From Hyphomicrobiales bacterium (GTDB taxonomy: Bacteria > Pseudomonadota > Alphaproteobacteria > Rhizobiales > JAJFHB01): DNA of 45,929 bases. Position 1 is the stretch's first letter, and every line of letters starts with the position of its first letter. Positions 1 to 45,929 of this stretch are shown in pieces. The position numbers and the translations under genes are program-made. Location: the NCBI GenBank assembly GCA_021775615.1, contig JAJFHL010000341.1, positions 1 through 45,929 of the forward strand. Direction: 5' to 3'. The notes below the pieces were generated by a model, which was not told the DNA's origin, did not search any database, and was given only the letters and a program-made list of their open reading frames with translations.

Positions 1-1072
1 GTTCCTGGAGGTGGGGCGCCGTATCGCGCACGTGCTGCAGCAACCGGTGCTGCTCGAAATACTCGATATTGGCGAGTGCCGCCGCGCAGGACACCGGATG
101 GCCCGAATAGGTGTAGCCGTTTGAGTAGACCGATCCGTTGGCCCGATCGGCGCTGATGGCCCCGAGCAGTCTGTCGGATATGGCCATGCCGCCCAAGGGC
201 ACGTAACCGGATGTCACGCCTTTGGCGAATGTGATGATGTCGGGAACGATGTCGAACACCGCCTGCGACGCGAACCATTCCCCGCAGCGGCCAAATCCGG
301 TCACCACCTCGTCGGAGATGTAGATGATGTCGTGCTTCCGGCACAGCTCGCGCATCCGGGGCAGATAGTCTCCCGGCGCCACCAGCAGACCGCCCGAGCA
401 CTGCACCGGCTCGGCGATGAACGCGGCGATGCGATGGGCCCCGAGTTCGGTGATCCGTTGTGCAAATTCATCGACCAGAAAGTCGCAATAGTCGTCTTCC
501 GTCATCCCTGCCTGTCGCCGGTAGGTGTGCGGCGATGCCAGGAACGACACCTTTTCCAGGTCGACGTCGAAGTTGGTTCTGTTGTCGCTCGAACCGGAGA
601 TGGTCGCCGCCAGTTGTGTGGAGCCGTGGTAGCTGTTATGGCGGGCGACGATCAGCTTCTTCTCCGGGCGGCCGAGCACGTTGTTGTAGAATTGCGTAAA
701 CCGCAGCGCAGAGTCGACGGCGGTTGATCCGCCGGTCGTGAAGAAAACCTGATTGAGGTCGCCGGGGGTACGTTCGGCAATGGCGCTGGCGAGCCGTGCC
801 GCCGGACCGCTGGTCGTGTACCAGGGCGAGTTGTAGGACAGCTCCATGGCCTGCGCCGCCATGGCGTCTGCGATTTCCTGGCAGCCATGGCCCACCTGGG
901 TGCACCACATTCCGGCGGGGCCATCCATGATCTGCCGGCCGGTATCGTCAGTAACATAGATGCCGTCGCCGCGGCGCAGAACCGGCCGGGCCTTGTCGAG
1001 CAAGGTTTCCATCTCCTGCCAGGGTTGGATCAGATGGCGCTGTGCCAGTTCTGTATCGGTCGAGCCGGTCAT
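1..1072 (-). CDS. Class III (omega) aminotransferase, C-terminus cut by window edge
   Basis: PLP-dependent fold-type I aminotransferase of the class III family, expected to move an amino group from an omega-amino donor such as a diamine or beta-amino acid to pyruvate or 2-oxoglutarate. Translating the minus strand from the ATG at 1072 gives about 357 residues before the edge. Visible landmarks are a substrate-loop segment GPAGMWCTQVGHG, the PLP-phosphate region FFTTGGSTAVDSALR, the YHGST motif, an ISDEVVTGFGR motif with the PLP-binding Asp, and the Schiff-base Lys near residue 284 in FAKGVTSGYVPLGG. The family is usually 440-460 residues, so roughly 90 are missing. A PhyH-family oxygenase gene lies upstream on the same strand, 115 bp away. 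Substrate not assignable; polyamine:pyruvate aminotransferases are the closest type I recognise. Family call is firm. Confidence 0.88.
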   Translation of the reverse strand, partial: MTGSTDTELAQRHLIQPWQEMETLLDKARPVLRRGDGIYVTDDTGRQIMDGPAGMWCTQVGHGCQEIADAMAAQAMELSYNSPWYTTSGPAARLASAIAERTPGDLNQVFFTTGGSTAVDSALRFTQFYNNVLGRPEKKLIVARHNSYHGSTQLAATISGSSDNRTNFDVDLEKVSFLASPHTYRRQAGMTEDDYCDFLVDEFAQRITELGAHRIAAFIAEPVQCSGGLLVAPGDYLPRMRELCRKHDIIYISDEVVTGFGRCGEWFASQAVFDIVPDIITFAKGVTSGYVPLGGMAISDRLLGAISADRANGSVYSNGYTYSGHPVSCAAALANIEYFEQHRLLQHVRDTAPHLQE

Positions 1073-1187
1073 CTTCGAGAATTCCTCTCAATAAGTTCCG
1101 CAGATATCATCTTCTGATTGAACATCCATTCAATATGGTGCGCAAGCAAGAACTTGCTGCCTCCCGTTTTCGATTGGCAAGAGTGCG

Positions 1188-1994
1188 TTACTCGGCGGCG
1201 ACGGTTCTGCTTGCGGCCACCAGCTCCGTCAAACAATCGTCGGCCAGCGGCTCGATCGGCGTGAAGTCGCGGTGGGCGATCCATTCGGGGCGTTTGAATT
1301 GCCGGATATGGTTGTCCACATGGCACAGCGACAGATAGACGATAGTGCGGCCGAAGGGCGAGATGTTGGGTGGGCTGGCGTGGACCAGGAGAGATGAAAA
1401 CACCAGCATAGAGCCGGCCGGTCCGGTGGGCGCCACGCAGCCGCCACGCTCGGCGAGGCTCGTTACCATCTCGCGGTCCAGCGTCCACAGGGGATAGCTC
1501 GTGGTTTCCACGTCGTGACCCGCCTCGATCACGCCCTGCTTGTGGCTTTTCGGAATGAAGAGAAGAGGTCCGTTCGCGGCGGTCACTTCGTCGATGAATA
1601 CCGCGATGTTCATGGCCCGGGGCTCCGGCATGAGGTCGTCGCGCGCCCAGGTGCCATAGTCCTGGTGCCACTGCCAGATGTCGCCGTCGAAGGCCGCTTT
1701 TGCGTTGACCTTGAACTGGTGCATGTAGACCGGCCCGTCGACCAGTTGCATGACCGGCTCGACGAGGCGCGGATGGGCGCCCAGCCTTCGGAACCCTTCA
1801 TTGTAGGTATGTGCCGCGAATGCGGTGCGCGCGACGCCGGACTTCTCGCGGACCACTTCCTGACGGTCCATGGCGTAGACCTTGTCGGCCTCGCGCCGCA
1901 GCATGGCCGCTTCTTCCAGACTGAACTGCCCGGGCAGGAACAGGTACCCTTCCTCATCGAACTGGGCGAGCTGCTGGTCGTTGAAGCGCATCAT
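1188..1994 (-). CDS. Phytanoyl-CoA dioxygenase (PhyH) family Fe(II)/2-oxoglutarate oxygenase
   Basis: 268-residue cytoplasmic non-heme iron dioxygenase of the PhyH superfamily, which hydroxylates a small substrate with 2-oxoglutarate and O2. The iron-binding HxD is visible in WQWHQDYGTW. The distal His is in LLVHASPPNISPFGR, where the Arg is the expected 2-oxoglutarate carboxylate ligand. The WHQDYGTW stretch resembles that of ectoine hydroxylase-type PhyH proteins, but other ectoine landmarks and ectABC neighbours are absent, so I do not call EctD. The start ATG at 1994 is preceded on the minus strand by a GGAGGAAG-type ribosome binding site. It lies upstream of the aminotransferase on the same strand and may be cotranscribed; an MFS gene diverges from it. 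Together they could modify and transaminate an amino compound (inference). Confidence 0.85.
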   Translation of the reverse strand: MMRFNDQQLAQFDEEGYLFLPGQFSLEEAAMLRREADKVYAMDRQEVVREKSGVARTAFAAHTYNEGFRRLGAHPRLVEPVMQLVDGPVYMHQFKVNAKAAFDGDIWQWHQDYGTWARDDLMPEPRAMNIAVFIDEVTAANGPLLFIPKSHKQGVIEAGHDVETTSYPLWTLDREMVTSLAERGGCVAPTGPAGSMLVFSSLLVHASPPNISPFGRTIVYLSLCHVDNHIRQFKRPEWIAHRDFTPIEPLADDCLTELVAASRTVAAE

Positions 1995-2050
1995 CTTCCT
2001 CCTGAAGAACGGACGGTGGAGATGATACGTTCAAAATGGGCCGAGCGAAA

Positions 2051-2089
2051 GTGGCGGCACCTGCCGGGTGTGTGACACCCTGCTGCCAC
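2051..2089. promoter_or_regulatory. Long imperfect hairpin in a divergent intergenic region
   Basis: Within the 194-bp gap between the divergent PhyH and MFS genes, bases 2051-2059 (GTGGCGGCA) can pair with 2081-2089 (TGCTGCCAC) through one G-U pair. An inner stem GGGTGT (2066-2071) pairs with ACACCC (2075-2080) around a 3-nt loop. It lies about 100 nt upstream of the MFS start and has no U-tract. It could be an operator or leader structure for either gene; function unknown. Confidence 0.35.
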
Positions 2090-2188
2090 GGTGTGTCAGG
2101 AGACTGTCCGCCGCCGCCGGATTGGCATTGCTCCCGTTCTCGTTCCCGTGCAAGTGTCGCGCTTCGCTTCGTAGGGTGAACCGTCCAG

Positions 2189-3388
2189 ATGACCCAGAGC
2201 ATGCATATTGAAACACCGGGTGCCGCACCGCCGCGGCGTTCGCTGCTGATGTGGTTCTCGGTTGGCCACCTCGCCAATGACTGGGCCCCGGGCGCGCTCT
2301 GGCTGCTGGCCCCGGCCGTGGCGCTCGCCATGGGGCTGACGCCGGCGGAAGTCGGCCTCCTCATCACCCTGCACAGTGCCGGGGCGGCGCTCGCCTATCT
2401 GCCGGCGGGCCTGCTTGCTGACCGGGTGCAGGACCGGGGCAGGTTGCTTGCGGCGACGTTCTGGTGGGTCGGGATCGGCTACTTTCTGGCGTCGTTTGCG
2501 CCCGGGTTCTGGAGCCTTGCCCTGCTGCTGGCAATCGCCGGCATGGGCGATGCCGCCTGGCATCCGATTGCGACGGGCGTGCTCACCCAGGCGAGCCCGA
2601 AGCGCCGTGCGCATGTGCTTGGACTGCACGCAATAGGCGGCACTTTCGCCGAAGTGCTTGCGCCGCTCAGCGTGGGCTTCCTGCTGACATGGTTTGACTG
2701 GCAGCAGACCCTGCAGATTTCAGCGATACCGGCGATTGCGATGGGGATTGTCTTTCTTGTCGTTCAGCGCCGCGTGCCGCGCTCGGAGGCCCAGGCGATC
2801 TCGCGTAGCGATATCGGGGCGCTGTGGCGTGTGTGGTGTTCGCGCGCGGGGGTCGCCATGGTGGCGACGATCAGCTTCTACAACATGGCGTTCATCGCGA
2901 TTTTGAGTATGACGCCGCTCTATCTCCAGGGCGTGCATGGTTTCGACGCGTCGGTGACCGGCATTGTGTTTTCGGCCATGCTGCTGCTCGGGGCGCTGTC
3001 GCAACCTTATGTCGGGCTGATGTCCGATCACGTGGGCCGGCGGGTGGTGTTTCTGGCCGGCAACCTGATTGCTGCAATCGCCGCAATTCTGGTTTTTGTT
3101 CTCAGCGATCCCATCGTGATCATCGGCCTTCTGGTGATTGCCGCTTCGGTATTGGTCGGCATCCGCTCCGCCGCGCTGGCCGCCACCGTCGATTTCGTCG
3201 GGCAGCGGGAGGCGACGACCCTGGGACTTGCCTTTTCGCTGATGGACGGGGTGGGTGCCCTTGGTGGGGTGATTGCCGGTCTCGCCGCCTGGTACGACCT
3301 CAACTATGCGTTTGTCGTCGCCGCTGTGTTGTCTGCAGCCGCCGCCGTTTTGTCGCTGACACTGCCAAGACGATTGCGGGAAGCATAG
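2189..3388 (+). CDS. MFS transporter
   Basis: 399-residue inner-membrane protein with about 12 hydrophobic segments, typical of major facilitator superfamily drug:H+ antiporter-like permeases. The conserved loop 2-3 motif appears as GLLADRVQDRGR near residues 77-88, and its second-half counterpart as GLMSDHVGRR. The N-terminus (SVGHLANDW) and overall layout resemble fosmidomycin-resistance/NarK-like exporters, but the substrate is unknown. The ATG at 2189 was chosen as the first Met before the first membrane segment; the ribosome binding site is weak (GTAGGGTGAA). It is transcribed alone, diverging from the PhyH gene and converging on the serine hydrolase gene. Confidence 0.85.
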   Translation: MTQSMHIETPGAAPPRRSLLMWFSVGHLANDWAPGALWLLAPAVALAMGLTPAEVGLLITLHSAGAALAYLPAGLLADRVQDRGRLLAATFWWVGIGYFLASFAPGFWSLALLLAIAGMGDAAWHPIATGVLTQASPKRRAHVLGLHAIGGTFAEVLAPLSVGFLLTWFDWQQTLQISAIPAIAMGIVFLVVQRRVPRSEAQAISRSDIGALWRVWCSRAGVAMVATISFYNMAFIAILSMTPLYLQGVHGFDASVTGIVFSAMLLLGALSQPYVGLMSDHVGRRVVFLAGNLIAAIAAILVFVLSDPIVIIGLLVIAASVLVGIRSAALAATVDFVGQREATTLGLAFSLMDGVGALGGVIAGLAAWYDLNYAFVVAAVLSAAAAVLSLTLPRRLREA

Positions 3389-3409
3389 AGCTGGTTGTGT
3401 TCAATCTGC

Positions 3410-3483
3410 GCCGGCCCACACCCCTGCCCAACCTCCCCCTAGGGTACCTTGGTGGGGTGGTTGGGCTGGGGGTGTGGGCCGGC
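3410..3483. terminator. Large GC-rich inverted repeat between convergent genes
   Basis: Bases 3410-3433 and 3459-3483 are near-perfect inverted copies: GCCGGCCCACACCCC... against the complement of ...GGGGTGTGGGCCGGC, with one 1-nt bulge. The arms are 24-25 bp and the loop about 25 nt. The repeat sits between the ends of the MFS gene (plus) and the serine hydrolase gene (minus), so a bidirectional terminator is the simplest reading. A REP-like repeat is an alternative. Confidence 0.55.
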
Positions 3484-3517
3484 ACCGAATCACTTAAAGC
3501 GCAACACGCTTTGGTCT

Positions 3518-4654
3518 CTAAAGCAGGCGCGCGATCTGAACCGCGAGATCCGGCATCTTCTGGACGAACTGGCCGTTGCACAGGATCGTGACGAACCGGT
3601 TGCCGCCGCCGAACGGATCCTGCAGGTAGTTGACCGCGCTGAACCCGTGCAGATAGCCCTGATGGTAGAAGCGCCTGGCGCCGCCGGCGGAAATATCCAT
3701 CCAGCCCATGGCGAGCCTTTCGCCCTTCACCGCCGGTTCCGGATTCTTGGCGACAGACGTGAACATCAGCGCCTTGGCCTCGTTGGTCAAAAGGCGGTTG
3801 GACAGCAGCGCCACATTCCACTGGGCGATGTCGAGGACGCTTGACTGAAGGTCGCCGACCCCGAGCGCCCAGTTCGGATGTGTCCGTTTCGAGACGAATT
3901 TGCCCTTCACCGAACCGTGCGCGAAGCCCTTGCCCGGTTTGCCGGGGGCAATGATGCCCGTCGCGTTCATGCCGAGCGGCTTGAAGACATTGTGATGCAG
4001 GAGATCGCCGTACCCGGACGATGTGTGGTTCTGGATGATATGGGTCAGCAGCAGATAATTGGTGTTGCTGTAGTGGCCCCTGGCGCCCGGCTTGAAGCTT
4101 TGCTTGTAGGCCTTGACGAGCTTGAGAAGAGCGTCATGGGTCACCGGTTCGAACTGGTGACGGCGAAACTCCTTGCCGGCTGTGTAGGTCGGGATGCCCG
4201 AGGTGTGGGTCAGAAGGTTGCGAACGGTGATGTTCGCCCACTGCTTCTGTTCGGGAAAATACGACTTGAGCGGGATGTCGATGACCAGCGGGCTGGAGTT
4301 GGCCGGGTTGGACGCCATCAATGCCAGGCCGGCGGTGAACTGCTTTGTCAGCGATCCGATGCGGAAGACCGTTTCGGCCGTCGCCTTTTCACCGGGGCCG
4401 GAACGGCCATACCCCTTGGCGTGAACAAGCGCGCCGTTGCGCCCAAGCGACACCGAGCAGCCCGGGATCCCGCGCTTCTTCATGAAGGCCGTGACGGCGG
4501 CATCAATGGCCTTTTGTTGCTTGGAAGACAATTGCTCTCCGCTTGCGGTGGTGGACACAAGGCATGCACAGGCGGCCATGGCGCACAGTGTCCGCCGTCC
4601 TGGAAAAGCGCGCAGCTTCCGTTCGGATGTGCCGGCGCCTGCAGGGTTTACCAT
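3518..4654 (-). CDS. Secreted beta-lactamase/DD-peptidase-family serine hydrolase
   Basis: 378-residue penicillin-binding/class C beta-lactamase-like serine hydrolase (Pfam Beta-lactamase superfamily), likely acting in the periplasm on a peptide or ester. The catalytic SxxK is Ser101-Lys104 (SLTK), the YxN motif is Tyr195-Ser-Asn197 (HYSNTN), and a late HQG occurs in FYHQGYLHGF. A signal-like N-terminus (Arg-rich, then CAMAACACLVSTTASG) supports export. I start at the ATG at 4654 because it overlaps the stop of the upstream small membrane protein (ATGGTAA), a coupling arrangement; a longer in-frame start at 4738 would run through that gene. It is last in the minus-strand MBOAT cluster, so it may act on envelope glycans or peptidoglycan, but many relatives are plain esterases. 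Confidence 0.82.
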   Translation of the reverse strand: MVNPAGAGTSERKLRAFPGRRTLCAMAACACLVSTTASGEQLSSKQQKAIDAAVTAFMKKRGIPGCSVSLGRNGALVHAKGYGRSGPGEKATAETVFRIGSLTKQFTAGLALMASNPANSSPLVIDIPLKSYFPEQKQWANITVRNLLTHTSGIPTYTAGKEFRRHQFEPVTHDALLKLVKAYKQSFKPGARGHYSNTNYLLLTHIIQNHTSSGYGDLLHHNVFKPLGMNATGIIAPGKPGKGFAHGSVKGKFVSKRTHPNWALGVGDLQSSVLDIAQWNVALLSNRLLTNEAKALMFTSVAKNPEPAVKGERLAMGWMDISAGGARRFYHQGYLHGFSAVNYLQDPFGGGNRFVTILCNGQFVQKMPDLAVQIARLL

Positions 4655-4959
4655 TCGGTATCCTTGAGTGAGAGGAAAACTTCCCGGATGTCGTCGGCCA
4701 CCGACGTCAGCCCGGCCGCGTCCATCAGTTCGTTCCACTGATCGGCGGCGGACACCAGCCAGTCGGAAAACGCGTTGCCGGGCAGGTCGCGGGCATAGGT
4801 GGTGAAACCATTCGAGTTCAACAGCGCCAGGAAAACAACCGCAATGAGCATTGCGCCAAGACCGCGGCGGATGTTTGACGCGGTGGTCGCATCTTCCTCG
4901 CGCCGTGCAGCCTCGGCTGCTTCCGTCTCTTCGAGGCTTTCGGTCTGCTTCTGGTTCAT
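4648..4959 (-). CDS. Small single-pass membrane protein of the MBOAT locus
   Basis: 103 residues, not recognised as a named family. The first 30 residues are highly charged and Glu/Ala rich (ETEAAEAARREEDATT). One hydrophobic helix follows (GLGAMLIAVVFLALLNSNGF, about 33-52), then a roughly 50-residue polar tail with an amphipathic look. The predicted topology is N-in with the tail in the periplasm. It starts 20 bp after the MBOAT stop and its own stop overlaps the serine hydrolase start, so it is embedded in the operon. Small one-helix partners of MBOAT acyltransferases are known (DltX in the Dlt system), so a partner role is plausible, but there is no visible homology to prove it. Confidence 0.65.
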   Translation of the reverse strand: MNQKQTESLEETEAAEAARREEDATTASNIRRGLGAMLIAVVFLALLNSNGFTTYARDLPGNAFSDWLVSAADQWNELMDAAGLTSVADDIREVFLSLKDTEW

Positions 4960-4978
4960 TGTGCTGTCCCGGAGCCCG

Positions 4979-6448
4979 TCAGAACTGGAAATAGATGAAC
5001 GGGGCGACGCCCTCTGGACCGGTTGCCTCCATCAGCAGAAGGCTGATTGCGAGGACGGCGCCGAGAGTGACCATACCGGCGTTCTGGAAGCGCTCGGCGG
5101 TGCGTTCGAACACGTTGCCGGGCAGGAACTGGACCGCGACGGCGCCGGCGACGATGAGGAGCATGAACGGCGTCATCAGTTCGACCTCGCCGGCAAATGC
5201 GAACATTTGTCCGAAGTATGTCCAGACCGTCGTCAGGTCCGGCGAACGAAAGAACACCGCGGCCAGTGAGAAGACGTGAAACGCGAACAGCCAGCCCGCC
5301 CAGTAACTCACGATGCCCTTGGTCCTGGCGACAGCAGGTGAGTCCGGTACGTCGTCCGGCGTGGCACGCGCCTTCTTGACGTCGTGGTAGTAGCTCTTGA
5401 CGATGCGCTCCAGCACCAGCATCACGCCGTGCAGCGCACCCCATATGACGAATGTCCAGGCCGCGCCATGCCACAGCCCGCCCAGCAGCATGGTCAGGAA
5501 AACGTTTTTGTGCATGCGCCAGCCCGAGTCGCGCTTAGGGCCGCGCAGGGCGCGGTAGAGATAATCGCGCAGCCAGGTGGACAGAGAGATGTGCCAGCGC
5601 TGCCACAGGACGACGAGCGAGGTCGCGGCGAGGGGACGGTCGAAATTCTTCTTGAACTGATAGCCGAGAAGGGCCGCCGCGCCGATGGCGATATCGCTGT
5701 AGCCCGAAAAGTCGCAATAGACCTGGACCGCATAGGCGTAATGCGCGCCCCACAAATCGACACTGCCATAGGACTCCGGGTCGAAGAAGACCGGGTCGAC
5801 AAGGTCCACGGCGATGTAATGGGCGACGAAGGTCTTCTTGAAGAGGCCGGATATGATCAGCAGGAAGCCGAAGACCACGGCCGAGTTGGTCAAAACCGAA
5901 CGCTGATTGAGCTGCGGCAGGAAGTGCGACGCGCGCACGATCGGGCCGGCCACCAGTTGCGGGAAGAACGAGATATAGAGAAATAGGTCGAGCGGCGATT
6001 CGACCGGCTTGATCTGGCGCCGGTAGATGTCGACCACATAGGAGATCCCCTGGAACGTGAAGAACGAAATTCCGATGGGAAGAATGATCTCCAGGAACGG
6101 CAGATCGCGCTCAAGTCCCAGCGACAGCAGGATGTCTGTCAGGCTGTCGAGGAAGAAGCCGTAGTATTTGAAGAAGCCGAGAATGGCAAGGTTGAGCACC
6201 ACCCCGACAATCACGACTCTTTTCTTGGCCTGTTTCGATTCCGAACGTGCCAGGCAGATGCCGGCGATGTAATTGATCGTCGAGCTGAGCGCCAGCAGGG
6301 CGAGGAAACGGTAGTCCCAATATCCATAGAAGAAATAGCTCGCCGCCAGCAGGATGACCTTGCGCGGCTGCGCGCGTTCGCGCAGAAGCCAGCTCGCCGT
6401 GAACACGATGACGAAGAAAATTGCAAAGTCGAATGTTGGGAAAAGCAT
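4979..6448 (-). CDS. MBOAT-family O-acyltransferase (AlgI-like)
   Basis: 489-residue polytopic inner-membrane O-acyltransferase. AlgI-like MBOAT proteins carry acyl groups, usually acetyl, across the membrane to modify an extracytoplasmic polysaccharide or peptidoglycan. The N-terminus (LFPTFDFAIFF) and the FFKYYGFF and YFSFFPQLVAGPI-like segments are typical. The catalytic His is about residue 327 in GGLWHGAAWTF, followed by WGALHG. Length matches AlgI relatives. Transcribed with a small membrane protein and a serine hydrolase downstream, and with DUF459 SGNH genes upstream on the same strand. MBOAT plus an SGNH periplasmic partner is the standard pairing for glycan O-acetylation (AlgI/AlgJ-AlgX, PatA/PatB), so the locus is read as an envelope O-acylation system. 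No polysaccharide polymerase is in view. Confidence 0.93.
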   Translation of the reverse strand: MLFPTFDFAIFFVIVFTASWLLRERAQPRKVILLAASYFFYGYWDYRFLALLALSSTINYIAGICLARSESKQAKKRVVIVGVVLNLAILGFFKYYGFFLDSLTDILLSLGLERDLPFLEIILPIGISFFTFQGISYVVDIYRRQIKPVESPLDLFLYISFFPQLVAGPIVRASHFLPQLNQRSVLTNSAVVFGFLLIISGLFKKTFVAHYIAVDLVDPVFFDPESYGSVDLWGAHYAYAVQVYCDFSGYSDIAIGAAALLGYQFKKNFDRPLAATSLVVLWQRWHISLSTWLRDYLYRALRGPKRDSGWRMHKNVFLTMLLGGLWHGAAWTFVIWGALHGVMLVLERIVKSYYHDVKKARATPDDVPDSPAVARTKGIVSYWAGWLFAFHVFSLAAVFFRSPDLTTVWTYFGQMFAFAGEVELMTPFMLLIVAGAVAVQFLPGNVFERTAERFQNAGMVTLGAVLAISLLLMEATGPEGVAPFIYFQF

Positions 6449-6568
6449 TAGAGATCAGGCGCTATGCATGCGGAGCGACTCAGTCCTCGGAGCCGCGTTC
6501 CTTATATGCGCCCCACCATGTCGCGGGCAAGTGAATTGAAGGCGCCGTGCACCACTTGATGCCGGCCC

Positions 6569-7417
6569 TCAGCCGCCCGGTCCGGGCATAATCGCCGGGA
6601 CGGCAAGCGCGGGCTGCATCGCGCCGACTTCCTTGCGCATGATCCGTACGATCTCCCGGGCGAACACCAGTTTGCCGGCGACCGTGAAATGGAGGCCGTC
6701 ATCCTTCCGCAGTCGCCGCTTGGTTCCCTTGAGATCGAGCCCGAAGGATGTGTATTCACCATCCTTTGTCTCGAACAGCGACCAGGTGTCGATATAGGTG
6801 ATGCTGTTGGCTTCAGCCTGGCTCTTGTAGACCTTGTTGAGCTTGCGGTAGTCGCGAGCCATGCGTTTGGAGCGCACGACCGGCAGACCCAGCCAGTAAA
6901 CCGAGCTCGATTTGGATTTGAGCGTGGCGATGAAGTCATCGACGCGGCGGCCGTACTCCTCCGTCCAGGCCGTGCCGAATCGCTCGAGCCGCTTGCCGCC
7001 GGCCGTTATGACCTGCCGGTCATTACCGCCGATCAGGACAATTGCGGTGTCGAAGTCGTGTTCAGCCACGAATGTCTTCACCTTTGCGTTCCAGTTGTAG
7101 ACATCGTCGCGAACCAGCCCGGAAGACACCTTGGTGAATTTTATGAACTCAACATTCTCCGCCCCGCGGTAAAGCTTGTGGAGGCCGTTCCAAAGGTCCT
7201 GGGCGAGTGAATCTCCGATCACGGCGATGCGTTGCGGCGGTGTCTGCTGCGCCAGGCGGGTAGGATCGGATGCGGTTCGGATGGTGGAGCCGGCCATTGC
7301 CTGTGCAGTGAACGCGATAGCCATCGCCATTGCCGTGCATATGATCAAAGCGGCCCTGGCCTGGACCGAAAACTCGGGACGAACAATTGAACTAACCGCA
7401 CGATGAGCTTCGCGCAT
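6569..7417 (-). CDS. DUF459 SGNH-hydrolase family protein, copy 1
   Basis: 282-residue secreted SGNH-fold protein of the DUF459 family. The nucleophile block is IAVIGDSLAQDLW with Ser near residue 70. The block III Asn is in VLIGGNDRQ, and the C-terminal Asp-x-x-His is in DGLHFTVAGK. A hydrophobic signal or anchor segment spans about residues 22-43. I start at the ATG at 7417 (MREAHRAV), which has an AGGAGG ribosome binding site upstream; a GTG 18 codons earlier is the alternative. SGNH proteins beside MBOAT genes generally transfer or remove acyl groups on glycans in the periplasm. It is separated from the MBOAT gene by 120 bp. It is clearly paralogous to the two following copies: the segments SGLVRDD.Y.WN and LPVVRS.RM are shared. 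Confidence 0.85.
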   Translation of the reverse strand: MREAHRAVSSIVRPEFSVQARAALIICTAMAMAIAFTAQAMAGSTIRTASDPTRLAQQTPPQRIAVIGDSLAQDLWNGLHKLYRGAENVEFIKFTKVSSGLVRDDVYNWNAKVKTFVAEHDFDTAIVLIGGNDRQVITAGGKRLERFGTAWTEEYGRRVDDFIATLKSKSSSVYWLGLPVVRSKRMARDYRKLNKVYKSQAEANSITYIDTWSLFETKDGEYTSFGLDLKGTKRRLRKDDGLHFTVAGKLVFAREIVRIMRKEVGAMQPALAVPAIMPGPGG

Positions 7418-7511
7418 TCGGGGCCTCCTTGAGTGTGGTGTGGGCAGCGTTAGCAAGTCGCGTAAAACCACTCAATTCGTTAAGGTCCAAAATGTGTCGC
7501 TTTTTTGGCCT

Positions 7512-7768
7512 AGACCCTTTCTTCTTCTTACGGAATCACTTGACCGGGTTTTCACGTCTTCTGACAAGGCACGGTTCACGCCGTGGTCTGGCTTGACCAC
7601 AAGTGGGCCGTAACGCGGGCAGCGGGCGTGAAAATACGGCCTTCGGTGGGCCAAATCGGCCCGTCGTCAGCGTTGCGGCGCTTGCCCGATGCACCGCATC
7701 GAACTGCGCCTTGCCGAGCGAACCGATTTGGCGCCATCCAGCGTTTCCGTAAGAAGAAGAAAGGGTCT
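7512..7768. repeat. Foldback element bounded by perfect 24-bp inverted repeats
   Basis: The 409-bp gap between DUF459 copies 1 and 2 (7418-7826) holds no supportable gene. It contains a perfect 24-bp inverted repeat, 7512-7535 (AGACCCTTTCTTCTTCTTAC then GGAA) and 7745-7768, around 209 bp. Inside are a second inverted pair, TTTTCACG 7549-7556 with CGTGAAAA 7627-7634, and a small hairpin, CACGG 7570-7574 with CCGTG 7581-7585. The arrangement of long terminal inverted repeats and a non-coding core is MITE-like, but I see no flanking target duplication. It could instead be a cruciform-forming regulatory or terminator structure for the paralogous genes. Confidence 0.5.
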
Positions 7769-7826
7769 GGCGCTCCCAACCGGCGCGAATCCGGTGGGCA
7801 CGACGAATTAGTTGCCGGCGCGTCAT

Positions 7827-8843
7827 TCAGCCGCCGTTGGGCATCGGGAACTGTGGCACCACTTCGCGGACCTCTGCACGCTTGATCATTTGCGGAAGCG
7901 AAGACAACTGCACGGTCTTGCTCATGATCTTGACCACTTCGTCGGCGAAGCGACCCTGACCGTGCGCCGTGAAGTGCAACCCGTCGTCCTGCCTCAGCCG
8001 CCGCTTGGCGCCTCGGAGGTCAGGGCCGAACGATGTGTATTCGCCGTTTTCATCGCGGAACAGGTGCCAGATATCGACATACTGGATGCCGGCGGCTTCG
8101 GACCGGGTACGGTAGATCTTGTTGAGTTTCTTGTAGTCCTTTTCCATGCGGTCCGACCGCACGACCGGCAGACCGACCCAGAAGACGGTGTCGGCTTCGG
8201 TCTCGAGAAGCGCAATGATCTTGTCGACCCGATTGCCGTACTCTACGGACCATTTCTCCGAAAATCTCGGTAAACGCTTGCCCTTGAGCCGGATTTCCTG
8301 GCGGTCGTTGCCACCGAAGACGACTACCGCTATGTCGAACCTCTCTTCCGCGATGAAGTTCTCCAGCTTTTCGTTCCAGTCGTAATTGTCGTCCCGGACC
8401 AGGCCGCTTGCGGACTTGGTGAGGCGGACGATGTCGACGTCCTTGTTCCTGCGGAACTGCCGCTGAACACCGAACCAAAGATCCTGGGCCAGCGAGTCGC
8501 CGACAACCGCGACGCGGGTGGCCCCCGGGTTCACGGCTTTCGGCGTGTCCGCCTTCCGGCGCTTTTTCTTTTTCTTCGCCGGTTTCTGCGCGGTGGGCTT
8601 TTTCTTGGCAGGCTTTTTCTTGGCCTCGGGTTTGGCGGGCTTTTCGTCGAGTTCGTCCGTATCCTTTGACCCTTTCAGCATGTCCCACAGATTGTCGGCC
8701 AGCACCGTGTCGGCCGTGGCTGGAGTGGCGGCAGGTGGCGCCAGGCACAGCGCGGCCGTAATGCAAAGGGTCAACAGTCCGGACAGCCACGCGACGCGCA
8801 AGGGACGGCGGGGGCCAGCGAATTCACAAACGGGGGCACGCAT
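7827..8843 (-). CDS. DUF459 SGNH-hydrolase family protein, copy 2, with Lys-rich linker
   Basis: 338-residue paralogue of the preceding SGNH protein. An N-terminal hydrophobic segment (about 17-38) acts as signal or anchor. It is followed by a striking Lys/Ala/Pro-rich linker (about residues 67-98, KKKPAKKKPTAQ and similar), then the DUF459 domain. Catalytic positions are visible: VAVVGDSLAQDLW (Ser near 117), VFGGNDRQE, and a terminal DGLHFTAHGQGRF with Asp-x-x-His. The basic linker could span or bind acidic envelope polymer, as such AKKKP-type tails bind polyanions (inference). The ATG at 8843 has an AGGAG ribosome binding site (CTGCAGGAGAAGTGCA). It is closer to copy 1 than to copy 3 in the catalytic domain, suggesting a tandem duplication. 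Confidence 0.85.
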   Translation of the reverse strand: MRAPVCEFAGPRRPLRVAWLSGLLTLCITAALCLAPPAATPATADTVLADNLWDMLKGSKDTDELDEKPAKPEAKKKPAKKKPTAQKPAKKKKKRRKADTPKAVNPGATRVAVVGDSLAQDLWFGVQRQFRRNKDVDIVRLTKSASGLVRDDNYDWNEKLENFIAEERFDIAVVVFGGNDRQEIRLKGKRLPRFSEKWSVEYGNRVDKIIALLETEADTVFWVGLPVVRSDRMEKDYKKLNKIYRTRSEAAGIQYVDIWHLFRDENGEYTSFGPDLRGAKRRLRQDDGLHFTAHGQGRFADEVVKIMSKTVQLSSLPQMIKRAEVREVVPQFPMPNGG

Positions 8844-9113
8844 TGCACTTCTCCTGCAGGCTCAAGTCGGCCGGGGCCAGCGTTAGCAATTCAGCCCGGG
8901 TTCGACAACCGGAATAACCACGTATTCGCGTCGGAGGAGCACATTTAATGTGCCACCCCGATTTCGGCCGCCCGGCGGGCTGGGCGCAGATCTCACGAGC
9001 GTGTGCGCCATGCCATCGGCTGTGCCCGGTAAATAGCCCGGAACTGCATGTGTGCGAAGGAAAATTACAGGTCTGAACCGGGTTTTTCGTGGCCAGATCC
9101 TGTGTGACGCAGC

Positions 9114-9905
9114 CTATTGCCGGATCAGTACGACCTGCTGAACCATGGCGCCGGTCACGATCTGTGCGAGGCGCTGGTTGCCAAACTTGGTAAAGTGGAT
9201 GCCATCGCTTGTGCGTACGCGCAATTTCTGACCCGAGATGGTCTCGTAGGCGGAAAATCTGCGGTCCGCACTGCGGAACCGGTCCCAGATGTCGACGTGG
9301 ATGATGCCATGGACGCGGCTCAGTTCGCGGAACAGGATGTTGAGCTTTGCGTAGTCCTGCGTCATGCGGTCGGAACGGACAATCGGTATGCCCAACCAGT
9401 AGACCGTGCGGCTGCCGCGTTTTAGCGACATCATGACCTGTTCGACGCGACGCATGTACTCGATCCACCAGTCGTCGGTGAACCGTTCGACGGTCTGGCC
9501 GCCGAATGTGAAGTTCTGCCTGTCGTTTCCGCCCAGAGAGACGACAACCACGTCCGGACTGTCGCTGCGGACATATTCCTCGGAGCGGGCAACCCAGTCA
9601 TACTCGTCGTCGCGCACCAGGCCGGTGCCGCCCTTGGACCGGCGGACGACTTCGAGTTTCTTGATATCTCCAAGCAGTTCCTGCATTCCGAAGAACAGGC
9701 CGGTCGCCAGCGAGTCGCCATAGATGGCGACCTTTTTCTGGCCGGCATGCGCCTGTGCCGCGAGCAGGAAGGTCAGGGTCAGGAGCAGCAGGGCCAGCAA
9801 ATAGACCGCGGCAGATGACCCATGTTTCCTGATCCTTGTGAACGGCGAAAGGCGACCCCGATTCAGGGCTGCGAGACTCTGCGGCATACTGGCTCCGATA
9901 CGCAA
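9114..9905 (-). CDS. DUF459 SGNH-hydrolase family protein, copy 3
   Basis: 263-residue third SGNH paralogue. A basic N-terminus precedes a strong hydrophobic helix (about 33-51, AAVYLLALLLLTLTFLLAA), likely a signal peptide ending at AHA-G. The domain follows at once: VAIYGDSLATGLFFG (Ser near 65), SLGGNDRQNF, and DGIHFTKFGNQRL at the end. It lacks the Lys-rich linker. The start is the ATG at 9905; MPQSL seven codons in is an alternative. It is first in the minus-strand cluster, with 270 bp of gene-free sequence before copy 2, in which I see no clear feature, so it may have its own promoter. It diverges from the secreted basic protein gene at 10198. Role as for the other copies: periplasmic acyl transfer or deacylation, substrate unknown. 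Confidence 0.83.
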   Translation of the reverse strand: MRIGASMPQSLAALNRGRLSPFTRIRKHGSSAAVYLLALLLLTLTFLLAAQAHAGQKKVAIYGDSLATGLFFGMQELLGDIKKLEVVRRSKGGTGLVRDDEYDWVARSEEYVRSDSPDVVVVSLGGNDRQNFTFGGQTVERFTDDWWIEYMRRVEQVMMSLKRGSRTVYWLGIPIVRSDRMTQDYAKLNILFRELSRVHGIIHVDIWDRFRSADRRFSAYETISGQKLRVRTSDGIHFTKFGNQRLAQIVTGAMVQQVVLIRQ

Positions 9906-10197
9906 AAAACCAAGGCCGCACTATCGGCGTGCCGTGCTTAACGGAGAGTTGACGGGGGCACTGAATCGAACACAAATGTCTGCTGCGGCCCTTCGCGTTG
10001 CGCGAACGAAACGGCCCGTGGGCCCGCAGTTCGTTTTCCTTGTTCTTGCGTATGCGCCGTCGCCCGGAGCCGCGACAATTATGCGTTCGGATACCTATTA
10101 AATTCGTGGGTCGTCGCGTTATACTCGCGGACGTGGTGCAAGACTTGGCTGAGCGCGCTGTAAGTGGGCGCGGCCGGCGATGACAGGGAGACCGACC

Positions 10198-10629
10198 ATG
10201 TTCAAGAAACTTACGATGCTGCCGATGGCTGCGGTTCTGGTGTTCGGCATCTGTGCCTCTAGTGTCGAGGCCGGTTCCGGCAAGAAGGTTGCAATTGGCA
10301 TCGCCGTCGGCGTGGCTGCGACGGCTCTCGCAATTGCCGCGGCACAGTCTGCCAACACGCACCGAGGCCGCGACAATTACGGCTACAACCATGGTGTTGG
10401 GGCAAGAGAGAACGCCGTGGGCGCCTGCATCCACAGGGCGGACCGCCGGGTGCAACGGCACCGCAGGGGTCAGTATGCGAGGCTGGATGCCGTCAAAGAC
10501 ATCAAGAAGAAGGGCAACAAGTTCAAAGTGACCATGCTTGTGACGAACTTCTTCGCGAACCGGGCGCAGCAACGCTGGGTGAAGTGCCACGTCAAGCATG
10601 ACCGGGTGGTGTTCTTCAAATACAACTGA
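10198..10629 (+). CDS. Secreted basic protein of unknown function
   Basis: 143-residue protein with an evident signal peptide (MFKKLTMLPMAAVLVFGIC..., cleavage probably after SVEA). A small Ala/Gly hydrophobic stretch follows (VAIGIAVGVAATALAIAAA), then a basic, His- and Tyr-containing domain with two Cys (ACIHRADRRVQRHRRG and WVKCHVKHD). I do not recognise a named family; the layout resembles small alphaproteobacterial periplasmic proteins of unknown function. I start at the ATG at 10198, which follows GACAGGGAG; a longer start 6 codons upstream adds MTGRPT before a good signal peptide and is less likely. It is flanked by the divergent DUF459 copy 3 and the ATP-grasp gene, and looks monocistronic. 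Confidence 0.7.
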   Translation: MFKKLTMLPMAAVLVFGICASSVEAGSGKKVAIGIAVGVAATALAIAAAQSANTHRGRDNYGYNHGVGARENAVGACIHRADRRVQRHRRGQYARLDAVKDIKKKGNKFKVTMLVTNFFANRAQQRWVKCHVKHDRVVFFKYN

Positions 10630-10740
10630 GCGCGCAAGGGGGCGTTCTGCGCAGATCCCGTCATGTACCGCTTGATGGATGCGCGCGCCTGTGGCGATCG
10701 GATCAGGGCCTTTTCTCAAGCGATACTCCGCCCGAGATAA

Positions 10741-10783
10741 ATGCTGGCCTTATCTTCGAGCTGGTTTAACATATGGCCAGCAT
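10741..10783 (+). promoter_or_regulatory. Inverted repeat and 4-codon ORF abutting the ATP-grasp start
   Basis: ATGCTGGCC at 10741-10749 is repeated in inverse as GGCCAGCAT at 10775-10783, ending one base before the ATG at 10784. A minimal reading frame, ATG GCC AGC ATA TGA (10773-10787), overlaps that start. There is no obvious Shine-Dalgarno sequence in front of 10784. The palindrome could be an operator, or a hairpin plus leader peptide that couples translation; both are inference. Confidence 0.35.
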
Positions 10784-12244
10784 ATGACTGATGGCCTCAA
10801 GACTCCCGCTGCTGCCCCAGCTCCGCTCGACGGTTATGATGCCGGTGGGTATTTTTGCGAAATGCATGGACGGCGGGGGCTCGGCCACACGAGGGAAATC
10901 CGCAAGCGTCTGGATGCTCTCGACATAGCCGCGCTGCGCCGGCGGGCCCGCGATGCAGAACGCGAACTGCTCAATCTCGGGATCACGTTCACGGTCTATT
11001 CAGACCGCGACGCGATCGACCGCATTCTTCCATTCGATATCATCCCGCGCGTGCTGTCGCGCAAGGACTGGGAGACCATTGAAACCGGCGTCGAACAGCG
11101 CATTGCCGCGCTCAATCTGTTTCTGCACGACATCTATCACAAGGGCCATGTCCTGAAAGACGGGATCATTCCCGAGGACCTGGTCAAGGGGAACGAAAAC
11201 TACCGCCCGGAAATGTGCGACTTCGATCTGCCGCACGGGACCTACATCCACATATGCGGCACCGACATTGTCCGTGATGAGAGGGGCAAATTCTGCGTTC
11301 TGGAGGATAATGGGCGGACGCCGTCCGGCGTGTCCTACGTGGTCGAGAACCGACACCTGATGATGCGGGCCTTTCCCGATCTGGCGCACGGAATTCCGGT
11401 CGCCGATGTCGACCAGTATGGCGAGCGGCTGATGCGCACAATGTGTGACGTCGCACCCAAGGGGATTTCCGACCCGTCGGTCGTGGTGATGTCGCCCGGC
11501 GTGTTCAATTCGGCCTACTTCGAACATATTTTCCTGGCGCGCGAGATGGGCGTCCCCCTGGTGGAAGGGCGCGACCTGGTGGTCGAAAACGACAAGGTCT
11601 TTATGAAGACCACAACCGGTAAGGCGCCCGTACATGTCATCTACCGGCGCCTGAATGACGACTTTCTCGACCCGGAGGCTTTTCGTCCGGACAGCGCACT
11701 GGGCGTTCCCGGCCTGTTCGCCGCCTACCGCAAGGGCAATGTGATGCTCGCCAACGCGGTTGGTACCGGGGTTGCAGACGACAAGGCGGTCTATGCCTAT
11801 GTGCCGCGCCTCATCCGCTACTATCTCGACCAGGACCCGATCCTGCCCAATGTACCGACCAATATCTGCCGCGAACCGGCCGGCCTGAAGAAGACACTCG
11901 ACAATCTCGACGCGCTGGTGACCAAGCCGGTGGGCGAGGCGGGCGGCTACGGGGTGGTGATCGGTCCGCGCGCCTCAAAGCGTGAGCTGCGTGAGCTGCG
12001 CGCCAAGCTGGACAGGGATCCGGCGAACTTCATCAGCCAGCCGGTGGTCAATCTGTCCGTGTGTCCGACCCTGGTCGGGCGTGCGGTGGAGCCCCGTCAT
12101 GTCGACTTGCGGCCGTTCGCACTGACCGGAAAGTCGACTTGGGTGCTGCCCGGCGGCCTGTCACGGGTGGCTATGAAGCGTGGCTCGCTGGTGGTCAATT
12201 CCTCTCAAGGCGGTGGTTCAAAGGACACCTGGGTTCTTGTTTGA
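10784..12244 (+). CDS. Circularly permuted type 2 ATP-grasp protein (DUF404/DUF407)
   Basis: 487-residue cytoplasmic protein of the circularly permuted ATP-grasp family (COG2308), predicted to form an amide or peptide bond using ATP. Recognisable blocks are GYFCEMHGRRGLGHTREI near the start, IHICGTDIVRDERGKFCVLEDNGRTPSGVSY (nucleotide-binding region) and VTKPVGEAGGYGVVIGP (glycine-rich lid). The C-terminus has VEPRHVDLRPFAL and TWVLPGGLSRVA and ends in the family-typical GGGSKDTWVL. I start at 10784 rather than a longer in-frame start at 10679 because family members begin close to this point. The alpha-E and transglutaminase genes follow directly, the usual three-gene set. The physiological substrate of this system is not established to my knowledge. 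Confidence 0.93.
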   Translation: MTDGLKTPAAAPAPLDGYDAGGYFCEMHGRRGLGHTREIRKRLDALDIAALRRRARDAERELLNLGITFTVYSDRDAIDRILPFDIIPRVLSRKDWETIETGVEQRIAALNLFLHDIYHKGHVLKDGIIPEDLVKGNENYRPEMCDFDLPHGTYIHICGTDIVRDERGKFCVLEDNGRTPSGVSYVVENRHLMMRAFPDLAHGIPVADVDQYGERLMRTMCDVAPKGISDPSVVVMSPGVFNSAYFEHIFLAREMGVPLVEGRDLVVENDKVFMKTTTGKAPVHVIYRRLNDDFLDPEAFRPDSALGVPGLFAAYRKGNVMLANAVGTGVADDKAVYAYVPRLIRYYLDQDPILPNVPTNICREPAGLKKTLDNLDALVTKPVGEAGGYGVVIGPRASKRELRELRAKLDRDPANFISQPVVNLSVCPTLVGRAVEPRHVDLRPFALTGKSTWVLPGGLSRVAMKRGSLVVNSSQGGGSKDTWVLV

Positions 12245-12296
12245 CGGGCTCAAACACCATTGGGCGCTGCCGTCCAGGATGTGGAGGCTGTGAGAA

Positions 12297-13235
12297 ATGC
12301 AGGCTAGCCTTCTTGCACGGTTCGCAGAGAACATCTTCTGGATCGGCCGTTATGTTGAGCGGGCAGAGAACATCGCGCGGGTGCTTCACATCAACGGGAC
12401 GTTTTCACGCGACAAGCCTGAAGGTCCCGACTGGGGACGGGTTCTCGAAATCTATGGCGACGTGGACCGGTTCGCGGAAACCTATGAGAAGCCGGATGCC
12501 GCTTCGGTGGTGAATTTCTATATCCTGGACCGCAACAACCCGACATCGCTTGTGGAGTCTCTACGGTCGGCACGGGAAAATGCGCGCGCCGTGCGGCATC
12601 TTATCTCGACGGAGATGTGGACCCACCTGAACATTCTGTTCGGTAAGGTCAAGGCGCTGAAAGCACGCGATATCCGCATGCCCAACCTGTCGCGCCTGGC
12701 CACCGCGCTCATCATCGACTGCCAGACCTTCGAGGGGATCACCGATGGAACCTTCGCGCGCGGCGAGGCGTGGTGTTTCTACGAGATCGGCAGATATCTC
12801 GAGCGCGGCGACCAGATCACCCGCGTGCTCGATGTCGGCTTCGGCCGTCTGGCCGACGAAGCGCCGGGCGCCGTGGCCTCAGTGCAGTGGAATGTTCTGC
12901 TGAGATCGGTGTCGGGATACTATGCGTTTCGCAATCGTTATCCTTCAGGATCGCAGCCGGACGACATCGCCACATTTCTTCTCTATGATCCGGAGTTTCC
13001 CCGTTCCGTCGCGCTGTGTGTACAGCGAATGACGACCCGGTTGCGCGATCTGCAGGCGCGGCATGTGGAAACGCAGTCGGCGGATCTGGAGAAAGCGCGC
13101 CGGACATTGGAGTTCTCGCTGGAAACGGGCCCCGGCACAGGTCTGGACCCGCAAAAGCTGCATGTTTTCCTCGACGAGATCCAGGTGTCGCTGGGCAGTG
13201 TGTCGAACGCCGTGCAGCAAGGGTATTTCCGGTAG
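12297..13235 (+). CDS. Alpha-E domain protein (DUF403)
   Basis: 312-residue all-helical alpha-E protein (COG2307), constant partner of the ATP-grasp protein. The start MQASLLARFAENIFWIGRYVERAENIARVL is diagnostic, as is the internal GRYLERGDQITRVLDV repeat of the same helical motif. The ATG at 12297 has a GGAGG ribosome binding site (GGAGGCTGTGAGAA) and lies 52 bp after the ATP-grasp stop, so they are one operon. No catalytic residues are known. The family is thought to scaffold or bind the ATP-grasp product. Confidence 0.93.
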   Translation: MQASLLARFAENIFWIGRYVERAENIARVLHINGTFSRDKPEGPDWGRVLEIYGDVDRFAETYEKPDAASVVNFYILDRNNPTSLVESLRSARENARAVRHLISTEMWTHLNILFGKVKALKARDIRMPNLSRLATALIIDCQTFEGITDGTFARGEAWCFYEIGRYLERGDQITRVLDVGFGRLADEAPGAVASVQWNVLLRSVSGYYAFRNRYPSGSQPDDIATFLLYDPEFPRSVALCVQRMTTRLRDLQARHVETQSADLEKARRTLEFSLETGPGTGLDPQKLHVFLDEIQVSLGSVSNAVQQGYFR

Positions 13236-13316
13236 GGCCTGTTGCCGTAACGCCGCTTGCTCTGGTAATAGAGAGGCCGCGATTCTGTATATTCTGATTT
13301 GAATGGAGTTGAACGG

Positions 13317-14216
13317 GTGCAACGTCTCACCGTCAGCCATAAAACCGTGTACCGCTACAGTCGGCCGGTCATGCTCGGCGAGCACAGGCTGATGTACCGT
13401 CCGCGCGACAGTCACGACTTGCGTCTGCTGGACGCCACCATACTGATCAAGCCGCAGGCGAGCCTTCGGTACGTGCATGACGTGTTCGGCAACTCCGTCG
13501 CGATAGCGGAATTCGAAGGGCCGGCGGACTGTCTGGAAATCACATCACATGTGGTTCTCGACCGGTATCCGATGATGGCGCCACGGTTTCCGATCGAGGC
13601 CTTCGCGACGGTGATACCTTTCAGCTATCCGGCAAGCGAGATTCCCGACCTTGGCCGTACCATAGAGCGCCATTATCCCGACCCGGAACGCAAGGTGACG
13701 GAATGGACGCGACAGTTTCTGTCGATCAGCAATGGATCAACGGAGACCGAAGCCTTCCTGCGCACGCTGACCAGGTGCATCAATCAGGACTTCACCTATC
13801 AGGAGCGCAACGAACCGGGCGTTCAGAGTCCGACGGAAACCCTCAAGCTCGGCTCGGGATCGTGCCGCGACTATGCGTTGCTGATGATGGAAGCGGTGCG
13901 GAGCGTCGGGCTCGCCGCCCGTTTTGTCAGCGGATATCTCTATGACCCGGCGATCGACGGCAAGGCCAGCGAGACGGTTGGCGCCGGGGCAACCCATGCC
14001 TGGGTCCAGGTCTATCTGCCGGGTGCGGGCTGGCTCGATTTCGACCCGACAAACGGCTGCGCCGGCGGGCAGAACCTGGTGCCGGTGGCGGTCGCCCGGG
14101 AGCCGGACCAGGCAATGCCGGTGTCGGGAACTTTCGCGGGGGGCGCCAGCGACTTCATCGAAATGACGGTTGAGGTGGCTGTCCGTTCGATGACCGTCGT
14201 CGACAATGTCGCTTAA
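13317..14216 (+). CDS. Transglutaminase-like cysteine peptidase of the ATP-grasp/alpha-E system
   Basis: 299-residue protein with the bacterial transglutaminase N-terminal beta domain (COG1305) and a papain-like core. The catalytic triad is visible as Cys183 (LGSGSCRDYA), His227 (GATHAWVQVYLPG) and Asp243 (WLDFDPTNG). I start at the GTG at 13317, which has GGAG at 13305-13308 with an 8-nt spacer; a TTG at 13299 is the longer alternative. The distance to the alpha-E stop is 81 bp. In this conserved set the enzyme is expected to cleave or transfer an amide made by the ATP-grasp ligase. The proteasome-like peptidase (COG3484) often found fourth is not here; an MFS gene follows instead. Confidence 0.92.
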   Translation: MQRLTVSHKTVYRYSRPVMLGEHRLMYRPRDSHDLRLLDATILIKPQASLRYVHDVFGNSVAIAEFEGPADCLEITSHVVLDRYPMMAPRFPIEAFATVIPFSYPASEIPDLGRTIERHYPDPERKVTEWTRQFLSISNGSTETEAFLRTLTRCINQDFTYQERNEPGVQSPTETLKLGSGSCRDYALLMMEAVRSVGLAARFVSGYLYDPAIDGKASETVGAGATHAWVQVYLPGAGWLDFDPTNGCAGGQNLVPVAVAREPDQAMPVSGTFAGGASDFIEMTVEVAVRSMTVVDNVA

Positions 14217-14231
14217 GCAGAGTTGGCAACC

Positions 14232-15446
14232 ATGTTGCGGCTCTCTTTTTTGCGCGAACACTGGCGGCTGATCGTCTTCGGCTTTTTCATGTGCTTCTGC
14301 TCGAGCTTCGGGCAGACCTTCTTCATATCCTGGTTCGGGGGCGAGATCCGAACGGCGTTTTCGCTCAGCCATGGCGAATTCGGTTCGATCTATTCGACCG
14401 CAACCCTGTGCAGCGCCGCGGTGCTGGTGTGGCTTGGCCGCATGATCGATATCGTTGCGTTGCGGACATTTTCCCTCGCCGTGCTGCTGGGGCTTGCCGG
14501 TGCCTGCCTGCTGGCGGCTACGGCATGGGACGTCGTTGTGCTCGGCATTGCCATCTTCGGCTTGCGCCTGTTCGGGCAGGGGCTGGTGAGCCATGCCGGC
14601 ATGACCGCCATCGGCCGGTCGTTCAGCGCCGAGCGCGGGCGCGTCATATCGATTGTTTCACTCGGCTATAATTTTGGCGAAGCCGTTCTGCCGCGCGTGA
14701 TCGTCATGGCCCTGCTGGTTATTGACTGGCGAACCCTGTGGCTTGTCGCGGCAATCGGGCTGGTCGTTTCTCTGCCGGTGATGATGACTTTATTGAAGAG
14801 CCGCGTCGTCGGCGAGCGACCGCCGGGTTCCGGGTCTGTTGCGGATACCGACAGCTATGGCGTCCGCGATGTGCTTCGGGACCCGGGGCTGTGGCTTCGG
14901 CTGCCGGCGATCCTGACCCCGTCCTTCATCTACACCGGCCTGGTTTTTCATCAGGTCCACATGGCGGCGGCAAAGGGATGGTCGCCGTCTCTTATGGCAT
15001 GGTCGTTCAGCCTCGCCGCAATTGCATCGGTGATCGCGACGATCATCGCCGGCCCGGTGGTGGACCTGTTCTCCGCCCGTCGTCTGGTCCCGTTTTATCT
15101 GAGCCCGCTGATCGCGGCCTGCCTGGTGCTCTATGGCAGTGACGCGGGGTATGCCGCACCGCTGTTCTTCATCCTGATCGGGCTGAACGCCGGATGGTCG
15201 CTGGTTCTGCTCGGTACGGTCTGGCCGGAGCTTTACGGCATCACCCATCTGGGGGCGATCCGTGCCCTGGGGCACGCGGCGATGGTGTTTTCCTCCGGCC
15301 TCGCCCCCGCGATCATGGGTGTCATGATCGACGCCGGCATCAGCTTTGAGACTATTGCTTTGTGGAGCGCCATATTCGGTGTGGCCGCGTCGGCGCTTGC
15401 AGCCTTTGCGCTGCCCTTCCGCGGCGTTGCCACATCGCGGGCCTGA
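14232..15446 (+). CDS. MFS transporter
   Basis: 404-residue permease with about 12 membrane segments. Family marks include the signature-bearing helices around VLVWLGRMIDIVALR and the second-half equivalent VIATIIAGPVVDLFSARRLVPF. The N-terminal block GFFMCFCSSFGQTFFISWFGGEIR resembles monocarboxylate/oxalate-formate type MFS members. The ATG at 14232 was chosen; a TTG at 14223 would add three residues. It begins 15 bp after the transglutaminase gene, so it is likely cotranscribed with the ATP-grasp/alpha-E set and may move their substrate or product. Substrate unknown. Confidence 0.85.
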   Translation: MLRLSFLREHWRLIVFGFFMCFCSSFGQTFFISWFGGEIRTAFSLSHGEFGSIYSTATLCSAAVLVWLGRMIDIVALRTFSLAVLLGLAGACLLAATAWDVVVLGIAIFGLRLFGQGLVSHAGMTAIGRSFSAERGRVISIVSLGYNFGEAVLPRVIVMALLVIDWRTLWLVAAIGLVVSLPVMMTLLKSRVVGERPPGSGSVADTDSYGVRDVLRDPGLWLRLPAILTPSFIYTGLVFHQVHMAAAKGWSPSLMAWSFSLAAIASVIATIIAGPVVDLFSARRLVPFYLSPLIAACLVLYGSDAGYAAPLFFILIGLNAGWSLVLLGTVWPELYGITHLGAIRALGHAAMVFSSGLAPAIMGVMIDAGISFETIALWSAIFGVAASALAAFALPFRGVATSRA

Positions 15447-15524
15447 TCGCTGCTTTCTGCCCTTTAAACCATTCCGCAATTGAGTGATGATGCCGCCGGT
15501 TCAACGTCAAGCGGGTGGATACAG

Positions 15525-16493
15525 ATGGTTACAGATGACGAAGGCGACAGTTTCAACCAGCCTCTCGGCGGCAACGACATGCCGCGTTTCGGCGGGCCGG
15601 CGACGATGATGCGGCTGCCGACGCAGGTAACAGCCGAAGGCCTTGATGTGTGCTTCGTCGGCGTGCCGATGGATATCGGTACCTCAAACAGATCGGGGAC
15701 ACGGCACGGGCCGCGCCAGATCCGCGCCGAGTCCTGCATGCTGCGGCCCTACAACATGGCCACCGGAGCAGCGCCCTTCGACAGCTTTCAGGTTGCCGAT
15801 ATCGGCGACGTGGCGACCAACACATTCGATCTGAAGAAATCGGTCGCGCTTATCGAGGAGGCCTTTGACGGCATTCTGGCGCATGACTGCATTCCCCTGA
15901 CGCTTGGCGGGGACCACACCCTGACACTGCCCATACTGCGCGCGATCGCCAAAAAGCACGGGCCTGTCGCCATGGTGCACATCGATGCCCATGCGGACAT
16001 CAACGACGAGATGTTCGGCGAGAAGATCGCCCACGGCACCCCGTTCCGCCGTGCGGTGGAAGATGGGCTTCTGGTCTGCGACAAGGTCTGGCAGATCGGC
16101 CTGCGCGGCACCGGTTACTCGCCGGAGGACTTCGACTGGCCGCGGCGGCAGGGGTTCAATGTGGTGACGGCGGAGGAATGCTGGGGCAAATCGCTTGCCC
16201 CGCTCATGGACAGCGTGCGCCAAGCGATCGGTGACCATCCGGTCTACGTCACTTACGACATCGACAGCCTGGATCCGGCCTTTGCCCCGGGAACCGGAAC
16301 CGTCGAGATCGGTGGCCTGACCGTATGGCAGGGTCTGGACATCGTGCGTGGCTGCCGCGGGCTCAACATCGTCGGCGGTGACCTGGTCGAAGTGTCGCCG
16401 CCATACGACACCACCGGCAATACGGCGCTGATCGGCGCCAACCTGCTCTATGAGATGCTCTGTGTCCTGCCGGGCGTGAAGCATGGTGGATGA
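15525..16493 (+). CDS. Ureohydrolase (agmatinase/guanidinobutyrase-type), complete metal site
   Basis: 322-residue arginase-superfamily enzyme that hydrolyses a guanidino compound to urea plus an amine. All six metal ligands are present: His131 (GGDH), Asp154, His156 and Asp158 (IDAHAD), Asp245 and Asp247 (YDIDSLDP). The HGTPFRRA loop after the metal site is typical of agmatinase-like enzymes. I start at the ATG at 15525, preceded by GGTGGA; a TTG at 15480 would add 15 residues. Agmatine, 4-guanidinobutyrate and 3-guanidinopropionate are all possible substrates. It sits just upstream of the regulated ligase operon and belongs functionally to the guanidino island, although the palindromic operator lies after it. 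It differs clearly from the two ureohydrolases at 27-29 kb. Confidence 0.9.
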   Translation: MVTDDEGDSFNQPLGGNDMPRFGGPATMMRLPTQVTAEGLDVCFVGVPMDIGTSNRSGTRHGPRQIRAESCMLRPYNMATGAAPFDSFQVADIGDVATNTFDLKKSVALIEEAFDGILAHDCIPLTLGGDHTLTLPILRAIAKKHGPVAMVHIDAHADINDEMFGEKIAHGTPFRRAVEDGLLVCDKVWQIGLRGTGYSPEDFDWPRRQGFNVVTAEECWGKSLAPLMDSVRQAIGDHPVYVTYDIDSLDPAFAPGTGTVEIGGLTVWQGLDIVRGCRGLNIVGGDLVEVSPPYDTTGNTALIGANLLYEMLCVLPGVKHGG

Positions 16494-16510
16494 GGCGTGA
16501 ATCTCAAAAG

Positions 16511-16548
16511 TTTGACAAGGTTGTCAAATTTTTCCGATACCCTATAAT
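16511..16548 (+). promoter_or_regulatory. Promoter with 18-bp palindromic operator, copy 1
   Basis: The palindrome TTTGACAAGGTTGTCAAA (16511-16528) has 8-bp arms around GG. Its right arm contains a -35 TTGTCA (16521-16526), and 16 bp later lies a -10 TATAAT (16543-16548), so a bound repressor would block RNA polymerase. The predicted transcript starts about 27 nt before the ligase GTG at 16582. The identical 18 bp recur at 20733. The TetR protein at 25009 is the likely binder (inference). Confidence 0.78.
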
Positions 16549-16581
16549 CGGTTTCTCTGATGAGCTGATGAGGGGATCGCC

Positions 16582-17943
16582 GTGGACGTCGCTGCCGTAA
16601 AAGCCAAGCTTGCCGGCCAGGGGGTTGAGTACTTTTTTGGCGCCTATGTGGACGGCCTGGGTGTGCCCAAGTCGAAATGCGTGCCGTTGACGCATCTCGA
16701 AGATGCCCTTGAGGGCTCGGAACTCTATACGGTGGGCGCGCTGGAGGCGATGGGTCCTCTTGGCCCCAATGAGGACGAGTGCGCCGGCATCCCGGATTTC
16801 GAAACAGCCGTGGTTCTGCCGTGGGACAGGCGTTACGCGCTTGCCTTTGCCGATCTCCTGTTCAAGGGCGAACCCTACAGTCATTGCTCGCGCACGGTTC
16901 TGAGACGCCAGATCGCGGCTGCTGCCGATATGGGGTTCAAGGTGAACATGGGCGTCGAGCCCGAAGTCTACGTGCTGCGGCGCAGCGATGACGGGGAGTG
17001 GCGCCCGTTCGTCGCCGAGGACGAGTTCAATCTTCCGACCCGCGGATATGACATCGAGACGACGATGCTGGCCGACAGTTTTCTGTCGCCCATGCTCGGC
17101 CACATGAAGGAGCTCGGATGGGACGTCTATTCCTTCGACCATGAAGGCGGCGACGGCCAGTATGAGTTTGATTTCGACTATTGCGACATGCTCGGTATGT
17201 GCGATCGCATGGTGCTGTTCCGCCTGATGTCGAAACATGTGGCGCGCGAGCTTGGATGCATCGCCACCTACATGCCCAAGCCGTGGTCGAGCGCCTTCGG
17301 GTCCGGCGCGCATATGAATGTCAGCCTGGCCGACGCGGAGACAGGCAGGAACGCGTTCGATGCCGACAATGGCGGGGACGCGCGCGGCGAGCACGGTTAC
17401 ACGGAGTTGGCCTATCACTTCACTGCCGGAGTGCTGAAACACGCCGAAGCGATCATGGCCGCGGCCTGTCCGACGGTGAACTCCTACAAGCGGTTAAATC
17501 CGCGTGGACTGATGAACGAAATGTCGTGGGCGCCGGTCTACCGGGCCTATGGCCACAACAACCGGACCCTGGCCCTGCGCCTGCCGGTCAACCGCAAGTG
17601 TGTGGAGTTGAGAATTGCCGACAGCGCGACGAATTTCTACCTCTCTTCGGCGCTGATGCTGGCGGCCGGTCTTGAGGGCATTCGCGACAAGCTGGAGCCG
17701 GGCGACCCGGTCGAACTGGACACGTACTCCATGGAGGAGAGTGAGCTCTCCGAGCGCGGTATCCATCGCCTGCCGCGCACGCTTGGCCATTCGGTGGACG
17801 CGTTCGCCGCGAGCGATCTGGCCCGGGACACATTCGGTGCGGAGTTCCATGACTCTTTCGTCAAATACAAGCGAGCGGAATGGGAAGAATTCTGCCTCGT
17901 GGTCGGCGAGTGGGAAAAAGAACGCTACATGCATCTGTGGTGA
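16582..17943 (+). CDS. Type III glutamine synthetase-like gamma-glutamyl amine ligase (GlnT/GMAS-like)
   Basis: 453-residue enzyme of the glutamine synthetase superfamily, related to GlnT/gamma-glutamylmethylamide synthetase-type proteins that join glutamate to ammonia or an alkylamine with ATP. Metal and substrate blocks are visible: GVEPEVYVL (ExE), DHEGGDGQYEFDF, FGSGAHMNVSL (GSGxH), NRTLALRLPV and CVELRIADSATNFY. The GTG at 16582 has a GAGGGGA ribosome binding site. Its promoter carries the palindromic operator shared with the transporter/hydrolase operon, and DUF1116 follows 45 bp later. In this context it could recapture ammonia or the amine released by a guanidino hydrolase. Sequence alone does not separate ammonia from methylamine as substrate; N-methylglutamate-pathway genes are not in view. 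Confidence 0.88.
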   Translation: MDVAAVKAKLAGQGVEYFFGAYVDGLGVPKSKCVPLTHLEDALEGSELYTVGALEAMGPLGPNEDECAGIPDFETAVVLPWDRRYALAFADLLFKGEPYSHCSRTVLRRQIAAAADMGFKVNMGVEPEVYVLRRSDDGEWRPFVAEDEFNLPTRGYDIETTMLADSFLSPMLGHMKELGWDVYSFDHEGGDGQYEFDFDYCDMLGMCDRMVLFRLMSKHVARELGCIATYMPKPWSSAFGSGAHMNVSLADAETGRNAFDADNGGDARGEHGYTELAYHFTAGVLKHAEAIMAAACPTVNSYKRLNPRGLMNEMSWAPVYRAYGHNNRTLALRLPVNRKCVELRIADSATNFYLSSALMLAAGLEGIRDKLEPGDPVELDTYSMEESELSERGIHRLPRTLGHSVDAFAASDLARDTFGAEFHDSFVKYKRAEWEEFCLVVGEWEKERYMHLW

Positions 17944-17988
17944 GCCGGGCAGGGGTGTCACCACCGAAACTTCACCGAGGAGAAGCCG

Positions 17989-19236
17989 ATGTCCGCAAGT
18001 GCCCGCGATCAGGCGAATGATGAAGCCTTCAAACGCCTGAACGACGGTGCGCCGGTGCTGACCGGTGTCAAGCCGGCCGGCGAGGTCTTGCCGGGCATGA
18101 CGCCCAACATGGTCATCACGTCGGGATGGCCGATGCCGTGGGAGCAGTATTCCGGCGGCCAGCGGCGGTCGCTCGTCTACGGCGCGATGTATGAGGGGCT
18201 GGCGGACAGCGAGGAAGATGCGGAGGACAAGTTCGCGTCCGGTGAAATCGTGGTCGGGGCGTGTCACGATCACGGTTGCGTTGGATCCGTGGCCGGCATC
18301 TACACCGCGTCCATGCCGGTGTTCGTTGTCGAGAACACGGCCTTCGGCAACACCGGTTACTGCAATTTCTATGAGGGCGGTTCGCCGCGGCGCCTCAATT
18401 ACGGCGTCTATGACGACGAGGTGCGCGACCAGCTCATCTTCATCGAAAAGGTTATCGCCCCGGTGATCGCGGCGGTTGTGGAGAGGTCGGGCGGCATTCC
18501 GCTCAAGCCACTGATGCAGCGGGCGGTGCATATGGGCGACGAGCTGCACAGCCGCAACACGGCCGGAACGATCCTGTTCCACCGCGAACTCGTGCCCCAT
18601 CTCATGGCGCTCTACGGCGACGATCCCAAAGCGGTATCCGAGACCGACCGGTTTCTGAAAGAGAACGAGTACTTCTTTCTGAGACTGTCGATGGCATCCG
18701 CCAAGTGCATGGCGGACGCGGCCCGTGACATCGAGCAATCCAGCATGATGACGGCCATGACCATCAGCTGCAACGGCTTTGCCATCCGGGTCAGCGGGCT
18801 CGGCGATGAATGGTTCACAGGGCCGCCGCCGGTGGTCGAGGCGCAGTTGTTCGAAGGCTACACCGAGGACGACATTCACTGGATCGGCGGCGAAAGCCAC
18901 ATCACCGAGACAGTCGGTCTCGGCGGCTTCGCCCAGGCGGCGGCGTTTTCGCTGCAGCGGTACCAGGGCGGCTCGGCGCAGGCCATGGCGGACACGAACC
19001 TGAAGATGTACGAGATCACGCTGGGCGAGAATTCAACGTTCCAGATACCGTTCCTGGGCTATCGCGGAACGCCGACCGGCGTCGACATTTTCAAGGTCCT
19101 GGAAACCGGCATTACACCGGCGATCGATGCCGGCGTGGCGGGCAGGGATGGCGGACAGATCGGCGCGGGAACCCTGCGCGCACCAATCGAGTGTTTCGAG
19201 GCGGCGGCCGCTGCATACGAAAAGCGCTACGGTTAA
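17989..19236 (+). CDS. DUF1116 protein (AllG/YlbE family, oxamate carbamoyltransferase-like)
   Basis: 415-residue protein of DUF1116. The diagnostic segment is MQRAVHMGDELHSRNTAGT, where most relatives have GDExHxRN; other marks are GNTGYCNFYEGGSPRRLNYG and ISCNGFAIRVSG. In enterobacteria the DUF1116 protein AllG/YlbE forms oxamate carbamoyltransferase together with AllF (FdrA) and AllH, producing carbamoyl phosphate from a carbamoylated substrate. Here neither FdrA nor a DUF2877 protein is nearby, so it stands alone. The ATG at 17989 has a GAGGAGAAG ribosome binding site. It follows the GlnT-like gene in one operon under the palindromic operator. A carbamoyl-transfer step in urea or guanidine nitrogen use is plausible, not shown. 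Confidence 0.82.
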   Translation: MSASARDQANDEAFKRLNDGAPVLTGVKPAGEVLPGMTPNMVITSGWPMPWEQYSGGQRRSLVYGAMYEGLADSEEDAEDKFASGEIVVGACHDHGCVGSVAGIYTASMPVFVVENTAFGNTGYCNFYEGGSPRRLNYGVYDDEVRDQLIFIEKVIAPVIAAVVERSGGIPLKPLMQRAVHMGDELHSRNTAGTILFHRELVPHLMALYGDDPKAVSETDRFLKENEYFFLRLSMASAKCMADAARDIEQSSMMTAMTISCNGFAIRVSGLGDEWFTGPPPVVEAQLFEGYTEDDIHWIGGESHITETVGLGGFAQAAAFSLQRYQGGSAQAMADTNLKMYEITLGENSTFQIPFLGYRGTPTGVDIFKVLETGITPAIDAGVAGRDGGQIGAGTLRAPIECFEAAAAAYEKRYG

Positions 19237-19260
19237 GCGCCGCCCCATCGCGTCTTGCCG

Positions 19261-19941
19261 TCAGGCCTCGCCAAGCTCACCGAGGATTTCGTCCAGCGAG
19301 ATTACCCGGGCATAGCCCCGCCGCAGGGTCTTGAGCTCGGCGTCATGGACTTCCTGATTGTCCGTGGCGTTGAGATCGCTTCCGAATATGACCTTGTAGT
19401 CGCGGAAGAAGGCGTCGCGGGCCGTTGCGCCACAGCAATAGTTGGTCATGCAGCCCGTGATGATGACCGTGTCCACGTCGCAGCCGCGCAGGTAGGTGTG
19501 GAGATCTGTGTCGAAGAACGCGCTGTAGCGATGCTTCTGAATGACTTTCTCTCCCGGCATCGGCGCGATCTCGTGATAGGTCGGGGTATCTGCGGCGCCG
19601 ATGCGCAACGCGCCCTCCTTGATCGGTAGGTTCAGGGGAACGTCCCACATCAGGCCCTTGTCGCGTCCGGTCTCGTCATGGGCGTGTTCGGTGAAGATGA
19701 CCGGGACACCGAGTTCGCGGCAGCGCGCCAGCAGCGTCTTTACCCGCGGCATGATCCGGAGATTGCCCGGTGTCCACATGCGTGCGCCGGTCGCAACGAA
19801 CCCTTCCTGCAGATCGATCACCAGAAGTGCCGTCTTGCGGTGGTCTATGGGAAAATCGGGATTTGAGGTTTCGTACTGCCGCGCGGCGCGTTCGAGAATT
19901 TCCGGTTCGCCCGCAAACGTATCGTCTTCATTTTTCGACAT
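19261..19941 (-). CDS. Isochorismatase-like cysteine hydrolase
   Basis: 226-residue cytoplasmic hydrolase of the isochorismatase-like superfamily. The Asp-Lys-Cys triad is visible: Asp43 (LLVIDLQEGF), Lys136 (VIQKHRYSAF) and Cys169 (CMTNYCC). The family includes N-carbamoylsarcosine amidase, biuret hydrolase, ureidoacrylate hydrolase and guanylurea hydrolase, all cleaving carbamoyl or guanyl C-N bonds, which suits the surrounding genes. The ATG at 19941 is preceded by GGGAGCAGGGA. It is transcribed toward the DUF1116 gene (24 bp apart) and diverges from the DUF1989 gene, with a degenerate copy of the palindromic operator between. Exact substrate not assignable. Confidence 0.88.
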   Translation of the reverse strand: MSKNEDDTFAGEPEILERAARQYETSNPDFPIDHRKTALLVIDLQEGFVATGARMWTPGNLRIMPRVKTLLARCRELGVPVIFTEHAHDETGRDKGLMWDVPLNLPIKEGALRIGAADTPTYHEIAPMPGEKVIQKHRYSAFFDTDLHTYLRGCDVDTVIITGCMTNYCCGATARDAFFRDYKVIFGSDLNATDNQEVHDAELKTLRRGYARVISLDEILGELGEA

Positions 19942-20011
19942 CGATCCCTGCTCCCATCGTCACGTTCTTGCCGCAGATCCGCTTGTCGGCGGTTGGTCCA
20001 TGATAGTGCTT

Positions 20012-20029
20012 CTGGACAAGGTTTGCAGT
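20012..20029. promoter_or_regulatory. Degenerate third copy of the island operator
   Basis: CTGGACAAGGTTTGCAGT matches the 18-bp operator at 12 of 18 positions, including the central run GACAAGGTT. It sits in the gap between the divergent isochorismatase and DUF1989 genes. The right arm is poorly kept and I see no good -10 beside it, so binding is uncertain. Confidence 0.35.
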
Positions 20030-20092
20030 TCTGTATGAAAATCGCAGCCGAAAGGGCCTAAGTTTCATTGCATTTTTGAGGGAGATGCCATC

Positions 20093-20686
20093 ATGAGCGA
20101 TCCGCGCGACGTGGTCATTCCGGCCAAATCCGGGGCGGCCATCCATGTGCGAAAGGGCGAAACACTGCGGGTCATCGATGTCGAGGGGCACCAGGTTGCC
20201 GACTTCGTCTGCTTCGGCGAGCATGACCATGCCTCGTTCCTTTCCGCCGGCAAGACCCGGATGAACGCATTCAAGGTGAGGATCTCAACCGGTGACTTTT
20301 TGTTCTCGAACCGGAACGAAGTGATGTTCACCATCACCAAGGACACGGTCGGGGCGCACGATCTGCTTTTTCCGCCCTGCAACCGCTGGCTTTACGAGAA
20401 CGTGTTCGACCAACCCGGCAAGACCGGGTGCCTTGAGATCCTGAGCGGTGTGCTGGCCCGATACGGTATCGAGGAGGGTGCCGTGCCGGATCCGTTCAAC
20501 CTCTTTATGAAGACCCATGTGGAGCCGGACAACGAACTGGTGATCGATCTGCCCGACTCGGGTCCTGGTGATCATATTGAGCTTACCGCCGCAATGGATT
20601 GCCTTGTGGCTGTGACGGCCTGCCCGGAGGAAGGCAGTCAATGCAATGGTGGACGCAGCACGGCGATTGAATTGCAGATGGTGTGA
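20093..20686 (+). CDS. DUF1989 family protein (urea carboxylase-associated/carboxyguanidine deiminase-like)
   Basis: 197-residue DUF1989 protein. Conserved blocks are GHQVADFVCF near the N-terminus, VGAHDLLFPPCNRWLYE (probable metal-binding His and Cys), ILSGVLARYGI, DPFNLFMKT, and LTAAMDCLVAVTACPEE followed by CNGGRSTAIEL. Two DUF1989 paralogues form carboxyguanidine deiminase (CgdAB) in the guanidine carboxylase pathway, and others accompany urea carboxylase. Here there is only one and no carboxylase or allophanate hydrolase in view. The ATG at 20093 has a GAGGGAGATG-type ribosome binding site. It is divergent from the isochorismatase gene. A role in guanidine or urea nitrogen use is a contextual inference. 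Confidence 0.85.
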   Translation: MSDPRDVVIPAKSGAAIHVRKGETLRVIDVEGHQVADFVCFGEHDHASFLSAGKTRMNAFKVRISTGDFLFSNRNEVMFTITKDTVGAHDLLFPPCNRWLYENVFDQPGKTGCLEILSGVLARYGIEEGAVPDPFNLFMKTHVEPDNELVIDLPDSGPGDHIELTAAMDCLVAVTACPEEGSQCNGGRSTAIELQMV

Positions 20687-20732
20687 TAGCGCATGCTCAC
20701 GGGGCTGCTGCATCGGCATAAAACGAAGATGA

Positions 20733-20770
20733 TTTGACAAGGTTGTCAAATTTGCCATAGCCTGTATGGC
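20733..20770 (+). promoter_or_regulatory. Promoter with 18-bp palindromic operator, copy 2
   Basis: The same 18 bp, TTTGACAAGGTTGTCAAA, occur at 20733-20750. The arm again supplies a -35 TTGTCA (20743-20748) and, after the same 16-bp spacing, a -10 TATGGC (20765-20770). The geometry is identical to copy 1, although the sequences beyond diverge. Transcription would begin near 20777, leaving a leader of about 180 nt before the binding-protein ATG. Confidence 0.76.
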
Positions 20771-20797
20771 CTGAATATCGGAGATCGACACGGCAGG

Positions 20798-20937
20798 CGG
20801 TCTCGCCCGACGGTAGACCGAAGCAGATCGGGCGTCCAGAGGCGGCATGGTGCTGCTGGAAAACAAGGGGGCGCTCACCCGGTGCGGGTGGGCAAAGCAG
20901 AGGGTCAGAACACCGCGTCTCAAGTGGTGCGCGCCCC
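20798..20937 (+). ncRNA. Structured 5' leader of the transporter operon, candidate cis-regulatory RNA
   Basis: The leader begins with a hairpin, CGGTCT 20798-20803 with AGACCG 20815-20820. A compact three-way junction follows. Its closing stem is GGGGCGC 20868-20874 with GCGCCCC 20931-20937. Arm 2 is CACCCG 20876-20881 with CGGGTG 20885-20890, and arm 3 is CACC 20911-20914 with GGTG 20926-20929 over an 11-nt loop. A single-stranded purine-rich joiner (20891-20910) links arms 2 and 3. The closing stem ends only a few nt before the AAGGGAGGAA ribosome binding site, a position suited to translational control. It does not match the guanidine-I, -II, -III or -IV consensus as I know them. Confidence 0.4.
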
Positions 20938-20956
20938 ATAAAAGGGAGGAAATTCA

Positions 20957-22048
20957 ATGACTGGCTTGCGTGGAAAATCAACTTGGCGTCCGTCGCGCAG
21001 AACTGTCCTGAAAGGGGCCGCGGTGACCGCGGCTGCAACCGTCATCGCCCCGCGCGTCGGTCTTGCGGCCGAAGAGCTGAACATTCTCGTCTGGTGCGAT
21101 CATGCCGACGAGAAGTTGATCAAGCCGTTTGAAGCGGCGCACAACGTCAAGGTCAACGTAAAGACATATGAAGGGACAGGCACCGCTCTGTCTCTCGTCG
21201 AACAATCAAAACCCGGCGACTGGGATGTGTTCGTCATCGATGCGCCGGATGTGCCGCGGGTCGCAGGTTCCGGCCTGCTGATGGAACTTCCCGAGGACAT
21301 CGCGCCGTGGGGCGACATGTTCGAGGCGATCAAGAATTCTCCGTTCACCCGCGTCGATGGCAAGCTCTACGCGGCGCCCGAGAAATTCGGCTATTACGGT
21401 TTCTGCTACAACAAGAACAAGATCGATGAAGCCGATGCCAAGCGCGGCGATCTTCCGTGGAACTCAAAGTACAAGGGCCAGCTCGCGGTCTACGACTATT
21501 ATTTCCCGATTATCCAGATGGTCGGCATATCACTTGGCTGGAAGCCGAATGAGATCGATGAAGGCAAGCTGGAAGAGATCCGCAAGCGTCTCCTGGAAGC
21601 CAAGCCCAACATCAAGCTGATCGGCGATATCGTCAGTGTTCAGAACGCCCTGGCGACAGGCAACGCGGATGCGATCGTCGGTGGTGCGGAATATGCGGTT
21701 TCGGGCCTGATGGGCGACAATCCTCATCTCGACTGGACGATATCCGACCAGGGCGGGCTGATCTGGACGCAGGGCCTGGCGGTGTTCAACGATTCCAAGC
21801 GCAAGGATCTGGCGCAGGCCTTCGTCAAGCATGTGCTGAGCCCCAAGGGCCAGGCATCGCTCGCCACATCGGAATGCTACTGGGCCATGCCGACGAACAG
21901 CAAGGCTGAGTTGGACGACGCGACCAAGAAGACGTTGCGCTGGGACCAACAGGGCGATTTCCTCTCGCGGTCGGTCTATTCGCAACTGCCTGCTGGCGAT
22001 CTCGACGCGGCAATGCTCGACGTGTGGACGGAGTTCCTGCAGAGCTGA
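20957..22048 (+). CDS. Periplasmic substrate-binding protein of a PotD-type ABC importer, Tat signal
   Basis: 363-residue extracytoplasmic solute-binding protein of the spermidine/putrescine-like group. The signal carries a twin-arginine motif, SRRTVLK (13-19), and a hydrophobic run ending near GLAAEE. Mature landmarks are LNILVWCDHADEKLIKPFE, DVFVIDAPDVPRV, YAAPEKFGYYGFCYNK and the YWAMPTNSKAEL segment near the C-terminus. The ATG at 20957 has an AAGGGAGGAA ribosome binding site. First gene of the operon that also encodes HypB, HypA and the ureohydrolase pair, so it probably delivers a cationic guanidino compound rather than a polyamine (inference from context). Regulated by the upstream palindrome and possibly by the leader. 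Confidence 0.93.
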   Translation: MTGLRGKSTWRPSRRTVLKGAAVTAAATVIAPRVGLAAEELNILVWCDHADEKLIKPFEAAHNVKVNVKTYEGTGTALSLVEQSKPGDWDVFVIDAPDVPRVAGSGLLMELPEDIAPWGDMFEAIKNSPFTRVDGKLYAAPEKFGYYGFCYNKNKIDEADAKRGDLPWNSKYKGQLAVYDYYFPIIQMVGISLGWKPNEIDEGKLEEIRKRLLEAKPNIKLIGDIVSVQNALATGNADAIVGGAEYAVSGLMGDNPHLDWTISDQGGLIWTQGLAVFNDSKRKDLAQAFVKHVLSPKGQASLATSECYWAMPTNSKAELDDATKKTLRWDQQGDFLSRSVYSQLPAGDLDAAMLDVWTEFLQS

Positions 22049-22146
22049 GTGATATGCCGGCTTTGCCCACGGGCGGAGCCGGCCGTCCACCCAAGGTTTG
22101 AGCATCAGGCTCGTTCCAGGAGTGGAATGAGAGGGGGAGAGTGTGT

Positions 22147-23052
22147 GTGACAGCTGAGACGGCCAGAGCCGATGATGCGCGCGGAGGGCCCGCCTGGGCG
22201 GGCGGCGGTGAGAGCCGCGTTCACCTGGCAAAGTGGATCGTCTGGCCGCCAGTGCTCTTCACTGTGCTCTTTTTCGTCGCACCGCTGGTGGTGATGGCGT
22301 GCGTCAGCTTCTGGACACGCAAACAAGGTGTGCTTATTCCCGAATGGACGCTCGTCAACTACGAGAAGTTCTTTTCCAAAGGCTACCTTAGAGCGGCACT
22401 CTTCAACTCGTTCGAGGTGACGCTTCTGACCACGATGGTGAGTGTTCTGCTTGCCTATCCATTGGCCTATGTCCTGGCGTTCAAGGTCCCGGTGCGCTGG
22501 CAGCGATTGCTTCTGCTCTTCGCGGTGTTGCCGTTCTGGACGTCTTATGTGGTGCGGTCCTACAGCTGGCTGCTGGTCATTTCCGATCACGGCATCCTCA
22601 ACGACGCCTTGATCGGGGCGGGCGTCATGTCGGACCCGATACAGATTGCATACTCCCGCACCGCGACCGTCCTGGGGTTCGTGCATTTCTTCACGATGCT
22701 CCTGACGCTGACGATCTATTCCAATCTTATCCAGATCAACCCGTCGCATCTGAAGGCCGCGCGGGATCTCGGTGCATCGCCCGCCAAGGTTCTGTGGCAT
22801 GTGACCTTGCCCCTGTCTTTGCCCGGTGTCGTTGTCGGTGCGTTTCTCACCTTCGTGATCACGATAGGCGACTACATCACGCCACAGATCCTTGGGGGAA
22901 ACACCGAGGTGCTGATGCCGCAGGCGATCATCCTGCAGATCTCGCGTACCGCAAACCTGCCGATGGCGTCGATGATGGCCATATTGCTGATGACCTGCGT
23001 GCTGATCGTCTACTTCTCCATCCAGCGCTACCTCAAGATGGACCGGCTGTGA
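22147..23052 (+). CDS. ABC importer permease (PotB-type)
   Basis: 301-residue inner-membrane permease with about six helices. The cytoplasmic EAA loop, which docks the ATPase, is visible as AARDLGASPAKVLWHVTLPLSLPG. An N-terminal polar region of about 25 residues precedes the first helix (VLFTVLFFVAPLVVMACVSF). I start at the GTG at 22147, which has GGGGGAG with a 7-nt spacer; the GTG at 22141 abuts the ribosome binding site too closely. It is 98 bp after the binding-protein stop and 90 bp before permease 2. It forms half of the membrane channel. Confidence 0.92.
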   Translation: MTAETARADDARGGPAWAGGGESRVHLAKWIVWPPVLFTVLFFVAPLVVMACVSFWTRKQGVLIPEWTLVNYEKFFSKGYLRAALFNSFEVTLLTTMVSVLLAYPLAYVLAFKVPVRWQRLLLLFAVLPFWTSYVVRSYSWLLVISDHGILNDALIGAGVMSDPIQIAYSRTATVLGFVHFFTMLLTLTIYSNLIQINPSHLKAARDLGASPAKVLWHVTLPLSLPGVVVGAFLTFVITIGDYITPQILGGNTEVLMPQAIILQISRTANLPMASMMAILLMTCVLIVYFSIQRYLKMDRL

Positions 23053-23142
23053 TGGCGAGCCCGCGTTTCTCACATCGCACGGCGCAGTCTTCCCGCCCTG
23101 ACGGCGGCATGGCGCCGCGCAGGCCGTGGGAGGGGGTGAGAA

Positions 23143-23937
23143 ATGTGGGCTAGATGGCGCAGTCAGCTCCCCGTCGGCATCTACCTGTTGGTGATGCTCA
23201 CCTTCATCTATCTGCCGGTGATCATTCTTGTCCTGTTCTCGTTCCAGCACGGTGTTCTCCCGGTGCCGCCGTTCGAGGGGCCGAGCCTTGAATGGTATCG
23301 CAAGGCGTTCTCCAACGACCGGTTGATGGACGCATTGCTGAATTCGGTGATCATCGCGCTGTCGTCATCATTTGGAGCGACCATACTGGGCTTTTTTGCG
23401 GCCTATGGCATGTTCAAGCACACCCCGGTCGGGGCCAGCGCCGTTCGGTTCATTCTGATGGCGCCGATGACCGTGTCCTACCTGATCATCGGTCTTGGAC
23501 TGCTCATCGTTTTCAACTTCGCCGGTATCGGCAAATCGCTTTTGTCCGTCGGCATCGCCCATTGCGTGATCAACCTGCCGATCTGCTATGCGATCATCTA
23601 TTCGCAGTTCGGCGGACACCTGCGCAACATCGACAACGCGGCGCATGATCTCGGCGCCAGCGACATCCAGACGATGATCTATGTGATCATCCCGGTGATG
23701 GCGCCGCCAATGCTCGCCGCGTTCCTGATTTCGGCGACGCTGTCTTGGGACGAGTTCATCATTGCCTTCCTGCTCTCGAGTTTCGACGTCACATTGCCGG
23801 TGATGATTTTCGAGATGCTGCGCGCCGGCCTGACGCCTGAAGTCAATGCCGCCGGCACCATCGTGTTCGCAATATCGGTCGGCCTTGCCTTCTTTGCAGC
23901 CGTTGCGATCCTATTGCGGCCGGAGCGCAAGTCATGA
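23143..23937 (+). CDS. ABC importer permease (PotC-type)
   Basis: 264-residue second permease with six helices and the EAA loop NAAHDLGASDIQTMIYVIIPVMAPP. The start region IYLLVMLTFIYLPVIILVLFSF and the segment SWDEFIIAFLLSSFDVTLPVMIFEMLR (PotC-like) are characteristic. The ATG at 23143 follows GGAGGGGGTGAGAA. Its stop overlaps the ATPase start (ATGA at 23934), indicating translational coupling. It pairs with the upstream permease to form the importer pore. Confidence 0.92.
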   Translation: MWARWRSQLPVGIYLLVMLTFIYLPVIILVLFSFQHGVLPVPPFEGPSLEWYRKAFSNDRLMDALLNSVIIALSSSFGATILGFFAAYGMFKHTPVGASAVRFILMAPMTVSYLIIGLGLLIVFNFAGIGKSLLSVGIAHCVINLPICYAIIYSQFGGHLRNIDNAAHDLGASDIQTMIYVIIPVMAPPMLAAFLISATLSWDEFIIAFLLSSFDVTLPVMIFEMLRAGLTPEVNAAGTIVFAISVGLAFFAAVAILLRPERKS

Positions 23938-25019
23938 CCGCGCCGGTGGTCGAATTGCGTGGCGTGGCGAAAGAGTATGGCGCCGTGGTCGCGGTCGATG
24001 ACATCTCGCTCGAGGTGCAGAAAGGTGAATTCGTCGTCCTGCTTGGGCCCTCGGGAAGCGGCAAGACGACGCTGCTTTCGATGCTTGGCGGATTCACACC
24101 GCCGACCCGCGGGCAGATCCTGATCGAAGGCCGCGATGTGACCGGGAAGGCACCTGCTCAGCGTCCGACAGTCACGGTGTTCCAGGACTATGCTCTGTTT
24201 CCGCACATGACCGTGCGCGACAATGTGGCGTTCGGTCTGGCCATGCGCCGCGTGCCGAAGCCGCAAAGACACGAGCTGGCATATGCCGCAATCACACAGG
24301 TCGGGCTGTCAGACTTCTCCGACCGGCGCATTCATCAGCTTTCCGGCGGTCAGCGCCAGCGTGTTGCGCTGGCGCGCGCCATCGTCATCGAGCCCGCCGT
24401 GCTTTTGCTCGACGAGCCGCTTGGCGCGCTGGATGTCAAAATCCGCCGCCAGATGCAGCATGAACTGCACAGCTTGCAACGCGATCTCCATGCCACGTTC
24501 ATCCATGTCACCCACGACCAGGAAGAGGCGATGAGCCTGGCTGACAGGATCGTTCTGCTCAATGAGGGGCGTATCGAGGACGCCGGCCCGCCGGAGCGCA
24601 TCTACCGCGAGCCGGCCACGGTCTTTGCGGCAACCTTCATGGGCGACACCAACATCGTACGCGGCACGGTCTCGAAGGCCGGAGGCGGTCGTGTTGCGGT
24701 GGAAACGGCAGTCGGCACGCTCGACTGCAAAGGGAGCGGCGAGGCCGGCGAGGCGGTTTGTCTGTCGCTTCGCCCAGAAGCAATCCGCTGCGGCAAGGCA
24801 AACGGCCCCGACAGCGTTCCCTTGGGAACCGGGCGTCTCGGCGACTTCGTGTTCCAGGGCACGTTTCGCCGCTGTCATGCGGTGGCGGGGCCGGATGCGT
24901 CGGTCAGGCTGCAGATGCGTCTGCCGCCGGAGATTGAAATCGAGCCTGAAGCGCAGACGCCGATCTGGATAAGGTCGTCAGACATAGTCGTATTGAAGGA
25001 GGGGCAAAATGACCGTTGA
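23934..25019 (+). CDS. ABC importer ATPase (PotA-type), first of two
   Basis: 361-residue ATPase with Walker A GPSGSGKTT, Q-loop FQDYALFPH, signature LSGGQRQRVALARA, Walker B VLLLDEPLGALD and switch His in THDQEEAM. A C-terminal TOBE-type regulatory domain follows. It overlaps permease 2 by 4 bp (ATGA) and the TetR gene by 11 bp, so all three are coupled. It energises import by the binding protein and two permeases. A second, clearly related ATPase is encoded at 29205. Confidence 0.95.
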   Translation: MTAPVVELRGVAKEYGAVVAVDDISLEVQKGEFVVLLGPSGSGKTTLLSMLGGFTPPTRGQILIEGRDVTGKAPAQRPTVTVFQDYALFPHMTVRDNVAFGLAMRRVPKPQRHELAYAAITQVGLSDFSDRRIHQLSGGQRQRVALARAIVIEPAVLLLDEPLGALDVKIRRQMQHELHSLQRDLHATFIHVTHDQEEAMSLADRIVLLNEGRIEDAGPPERIYREPATVFAATFMGDTNIVRGTVSKAGGGRVAVETAVGTLDCKGSGEAGEAVCLSLRPEAIRCGKANGPDSVPLGTGRLGDFVFQGTFRRCHAVAGPDASVRLQMRLPPEIEIEPEAQTPIWIRSSDIVVLKEGQNDR

Positions 25020-25677
25020 TCACGCCGCGTTGGCCGAAGGTACGGCAGGGGCCGTACAGCAGGCGAAGGCAGGATTGCAGAAGCACAAGGGCGTGCGTTC
25101 GGAGATCGTTCTCGAGGCGGCTCTGGAGCTCTTTTCACGCGAAGAGTACAAGGCGGTCACCGTGCAGCGGATTGCCCGCAGCATCGGCATTACGCACTCG
25201 CTGATCTACTACTACTACAGAAACAAGGAGAACCTGTTTCACTCCGCTCTGGTGCATGCCCTGGACCGGGTGATGGAGGACATCTACCGAATCAAGGCCA
25301 CACACCGCGAGCCGGTCGACCTGATGCGGGCGTATTTTCAAATGAACATCGAACAGGCCGAGGCGCTCAAGCGATTTGTCCGCATCATGTTCGTGAATGC
25401 GCATTCGAACACCACATCATCGCCTGAAATTGTCAGTGAGATCATCAGCGACTTTTACGCCCTCGAAGTGGGCATTCTGGTTGAATCCATTCGCGAAGGC
25501 GTTTCCCAGGGCGTGTTCACCTGTGAGTGGCCGGACACTGCGGCCCGTTTCGTGTCGAAATGCCTCGACGGGATCTATTATGGAGCACTGGTCCGCAAGG
25601 ATACGGACCTCGCGCAGGCCATGCGCGAACTGGAAGACGTCACCTGGACGTTGCTGAACTACAAAAAGGAACAGTAG
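25009..25677 (+). CDS. TetR/AcrR-family regulator, probable repressor of the island
   Basis: 222-residue regulator with an N-terminal TetR helix-turn-helix: EIVLEAALELFSREEYKAVT, then RIARSIGITHSLIYYYYRNKENLF. A helical ligand-binding domain follows. An unusual 25-residue lead (TVDHAALAEGTAGAVQQAK) precedes the HTH. The ATG at 25009 lies inside the ATPase gene's end (11-bp overlap) and follows GGAGGGGCAAA. Being inside the operon it controls suggests autoregulation. The palindromes at 16511 and 20733 are the expected operators; the inducer is probably the imported guanidino compound or a product of it (inference). Confidence 0.9.
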   Translation: MTVDHAALAEGTAGAVQQAKAGLQKHKGVRSEIVLEAALELFSREEYKAVTVQRIARSIGITHSLIYYYYRNKENLFHSALVHALDRVMEDIYRIKATHREPVDLMRAYFQMNIEQAEALKRFVRIMFVNAHSNTTSSPEIVSEIISDFYALEVGILVESIREGVSQGVFTCEWPDTAARFVSKCLDGIYYGALVRKDTDLAQAMRELEDVTWTLLNYKKEQ

Positions 25678-25721
25678 CGGCGCGCCGTTGCCGTCCGATT
25701 TGAAGCCTGGAGGAAGTGAAG

Positions 25722-26663
25722 ATGTGTAAGGTCTGCGGCTGCAGTGACGGAGAAGTCCGTATCGAGGGTGCCATACATGGGCACTCGCATGATCATGGCC
25801 ACGATCACAATCATGACCATGACCATGATCATGAAACCCATGTTCATGATCATCAAAACGGGGACATTCACTTTGGACAGGGCCCGGCGGGAACCCATGT
25901 GGGCGGTGTAAGCCAGTCGCATCTGCTGCAGATCGAGGAGAACATTCTTTCGAAGAATGACGGCTTCGCCCAGACCAACAGGGACAGGCTGGCAGAATTG
26001 GGCGTGGTGGCCCTCAATCTCGTGTCGAGCCCGGGCGCGGGTAAGACGACACTTCTTGTTGAAACCCTGAACCGGCTTAAGCAGGACTTTCCGGTACGGG
26101 TTATCGAGGGAGACCAGGAAAGCGCCAACGATGCCGAGCGGATCCGCGCAACAGGCGTTCCGGCGATCCAGATCAACACCGGCCGCGGCTGTCACCTTGA
26201 CGCCCATATGATCGGTCATGCCATGGAGCAGCTCGATCTCGAGCGAAACAGCATCCTGTTCATCGAGAATATCGGCAACCTTGTCTGCCCGGCCGGATTT
26301 GATCTCGGCGAGGCGTCGAAGGTGGTCATCCTGTCGGTCACCGAGGGCGACGACAAGCCGATCAAGTACCCGGACGCATTTGCCGCCGCCGACCTCATGG
26401 TGATCTCCAAGACCGATCTCCTGCCGCATGTGGATTTCGATGTGGCGGCCTGCATCGAGCACGCCCGGTGCATCAATCCCGACATCGGCACCATCGAGCT
26501 GTCCGCCAAGTCAGGCGCGGGCATGGATGAGTGGACCGCATGGGTGGCGGCGCGCCAGCGCGACGCGCTCGAGGCCGAACGGCGGAGCCTGGAAGCGAGG
26601 CTGGCCGAGATCGCATCGGTGCTCGATGATGATGAGGCGACGGGGACACAGCAGCATGCATGA
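25722..26663 (+). CDS. HypB-like nickel-delivery GTPase
   Basis: 313-residue SIMIBI-class GTPase of the HypB family, which inserts nickel into enzymes with GTP hydrolysis. The N-terminal nickel site CKVCGC is at residues 2-7, with the usual MC start. A His/Asp-rich store at residues 19-50 carries 14 His. The P-loop is SSPGAGKTT (102-110). A Cys-His metal site is in GRGCHLDAH, the ENIGNLVCPAGFDLGE switch is present, and SKTDLLP gives base specificity. The ATG at 25722 has GGAGG upstream. No hydrogenase or urease gene is in the window. It is followed directly by HypA and the ureohydrolase pair, so it is probably a dedicated nickel chaperone, as for the HypB-like helper of guanidine hydrolase GdmH. 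Confidence 0.94.
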   Translation: MCKVCGCSDGEVRIEGAIHGHSHDHGHDHNHDHDHDHETHVHDHQNGDIHFGQGPAGTHVGGVSQSHLLQIEENILSKNDGFAQTNRDRLAELGVVALNLVSSPGAGKTTLLVETLNRLKQDFPVRVIEGDQESANDAERIRATGVPAIQINTGRGCHLDAHMIGHAMEQLDLERNSILFIENIGNLVCPAGFDLGEASKVVILSVTEGDDKPIKYPDAFAAADLMVISKTDLLPHVDFDVAACIEHARCINPDIGTIELSAKSGAGMDEWTAWVAARQRDALEAERRSLEARLAEIASVLDDDEATGTQQHA

Positions 26664-27060
26664 GCTGACGATCGCCAATTCCCTGGTGGAGCTCGCCAGC
26701 GCCCACGCCGCCGACAACAATGCGCTGAGGGTCAAAGCCATCTGCGTCCGCATGGGCGTTTTGTGCGGCATTGGCCGCTCTCTCTATTTCTGTTTCGAGC
26801 CGGCCTCGCGCGGCACGCTTTGCGAAGGCGCGAAATTGCGCATCGAAGAAGTGCCGCTGAGCGTTCGGTGCGAGCATTGCGACGACGTGAAGGTGCCGAA
26901 GGCGCTTTACAACTTCAGATGTCCAGATTGCGGGTATCCGACCTCCAAGGTGGTGAGTGGGCGCGAGATGGAACTGGTCTCGATTGAACTTGAAACAGCG
27001 GAACGTGCGGCGTCGATGCAGGAATGCCCGAATGCCGGGGAGGCGAGGAACGCAATATGA
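26656..27060 (+). CDS. HypA-like nickel metallochaperone
   Basis: 134-residue HypA-family protein. The N-terminal MHE (residues 1-3) is the nickel-binding motif. Four zinc Cys are present as two CxxC pairs: Cys72/75 (RCEHC) and Cys89/92 (FRCPDC). Hydrogenase HypA proteins are usually about 113-118 residues; this one has a roughly 20-residue C-terminal extension containing another Cys (MQECPNAGE). The ATG at 26656 overlaps the HypB stop by 8 bp. Its own stop overlaps the start of ureohydrolase A as ATGA (27057-27060), so chaperone and target are translationally coupled. Delivers nickel with HypB, most likely to the ureohydrolase. Confidence 0.93.
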   Translation: MHELTIANSLVELASAHAADNNALRVKAICVRMGVLCGIGRSLYFCFEPASRGTLCEGAKLRIEEVPLSVRCEHCDDVKVPKALYNFRCPDCGYPTSKVVSGREMELVSIELETAERAASMQECPNAGEARNAI

Positions 27061-28124
27061 ATTCGGAACATGAGACGATCTGGAAGTTTGTGCCGCATCA
27101 GCATCGCGGCCCCGCCGAGCAGTTCGGCGAGGACGATCACATCTATTCGCCCAAACTTCATAACAGTGCCTTCAAGTCGCGCGGTCTTGCGACCTTCATG
27201 GGGGCGCCCTACTGCCCGCCGGATCGCGATGCCATCCGCCAAATGGGCGCCAAGGTGTGTTTCCTGGGCGTGCCCTGGGACCAGGGTCAGATCGTGCGGG
27301 CCGGCACATCGCAGGGCGCCTCTGGCCTGCGCGAGGCGACAACGCAGTACTTCTCGTACATGTTCGAATATGACGTCGACATCCTGACCTTCTTCAACGT
27401 GGTCGATTGCGGCGATGTGCCGACGGTGCCGGGCAACAACGAGAAGTCGCACGAGTATATCTGCAACTACGTGACGGAGTGCCTCGAAGGCGGGGCCAAG
27501 GTCATCATGTGCGGCGGCGACCATTCGCTGCCGATCCCCGGCTCGCGCGCCCTGTCGCGCTTCACCGGAGACGGCAAGATGGGCTATCTGCATGTGGACA
27601 GCCATCTCGACGCCGCTCCGGACTGGGCCGGCAATGCCATCACAAACTGCTCCGGCCCGCCACGGGCCCTCGAACTGCCGAATGTCTCGGCTGAGAACAT
27701 GGCGCATCTCGGTTCACGCAACAGCCTCAACCCGAAGGACTGGTACGACTTCTTCGTCGATAACGAGATTCCGGTCGTCACCATGCACCAGATCGTCGAG
27801 CGCGGGCTTGACGCCTGTGCGCGGGACGTGTTCGAGCGCTGCAAGGATGGCGCCGATACGCTGTACTTCTCATGGGACACAGACAGCATCGACATTGCCT
27901 GCATGCCCGGATCGACCTCGCCGGAGTGCTACGGATTGAAGGGGCGCGAGGCCATTCAGTTCGCCCGCATCGCAGGTGAATATGGCTGCGATGTTCTCGA
28001 GGTTGTCGAGCTCGCCCCCTATTTCGACGTCAGTCAGATGAGCATCAAGATGGCTGCCAACATGATCTACCACTACCTGGGCAGCCGGGCGAAGACCCTG
28101 CGCGACCAGGGCCTGGAACCATAA
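27057..28124 (+). CDS. Ureohydrolase subunit A (catalytic), probable Ni-dependent guanidino hydrolase
   Basis: 355-residue arginase-superfamily protein with a full dinuclear metal site: His156 (CGGDHS), Asp181, His183 and Asp185 (VDSHLD, where agmatinases have DAHxD), Asp274 and Asp276 (SWDTDSID). The late acid Glu318 is in VVELAPYFD. It is longer than ordinary agmatinases (about 305-320) because of a roughly 65-residue N-terminal extension before AKVCFLGVPWDQG, a trait shared with GdmH-like guanidine hydrolases. It overlaps HypA by 4 bp and is followed 31 bp later by a second ureohydrolase. Family knowledge: GdmH and metformin hydrolase are nickel enzymes needing HypA/B-like helpers. Inferred reaction: guanidino compound plus water to urea plus amine or ammonia. 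The substrate is not readable from sequence. Confidence 0.9.
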   Translation: MNSEHETIWKFVPHQHRGPAEQFGEDDHIYSPKLHNSAFKSRGLATFMGAPYCPPDRDAIRQMGAKVCFLGVPWDQGQIVRAGTSQGASGLREATTQYFSYMFEYDVDILTFFNVVDCGDVPTVPGNNEKSHEYICNYVTECLEGGAKVIMCGGDHSLPIPGSRALSRFTGDGKMGYLHVDSHLDAAPDWAGNAITNCSGPPRALELPNVSAENMAHLGSRNSLNPKDWYDFFVDNEIPVVTMHQIVERGLDACARDVFERCKDGADTLYFSWDTDSIDIACMPGSTSPECYGLKGREAIQFARIAGEYGCDVLEVVELAPYFDVSQMSIKMAANMIYHYLGSRAKTLRDQGLEP

Positions 28125-28155
28125 TCAAAGACGCGCGGACGAAGGAAAAAGACCA

Positions 28156-29193
28156 ATGAACCCAGCCAAAGCCTATGCTCACCTGTTCTCGCCTCTCGGC
28201 GGCGATGCGGGCGACAATTACCGCGCCCCCGGGGTGCTCACGTTCCTGCGGGCGCCGCATGTCGGGCTCAAAGCGGCGGACCTGAAGGAAAGCGGCGCGC
28301 AGTACGCCTTTCTCGGCGTGCCCTTCGACGAGGGCAATGTCGGCAAGCCCGGCTCGGAGGACGGTCCGCGCGAGTTTCGGCTCGCGACCCAGGAGTACTT
28401 TCCATACTGGTTCGAATACGACGTCGATCTGAACGGCACATCGGTCGATTGCGGCGACGTATCGATGCCGAAGGTCAGCCCCGACGTTGCCCGCGACCGC
28501 ATCTACAAGGCGGTGCGCGAGGTGCTGTCCGCCGGGCTCGTGCCGATCATCTGCGGCGGCGACCGTTCGATCTCGATCGCAGCGACCAAGGCGCTTTCCG
28601 ACCATATCGGCGAGGCCAAGATGGGGTACCTGCATTTCGGTGCCCATCTCGACATGGCAGACAGCTGGGCCGGCGAGAAAAACCTCTCGACATGCGCCCT
28701 GGCGCGCATCTCCGAGCTGCCCAACCTTTCGGCGGACAACATCGCTCATATCGGCGCCCGCAATTCCATGAACCCGAAGGATTACATCGATCTCGCCAAG
28801 GAACGGAATATCCGGTTCCATTCGATGTTCGAGTTCCTTGATCGCGGCATGAACGAGGTCGCGGGCGAGGCGCTGGACCGGGTCTGGAATGGCACGGACG
28901 CGCAGTATGTGAGCTTCAACTTCAATGTGATGGACGCCTCCGCGGCGCCTGGCGTCACGGCGACCGAGCCCGGCGGCATCGAGGCGCGGGAAATCATGCA
29001 TATCGCCGAAATGATCGCCAAGCGAGGCCAGGTGAGCGTGCTTGACGTGACTGAGCTGTGTCCGGTGTTCGATGTTTCAGGAACCGCGGCGCGCCTTGCC
29101 GTCTGTGTGATCATGCGCATCATGGCCGCACTGGCGAAGGAGCGTGGCGATACCATCGACACGAGTATCCGGCGTGCGGATCTCATGGGCTGA
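28156..29193 (+). CDS. Ureohydrolase subunit B, metal ligands lost (pseudoenzyme partner)
   Basis: 345-residue arginase-superfamily protein, collinear with subunit A. Shared segments include YFPYWFEYDVD against YFSYMFEYDVD, SVDCGDV against VVDCGDV, and IAHIGARNSMNPKDY against MAHLGSRNSLNPKDW. Four of six metal ligands are replaced: His to Arg137 (CGGDRS), Asp to Gly162 (FGAHLD), and both Asp of DxD to Asn255 and Asn257 (SFNFNVMD). His164 and Asp166 remain. Loss at exactly these sites with the fold kept intact argues for a structural subunit, not decay. The known parallel is metformin hydrolase, a heteromer of one active and one inactive ureohydrolase. The ATG at 28156 has GAAGGAAAAAG upstream. 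Confidence 0.9.
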   Translation: MNPAKAYAHLFSPLGGDAGDNYRAPGVLTFLRAPHVGLKAADLKESGAQYAFLGVPFDEGNVGKPGSEDGPREFRLATQEYFPYWFEYDVDLNGTSVDCGDVSMPKVSPDVARDRIYKAVREVLSAGLVPIICGGDRSISIAATKALSDHIGEAKMGYLHFGAHLDMADSWAGEKNLSTCALARISELPNLSADNIAHIGARNSMNPKDYIDLAKERNIRFHSMFEFLDRGMNEVAGEALDRVWNGTDAQYVSFNFNVMDASAAPGVTATEPGGIEAREIMHIAEMIAKRGQVSVLDVTELCPVFDVSGTAARLAVCVIMRIMAALAKERGDTIDTSIRRADLMG

Positions 29194-29204
29194 CGGTACC
29201 GATC

Positions 29205-30314
29205 GTGAGCGAACCATCGGTCATTGTCGAAAACGTCCTGCACAGGTTTGGATCGTTCACCGCGCTTGACCGTGTTTCTCTTGAAATCGAGAAGGGGGAA
29301 TTCGTTGTCCTTCTGGGGCCGTCGGGCAGCGGCAAGACCACCTTGCTCTCGATCCTCGGAGGTTTCATTGAACCAAGCGAGGGCAGGGTGCTGATCGAAG
29401 GTCGCGACATGACGGCGGTGCCGGCGGCGGCGCGGCCGACAATCACGGTGTTTCAGGACTACGCGCTGTTTCCGCACAAGTCGGTCAGCGACAATGTCGG
29501 CTTCGGCCTCGACATGCGGAAGGTGCCGCGCCGCAAACGCGACGCAAGGATCGCTGAAATGCTCGACATGGTCGGGCTTGGCGATGCCGGATCGCGCAAG
29601 CCCCATGAACTGTCGGGTGGACAGCGCCAGCGCATTGCCCTGGCGCGTGCGCTTGCGGTCGAGCCCTCGGTTCTGTTGCTGGACGAGCCGCTTGGCGCGC
29701 TGGACCTCAAGCTGCGGCGGCAGATGCAAGATGAACTCAAGGAGATACAAAGACGGATCGGAACGACGTTCATCCATGTGACGCACGACCAGGAGGAGGC
29801 AATGGCGATTGCCGACAAGGTGGTGGTGATGGATCATGGAAAAATTGAGGACAAGGGTGTTCCCGAGCGGGTCTATCTGCGGCCACGCAGTGTTTTTGCC
29901 GCAACGTTCATGGGCGATACCAACCTGATCGAGGCACAGGTGACGGCATGCGGGGACGATTCTGTTTCGGTGACGTGCGATCTTGGCGATTTTGATCTGC
30001 CCTTCGATGCGTCGGTTTCGAAGGTGCCGCCGGCAGGTGAAGCGGTCATCCTGTCGGTCAGGCCCGAACACCTGACGATCGAGCGGTCGGGGAGCGATGA
30101 CATCTCGTTTGGCGACGTTCGTGTCGACGAGGTCGGATTCGTCGGCACCCATCATCAGTGCTGGACGGTGCACGAGGTCGTGCCGTCATTCACACCGCTG
30201 GTTCATCTCCTGGATGGTGAGGAACTGGCCGTCGACGCAGCCACGCCATTATTCGCGAGCCCCCGGAACATTCTGGTGTTCCGGGCCGGCGGGCATGACG
30301 GTAAGAAGGGATGA
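29205..30314 (+). CDS. Second PotA-type ABC ATPase
   Basis: 369-residue ATPase with Walker A GPSGSGKTT, Q-loop FQDYALFPH, signature LSGGQRQRIALARA, Walker B VLLLDEPLGALD and a C-terminal TOBE-type domain. I start at the GTG at 29205 (VSEPSVIVENV), 11 bp after the subunit B stop; no good ribosome binding site is visible, so coupling is likely. No extra permeases accompany it. It is alignable with the ATPase at 23934 over most of its length, suggesting that both serve the same permease pair as a heterodimer, or that it serves permeases elsewhere. The C-terminal regulatory parts differ most. Confidence 0.9.
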   Translation: MSEPSVIVENVLHRFGSFTALDRVSLEIEKGEFVVLLGPSGSGKTTLLSILGGFIEPSEGRVLIEGRDMTAVPAAARPTITVFQDYALFPHKSVSDNVGFGLDMRKVPRRKRDARIAEMLDMVGLGDAGSRKPHELSGGQRQRIALARALAVEPSVLLLDEPLGALDLKLRRQMQDELKEIQRRIGTTFIHVTHDQEEAMAIADKVVVMDHGKIEDKGVPERVYLRPRSVFAATFMGDTNLIEAQVTACGDDSVSVTCDLGDFDLPFDASVSKVPPAGEAVILSVRPEHLTIERSGSDDISFGDVRVDEVGFVGTHHQCWTVHEVVPSFTPLVHLLDGEELAVDAATPLFASPRNILVFRAGGHDGKKG

Positions 30315-30460
30315 TGCCGGGCGCCGCGGTTGCCGCGTAGGCCGGCTGTCGTTCGGTGCCGGCGAGGGCGGTTGCGCCAGATCAATTCCGCTGCGAACGA
30401 GGATCGGCTATAATCGAGAATTGTCGAGTGCAGTCGACCGAGTGGAGTGGGAGAGGGCTG

Positions 30461-30838
30461 ATGCTGAAACGTGGTTTCAAGGACATGCTTGCAGAGGCAA
30501 ACGCCGCGATCGAGACGGTTTCGGTTCAGGATCTGCCGTATCACCTGGACGATCCGGAAGTCGTGCTGCTTGACGTTCGTGAAACGGTCGAGCGCGAACG
30601 CGACGGGGACATCCCGCGGTCGATCCATGCTTCGCGGGGATTGTTGGAGTTCCATGCCGATCCCGACAGCCCGGTGCACAATCCAGCGCTTCACATCGAT
30701 GGGCGCATCATAATCTATTGCGGAACCGGTGGCCGCTCCGCCCTGGCAGCAAAAACGCTGCTCGACATGGGCTATAAGGACGTCGCTTCGCTGGCCGGCG
30801 GCTTTGCAGCCTGGAAGACGGCCAACGACGGCGCCTGA
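30461..30838 (+). CDS. Rhodanese-domain protein
   Basis: 125-residue single rhodanese domain with the catalytic loop Cys in IIYCGTGGRSAL and the DVRE start motif (VVLLDVRETVERERDGDIP), expected to bind or transfer sulfane sulfur in the cytoplasm. The ATG at 30461 has GGGAGAGGG upstream. A TATAAT at 30409-30414, about 50 nt before the start, may be a separate -10 element, though no good -35 precedes it, so it may be either the last gene of the island or independent. Role in the island unclear. Confidence 0.85.
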   Translation: MLKRGFKDMLAEANAAIETVSVQDLPYHLDDPEVVLLDVRETVERERDGDIPRSIHASRGLLEFHADPDSPVHNPALHIDGRIIIYCGTGGRSALAAKTLLDMGYKDVASLAGGFAAWKTANDGA

Positions 30839-30981
30839 CCGTTTGATGCGATTGGCACGTCTGGTCTCAGTGGTCTCAATCAACTCTCAAACGCTTCCGT
30901 ATGAAGATGAATAGGTCTAGTTTTGCATGCTATGGGCAGTGCAATGTTCGGCCCGTGCCGGGCAGGCAAAGGGTCTGACGA

Positions 30982-32901
30982 GTGAGCGTCGAAGACAAGA
31001 CACAATTGGATCCGATAGAGCGGCTCAATCAGCTTGAGCGCCGGGGGGCCTATTTCGAGGCGGCCGACCTGGCGTCGCGGTTGCTTGAACACTTCGACCC
31101 GGACCATCTGGCGGAGCTTGAAGCGAAGTCGAACGTCGGGTCCGGAGCGGTGCAGTCCGATGTCGCCGATGCGGCGGAAGCCGCCGTACTGCTTGAGGAG
31201 CTCTATACGGTCAGCTTTCTGCACGTGCTTGTGGTCGCCCGTAGCGGGGCGATCGAAAACGCCACCGAACTTTACAAGAAATACGGCGTCGCGAACCGCG
31301 CCAACGAAGACGCCCAGAGCCTTGGCGCCCGCCTGATCAAGGATCGGGCCTTCGAGGTGAGCGGAGATGCGCGCACCGAGTTGCTGCGCGAGGCGGCCAA
31401 TGCCTATGCCGCGGTCTATGATCGCTTCGGTGGAAGCTTCCCCGCCGTGAACGCCGCCACACTCAACCTGCTTGCGGGCGAGGAAGCAAAAGCGGGCGAA
31501 TACGCCAAGAGGACGCTCGATGCCTGCGCCAAGGAAACCCCGGACACAAGCCGTCGCAAATACTATCGCGACGCATCGATCGCCGAAGCGCTTCTTGCCA
31601 GCGGTGACGTGGAGGCGGCTGAGACGGCGTTGAAAAAAGCCGGCAGCCGCAAGGATGTCGACTTCGGCGCGCGGGCAACGACGGCCAAACAGTTGCGGCT
31701 GGTGTGTGCCGCGCGCGGCGTCGACACCGCCATCCTCAGGCATATTGCCGTGCCCGAGGTGCTTTACTATGCCGGCCACATCATCGCGCCGCCGGACTGT
31801 GAAGGCCGGTTTCGGGCCGAGCAGGAAGCACACATTCGCGGCGAGATAGAGCGCTACCTGGATGCTCACAGGCCCAGCATCGCCTATGGATCGCTGGCGG
31901 CGGGCGCCGACATCCTGTTTGCGGAGGCCTGCATCGAACGCGGCATCGAGATGCACGCCATTCTGCCATTCAATCTGGATGACTTCGTTGAGCAGTCGGT
32001 TGCGCCGTCGGGGGGAGACTGGAAGGCGCGCTTCGATCGCTGCCTTGAGCACTTCAAGAACAGTCCCGGCGGGCTGCAGCAGATGATGACCTATGCCACC
32101 GACGGCAAGTTCCTGCGCGATGAGAGCCTTTACATGTACGGCGCTCAACTGGCCATGGGGCTGGCCCTGCTGCGCGCCAGTGTGCTCGGCACGGGCATGC
32201 GAATGGTTGTCGTCTATGACGGCAAGGGTGGCACCGGTGTCGGCACCGACGGCAGTATCGCCATGTGGGAGGAGCTTGGACTGCCCTACGATGTCATCGA
32301 CTGCCCGCAAAGCACCGGCCCGCGTCAGCAGACCCGTGCGGCGCCGCCACAGGACGACCGACGGACCCGTTTCCCGCGCGCCATCATCTTCGGCGACGTC
32401 GTTGGGTTTTCAAAACTGCAAGAGGAGGACGTTCCGCGGTTCCACGACATCTTCATGGCGCGCATTTCCAGGGAGCTCAAGAGTTTCGGCGAGCGTGTGC
32501 TCTACAGAAACAGCTGGGGCGATGCGATCTATGTGGTGTTCGACAACGCGGTCGACGCGGCGCGTTTCTCGCTGTCCATTCAGAAGATCATCGACGAGAT
32601 GGACTTTGTGCCGATCGGCTATGACCGTGCCCTGAGGCTGAGGCTCGGTGCGCATTTCGGCCCGATCTATCATGGCGTGGATCAGCTCTGCGAGGTCGAA
32701 ACATACTACGGATCCCACGTCACGCGGGCGGCGCGCATCGAGCCGGTCACCCCGGCAGGCAAGGTCTATGTGACGGAATCGATGGCCGCGGCGCTTGCGC
32801 TTTCCGGCGTGGACGACATCGACGGCGACTATGTGGGCCCGGTGCCTCTGGCCAAGGACTACGGCGAGATGCGCATGTACCAGCTTCGCGAAAAGGGCTG
32901 A
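30982..32901 (+). CDS. Helical-repeat protein with C-terminal class III adenylate/guanylate cyclase domain
   Basis: 639 residues. The first 250 are helical and TPR-like (paired AEAL/AAETALKKA helices). Residues about 255-380 form a Rossmann-like segment with IAYGSLAAGADILFAEACIERG, reminiscent of SLOG/LOG nucleotide-binding domains. Residues about 460-639 form a class III cyclase domain. One metal Asp is Asp472 (IIFGDVVGFS) and the second Asp514 (NSWGDAIYVVF). The usual transition-state Asn is Thr (GSHVTRAARIE, normally VNxAAR), while its Arg is kept. Start GTG at 30982. No membrane segments, so cytoplasmic and probably sensing a soluble ligand. Whether it makes cAMP, makes another cyclic nucleotide or is inactive cannot be said. 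Confidence 0.8.
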   Translation: MSVEDKTQLDPIERLNQLERRGAYFEAADLASRLLEHFDPDHLAELEAKSNVGSGAVQSDVADAAEAAVLLEELYTVSFLHVLVVARSGAIENATELYKKYGVANRANEDAQSLGARLIKDRAFEVSGDARTELLREAANAYAAVYDRFGGSFPAVNAATLNLLAGEEAKAGEYAKRTLDACAKETPDTSRRKYYRDASIAEALLASGDVEAAETALKKAGSRKDVDFGARATTAKQLRLVCAARGVDTAILRHIAVPEVLYYAGHIIAPPDCEGRFRAEQEAHIRGEIERYLDAHRPSIAYGSLAAGADILFAEACIERGIEMHAILPFNLDDFVEQSVAPSGGDWKARFDRCLEHFKNSPGGLQQMMTYATDGKFLRDESLYMYGAQLAMGLALLRASVLGTGMRMVVVYDGKGGTGVGTDGSIAMWEELGLPYDVIDCPQSTGPRQQTRAAPPQDDRRTRFPRAIIFGDVVGFSKLQEEDVPRFHDIFMARISRELKSFGERVLYRNSWGDAIYVVFDNAVDAARFSLSIQKIIDEMDFVPIGYDRALRLRLGAHFGPIYHGVDQLCEVETYYGSHVTRAARIEPVTPAGKVYVTESMAAALALSGVDDIDGDYVGPVPLAKDYGEMRMYQLREKG

Positions 32902-32908
32902 ACCCGAT

Positions 32909-33670
32909 TCACTTCTCTGAGAACTGATCGATCCGGAGCTTTGTTTCCGGATCCATGAAGCCGCGCACTGTGGCGTCGGTTTCAAGGGCCATTGCGGCTT
33001 CGATGTCGGTGGTTGCGGTGCGGGTGAGGGCCCGTTTCATGTCCTTCACCGCACCGGCCGGCAGGGCCGCGATTTTTGCCGCAACGGCGCGGGCTTCCGT
33101 CATCAGCACATCGTCGTCGACCACCCGCCAGGCGACGCCCATTTCGTGCAGTTCGCCGGCCGTGTGCTTTTCTCCGAGGAACAACAGTTCGCGCGCGGCA
33201 GTGAGGCCGGCCAGCGCAGGGAGCAGGGCGGTGACGCCGCCGGTCACGAACATGCCCCAGTAAAGTTCCGGAAAGAACGCCCGTGCGCTTTTTGCCCAGA
33301 TCGGGAAGTCGCAGTTGATCGCCCATTCAAAGCCGCCGCCCACGGCCCAGCCGTTGATGGCGCCGACGACCACCTTGTCACCGAGTGAGATGGCCTGGGT
33401 CACGCGCTGGATGGCCTCGACCGCGGCGCGTGCGGCGGCCTCGTCGGTGTAAGCCTCATGTGCGTTGAGGTCATCGCCCGAGCAAAAGCCCTTGCCGGCT
33501 CCTGTGAAGATGATCACACGGGTTGCGTCGTCAGCGTTTGCTTCCTCGAAGGCCCGCGCGGTTTCATGGACCAGGGTTTCATTCATCGCGTTGAGCACAT
33601 CGGGGCGATTGAGCGTGATGGTGCGCACGCCATCGTCGTCACGTGCACTCATAATTGTTTGATACGCCAT
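32909..33670 (-). CDS. Enoyl-CoA hydratase/isomerase (crotonase) family protein
   Basis: 253-residue crotonase-fold enzyme acting on an acyl-CoA. The oxyanion-hole elements are FCSGDDLNAHE and INGWAVGGGFEWA. A catalytic-type Glu is in FFPELYWGMFVTGG, aligning with the second Glu of hydratases; the first Glu position is less clear. Length is normal. The ATG at 33670 lies 8 bp after the CoA-ligase gene on the same strand, so the two are one operon in which the ligase makes the CoA ester and this enzyme acts on it or a derivative. It converges with the cyclase gene only 7 bp away. Confidence 0.88.
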   Translation of the reverse strand: MAYQTIMSARDDDGVRTITLNRPDVLNAMNETLVHETARAFEEANADDATRVIIFTGAGKGFCSGDDLNAHEAYTDEAAARAAVEAIQRVTQAISLGDKVVVGAINGWAVGGGFEWAINCDFPIWAKSARAFFPELYWGMFVTGGVTALLPALAGLTAARELLFLGEKHTAGELHEMGVAWRVVDDDVLMTEARAVAAKIAALPAGAVKDMKRALTRTATTDIEAAMALETDATVRGFMDPETKLRIDQFSEK

Positions 33671-33678
33671 GCCCTTGT

Positions 33679-34989
33679 CTACCTTCTGAACACCCGGCGG
33701 GTTTTGCCCTCGGTGCGCGGCAATGCATGTGCCGGCAGCACGGTGATCCGCACCGTCGCTCCCAGTTCCCGTTTCAGTGCGGCCTCGATGACCTGGGCGA
33801 AACCCTGCGGATGCGCCGCCCCTTCGGCGAGTTCAGCTTCGACAGGGAGATAATCGTAGGGCGGCGGACCGTCCAGCACGATGCGGTACTCGCCCGAGAG
33901 TTCGCGAAACTGGTTGATCACGCCTGCGATCATGGTCGGGAAGAGATTGAGGCCACGCACGACAACCATGTCATCGGACCTGCCGACCACGCGGAAGCGC
34001 GGTGCGGTTCGCCCACAGCGCGCGGTGCCGGTTGCGGTCACCGTGATGATGTCGCCGGTACGAAAGCGCAACAATGGCTGTGCTTCCTTGAGAAGATGGG
34101 TCAGGACAAGCTCGCCGCGTTCGCCTTCGCTCCAGGGCAGCCTCTGGCCGGTATAGGGGTCGATGAGTTCGGGAAACAGCACATCGAGCGCCATGAAATG
34201 CAGGTCGTTTGTATATTCGGTCTGTGCGGCGAAATTGCACAGGACATCGGAAACGCCATAGTTGGCGTTGCGCGCGGCAAACCCCCAGGCGTCTTCCAGC
34301 CGCTTGCGGAACGCGGGATCGTCCAGGCCCGGTTCGCCGCCGAAAAGCCCAAGCGTCAGCCCGAGATCCCGGGGTGCCATGTCGGGATAGTGCTGGCGCA
34401 ATGCCGCCTCGATGACGGCGGGGTAGGAGGGGGTGCAGGAAATCGCGGTGACACCCAGCTCTATGATCGTACGGATCAGATTCTGCGTTCCGCCGACCCC
34501 ATAGGGCACCACGGTGGCGCCGGTGGCCTCCAGCGAAGCGTGGTCGGTATAGCCTCCCATCCAGAGCTGATAGTTCAGGCAGTGGATCACGCAGTGGCCG
34601 GAGCCGAGTCCGGCGGCGGACTGCGCGCGGGCCGCGACTCTGGCCGTCATTTCCGCGTCGGTGGAGGTGAGGGCCAGGTTCATGGCCACGCCGGTGGTGC
34701 CCGAAGTGCGGTGAATGCGTGCGATCTTGTCCGGCCGGGTCGCCAGGTAGTGGCCAAAGGGCGGATGGTCGAACTGCTCGCGGCGCAGCATCTCCTTGTC
34801 GGTGAAGGGCAGGTCGGCCAATTCGTCGAGTTCGCCGGTGAGCCGAACCTGGCCCAGGCGCTTACGGTAATAGGCTGAAGCCGACATGATGTAGGCGGCC
34901 TGACGCCGCCAGCGCTGCTGCTGCAGGCGTCCGATTTCGGCATGCGGCATGAACTCCGCACCTGGAATGGCGCCGCGATCAGACGTCAC
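33679..34989 (-). CDS. Phenylacetate-CoA ligase (PaaK)-like AMP-forming acyl-CoA ligase
   Basis: 436-residue adenylate-forming ligase of the PaaK branch, activating a carboxylic acid, usually aromatic, with ATP and CoA. The AMP-binding P-loop is HRTSGTTGVA, and FGGEPG and YGVSDVLCNFA occupy the expected adenine-binding region. RFRTGDI holds the ribose Asp, and the C-terminal hinge is VVGRSDDMVVVRGLNLFP. Start GTG at 34989 with a strong GAGGGAGG ribosome binding site. Some 15 residues of polar leader precede the conserved region. Operon with the crotonase gene. The specific acid is unknown; the rest of a phenylacetate pathway is absent. Confidence 0.88.
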   Translation of the reverse strand: MTSDRGAIPGAEFMPHAEIGRLQQQRWRRQAAYIMSASAYYRKRLGQVRLTGELDELADLPFTDKEMLRREQFDHPPFGHYLATRPDKIARIHRTSGTTGVAMNLALTSTDAEMTARVAARAQSAAGLGSGHCVIHCLNYQLWMGGYTDHASLEATGATVVPYGVGGTQNLIRTIIELGVTAISCTPSYPAVIEAALRQHYPDMAPRDLGLTLGLFGGEPGLDDPAFRKRLEDAWGFAARNANYGVSDVLCNFAAQTEYTNDLHFMALDVLFPELIDPYTGQRLPWSEGERGELVLTHLLKEAQPLLRFRTGDIITVTATGTARCGRTAPRFRVVGRSDDMVVVRGLNLFPTMIAGVINQFRELSGEYRIVLDGPPPYDYLPVEAELAEGAAHPQGFAQVIEAALKRELGATVRITVLPAHALPRTEGKTRRVFRR

Positions 34990-35158
34990 TTCGGCCTCCC
35001 TCGTTCACGGTCAGATTGGAGCAGCCTCGACGGTAAGGCGCAAGGCGTTTGTGATCGGCGGGCGGGACGTCGGGAGATTTGGGGTTATAATCTCGATCCG
35101 TGCGCGGTATAGCAGCGATAGAGCGGCTTTCCGCATTACAACCCGGAGGACGACCCCA

Positions 35159-35422
35159 ATGGAGAAACTGAAAGAAATTGCGGAAGCCGCAACGAATGAG
35201 ATCGATGGCCTGCTCAAGAGCAAACTGACGGACGAGCAGTGGAATCGCGTGGAGCAGATTGTTGAGGAGACCGTGATCAAGGCGCTTCTCGAGGGACAGC
35301 ACCGCGCCGTCGATGCAGCGCTAAACGTGCCGGAGGCCGACCGGGACATGGCTCACAAGATCGCAACTGCGATCCGGCAGAAGAACGACGCTCTTATCGT
35401 AAACCTTTCGAGCATGCGATAG
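35159..35422 (+). CDS. Small helical protein of unknown function
   Basis: 87 residues (MEKLKEIAEAATNEIDGLLK...), Glu/Lys/Ala rich, no Cys, no signal, predicted almost wholly helical with heptad-like spacing. I recognise no named family. The ATG at 35159 has a clean GGAGGA ribosome binding site at 35145, and a TATAAT (35086-35091) lies about 70 nt upstream, so it is likely a real monocistronic gene. It ends at a bidirectional hairpin shared with the small membrane peptide gene. Confidence 0.65.
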   Translation: MEKLKEIAEAATNEIDGLLKSKLTDEQWNRVEQIVEETVIKALLEGQHRAVDAALNVPEADRDMAHKIATAIRQKNDALIVNLSSMR

Positions 35423-35432
35423 GGCGGCCATT

Positions 35433-35460
35433 GAGGCCTGCGGTACGGGGTACCGGCCTC
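35433..35460. terminator. Bidirectional terminator-like hairpin
   Basis: GAGGCC (35433-35438) pairs with GGCCTC (35455-35460), and inside it GGTAC (35442-35446) pairs with GTACC (35450-35454). The hairpin lies between convergent small genes and touches the stop of the minus-strand one. No long U-tract. Confidence 0.5.
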
Positions 35461-35590
35461 AGCCGGCAAGCACAAACGCCAACAGTGTCACCGCAAGAAT
35501 TGCCCAGGCGGCGACAACATCCCATTTCGAAATTGATCGGTCTTGATCGTCGCGCTCGGTTTTGTTCCGAAGTCCGCTCGTCGTGGTCAT
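35459..35590 (-). CDS. Putative 43-residue membrane peptide
   Basis: Short frame starting MTTTSGLRNKTERDDQD with one C-terminal hydrophobic helix (VVAAWAILAVTLLAFVLAG), so a tail-anchored or single-pass peptide. The ATG at 35590 has GAAGGGACC upstream, and a CRP/FNR-like palindrome lies 55-70 bp before the start. Those two signals are the reason to call it; a longer in-frame start at 35659 is less likely. No family recognised. Confidence 0.45.
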   Translation of the reverse strand: MTTTSGLRNKTERDDQDRSISKWDVVAAWAILAVTLLAFVLAG

Positions 35591-35644
35591 CGTCTTGGTC
35601 CCTTCGTCTATAAAAGAGACATGGCGACCGGCGGCCAACCAAGA

Positions 35645-35660
35645 CGTGATCTGGGTCACA
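35645..35660 (-). promoter_or_regulatory. CRP/FNR-family-like operator
   Basis: CGTGATCTGGGTCACA has GTGA-N6-TCAC arms and closely follows the classical CRP pattern TGTGA-N6-TCACA. It sits upstream of the 43-residue membrane peptide gene. The 348-bp gene-free stretch 35591-35938 otherwise holds the two palindromes at 35822 and 35856 and nothing else I can name. Confidence 0.45.
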
Positions 35661-35821
35661 TTTTTATCGGCCAGCCGATCTGAGCGGGTGTTTTGCCGTC
35701 ACGTTTTCGTGATGTGAAGGAGCTTCCGCAGAATGCGGCCGTCGCCGATCCACGGTTTCCAAGCCCGACACTTGCATCACCGCGAGGCGGGTGCGCATTT
35801 GCAGTCCTGCAGGATTTCTCT

Positions 35822-35843
35822 AACTGTATATAGTATAACAGTT
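35822..35843. promoter_or_regulatory. AT-rich imperfect palindrome upstream of the MerR gene
   Basis: AACTGT at 35822-35827 mirrors ACAGTT at 35838-35843 around an AT-rich centre containing TATAGT-like -10 sequence. It may be part of the promoter of the MerR operon or a second operator. Confidence 0.35.
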
Positions 35844-35855
35844 TCTTTCCGTCTA

Positions 35856-35871
35856 TTGACGTGAACGTAAA
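35856..35871 (+). promoter_or_regulatory. LiuR-like MerR-family operator
   Basis: TTGACGTGAACGTAAA is a near palindrome (arms TTnACGT/ACGTnAA) about 68 bp before the MerR start. It resembles the TTTACGT-type sites reported for LiuR, the MerR regulator of branched-chain amino acid degradation. The operon it precedes encodes a MerR protein and isovaleryl-CoA dehydrogenase, which supports the match. Confidence 0.5.
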
Positions 35872-35938
35872 AGTAATTTACATCGCTGATATCGATCTTT
35901 GTGTCCGTAGCTGACAGTTTCCCGCTCGGGCTGTGTAA

Positions 35939-36391
35939 ATGAGACCACAACGCATGGCAGATGCCGCCCTTGATGATGAAACCGATGCCCGTTCCGGAGT
36001 GCGTGAGCGTCTGTATTCGATAACCGAGCTCACCCGCGAGTTCGACATCACAACGCGTACCCTGCGCTTTTATGAGGCGGAGGGCATGCTCAGCCCGCTG
36101 CGCCGCGGCCGCCAGCGTCTGTTCAGTCTTCGCGACCGAACCCGCCTGAAGCTTATCTTGCGGGGCAAGCGCCTTGGCCTCAGCCTGGCGGACATCCGCG
36201 ATATCATCGACATGTATGACGCGGAGCCCGGTGAGCAGGGACAGCTCGCGTACCTGGTCGAACGCATCGCCGGCCGCCGCTCCGAGCTTGAGCAGAAGCA
36301 GAAAGACATAGAGCTGACCCTGGCGGAGCTCGAACAGGTAGAGACCAGATGTCTGCAGCGCCTGGCGCAACTGAAAGGGAGTGGACAGTGA
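35939..36391 (+). CDS. MerR-family regulator (LiuR-like)
   Basis: 150-residue MerR regulator. The winged helix is RLYSITELTREFDITTRTLRFYEAEGML followed by RRGRQRLFSLRDRTRLKLILRGKRLGLSL. A coiled-coil dimerisation helix follows (ERIAGRRSELEQKQKDIELTLAELEQV). No Cys cluster for metal sensing beyond one near the C-terminus, so it is probably an acyl-CoA-responsive type. Start at the first ATG, 35939; the ATG at 35954 is equally possible since neither has a strong ribosome binding site. Its stop overlaps the thioesterase start as GTGA. Likely controls the downstream thioesterase and isovaleryl-CoA dehydrogenase genes. Confidence 0.85.
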   Translation: MRPQRMADAALDDETDARSGVRERLYSITELTREFDITTRTLRFYEAEGMLSPLRRGRQRLFSLRDRTRLKLILRGKRLGLSLADIRDIIDMYDAEPGEQGQLAYLVERIAGRRSELEQKQKDIELTLAELEQVETRCLQRLAQLKGSGQ

Positions 36392-36855
36392 CCTTCAAAC
36401 CTGCCGATCCGGATTTCGAAGCGCGGGTGCGTGACAGCTTTTCCCGCCAGTCCTTTATGACGACTATCGGCGCGGAATTGGTGCATGTGGGACCGGGGGA
36501 GGCGGTCGTCCGCGTCCCTTACCGCGAAGACCTTTGCCAGCAGCATGGCCTGTTTCACGGCGGCCTGATCGGCACCATTGCCGATAATGCGGCAGGGTAT
36601 GCGTCATATTCCCTGATGCCGCCCCGGAATTCGGTTCTGACGGTGGAATACAAGCTCAACCTCATGTCGCCGGCGCTTGGCGAGGCGTTGATTTCCCGTG
36701 CCCTTGTCGCCCGCGCGGGCCGCCGCATCACGGTTTGCCACGCGGACGTTTACGCCGTCAGCGATGGGGTTGAAAAGCTCTGCGCCACGGCGCTTGGAAC
36801 CTTCATGACGCTCGAAAACACATCCGATCATTCTCTTGGCAGCCGGGCCGCCTGA
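36388..36855 (+). CDS. PaaI/YigI-like hotdog thioesterase
   Basis: 155-residue hotdog-fold acyl-CoA thioesterase. The hallmark helix start HGGLIGTIADNAAGYAS contains the catalytic Asp of the PaaI-type group. EYKLNLMSPA and AGRRITVCHADVYAV are the core strands. Starts with GTG at 36388, overlapping the MerR stop by 4 bp. It may release acyl groups to free CoA during branched-chain acyl-CoA breakdown, fitting the next gene (isovaleryl-CoA dehydrogenase, 55 bp on). Confidence 0.87.
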   Translation: MTFKPADPDFEARVRDSFSRQSFMTTIGAELVHVGPGEAVVRVPYREDLCQQHGLFHGGLIGTIADNAAGYASYSLMPPRNSVLTVEYKLNLMSPALGEALISRALVARAGRRITVCHADVYAVSDGVEKLCATALGTFMTLENTSDHSLGSRAA

Positions 36856-36910
36856 TCTGTTAGACTTTTCTCAAATCTCCCAAAGAACACCGCAAGGGTG
36901 AGGCCTTCTC

Positions 36911-38083
36911 ATGATCCCCAACGATTACCCCAGTCTGAATTTCAATCTCGGCGAAACCGCCGACATGATGCGCGATATGGTCCGCTCCTTTACCTCCGAC
37001 CACATCGCCCCGATTGCAGACGAGGTCGACAAGTCAAACGAGTTTCCGCGCCAGCTCTGGCCCAAGCTCGGCGAAATTGGGCTACACGGCGTCACCGTGG
37101 AAGAGGAATATGGCGGCGCCGGAATGGGGTACCTCGAGCATGTCATCGCGATGGAGGAAATCAGCCGCGGCTCCGCCTCCATCGGCCTCTCCTACGGCGC
37201 CCATTCAAACCTCTGCATCAACCAGATCCGCCGCAACGGGACGCACGAGCAGAAGACGAAGTATTTGCCCAAACTGATCTCCGGAGACCATCTCGGGGCG
37301 CTGGCGATGTCAGAACCGGGTGCCGGGTCCGACGTTGTCAGCATGAAACTGAAGGCACAGAAGAAGGGCGACCGCTACGTTCTCAACGGCAACAAGTTCT
37401 GGATCACCAACGGGCCACAGGCCGACGTGCTCGTCGTCTACGCCAAGACCGATCCGGATGCGGGCTCGCGGGGCATTACCGCCTTTCTGATCGAGAAGGA
37501 CTTCAAGGGCTTCTCGACGGCGCAGAAGCTCGACAAGCTTGGCATGCGTGGGTCGGATACCGGTGAACTGGTGTTCCAGGACTGTGAAGTGCCGGAAGAA
37601 AACGTGCTCGGTGAGGTCGGCAAGGGCGTCAATGTCCTGATGTCGGGCCTCGACTATGAGCGTGCCGTTCTGGCCGGCGGACCCACCGGGGTGATGCAGG
37701 CCTGCATGGACGTGGTGGTGCCTTACGTGCATGACCGCGAGCAGTTCGGCCAGCCGATCGGAACGTTTCAGTTGATGCAGGGCAAGCTGGCCGACATGTA
37801 CACGACCATGAACGCCACCAAGGCCTATGTCTACGCGGTGGCGCAGGCCTGCGACCGCGGCGAGACAACCCGCAAGGATGCGGCCGGTGCCATCCTGTAT
37901 GCCGCCGAGAAGACGACCTGGATGGCATTGGAAGCGGTGCAGGCCCTGGGCGGCATGGGTTATCTCAACGACAGCCCGACAGGGCGGCTTCTGCGCGACG
38001 CCAAGCTTTACGAGATCGGCGCCGGCACCAGCGAGATCCGCCGGATGCTGATTGGCCGGGAGCTGTTTGAAGAAAGTGCCTGA
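36911..38083 (+). CDS. ivd: Isovaleryl-CoA dehydrogenase
   Basis: 390-residue FAD-dependent acyl-CoA dehydrogenase of the leucine degradation pathway, oxidising isovaleryl-CoA to 3-methylcrotonyl-CoA. The [19 protein letters not shown] block is specific to this subgroup. The acyl-CoA dehydrogenase signatures are [11 protein letters not shown] and [20 protein letters not shown]. The catalytic Glu is in the helix-G position seen in isovaleryl enzymes ([14 protein letters not shown]). The C-terminus [18 protein letters not shown] is normal. The ATG at 36911 follows GGTGAGGCC. It lies behind the LiuR-like regulator. Methylcrotonyl-CoA carboxylase genes, usual neighbours, are not here. Confidence 0.93.
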
Positions 38084-38882
38084 GGCCGCACCGGCGATAC
38101 CGGACGCGATTCGTCGTCACGTCGAAGCACGCCTGAAGGATGTCGAGGCGCATGACGGCGTCGAGGTGCTCTTTGCAATCGAGTCCGGCAGCCGGGCGTG
38201 GGGCTTTGCCTCGCCCGACAGCGACTATGATGTGCGGTTCGTCTACCGGCATCCGCATGACTGGTACCTCTCCCTGCACGAGGCCCGCGACGTCATTGAA
38301 CGGGACATCGACGAGCGCGAGATCGATCTCGCCGGATGGGATCTGCGCAAGGCGTTACGGCTGCTTTTGAAGTGGAACCCGGCGCTGCATGAATGGCTGG
38401 TTTCGCCGATCACTTATGGTGTGGTTGGGGCTTGCCGCGAGGAGATGCTGGCGCTCTACGAGGCGCATGCGGACCTGCGGGCCGTCGGGTACCACTATCT
38501 GAGCATCGCCAAAACCCAGTGGAACCGGATGAGTACCGGCGCGGACGTGCCCCTGAAGAAGTACTTCTACGCCATCCGCCCGCTCATGGCGCTGCATTGG
38601 CTGAGTGCACGTTCGACCGTTCCGCCAATGAATTTCGCCGCGCTTCTCGAGGCGGAACCGTGGCCCAGGGACATGGATTGCGCCGTAGCTGAACTGATCG
38701 CGCTGAAACGCGAGACGCCTGAACTGGGATCCGGTCCCCGTGTTGGGGTGATTGATCGCTGGATTGAAAGCCGGCTCGAGGTCGCCGATCCGGCAAAGCT
38801 GGCCAATTGCGGAAACGTGCAGGCGGCCCGGTCCGCCGCCAACGAACTTTTTCTCACTATTTTGCGGGAAAATCGCCCCTGA
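38076..38882 (+). CDS. Nucleotidyltransferase superfamily protein (COG3541/RlaP-like)
   Basis: 268-residue protein with an N-terminal polymerase-beta-type nucleotidyltransferase core. [20 protein letters not shown] contains GSxAWG and the catalytic SDYD pair, and a third acid is probably in [16 protein letters not shown]. The C-terminal helical part contains [11 protein letters not shown] and [16 protein letters not shown], typical of COG3541. The exact start is uncertain: GTG at 38076 (chosen, 8-bp overlap with ivd), TTG at 38067 or 38052. RlaP-type proteins are linked to RNA repair or modification, but the substrate is unknown; its placement after ivd seems coincidental. Confidence 0.82.
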
Positions 38883-38883
38883 T

Positions 38884-38912
38884 CCCCTGTCGAGTGATCT
38901 GTGTCACAGGGG
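38884..38912. terminator. Hairpin between convergent genes
   Basis: CCCCTGT (38884-38890) pairs with ACAGGGG (38906-38912), and within it GTGA pairs with TCAC. It follows the nucleotidyltransferase stop by 1 bp and lies in a convergent gap, so it is read as a terminator, although the U-tract is weak. It incidentally contains a CRP-like GTGA-N6-TCACA pattern. Confidence 0.5.
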
Positions 38913-39073
38913 TCGTTCCACTTTGTATCTATCTCTTGTCCATGACAGGACGAAACTCCTGTTGTTCCCGGTCCGAGAGTATATGGTGCGGAATTAGTGT
39001 GTAACCGTTCCCCTCTCCAGCTCCGTGCTGTTGCTCTCGGACTTCCGGAACACCGCCTGCTTTGAACATGCGC

Positions 39074-39967
39074 TCACCGCGCGACCGCAAAGCCGGCGAG
39101 AACCAGGCCGAGCGCCAGGACCAGGTAGATGGTCAGCGGCTCTTCCAAAAACAACACCCCTAAAATGACCCCGACGATCGGCATGACGTAGCTTGCCATT
39201 GAGGTAAAGCTCTGGCCGACCGTGATGACCATGTGGAAGCGGAGCACATAGCCCACGCCCGTGGTGACAACGCCCAGATAGGCAATCGCCAGAAAGCTCT
39301 CGAGACTGAGGTCGGTGATGGGAGGCGTATCGGCAATGAGTATGATCGGCGCCAGCAGCGCGGTGGAAATAATCATGTTGCCGGCAGCCATGGCCTCCTT
39401 CGCGGTGGAGCGGACCTTGCGCACCAGAGCAGTGGCCAGCACATAGCAGGTGATGGCACCGAGAACCGCAAGGTCGCCGAGGAGATGCTCGGTGACGCCG
39501 GAAAGCGCATCCTGCCCGACGATCACCACCAGACCGCATAGCCCGATGAGCATGCCGGCAAACTTGCGTGCAGTCAGCTTGTCGTCATGGGTCGTGTAGT
39601 GGCTGACGAACAGCGCCAGAAGCGGCCCGATGCCCATGATCAGCGCCATGACGCCCGATGTGATGTGCAGCCCGGCCCATGACAGAAGAAAGAACGGGAC
39701 GACCGTGTTCAGGAGGCTCATGACAAAGATCAGGCCCCAGTCGAACCGTGTGGAGGGGTAGGGGATGCGCCTCCATGCCATGTAAAGGCAGAGCGGCACC
39801 AGAGCCGCCAGGACGCGCAGGTAGACAAGGAGCATCGGGCCGGTTTCGTAGACGGCGACCTTGATCGGCAGAAACGAAGAGCCCCAGACGCATCCGATGA
39901 CGACGAGCAGAACGACATCGGCATATGTCGGTTTGCGCAGCTGGCCGTTGGCGGGAAAGTCAGTCAT
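39074..39967 (-). CDS. EamA/DMT-family transporter
   Basis: 297-residue inner-membrane protein with ten hydrophobic helices in two EamA repeats (first VVLLVVIGCVWGSSFLPIKVA, second from LLGDLAVLGAITCYVLATALV). These drug/metabolite transporters mostly export amino acids or similar metabolites. I start at the ATG at 39967 (MTDFPANGQ); a longer frame upstream has no membrane segment. It diverges from the PLP decarboxylase gene at 40099. An export role for an amine made by that decarboxylase is conceivable but unproven. Confidence 0.87.
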   Translation of the reverse strand: MTDFPANGQLRKPTYADVVLLVVIGCVWGSSFLPIKVAVYETGPMLLVYLRVLAALVPLCLYMAWRRIPYPSTRFDWGLIFVMSLLNTVVPFFLLSWAGLHITSGVMALIMGIGPLLALFVSHYTTHDDKLTARKFAGMLIGLCGLVVIVGQDALSGVTEHLLGDLAVLGAITCYVLATALVRKVRSTAKEAMAAGNMIISTALLAPIILIADTPPITDLSLESFLAIAYLGVVTTGVGYVLRFHMVITVGQSFTSMASYVMPIVGVILGVLFLEEPLTIYLVLALGLVLAGFAVAR

Positions 39968-40098
39968 TGCCGTTCCGTTCACTTCACGGATTGCGGTTGT
40001 AGCGCAAGAGGCCTTGACACCAAATCCTATTCTGGCATGTCCAGCGTTGTGATCATGATGCCCGCCGCCAGAAGCGGGCCGCACAAGGAGCCTGCACG

Positions 40099-41562
40099 AT
40101 GTCAGATGCTGAAGCCCGGCACCCGTTTAGCCAAGACAAGGCCCGTTTTGGGGAAATCGGACAGCATATGCTGACCGAACTGGAAACCTACATTGCGGAT
40201 CTGGACGGCAAGAGTATGGACCGCCGCGTGCCGGACGATGTCAGGCGTCACCTGATGTCACTGCCACTACCGGATGCCGGCCAGCAGCCAGAGGAGATGC
40301 TGGAGTTTCTGCGCACGCAGATCCTGCCATGGCCGATCACCATTGCCCATCCGCGCTGCTACGCCTGGATCTGCGCCGGGATCGCGCCCATGGGAGCATT
40401 GGCGGATCTCGCGGCGAGCATCATGAACACGGGGCTCGATGGGTATGACCATTCGAGCATCTTTCTCAACGTGGCGCTCGGCCGCTGGCTCATGGAGCTG
40501 ACCGGGTTTTCCGATGGCGAAGGCTTCGGCGTTCTGTTCAGCGGCGGGTCGGCGGCCAATCTCAATGCTCTGACGGCGGCGCGTCACAAGGCCGCCAAGG
40601 ACGATGGCTGGGACATTCGATCCGAAGGGCTGCAGGGCGGACGTCCGGGCTTTACGATCTACACCAGCGCCGAGGCGCACAGCTCGATCCAGAAATGCGC
40701 CGAGCAGCTTGGATTGGGATCGGCCTGCATGCGGCTTGTGGCAACCGATCAGCAGTTCCGCCTGATTCCGGACGCGTTGCGCCAGGCGATCCGGAGTGAT
40801 CTTGACGCGGGGTTTCGGCCGATGTGCATTGTGGCCGGCGCCGGCACGACGAATGTCGGCGCGGTCGATCCGCTGGATGGGATGGCGGACATCGCGGAAG
40901 AGTTCGGTCTGTGGTTTCATATTGATGGCGCCTATGGTGGGTTTGGCGGCCTCGACCCGGATTATGCCAAAATGTATCGGGGTATCGGGCGGGCCGACAC
41001 ATTGACCATCGACCCGCACAAGTGGCTGCAGGCGCCGGTCGACTGCGGCGCCCTCCTGATGCGCCACCCAGAACGCCATGCCGAAGCCTTCGGCCTCAAA
41101 CCGGACTACCTGATGAGTTCCAGCGAAGACTCGGCGCCCTGGCCCTATGAGCACATGTTTCAGCTGACCTATGGCAACCGGGCGCTCAAGACCTGGGCGG
41201 TTATCGCACGGCTCGGGCGCAGCGGTGTCCGCGACCTCGTCGTTGGGTGCAACCGCTTGGCATCATTGCTGGGAACCCTGGTTGAAGAGGCGCCTGATTT
41301 CGAGTTGCTCGCGCCGGTGTCGCTGTCGATCGCGAACTTCCGGTATGTGCCGGAGGGAGAGACCGACGGTGCGGCGCTCGACGAGCTGAATGATGCCATC
41401 GCCGATGAAATCGGCAGGACCGGCGAGGCGCACATGCCGACCACAAAGGTTCGCGGAAATGTCGCCCTCAGGGCCTGCATTCTGCACTACGAGAATAGCG
41501 AGGACGACATGCACCACCTGATTGATCTTGTCCGGCGGTGCGCACGGAGCGTCTCGGCATGA
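40099..41562 (+). CDS. PLP-dependent group II amino-acid decarboxylase
   Basis: 487-residue aromatic-amino-acid/glutamate decarboxylase-family enzyme that decarboxylates an amino acid to its amine. The PLP Lys is Lys308 in TIDPHKWLQAP. The aldimine-stacking His region is YTSAEAHSSIQKC, and IDGAYGGFG holds the Asp bonding the pyridine nitrogen. The ATG at 40099 has an AAGGAG ribosome binding site. TTGACA at 40014-40019 could be a -35 but a matching -10 is poor. The substrate amino acid is not readable. A HEAT-like protein and a class III aminotransferase follow, which could form an amine-metabolism operon. Confidence 0.9.
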   Translation: MSDAEARHPFSQDKARFGEIGQHMLTELETYIADLDGKSMDRRVPDDVRRHLMSLPLPDAGQQPEEMLEFLRTQILPWPITIAHPRCYAWICAGIAPMGALADLAASIMNTGLDGYDHSSIFLNVALGRWLMELTGFSDGEGFGVLFSGGSAANLNALTAARHKAAKDDGWDIRSEGLQGGRPGFTIYTSAEAHSSIQKCAEQLGLGSACMRLVATDQQFRLIPDALRQAIRSDLDAGFRPMCIVAGAGTTNVGAVDPLDGMADIAEEFGLWFHIDGAYGGFGGLDPDYAKMYRGIGRADTLTIDPHKWLQAPVDCGALLMRHPERHAEAFGLKPDYLMSSSEDSAPWPYEHMFQLTYGNRALKTWAVIARLGRSGVRDLVVGCNRLASLLGTLVEEAPDFELLAPVSLSIANFRYVPEGETDGAALDELNDAIADEIGRTGEAHMPTTKVRGNVALRACILHYENSEDDMHHLIDLVRRCARSVSA

Positions 41563-41575
41563 CCGGTATCTGGAG

Positions 41576-42091
41576 ATGAGCTTCGACCGCGGCACACTCA
41601 GGCGACAATTGTCGGCCTTCGATGGCCGCGCACTGACCACGCTGGGAGAAATCGAAGCCGCGTGTTCAGGTCACGATGGGTATCGTGACCACCTGATTGC
41701 ACTTTGCGATGACGCGGAGAGCCCTGTTTCCAGTGGCGCCACCTGGCTTCTCAAATCGTTGTTGGAAAGGGGCGGGACCCTGACCGCGGAAGAGACAGAT
41801 GCGCTTTGCCGGCGTCTCGCCGGACTGCGGGACTGGGCGGCCCAGCTCCATGTCTGCCAATCATTCAGATACCTGGCGATTGGCGCTCCGCAGGCGGAGG
41901 AGGTTGCCCGGTGGCTTTCACCATTGCTGACCCATGAAAGACCGTTCCTGCGCGCCTGGTCAATGGACGCCCTGTGCAGTCTCGCCGATCAGCATACGGC
42001 ATTCGCCAAGGCGGCGAAGGTTGCGCATGAAAATGCCGGCCGGGACGCCGCAGCCTCGGTGCGGGCGCGGGCCCGGAATATCAAGCTGTAG
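41576..42091 (+). CDS. HEAT-repeat-like protein of unknown function
   Basis: 172-residue soluble all-helical protein with helix pairs reminiscent of HEAT/armadillo repeats (VSSGATWLLKSLLERGG, EVARWLSPLLTHERPFLRAWSMDALCSLA). No enzyme motif. The start at 41576 (MSFDRGTLRR) is the first Met of the conserved-looking part; it lacks a good ribosome binding site and lies 13 bp after the decarboxylase stop, so translation may be coupled. Binding or scaffold role only guessed. Confidence 0.65.
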   Translation: MSFDRGTLRRQLSAFDGRALTTLGEIEAACSGHDGYRDHLIALCDDAESPVSSGATWLLKSLLERGGTLTAEETDALCRRLAGLRDWAAQLHVCQSFRYLAIGAPQAEEVARWLSPLLTHERPFLRAWSMDALCSLADQHTAFAKAAKVAHENAGRDAAASVRARARNIKL

Positions 42092-42195
42092 CCAACTCCC
42101 CGTTTGCAGAGGTTCACATTCGGCCTTGTGCCGGGGCTGTCGGTGCGCGACCATCTCAAGCGGGGGCTGGCACGACACAACGCGGATCTCCGGCC

Positions 42196-43506
42196 ATGAC
42201 CTCCTCTTTGTATCAGCGCGATGAAAGTTCTTTGTCGCAGCTTCAGAAGTTGCGGTTCTTCCCGCTTGCCGTGACCGGTGGATCGGGCGCCTTTCTTCAC
42301 GCCGAAGACGGCCGAAAACTGCTCGACCTGTCGGCGTCATGGGGTGCTGCCAGTCTCGGTCATGCCCATCCGGCGTTGCGTGATGCCGTGACCGCCGCTT
42401 TCGAGCGCCAGGCGGGCGCGAGCACACTCTCGACTGCCAATGAACCTGCAATCCTTCTGGCCGAGCGTCTGCTGGAGATCGTTCCAGGCGGAGCCGACCG
42501 GCGGGTCTGGCTCGGGCATTCGGGGTCCGATGCCAACGAAACGGTTGCGCGCGCCGTCGTCGCTGCGACCGGCCGCAACCGCATTCTCTCGTTTTCCGGC
42601 GCCTATCACGGCGGTACCGCCGGGTCGATGGCGGTTTCCGGGCATTCGGTGCAGGAACATGCGGAGAGGTCTGAAGGGCTGCAATTGATCCCCTATCCCG
42701 ATCCGTATCGTGCCGAAGGCGCTGGAGAGGCGGTGCTGGGTCAGCTCGAGGAACTGTTCGCGACGTCGTGCCCGCCGTCGGAGGTGGCCGCCTTCTTCAT
42801 CGAGCCGATCCAGTCGGACGGCGGACTTCTGGTCCCGCCCGCCGGTTTCCTGAAGGCGCTGAGTGAGCTTTGCAACCGTCACGGTATCCTGACGGTCTGC
42901 GATGAAGTGAAGGTCGGGCTCGCCCGCAGCGGGAAGCTGCATTGCTTCGAGCATGACGGCTGGACGCCGGACATTGTGGTGCTCGGCAAGGGTCTGGGCG
43001 GCGGGTTGCCGATATCGGCCGCCATTGGACCGGCCGGCATCCTGAACCATGCCACCGCCTTCTCGATGCAGACCCTGCATGGCAACCCGATTTGTTCCAG
43101 TGCGGCGCTGGCGGTTCTCAACACGATCGAAGCCGATGGTCTCGTGCAGAACGCGGCCGAAGCCGGCGACCACCTAATGGACGGCCTGACGGCCCTGCAG
43201 CAACGGTTGGAACCTGTCGGCGATGTGCGCGGCCGCGGCCTCGCGATCGGTGTGGAACTGGTGAAGGACCGGGCGTCGAAAGAACCCGATGCAGAGCTTG
43301 CCGCAATGACTGTCTATCGTGCTTATGAGCTCGGCGCCGTCTTCTACTATGTCGGCATGCGGTCGAATGTGCTTGAGCTGACCCCGCCGCTGATCCTGAG
43401 TCAACGCCAGGCGGACGACGCGGTGGGGTTGATTTCGCAGGCTATCGAAGATGCGGTGGCGGGGCGGGTGCCACGTGAAAAACTGGCGGCGTTCAAGGGT
43501 TGGTGA
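42196..43506 (+). CDS. Class III aminotransferase (4-aminobutyrate aminotransferase-like)
   Basis: 436-residue PLP aminotransferase acting on an omega-amino substrate. PLP-phosphate site GHSGSDANETVARA, YHGGTAGSM motif, VCDEVKVGLARSG with the PLP Asp, and Schiff-base Lys265 in VVLGKGLGGGLP. Length is normal. The ATG at 42196 lies about 105 bp after the HEAT-like gene. It belongs to the same family as the truncated gene at the left edge but is clearly distinct. With the decarboxylase upstream it could turn an amino acid into an aldehyde through its amine. Substrate unknown. Confidence 0.9.
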   Translation: MTSSLYQRDESSLSQLQKLRFFPLAVTGGSGAFLHAEDGRKLLDLSASWGAASLGHAHPALRDAVTAAFERQAGASTLSTANEPAILLAERLLEIVPGGADRRVWLGHSGSDANETVARAVVAATGRNRILSFSGAYHGGTAGSMAVSGHSVQEHAERSEGLQLIPYPDPYRAEGAGEAVLGQLEELFATSCPPSEVAAFFIEPIQSDGGLLVPPAGFLKALSELCNRHGILTVCDEVKVGLARSGKLHCFEHDGWTPDIVVLGKGLGGGLPISAAIGPAGILNHATAFSMQTLHGNPICSSAALAVLNTIEADGLVQNAAEAGDHLMDGLTALQQRLEPVGDVRGRGLAIGVELVKDRASKEPDAELAAMTVYRAYELGAVFYYVGMRSNVLELTPPLILSQRQADDAVGLISQAIEDAVAGRVPREKLAAFKGW

Positions 43507-43512
43507 AGCGCG

Positions 43513-44328
43513 CTAATTGCATTTTGCGTTTTTGAGGAAATCCGCCACGGCGGAGAGCTTTACCGCAACATTCATTTCCTTCGCAAAGCCTCCGACCATC
43601 ATCGCCACCGCCTTGAACTCACCGTCTGGTGTGAGTGCCAGCACAGGCCCGCCCGAGGCTCCGCGGTTTGTATCGCAATCGGTGAGAATGACATGCTCGT
43701 TTTCATCAAGGACATTGCAGTCGGCATCTCCCATCAAAAGATGCTGTTTGTCACGGCTGTAGCCGGTGTGCACGAGTGATGTCTTCTCCGTCAGCTTTAG
43801 GGTTTCATCCGTTGCGAGCGGTGAAATCTCAATCTTCTCTCTTAGAACGATGAAGGCGACATCCAGCCCCATGTTCTCCAGCGTCGGCTTGGGAATCGTG
43901 CGGAACCCCTGCATGACACCTATGCATTTGCCGATCCCGTGCGCCAGGTATGTCTGTTTCTGCCAGCCCGGCAGGAAGTGAAACCGGGCCGCCGCCAGAG
44001 GCTTGCCGCGAAAGGCGTCCATCACGCAATGGGCGGCGGTCACGACGATGTCCGGAGCGATGAGAAAGCCGGTGCACTGGCGCAAAGCACTGAACCCGGA
44101 AACATTCAGCCGGCCGATGGCATTGAACGGCGGGTCCGTAGCGTCGAGCGCTATCCGGTCGTCGTCACCGATGATGCCTTGGAAGAAAAACGCCGGTCCG
44201 GGCGGAGGGTCCGCAGCGGCCAGAACCGGTGTGGTTGCGCCCGTTCCCGCCAAGGCTGCCGCGACGAGGAGACTGGCGCCATGAAATCCGCGCCGTATGC
44301 GGGACCGGAAACGGGCCGCCCGCGTCAT
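43513..44328 (-). CDS. Secreted trypsin-like serine protease
   Basis: 271-residue chymotrypsin-fold protease with a signal peptide (Arg-rich start, then ASLLVAAALAGTG, probable cleavage after VLAAA). The catalytic triad is His100 (VVTAAHC), Asp156 (GLDVAFIVL) and Ser225 (NRGASGGPVL). Cys pairs around the His and Ser loops suggest disulfides. I start at the ATG at 44328 (MTRAARFRSR), which places the basic region directly before the signal helix; a start 48 codons further up is less likely. It converges with the aminotransferase gene. Periplasmic or extracellular; target unknown. Confidence 0.87.
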   Translation of the reverse strand: MTRAARFRSRIRRGFHGASLLVAAALAGTGATTPVLAAADPPPGPAFFFQGIIGDDDRIALDATDPPFNAIGRLNVSGFSALRQCTGFLIAPDIVVTAAHCVMDAFRGKPLAAARFHFLPGWQKQTYLAHGIGKCIGVMQGFRTIPKPTLENMGLDVAFIVLREKIEISPLATDETLKLTEKTSLVHTGYSRDKQHLLMGDADCNVLDENEHVILTDCDTNRGASGGPVLALTPDGEFKAVAMMVGGFAKEMNVAVKLSAVADFLKNAKCN

Positions 44329-44497
44329 TTCAGATGCACCTGAAATCGGTCGCTCACGCACCGCCTCGCTCGATCTGAACCAGAGGATCTGTCTGGCGAC
44401 ACTCCCCTGTTTGATACTGGCAGATATCCGGGGGAGAGTGTAGAACCAAAGCCATCTTGCTTGCCTTGTCACCGGCTCAGATATTCAGGAGTGCGCC

Positions 44498-45694
44498 ATG
44501 ACCTCTTCGTCCTCAGATCCCATCGTCATCGCCGGAATGGCGCGCACGCCCATGGGCAGCTTTCAGGGCGAACTCAGCGGTGCCACGGCGCCGGAACTGG
44601 GGGCTGCGGCGATTGCGGCGGCGACGGAGCAGGCAGGGATTGCCCACGAAGATGTCGCTGAAGTGCTGATGGGGTGTGTTCTGCCGGCGGGGCAAGGCCA
44701 GGCCCCGGCGCGCCAGGCGGCGTTCGGCGCCGGACTGCCCGAGAGCGTGCCGTGCACCACGGTCAACAAGATGTGCGGGTCGGGCATGAAGACGACCATG
44801 ATGGCCTATGAGGCGCTGCATGCCAGGCCCGGCGATGTGATCGTGGCGGGCGGCATGGAAAGCATGACGAATGCCCCTTATCTTCTGCCCAAGGTGCGTG
44901 GCGGGCTGCGTCTCGGGCATGGGGAGGTCAAGGATCACATGTTCCTCGACGGCCTGGAAGATGCCTATGACAAGGGGCGGCTGATGGGCACCTATGCCGA
45001 AGACACCGCCCAGCACTACCAGTTCACACGCGAAGCCCAGGACGCCTACGCGATCGAATCCCTCAGGCGCGCGCGCAAGGCCAACGAAGACGGTTCCTTC
45101 GAAGGCGAAATGGTGCCGTTTACAGTCAAGACCCGCAAGGGTGAGAATGTAGTGGCGCGCGACGAGCAGCCGTTTTCCGCCGACCCACAGAAGATACCAA
45201 CCCTCAAACCTGCATTCCGCAAGGACGGCACGGTGACGCCGGCCAATTCGAGTTCGATCTCGGACGGGGCGGCGGCTCTGGTCCTGATGCGGGCCTCGGA
45301 GGCGGAACGCCGCGGGCTTTCGCCGATCGCCAGGATCGAAGGATGTGCGGCCCACGCCCAGGCGCCCGCATGGTTCACCACCGCACCGATCGCGTCGATC
45401 AACAAGCTCTTCGAACAAACCGGATGGAGCGTGGACGACGTCGACCTCTTCGAAGTGAATGAGGCTTTTGCAGTGGTCGCCATGGCTGCCATCCGCGACC
45501 TGGACCTCGACGACGAGAAGGTCAACGTGCATGGCGGCGCCTGTGCCCTCGGCCATCCGATCGGCGCCTCGGGTGCGCGTATCATCGTGACGCTTCTCGG
45601 CGCCCTGCAGCGTACCGGCGGCAAGCGCGGTGTTGCTTCTTTGTGTATCGGCGGCGGCGAGGCGACCGCGGTCGGAATTGAAATGCTATCCTAG
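44498..45694 (+). CDS. Acetyl-CoA C-acyltransferase (thiolase)
   Basis: 398-residue thiolase, condensing two acetyl-CoA to acetoacetyl-CoA or the reverse. The acyl-accepting Cys is Cys93 (VNKMCGSGM), the proton-handling His353 is in CALGHPIGASG, and Cys383 is in SLCIGGGEA. NEAFAVVAM is also normal. Full length with standard ends. The ATG at 44498 has an AGGAG ribosome binding site. It is transcribed alone and ends directly at the 111-bp repeats, which may act as its terminator. Biosynthetic versus degradative role not separable; the tight SSIS and NEAFA motifs are common to both. Confidence 0.92.
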   Translation: MTSSSSDPIVIAGMARTPMGSFQGELSGATAPELGAAAIAAATEQAGIAHEDVAEVLMGCVLPAGQGQAPARQAAFGAGLPESVPCTTVNKMCGSGMKTTMMAYEALHARPGDVIVAGGMESMTNAPYLLPKVRGGLRLGHGEVKDHMFLDGLEDAYDKGRLMGTYAEDTAQHYQFTREAQDAYAIESLRRARKANEDGSFEGEMVPFTVKTRKGENVVARDEQPFSADPQKIPTLKPAFRKDGTVTPANSSSISDGAAALVLMRASEAERRGLSPIARIEGCAAHAQAPAWFTTAPIASINKLFEQTGWSVDDVDLFEVNEAFAVVAMAAIRDLDLDDEKVNVHGGACALGHPIGASGARIIVTLLGALQRTGGKRGVASLCIGGGEATAVGIEMLS

Positions 45695-45929
45695 AGCGGG
45701 ATCAGGAAAAGTGGACACCGGTTTTCCGTCCGATCCCGCTCTAAAATGTAAGAAGCGATCACGTTTCATCGACTTAGGTGGGCCACCTAAGTCGATCGTG
45801 ATCTAAGCGGGATCAGGAAAAGTGGACACCGGTTTTCCGTCCGATCCCGCTCTAAAATGTAAGAAGCGATCACGTTTCATCGACTTAGGTGGGCCACCTA
45901 AGTCGATCGTGATCTAAGCGGGATCAGGA
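45695..45929. repeat. 111-bp palindromic tandem repeat running off the right edge
   Basis: The unit beginning AGCGGGATCAGGAAAAGTGG repeats exactly at 45695, 45806 and 45917 (period 111), the last cut by the edge. Each unit contains two palindromes. The first spans GAGCGGGATC to GATCCCGCTC with an inner GGAAAA/TTTTCC. The second is a nearly perfect one built on CGACTTAGGTGG/CCACCTAAGTCG, flanked by GATCACG/CGTGATC. It starts at the base after the thiolase stop. The sequence style is that of intergenic palindromic elements of Hyphomicrobiales. Confidence 0.85.

Follow-up and report, generated by a model that had tools for sequence, protein, structure and literature searches.

Gene organization of the locus

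The analysed stretch, referred to as the window, comprises 45,929 nucleotides from a Hyphomicrobiales genome and carries four consecutive genes encoding HypB, HypA and two adjacent arginase-family proteins, designated alpha and beta (Table 1). The gene order given in the initial annotation, together with overlaps of 8 bp between hypB and hypA and 4 bp between hypA and alpha, was confirmed; alpha and beta do not overlap and are separated by a gap of 31 bp. Alternative starts exist for hypB, for which a GTG at 25716 is also open, and for alpha, which would comprise 366 aa from an upstream ATG at 27024. Comparison with contig L009 (alpha 92% identical) gave dN/dS values of 0.098 for HypB, 0.153 for HypA, 0.048 for alpha, and 0.038 for beta, figures that are rough because dS is about 1 or more and thus near saturation. 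No Rfam match indicating a riboswitch was found in the window at gathering scores.

Table 1. Features of the alpha-beta locus and its surroundings
Feature	Coordinates	Strand	Length	Evidence
Glutamine-synthetase-like ligase	16582..17943	+		nearest solved relative glutamate-methylamine ligase 9QUR, E 2.7e-90
AllG-type protein	17989..19236	+		PF06545
Substrate-binding protein, polyamine-type ABC importer	20957..22048	+		SBP_bac_8 and TAT_signal over cut-off (Tat signal)
ABC permease, PotB-like	22141..23052	+		BPD_transp_1; below PotB model cut-off
ABC permease, PotC-like	23143..23937	+		BPD_transp_1; below PotC model cut-off
ABC ATPase, PotA-like	23934..25019	+		ABC_tran; below PotA model cut-off
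TetR-type regulator, directly upstream of hypB	25009..25677	+		Pfam TetR_N; tree
HypB nickel GTPase	25722-26663	+	313 aa	TIGR00073, 286.6 bits (cut-off 121.2)
HypA nickel metallochaperone	26656-27060	+		TIGR00100, 97.1 bits (cut-off 88.1)
Alpha, predicted catalytic subunit of a DmgH-type heteromeric ureohydrolase	27057-28124	+	355 aa	PDB matches, residues, tree
Beta, degenerate subunit	28156-29193	+	345 aa	MefH beta 8RYI_C, E 1.7e-177; residues
PotA-like ABC ATPase 2, immediately following beta	29205..30314	+		ABC_tran

The two nickel helpers retain their expected signatures. HypB begins with MCKVCGC, which contains the CxxCGC site, and holds 14 His within residues 1-50, while HypA starts with MHE and carries CxxC pairs at 72/75 and 89/92; these motif and His counts bear out the earlier description of an intact HypB site with a His store and a HypA with four Cys. 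The genome contains a single HypA match (PF01155) and one urease alpha match, and no match to the NiFe-hydrogenase large subunit. A position of hypA and hypB beside the alpha-beta pair is a feature of the DmgH/MefH type; here both lie directly upstream, with overlapping frames, and 30 of the 32 database loci have HypA close to alpha.

Metal site and family of the two subunits

Alpha and beta each match the Pfam Arginase domain (PF00491). The NCBIfam models listed for the two proteins all stay below their cut-offs. Alpha matches the solved alphas of PDB 8X3G, 8RYI and 8SNF at E 3.1e-201 or less and keeps all six metal ligands (H158, D183, H185, D187, D276 and D278). At the same six positions beta carries R, G, H, D, N and N, a replacement of four in six, the beta metal site of the DmgH/MefH class having 3 to 5 changes (PMC11271267). 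These counts support the proposal of one probably catalytic and one degenerate subunit. The pocket is formed in alpha by Q80, W192, N199, S288, T289, S290 and E320 and in beta by Y22 and F82, residues whose roles are described in PMC11271267; the substrate-cap residues of beta, Tyr22 and Phe82, are both retained.

The presence of an Arginase domain would also fit a GdmH-like guanidine hydrolase or an ordinary manganese agmatinase. The PDB sequences named agmatinase 2, which we take to be the single-gene enzyme GdmH or its kin, score much lower against the window alpha, at 165 and 153 bits versus 676 for MefH alpha. GdmH does resemble the window enzyme in belonging to the Arginase family and in its reported nickel dependence and dedicated nickel chaperones. 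However, the agmatinase model TIGR01230 has a cut-off of 174.3 that is reached neither by alpha (120.5 bits) nor by beta (125.9 bits), and in the tree the pair stands apart from the remaining ureohydrolases included; together these results leave this reading with hardly any credibility.

Relationship to DmgH and MefH

Dimethylguanidine hydrolase (DmgH) was described in 2024 from Aminobacter as an enzyme converting dimethylguanidine to urea and dimethylamine, and that report (PMC11399263) states that the pair of A. niigataensis DSM 7050 is nickel-dependent, hydrolyses dimethylguanidine and not metformin, and has a substrate specificity set mainly by alpha. Taking L012, from its strain name, as this tested DSM 7050 pair, the window alpha is 81% identical to its alpha across residues 9-355 (78.9% when 355 aligned columns are counted), and the window beta is 73% identical to DmgH beta. 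The alphas of L012 and of the metformin hydrolase (MefH) of P. mendocina differ at 24 columns, of which the window agrees with DmgH at 14, with MefH at 3 and with neither at 7; the same count for beta gave 8, 6 and 10. The window alpha groups in the tree with L009 and six Aminobacter/MefH rows (8 rows, support 99/96), and the window beta falls with these rows plus L015 (9 rows, support 100/97). The pair lies inside the DmgH/MefH clade and apart from the agmatinases included; alpha did not fall inside ordinary agmatinases in the tree made here, a placement that the initial annotation had regarded as contrary to its own reading.

The residues at four specificity positions bear on the choice between the two known substrates. 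Alpha carries Ser184 and Ser288-Thr289-Ser290, the DmgH residues at all of the positions that, according to PMC11399263, were mutated to move DmgH towards metformin; these residues help to separate DmgH from MefH and are no proof of substrate. The close relative L009 has Ala184 instead of Ser184. Metformin hydrolase (MefH, MetCaCb or MfmAB; PMC11399263, PMC11271267 and PMC11647477) belongs to the same family and shares the six-ligand alpha, the degenerate beta and the adjoining HypA and HypB, with a P. mendocina alpha 77.5% identical to that of the window. Nevertheless, its Cys184 and Asn288-Ser289-Ala290 are absent from the window alpha, all four positions being occupied by other residues, and metformin activity is about 20,000-fold lower in homologues at 93.8% and 71.2% identity and was not detected in one at 61.7% (PMC11271267). 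Metformin as a substrate was rejected on residues 184 and 288-290, and we consider a metformin hydrolase at this locus highly improbable.

The window shares with A. niigataensis DSM 7050 the order tetR-hypB-hypA-alpha-beta and the same named alpha pocket residues, and differs from it in having a polyamine-type ABC importer upstream and a second ABC ATPase after beta. The Aminobacter loci and the annotated P. mendocina plasmid have common genes at the cytosine permease and HupE/UreJ places of the latter. Solved relatives, residues and tree position together support the earlier proposal that the locus probably encodes a heteromeric, nickel-dependent guanidino hydrolase in the same class as metformin hydrolase, and the pair is very probably a DmgH orthologue, an enzyme kind that is already known. 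The suggestion of a new substrate was not borne out, the nearest tested relative (81% in alpha) being a hydrolase of N,N-dimethylguanidine and the specificity residues being of that type. We estimate at about 0.8 the probability that the four genes encode a DmgH-type dimethylguanidine hydrolase, with activity, metal and substrate predicted from sequence.

Putative importer and regulator, and neighbouring genes

The genes beside the pair suggest a putative importer and a putative regulator. The window TetR protein sides in its tree with the TetR encoded in front of Aminobacter hypB. The solved relatives of the binding protein are PotD-like and of low score (best 63 bits). Of 32 alpha loci, 15 have a relative of this protein nearby, and every one of the 15 pairs with the TSC pocket pattern (described below) has a polyamine-type ABC importer in its vicinity, as does the window pair. 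AllG-type proteins were also observed near several such clusters.

A survey of 397 genomes of the order, in which at most five candidates were scored per genome in the rows examined, identified 42 with a relative of the binding protein at E 1e-50 or less. Alpha is also present in four of these, which rank first with 63-100% binding-protein identity; in the other 38 the best match reaches 46-53% identity, with a single second match at 43%, and at 1e-60 not one of those 38 genomes gave a match to alpha. Neighbourhoods were inspected in 14 genomes with a binding-protein relative, one of which (G114) belongs to the same genus, and the other 13 were counted. All 13 have the binding protein grouped with two permeases and an ATPase, and, taking the best window query per place, none of the window HypB, HypA, alpha and beta is the best match anywhere in these neighbourhoods at 1e-12. 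Of the 13 ATPases belonging to importers that lack alpha, 10 are matched better by the second window ATPase than by the first. An agmatinase 79-80% identical to that of the window adjoins the binding protein in three of the 13 (L099, L100 and L103), and a protein 46% identical to the window's agmatinase lies a few kb from the binding protein in L097. Given these neighbours, the window's agmatinase may be a further enzyme supplied by the importer. The initial annotation had assigned a dedicated importer and regulator to the enzyme: an ABC importer and a TetR are repeatedly found near such pairs, whereas the dedication of the importer to alpha-beta is weakened by its relatives in 38 of the 397 genomes.

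Proposed pathway

For the DmgH-type reading, HypB and HypA would load nickel into alpha, and alpha and beta would assemble into an alpha2-beta4 hexamer, as in metformin hydrolase. Alpha would contain the two-nickel site, and beta, its own site lost, would cap the alpha pocket with its N-terminal loop. N,N-dimethylguanidine, probably taken up by the polyamine-type ABC importer, would be cleaved to dimethylamine and urea, with urea passing to the genome's urease, encoded at another locus, and the amine to methylamine assimilation; the cluster is probably regulated by the TetR protein. The glutamine-synthetase-like ligase is a candidate user of the amine product, offered as a lead only. The genome yielded no match to PF11927, which we take to be the dimethylamine monooxygenase DmmA family and which was the sole dimethylamine demethylase family looked for; this leaves a gap in the proposed pathway after dimethylamine.

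Pocket patterns and a second pair

Three patterns were found among relatives at alpha 288-290 (STS, TTA and TSC), accompanied by Gln80 or Thr80. The genome itself encodes a second alpha-beta pair (L044), with TTA and Cys184, beside its one urease. Two alphas also occur in three other listed genomes, and their patterns differ in two of these; both alphas of KW1-S11_145 have the TTA pattern, so a second copy does not by itself imply a second substrate. These patterns, the second pair by the urease and the importer near TSC pairs are observations that go beyond the cited papers.

In this bacterial family, the natural substrate of an enzyme of the same kind might be a different N-substituted guanidine, such as a cyclic guanidine or one with longer dialkyl substitution. 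The differing pocket of the second pair and the mixed patterns in other genomes favour such a reading, as does the window binding protein, which groups in its tree with those of the TSC pattern. Moreover, PMC11399263 knew of no identification of N,N-dimethylguanidine in biological systems, and its source had remained elusive (PMC12508155). PMC11399263 also gives 93% identity between DmgH and MefH, yet almost completely different substrates, and a change of substrate is therefore possible in the window enzyme at 79-81% identity. On the other hand, all four specificity positions carry DmgH residues, a Hyphomicrobium homologue at only 70% identity is still a dimethylguanidine hydrolase (PMC11399263), and the two alphas of KW1-S11_145 share one pattern. 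We regard a different natural guanidine as unlikely, and dimethylguanidine remains the favoured substrate assignment.

A wider and still doubtful possibility, which we put forward tentatively, is that the heteromeric nickel ureohydrolases, above all the TSC clade, form a family of specificities on different N-substituted guanidines rather than one enzyme with a metformin branch of recent origin, with some genomes keeping two and a polyamine-type ABC importer feeding them. The presence of two pair versions in one genome, together with a urease and an importer, makes the matter testable through the guanidines hydrolysed by each pair and the ligand of the binding protein. The DmgH-type pairs found in all four genomes examined of this genome's family bear on where dimethylguanidine arises in nature and what it does there, a question that PMC11399263 and PMC12508155 leave open. 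If the wider possibility were true, the window enzyme or its second pair would have a natural substrate that is not yet named.

Identity of the HypB-HypA-alpha-beta cluster

The four genes described in the initial annotation, encoding HypB, HypA and two ureohydrolases, exist at the positions proposed there, and the HypB and HypA motifs, together with the 14 histidines, match its description. Consecutive reading frames overlap by 8 bp and 4 bp, and 31 bp lie between the predicted catalytic (alpha) and degenerate (beta) subunits. Alpha and beta stay below the cut-offs of all NCBIfam models listed for them; in a search of solved structures, alpha is matched at E 3.1e-201 or less by the metformin hydrolase alpha subunits 8X3G, 8RYI and 8SNF, and beta at E 1.7e-177 by the beta subunit 8RYI_C. 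Alignment reveals that alpha holds six of six metal ligands and, as in the dimethylguanidine hydrolase DmgH of Aminobacter niigataensis DSM 7050, Ser184 and Ser288-Thr289-Ser290, and that beta is changed at four of the six ligand positions. We consider the pair a further enzyme of the DmgH kind, with a probability of about 0.8.

The available text of PMC11399263 reports that the DSM 7050 pair, when expressed and tested, converts dimethylguanidine to dimethylamine and urea, requires nickel and does not hydrolyse metformin, and it concludes that activity is confined to heteromers. The available part of PMC11271267 describes 56 pairs, and within its MetCaCb clades most have nickel-chaperone genes nearby; there the chaperones were dispensable for in vitro activity, yet required for growth on metformin.

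Coordinates of features in the window and in two related loci
Feature	Location	Positions	Strand	Remark
Three adjacent reading frames	window	6569-9905	-	common GDSLA motif near start, by eye
Agmatinase	window	15480-16493		over TIGR01230 cut-off
AllG-type protein and glutamine-synthetase-like ligase	window	16582-19236		
Isochorismatase-type hydrolase and DUF1989 protein	window	19261-20686		between AllG and importer
Importer binding protein	window	20957-22048		polyamine-type
HypB	window	25722-26663		passes NCBIfam equivalog cut-off TIGR00073
HypA	window	26656-27060		passes NCBIfam equivalog cut-off TIGR00100
Alpha	window	27057-28124		arginase-family protein
Beta	window	28156-29193		arginase-family protein
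TPR-S and guanylate-cyclase domain protein	window	30982-32901		after the cluster
Locus L044: second alpha-beta pair, beside the urease	own genome, contig C64	10681-13570 and 7041-8753		
Solitary alpha	locus L029	4733-5800		no beta or Hyp matches within ~5 kb

Pocket patterns and phylogeny of the relatives

A pattern-based scan of the contigs of one genome per species, which finds close relatives only, yielded 32 alpha loci with 61-92% identity to the window alpha, including that of DSM 7050 (L012, 81%). These were aligned with the window alpha, the metformin hydrolase MefH of a P. mendocina plasmid (L041) and a second pair from the window's own genome (35 rows). Residue 80 and the pattern at 288-290 combine as Gln80 with STS in eight rows (the window, five Aminobacter, L009 and L015), Gln80 with TTA in another eight, Thr80 with TSC in 15, Asn80 with TTY in L038 and Gln80 with NSA in MefH; the pattern is not readable in L039 and L040, which are incomplete at contig ends. 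Every row outside the STS group has Cys at 184, where the STS rows carry Ser or Ala. Because the 184 change was made together with the 288-290 changes in the available text of PMC11399263, and other pocket residues (e.g. 199, 289, 320) were tested for metformin in that of PMC11271267, the pocket patterns, including Gln80 versus Thr80, give a predicted specificity.

An IQ-TREE phylogeny of 73 rows (L039 and L040 excluded) resolves alpha and beta as two clades; the other ureohydrolases in it are limited to the window's agmatinase and seven proteins drawn from six loci, and the depth of the root is uncertain because the outgroup branches are very long. The window alpha groups first with L009 (98/93), next with the Aminobacter and MefH rows (99/96) and then with L015 (99/99), and the same nine rows group together for beta (100/97). 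The TSC rows and L038 constitute one clade, with support of 100/100 in alpha. Rows of the TTA pattern are scattered over three places with no single clade, L016 and L037 being closest to the STS rows (81/74), so that TTA may be just the older state.

Genomic neighbourhood and importer

Among matches within 9 kb of alpha in the 32 database loci, HypA is close in 30 (all except L017 and L029), and beta is present in 29, with none within 5 kb in L029 and with L039 and L040 ending inside alpha. The genome of the lone L029 alpha carries a full cluster elsewhere (L021). A polyamine-type binding protein lies close to alpha in 15 of the 32 loci, precisely the 15 TSC loci, its absence being well tested, with 5 kb or more of sequence flanking alpha on each side, in only 8 of the 17 non-TSC loci (L010-L013, L015, L017, L027 and L036). 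In a genome of the window's genus (G114), contig L106 carries the ligase end, AllG, the importer and the start of tetR, and contig L009 the remainder of tetR through beta; we infer that the two adjoin. In unrooted trees containing only proteins found beside alpha, the window's binding protein groups with six TSC-class rows (98/94) and its TetR, on a long branch, falls on the Aminobacter and P. mendocina side (100/98).

As a control, 42 genomes of the order contain a binding-protein relative (1e-50), and in 38 of them alpha is absent from the matches listed. Thirteen neighbourhoods from such genomes contain the importer, and in them the window's hypB, hypA, alpha and beta are nowhere the best match. 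In three of these 13, an agmatinase 79-80% identical to the window's adjoins the importer relative. The importer is probably a partner of the alpha-beta pair and, since it also occurs in genomes without alpha, not an exclusive one. The metformin importer in the available text of PMC13390362 is an NCS1 protein.

An AllG-type protein occurs near alpha-beta clusters of distant bacteria (the window, L106, L018, L044 and L021), accompanied by the glutamine-synthetase-like ligase in four of these five places (the ligase end only in L106, ~14 kb apart in L044). The isochorismatase-type hydrolase and DUF1989 protein were not found at the corresponding place in L106.

Distribution and the second pair

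Among the matches listed, 5 of the 397 order genomes carry alpha (E 1e-60 or less), and the window's own genome is the sole carrier among the 385 from the class; alpha occurs in 4 of 4 genomes of the family, and the three sets overlap. The own genome (6.26 Mb, 96.65% complete) has 23 arginase-family matches including the window's three, which is many for one genome, with one HypA match, one urease alpha and no match to the NiFe-hydrogenase large subunit. The second pair, L044, has 68% and 71% identity to the window's pair, shows the TTA pattern and adjoins the only urease detected in this genome, with an NMT1-type binding protein near it. No HypA or HypB match lies near L044, and the window's HypB and HypA may therefore serve both pairs. 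Contig C174 carries genes that, judged by eye, resemble the N-methylglutamate route of methylamine use; PF11927 has no match in this genome.

Possible substrate differences among the relatives

That heteromeric nickel ureohydrolases form a family of specificities set by pocket pattern, above all in the TSC clade, with different N-substituted guanidines fed by the importer, appears doubtful at present. In the available text of PMC11399263, PMC11271267, PMC11647477, PMC13390362 and PMC12508155, we found no description of the ABC importer link or the pocket patterns. A tested Hyphomicrobium homologue is given 70% identity to DmgH alpha in the available text of PMC11399263, and the TTA locus L016 has 69.9% identity to L012. 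If the Hyphomicrobium enzyme is TTA, then STS and TTA would share a substrate and TSC would be the sole candidate left for a new one. This possibility weakens the proposed family of specificities, as do the lack of a TTA clade and the presence of two TTA alphas in KW1-S11_145; two further genomes of the 32-locus set, OFTM97 and jk18x7bins.3, each combine TTA with TSC. The more interesting question is whether the relatives differ in substrate, above all those of the TSC clade.
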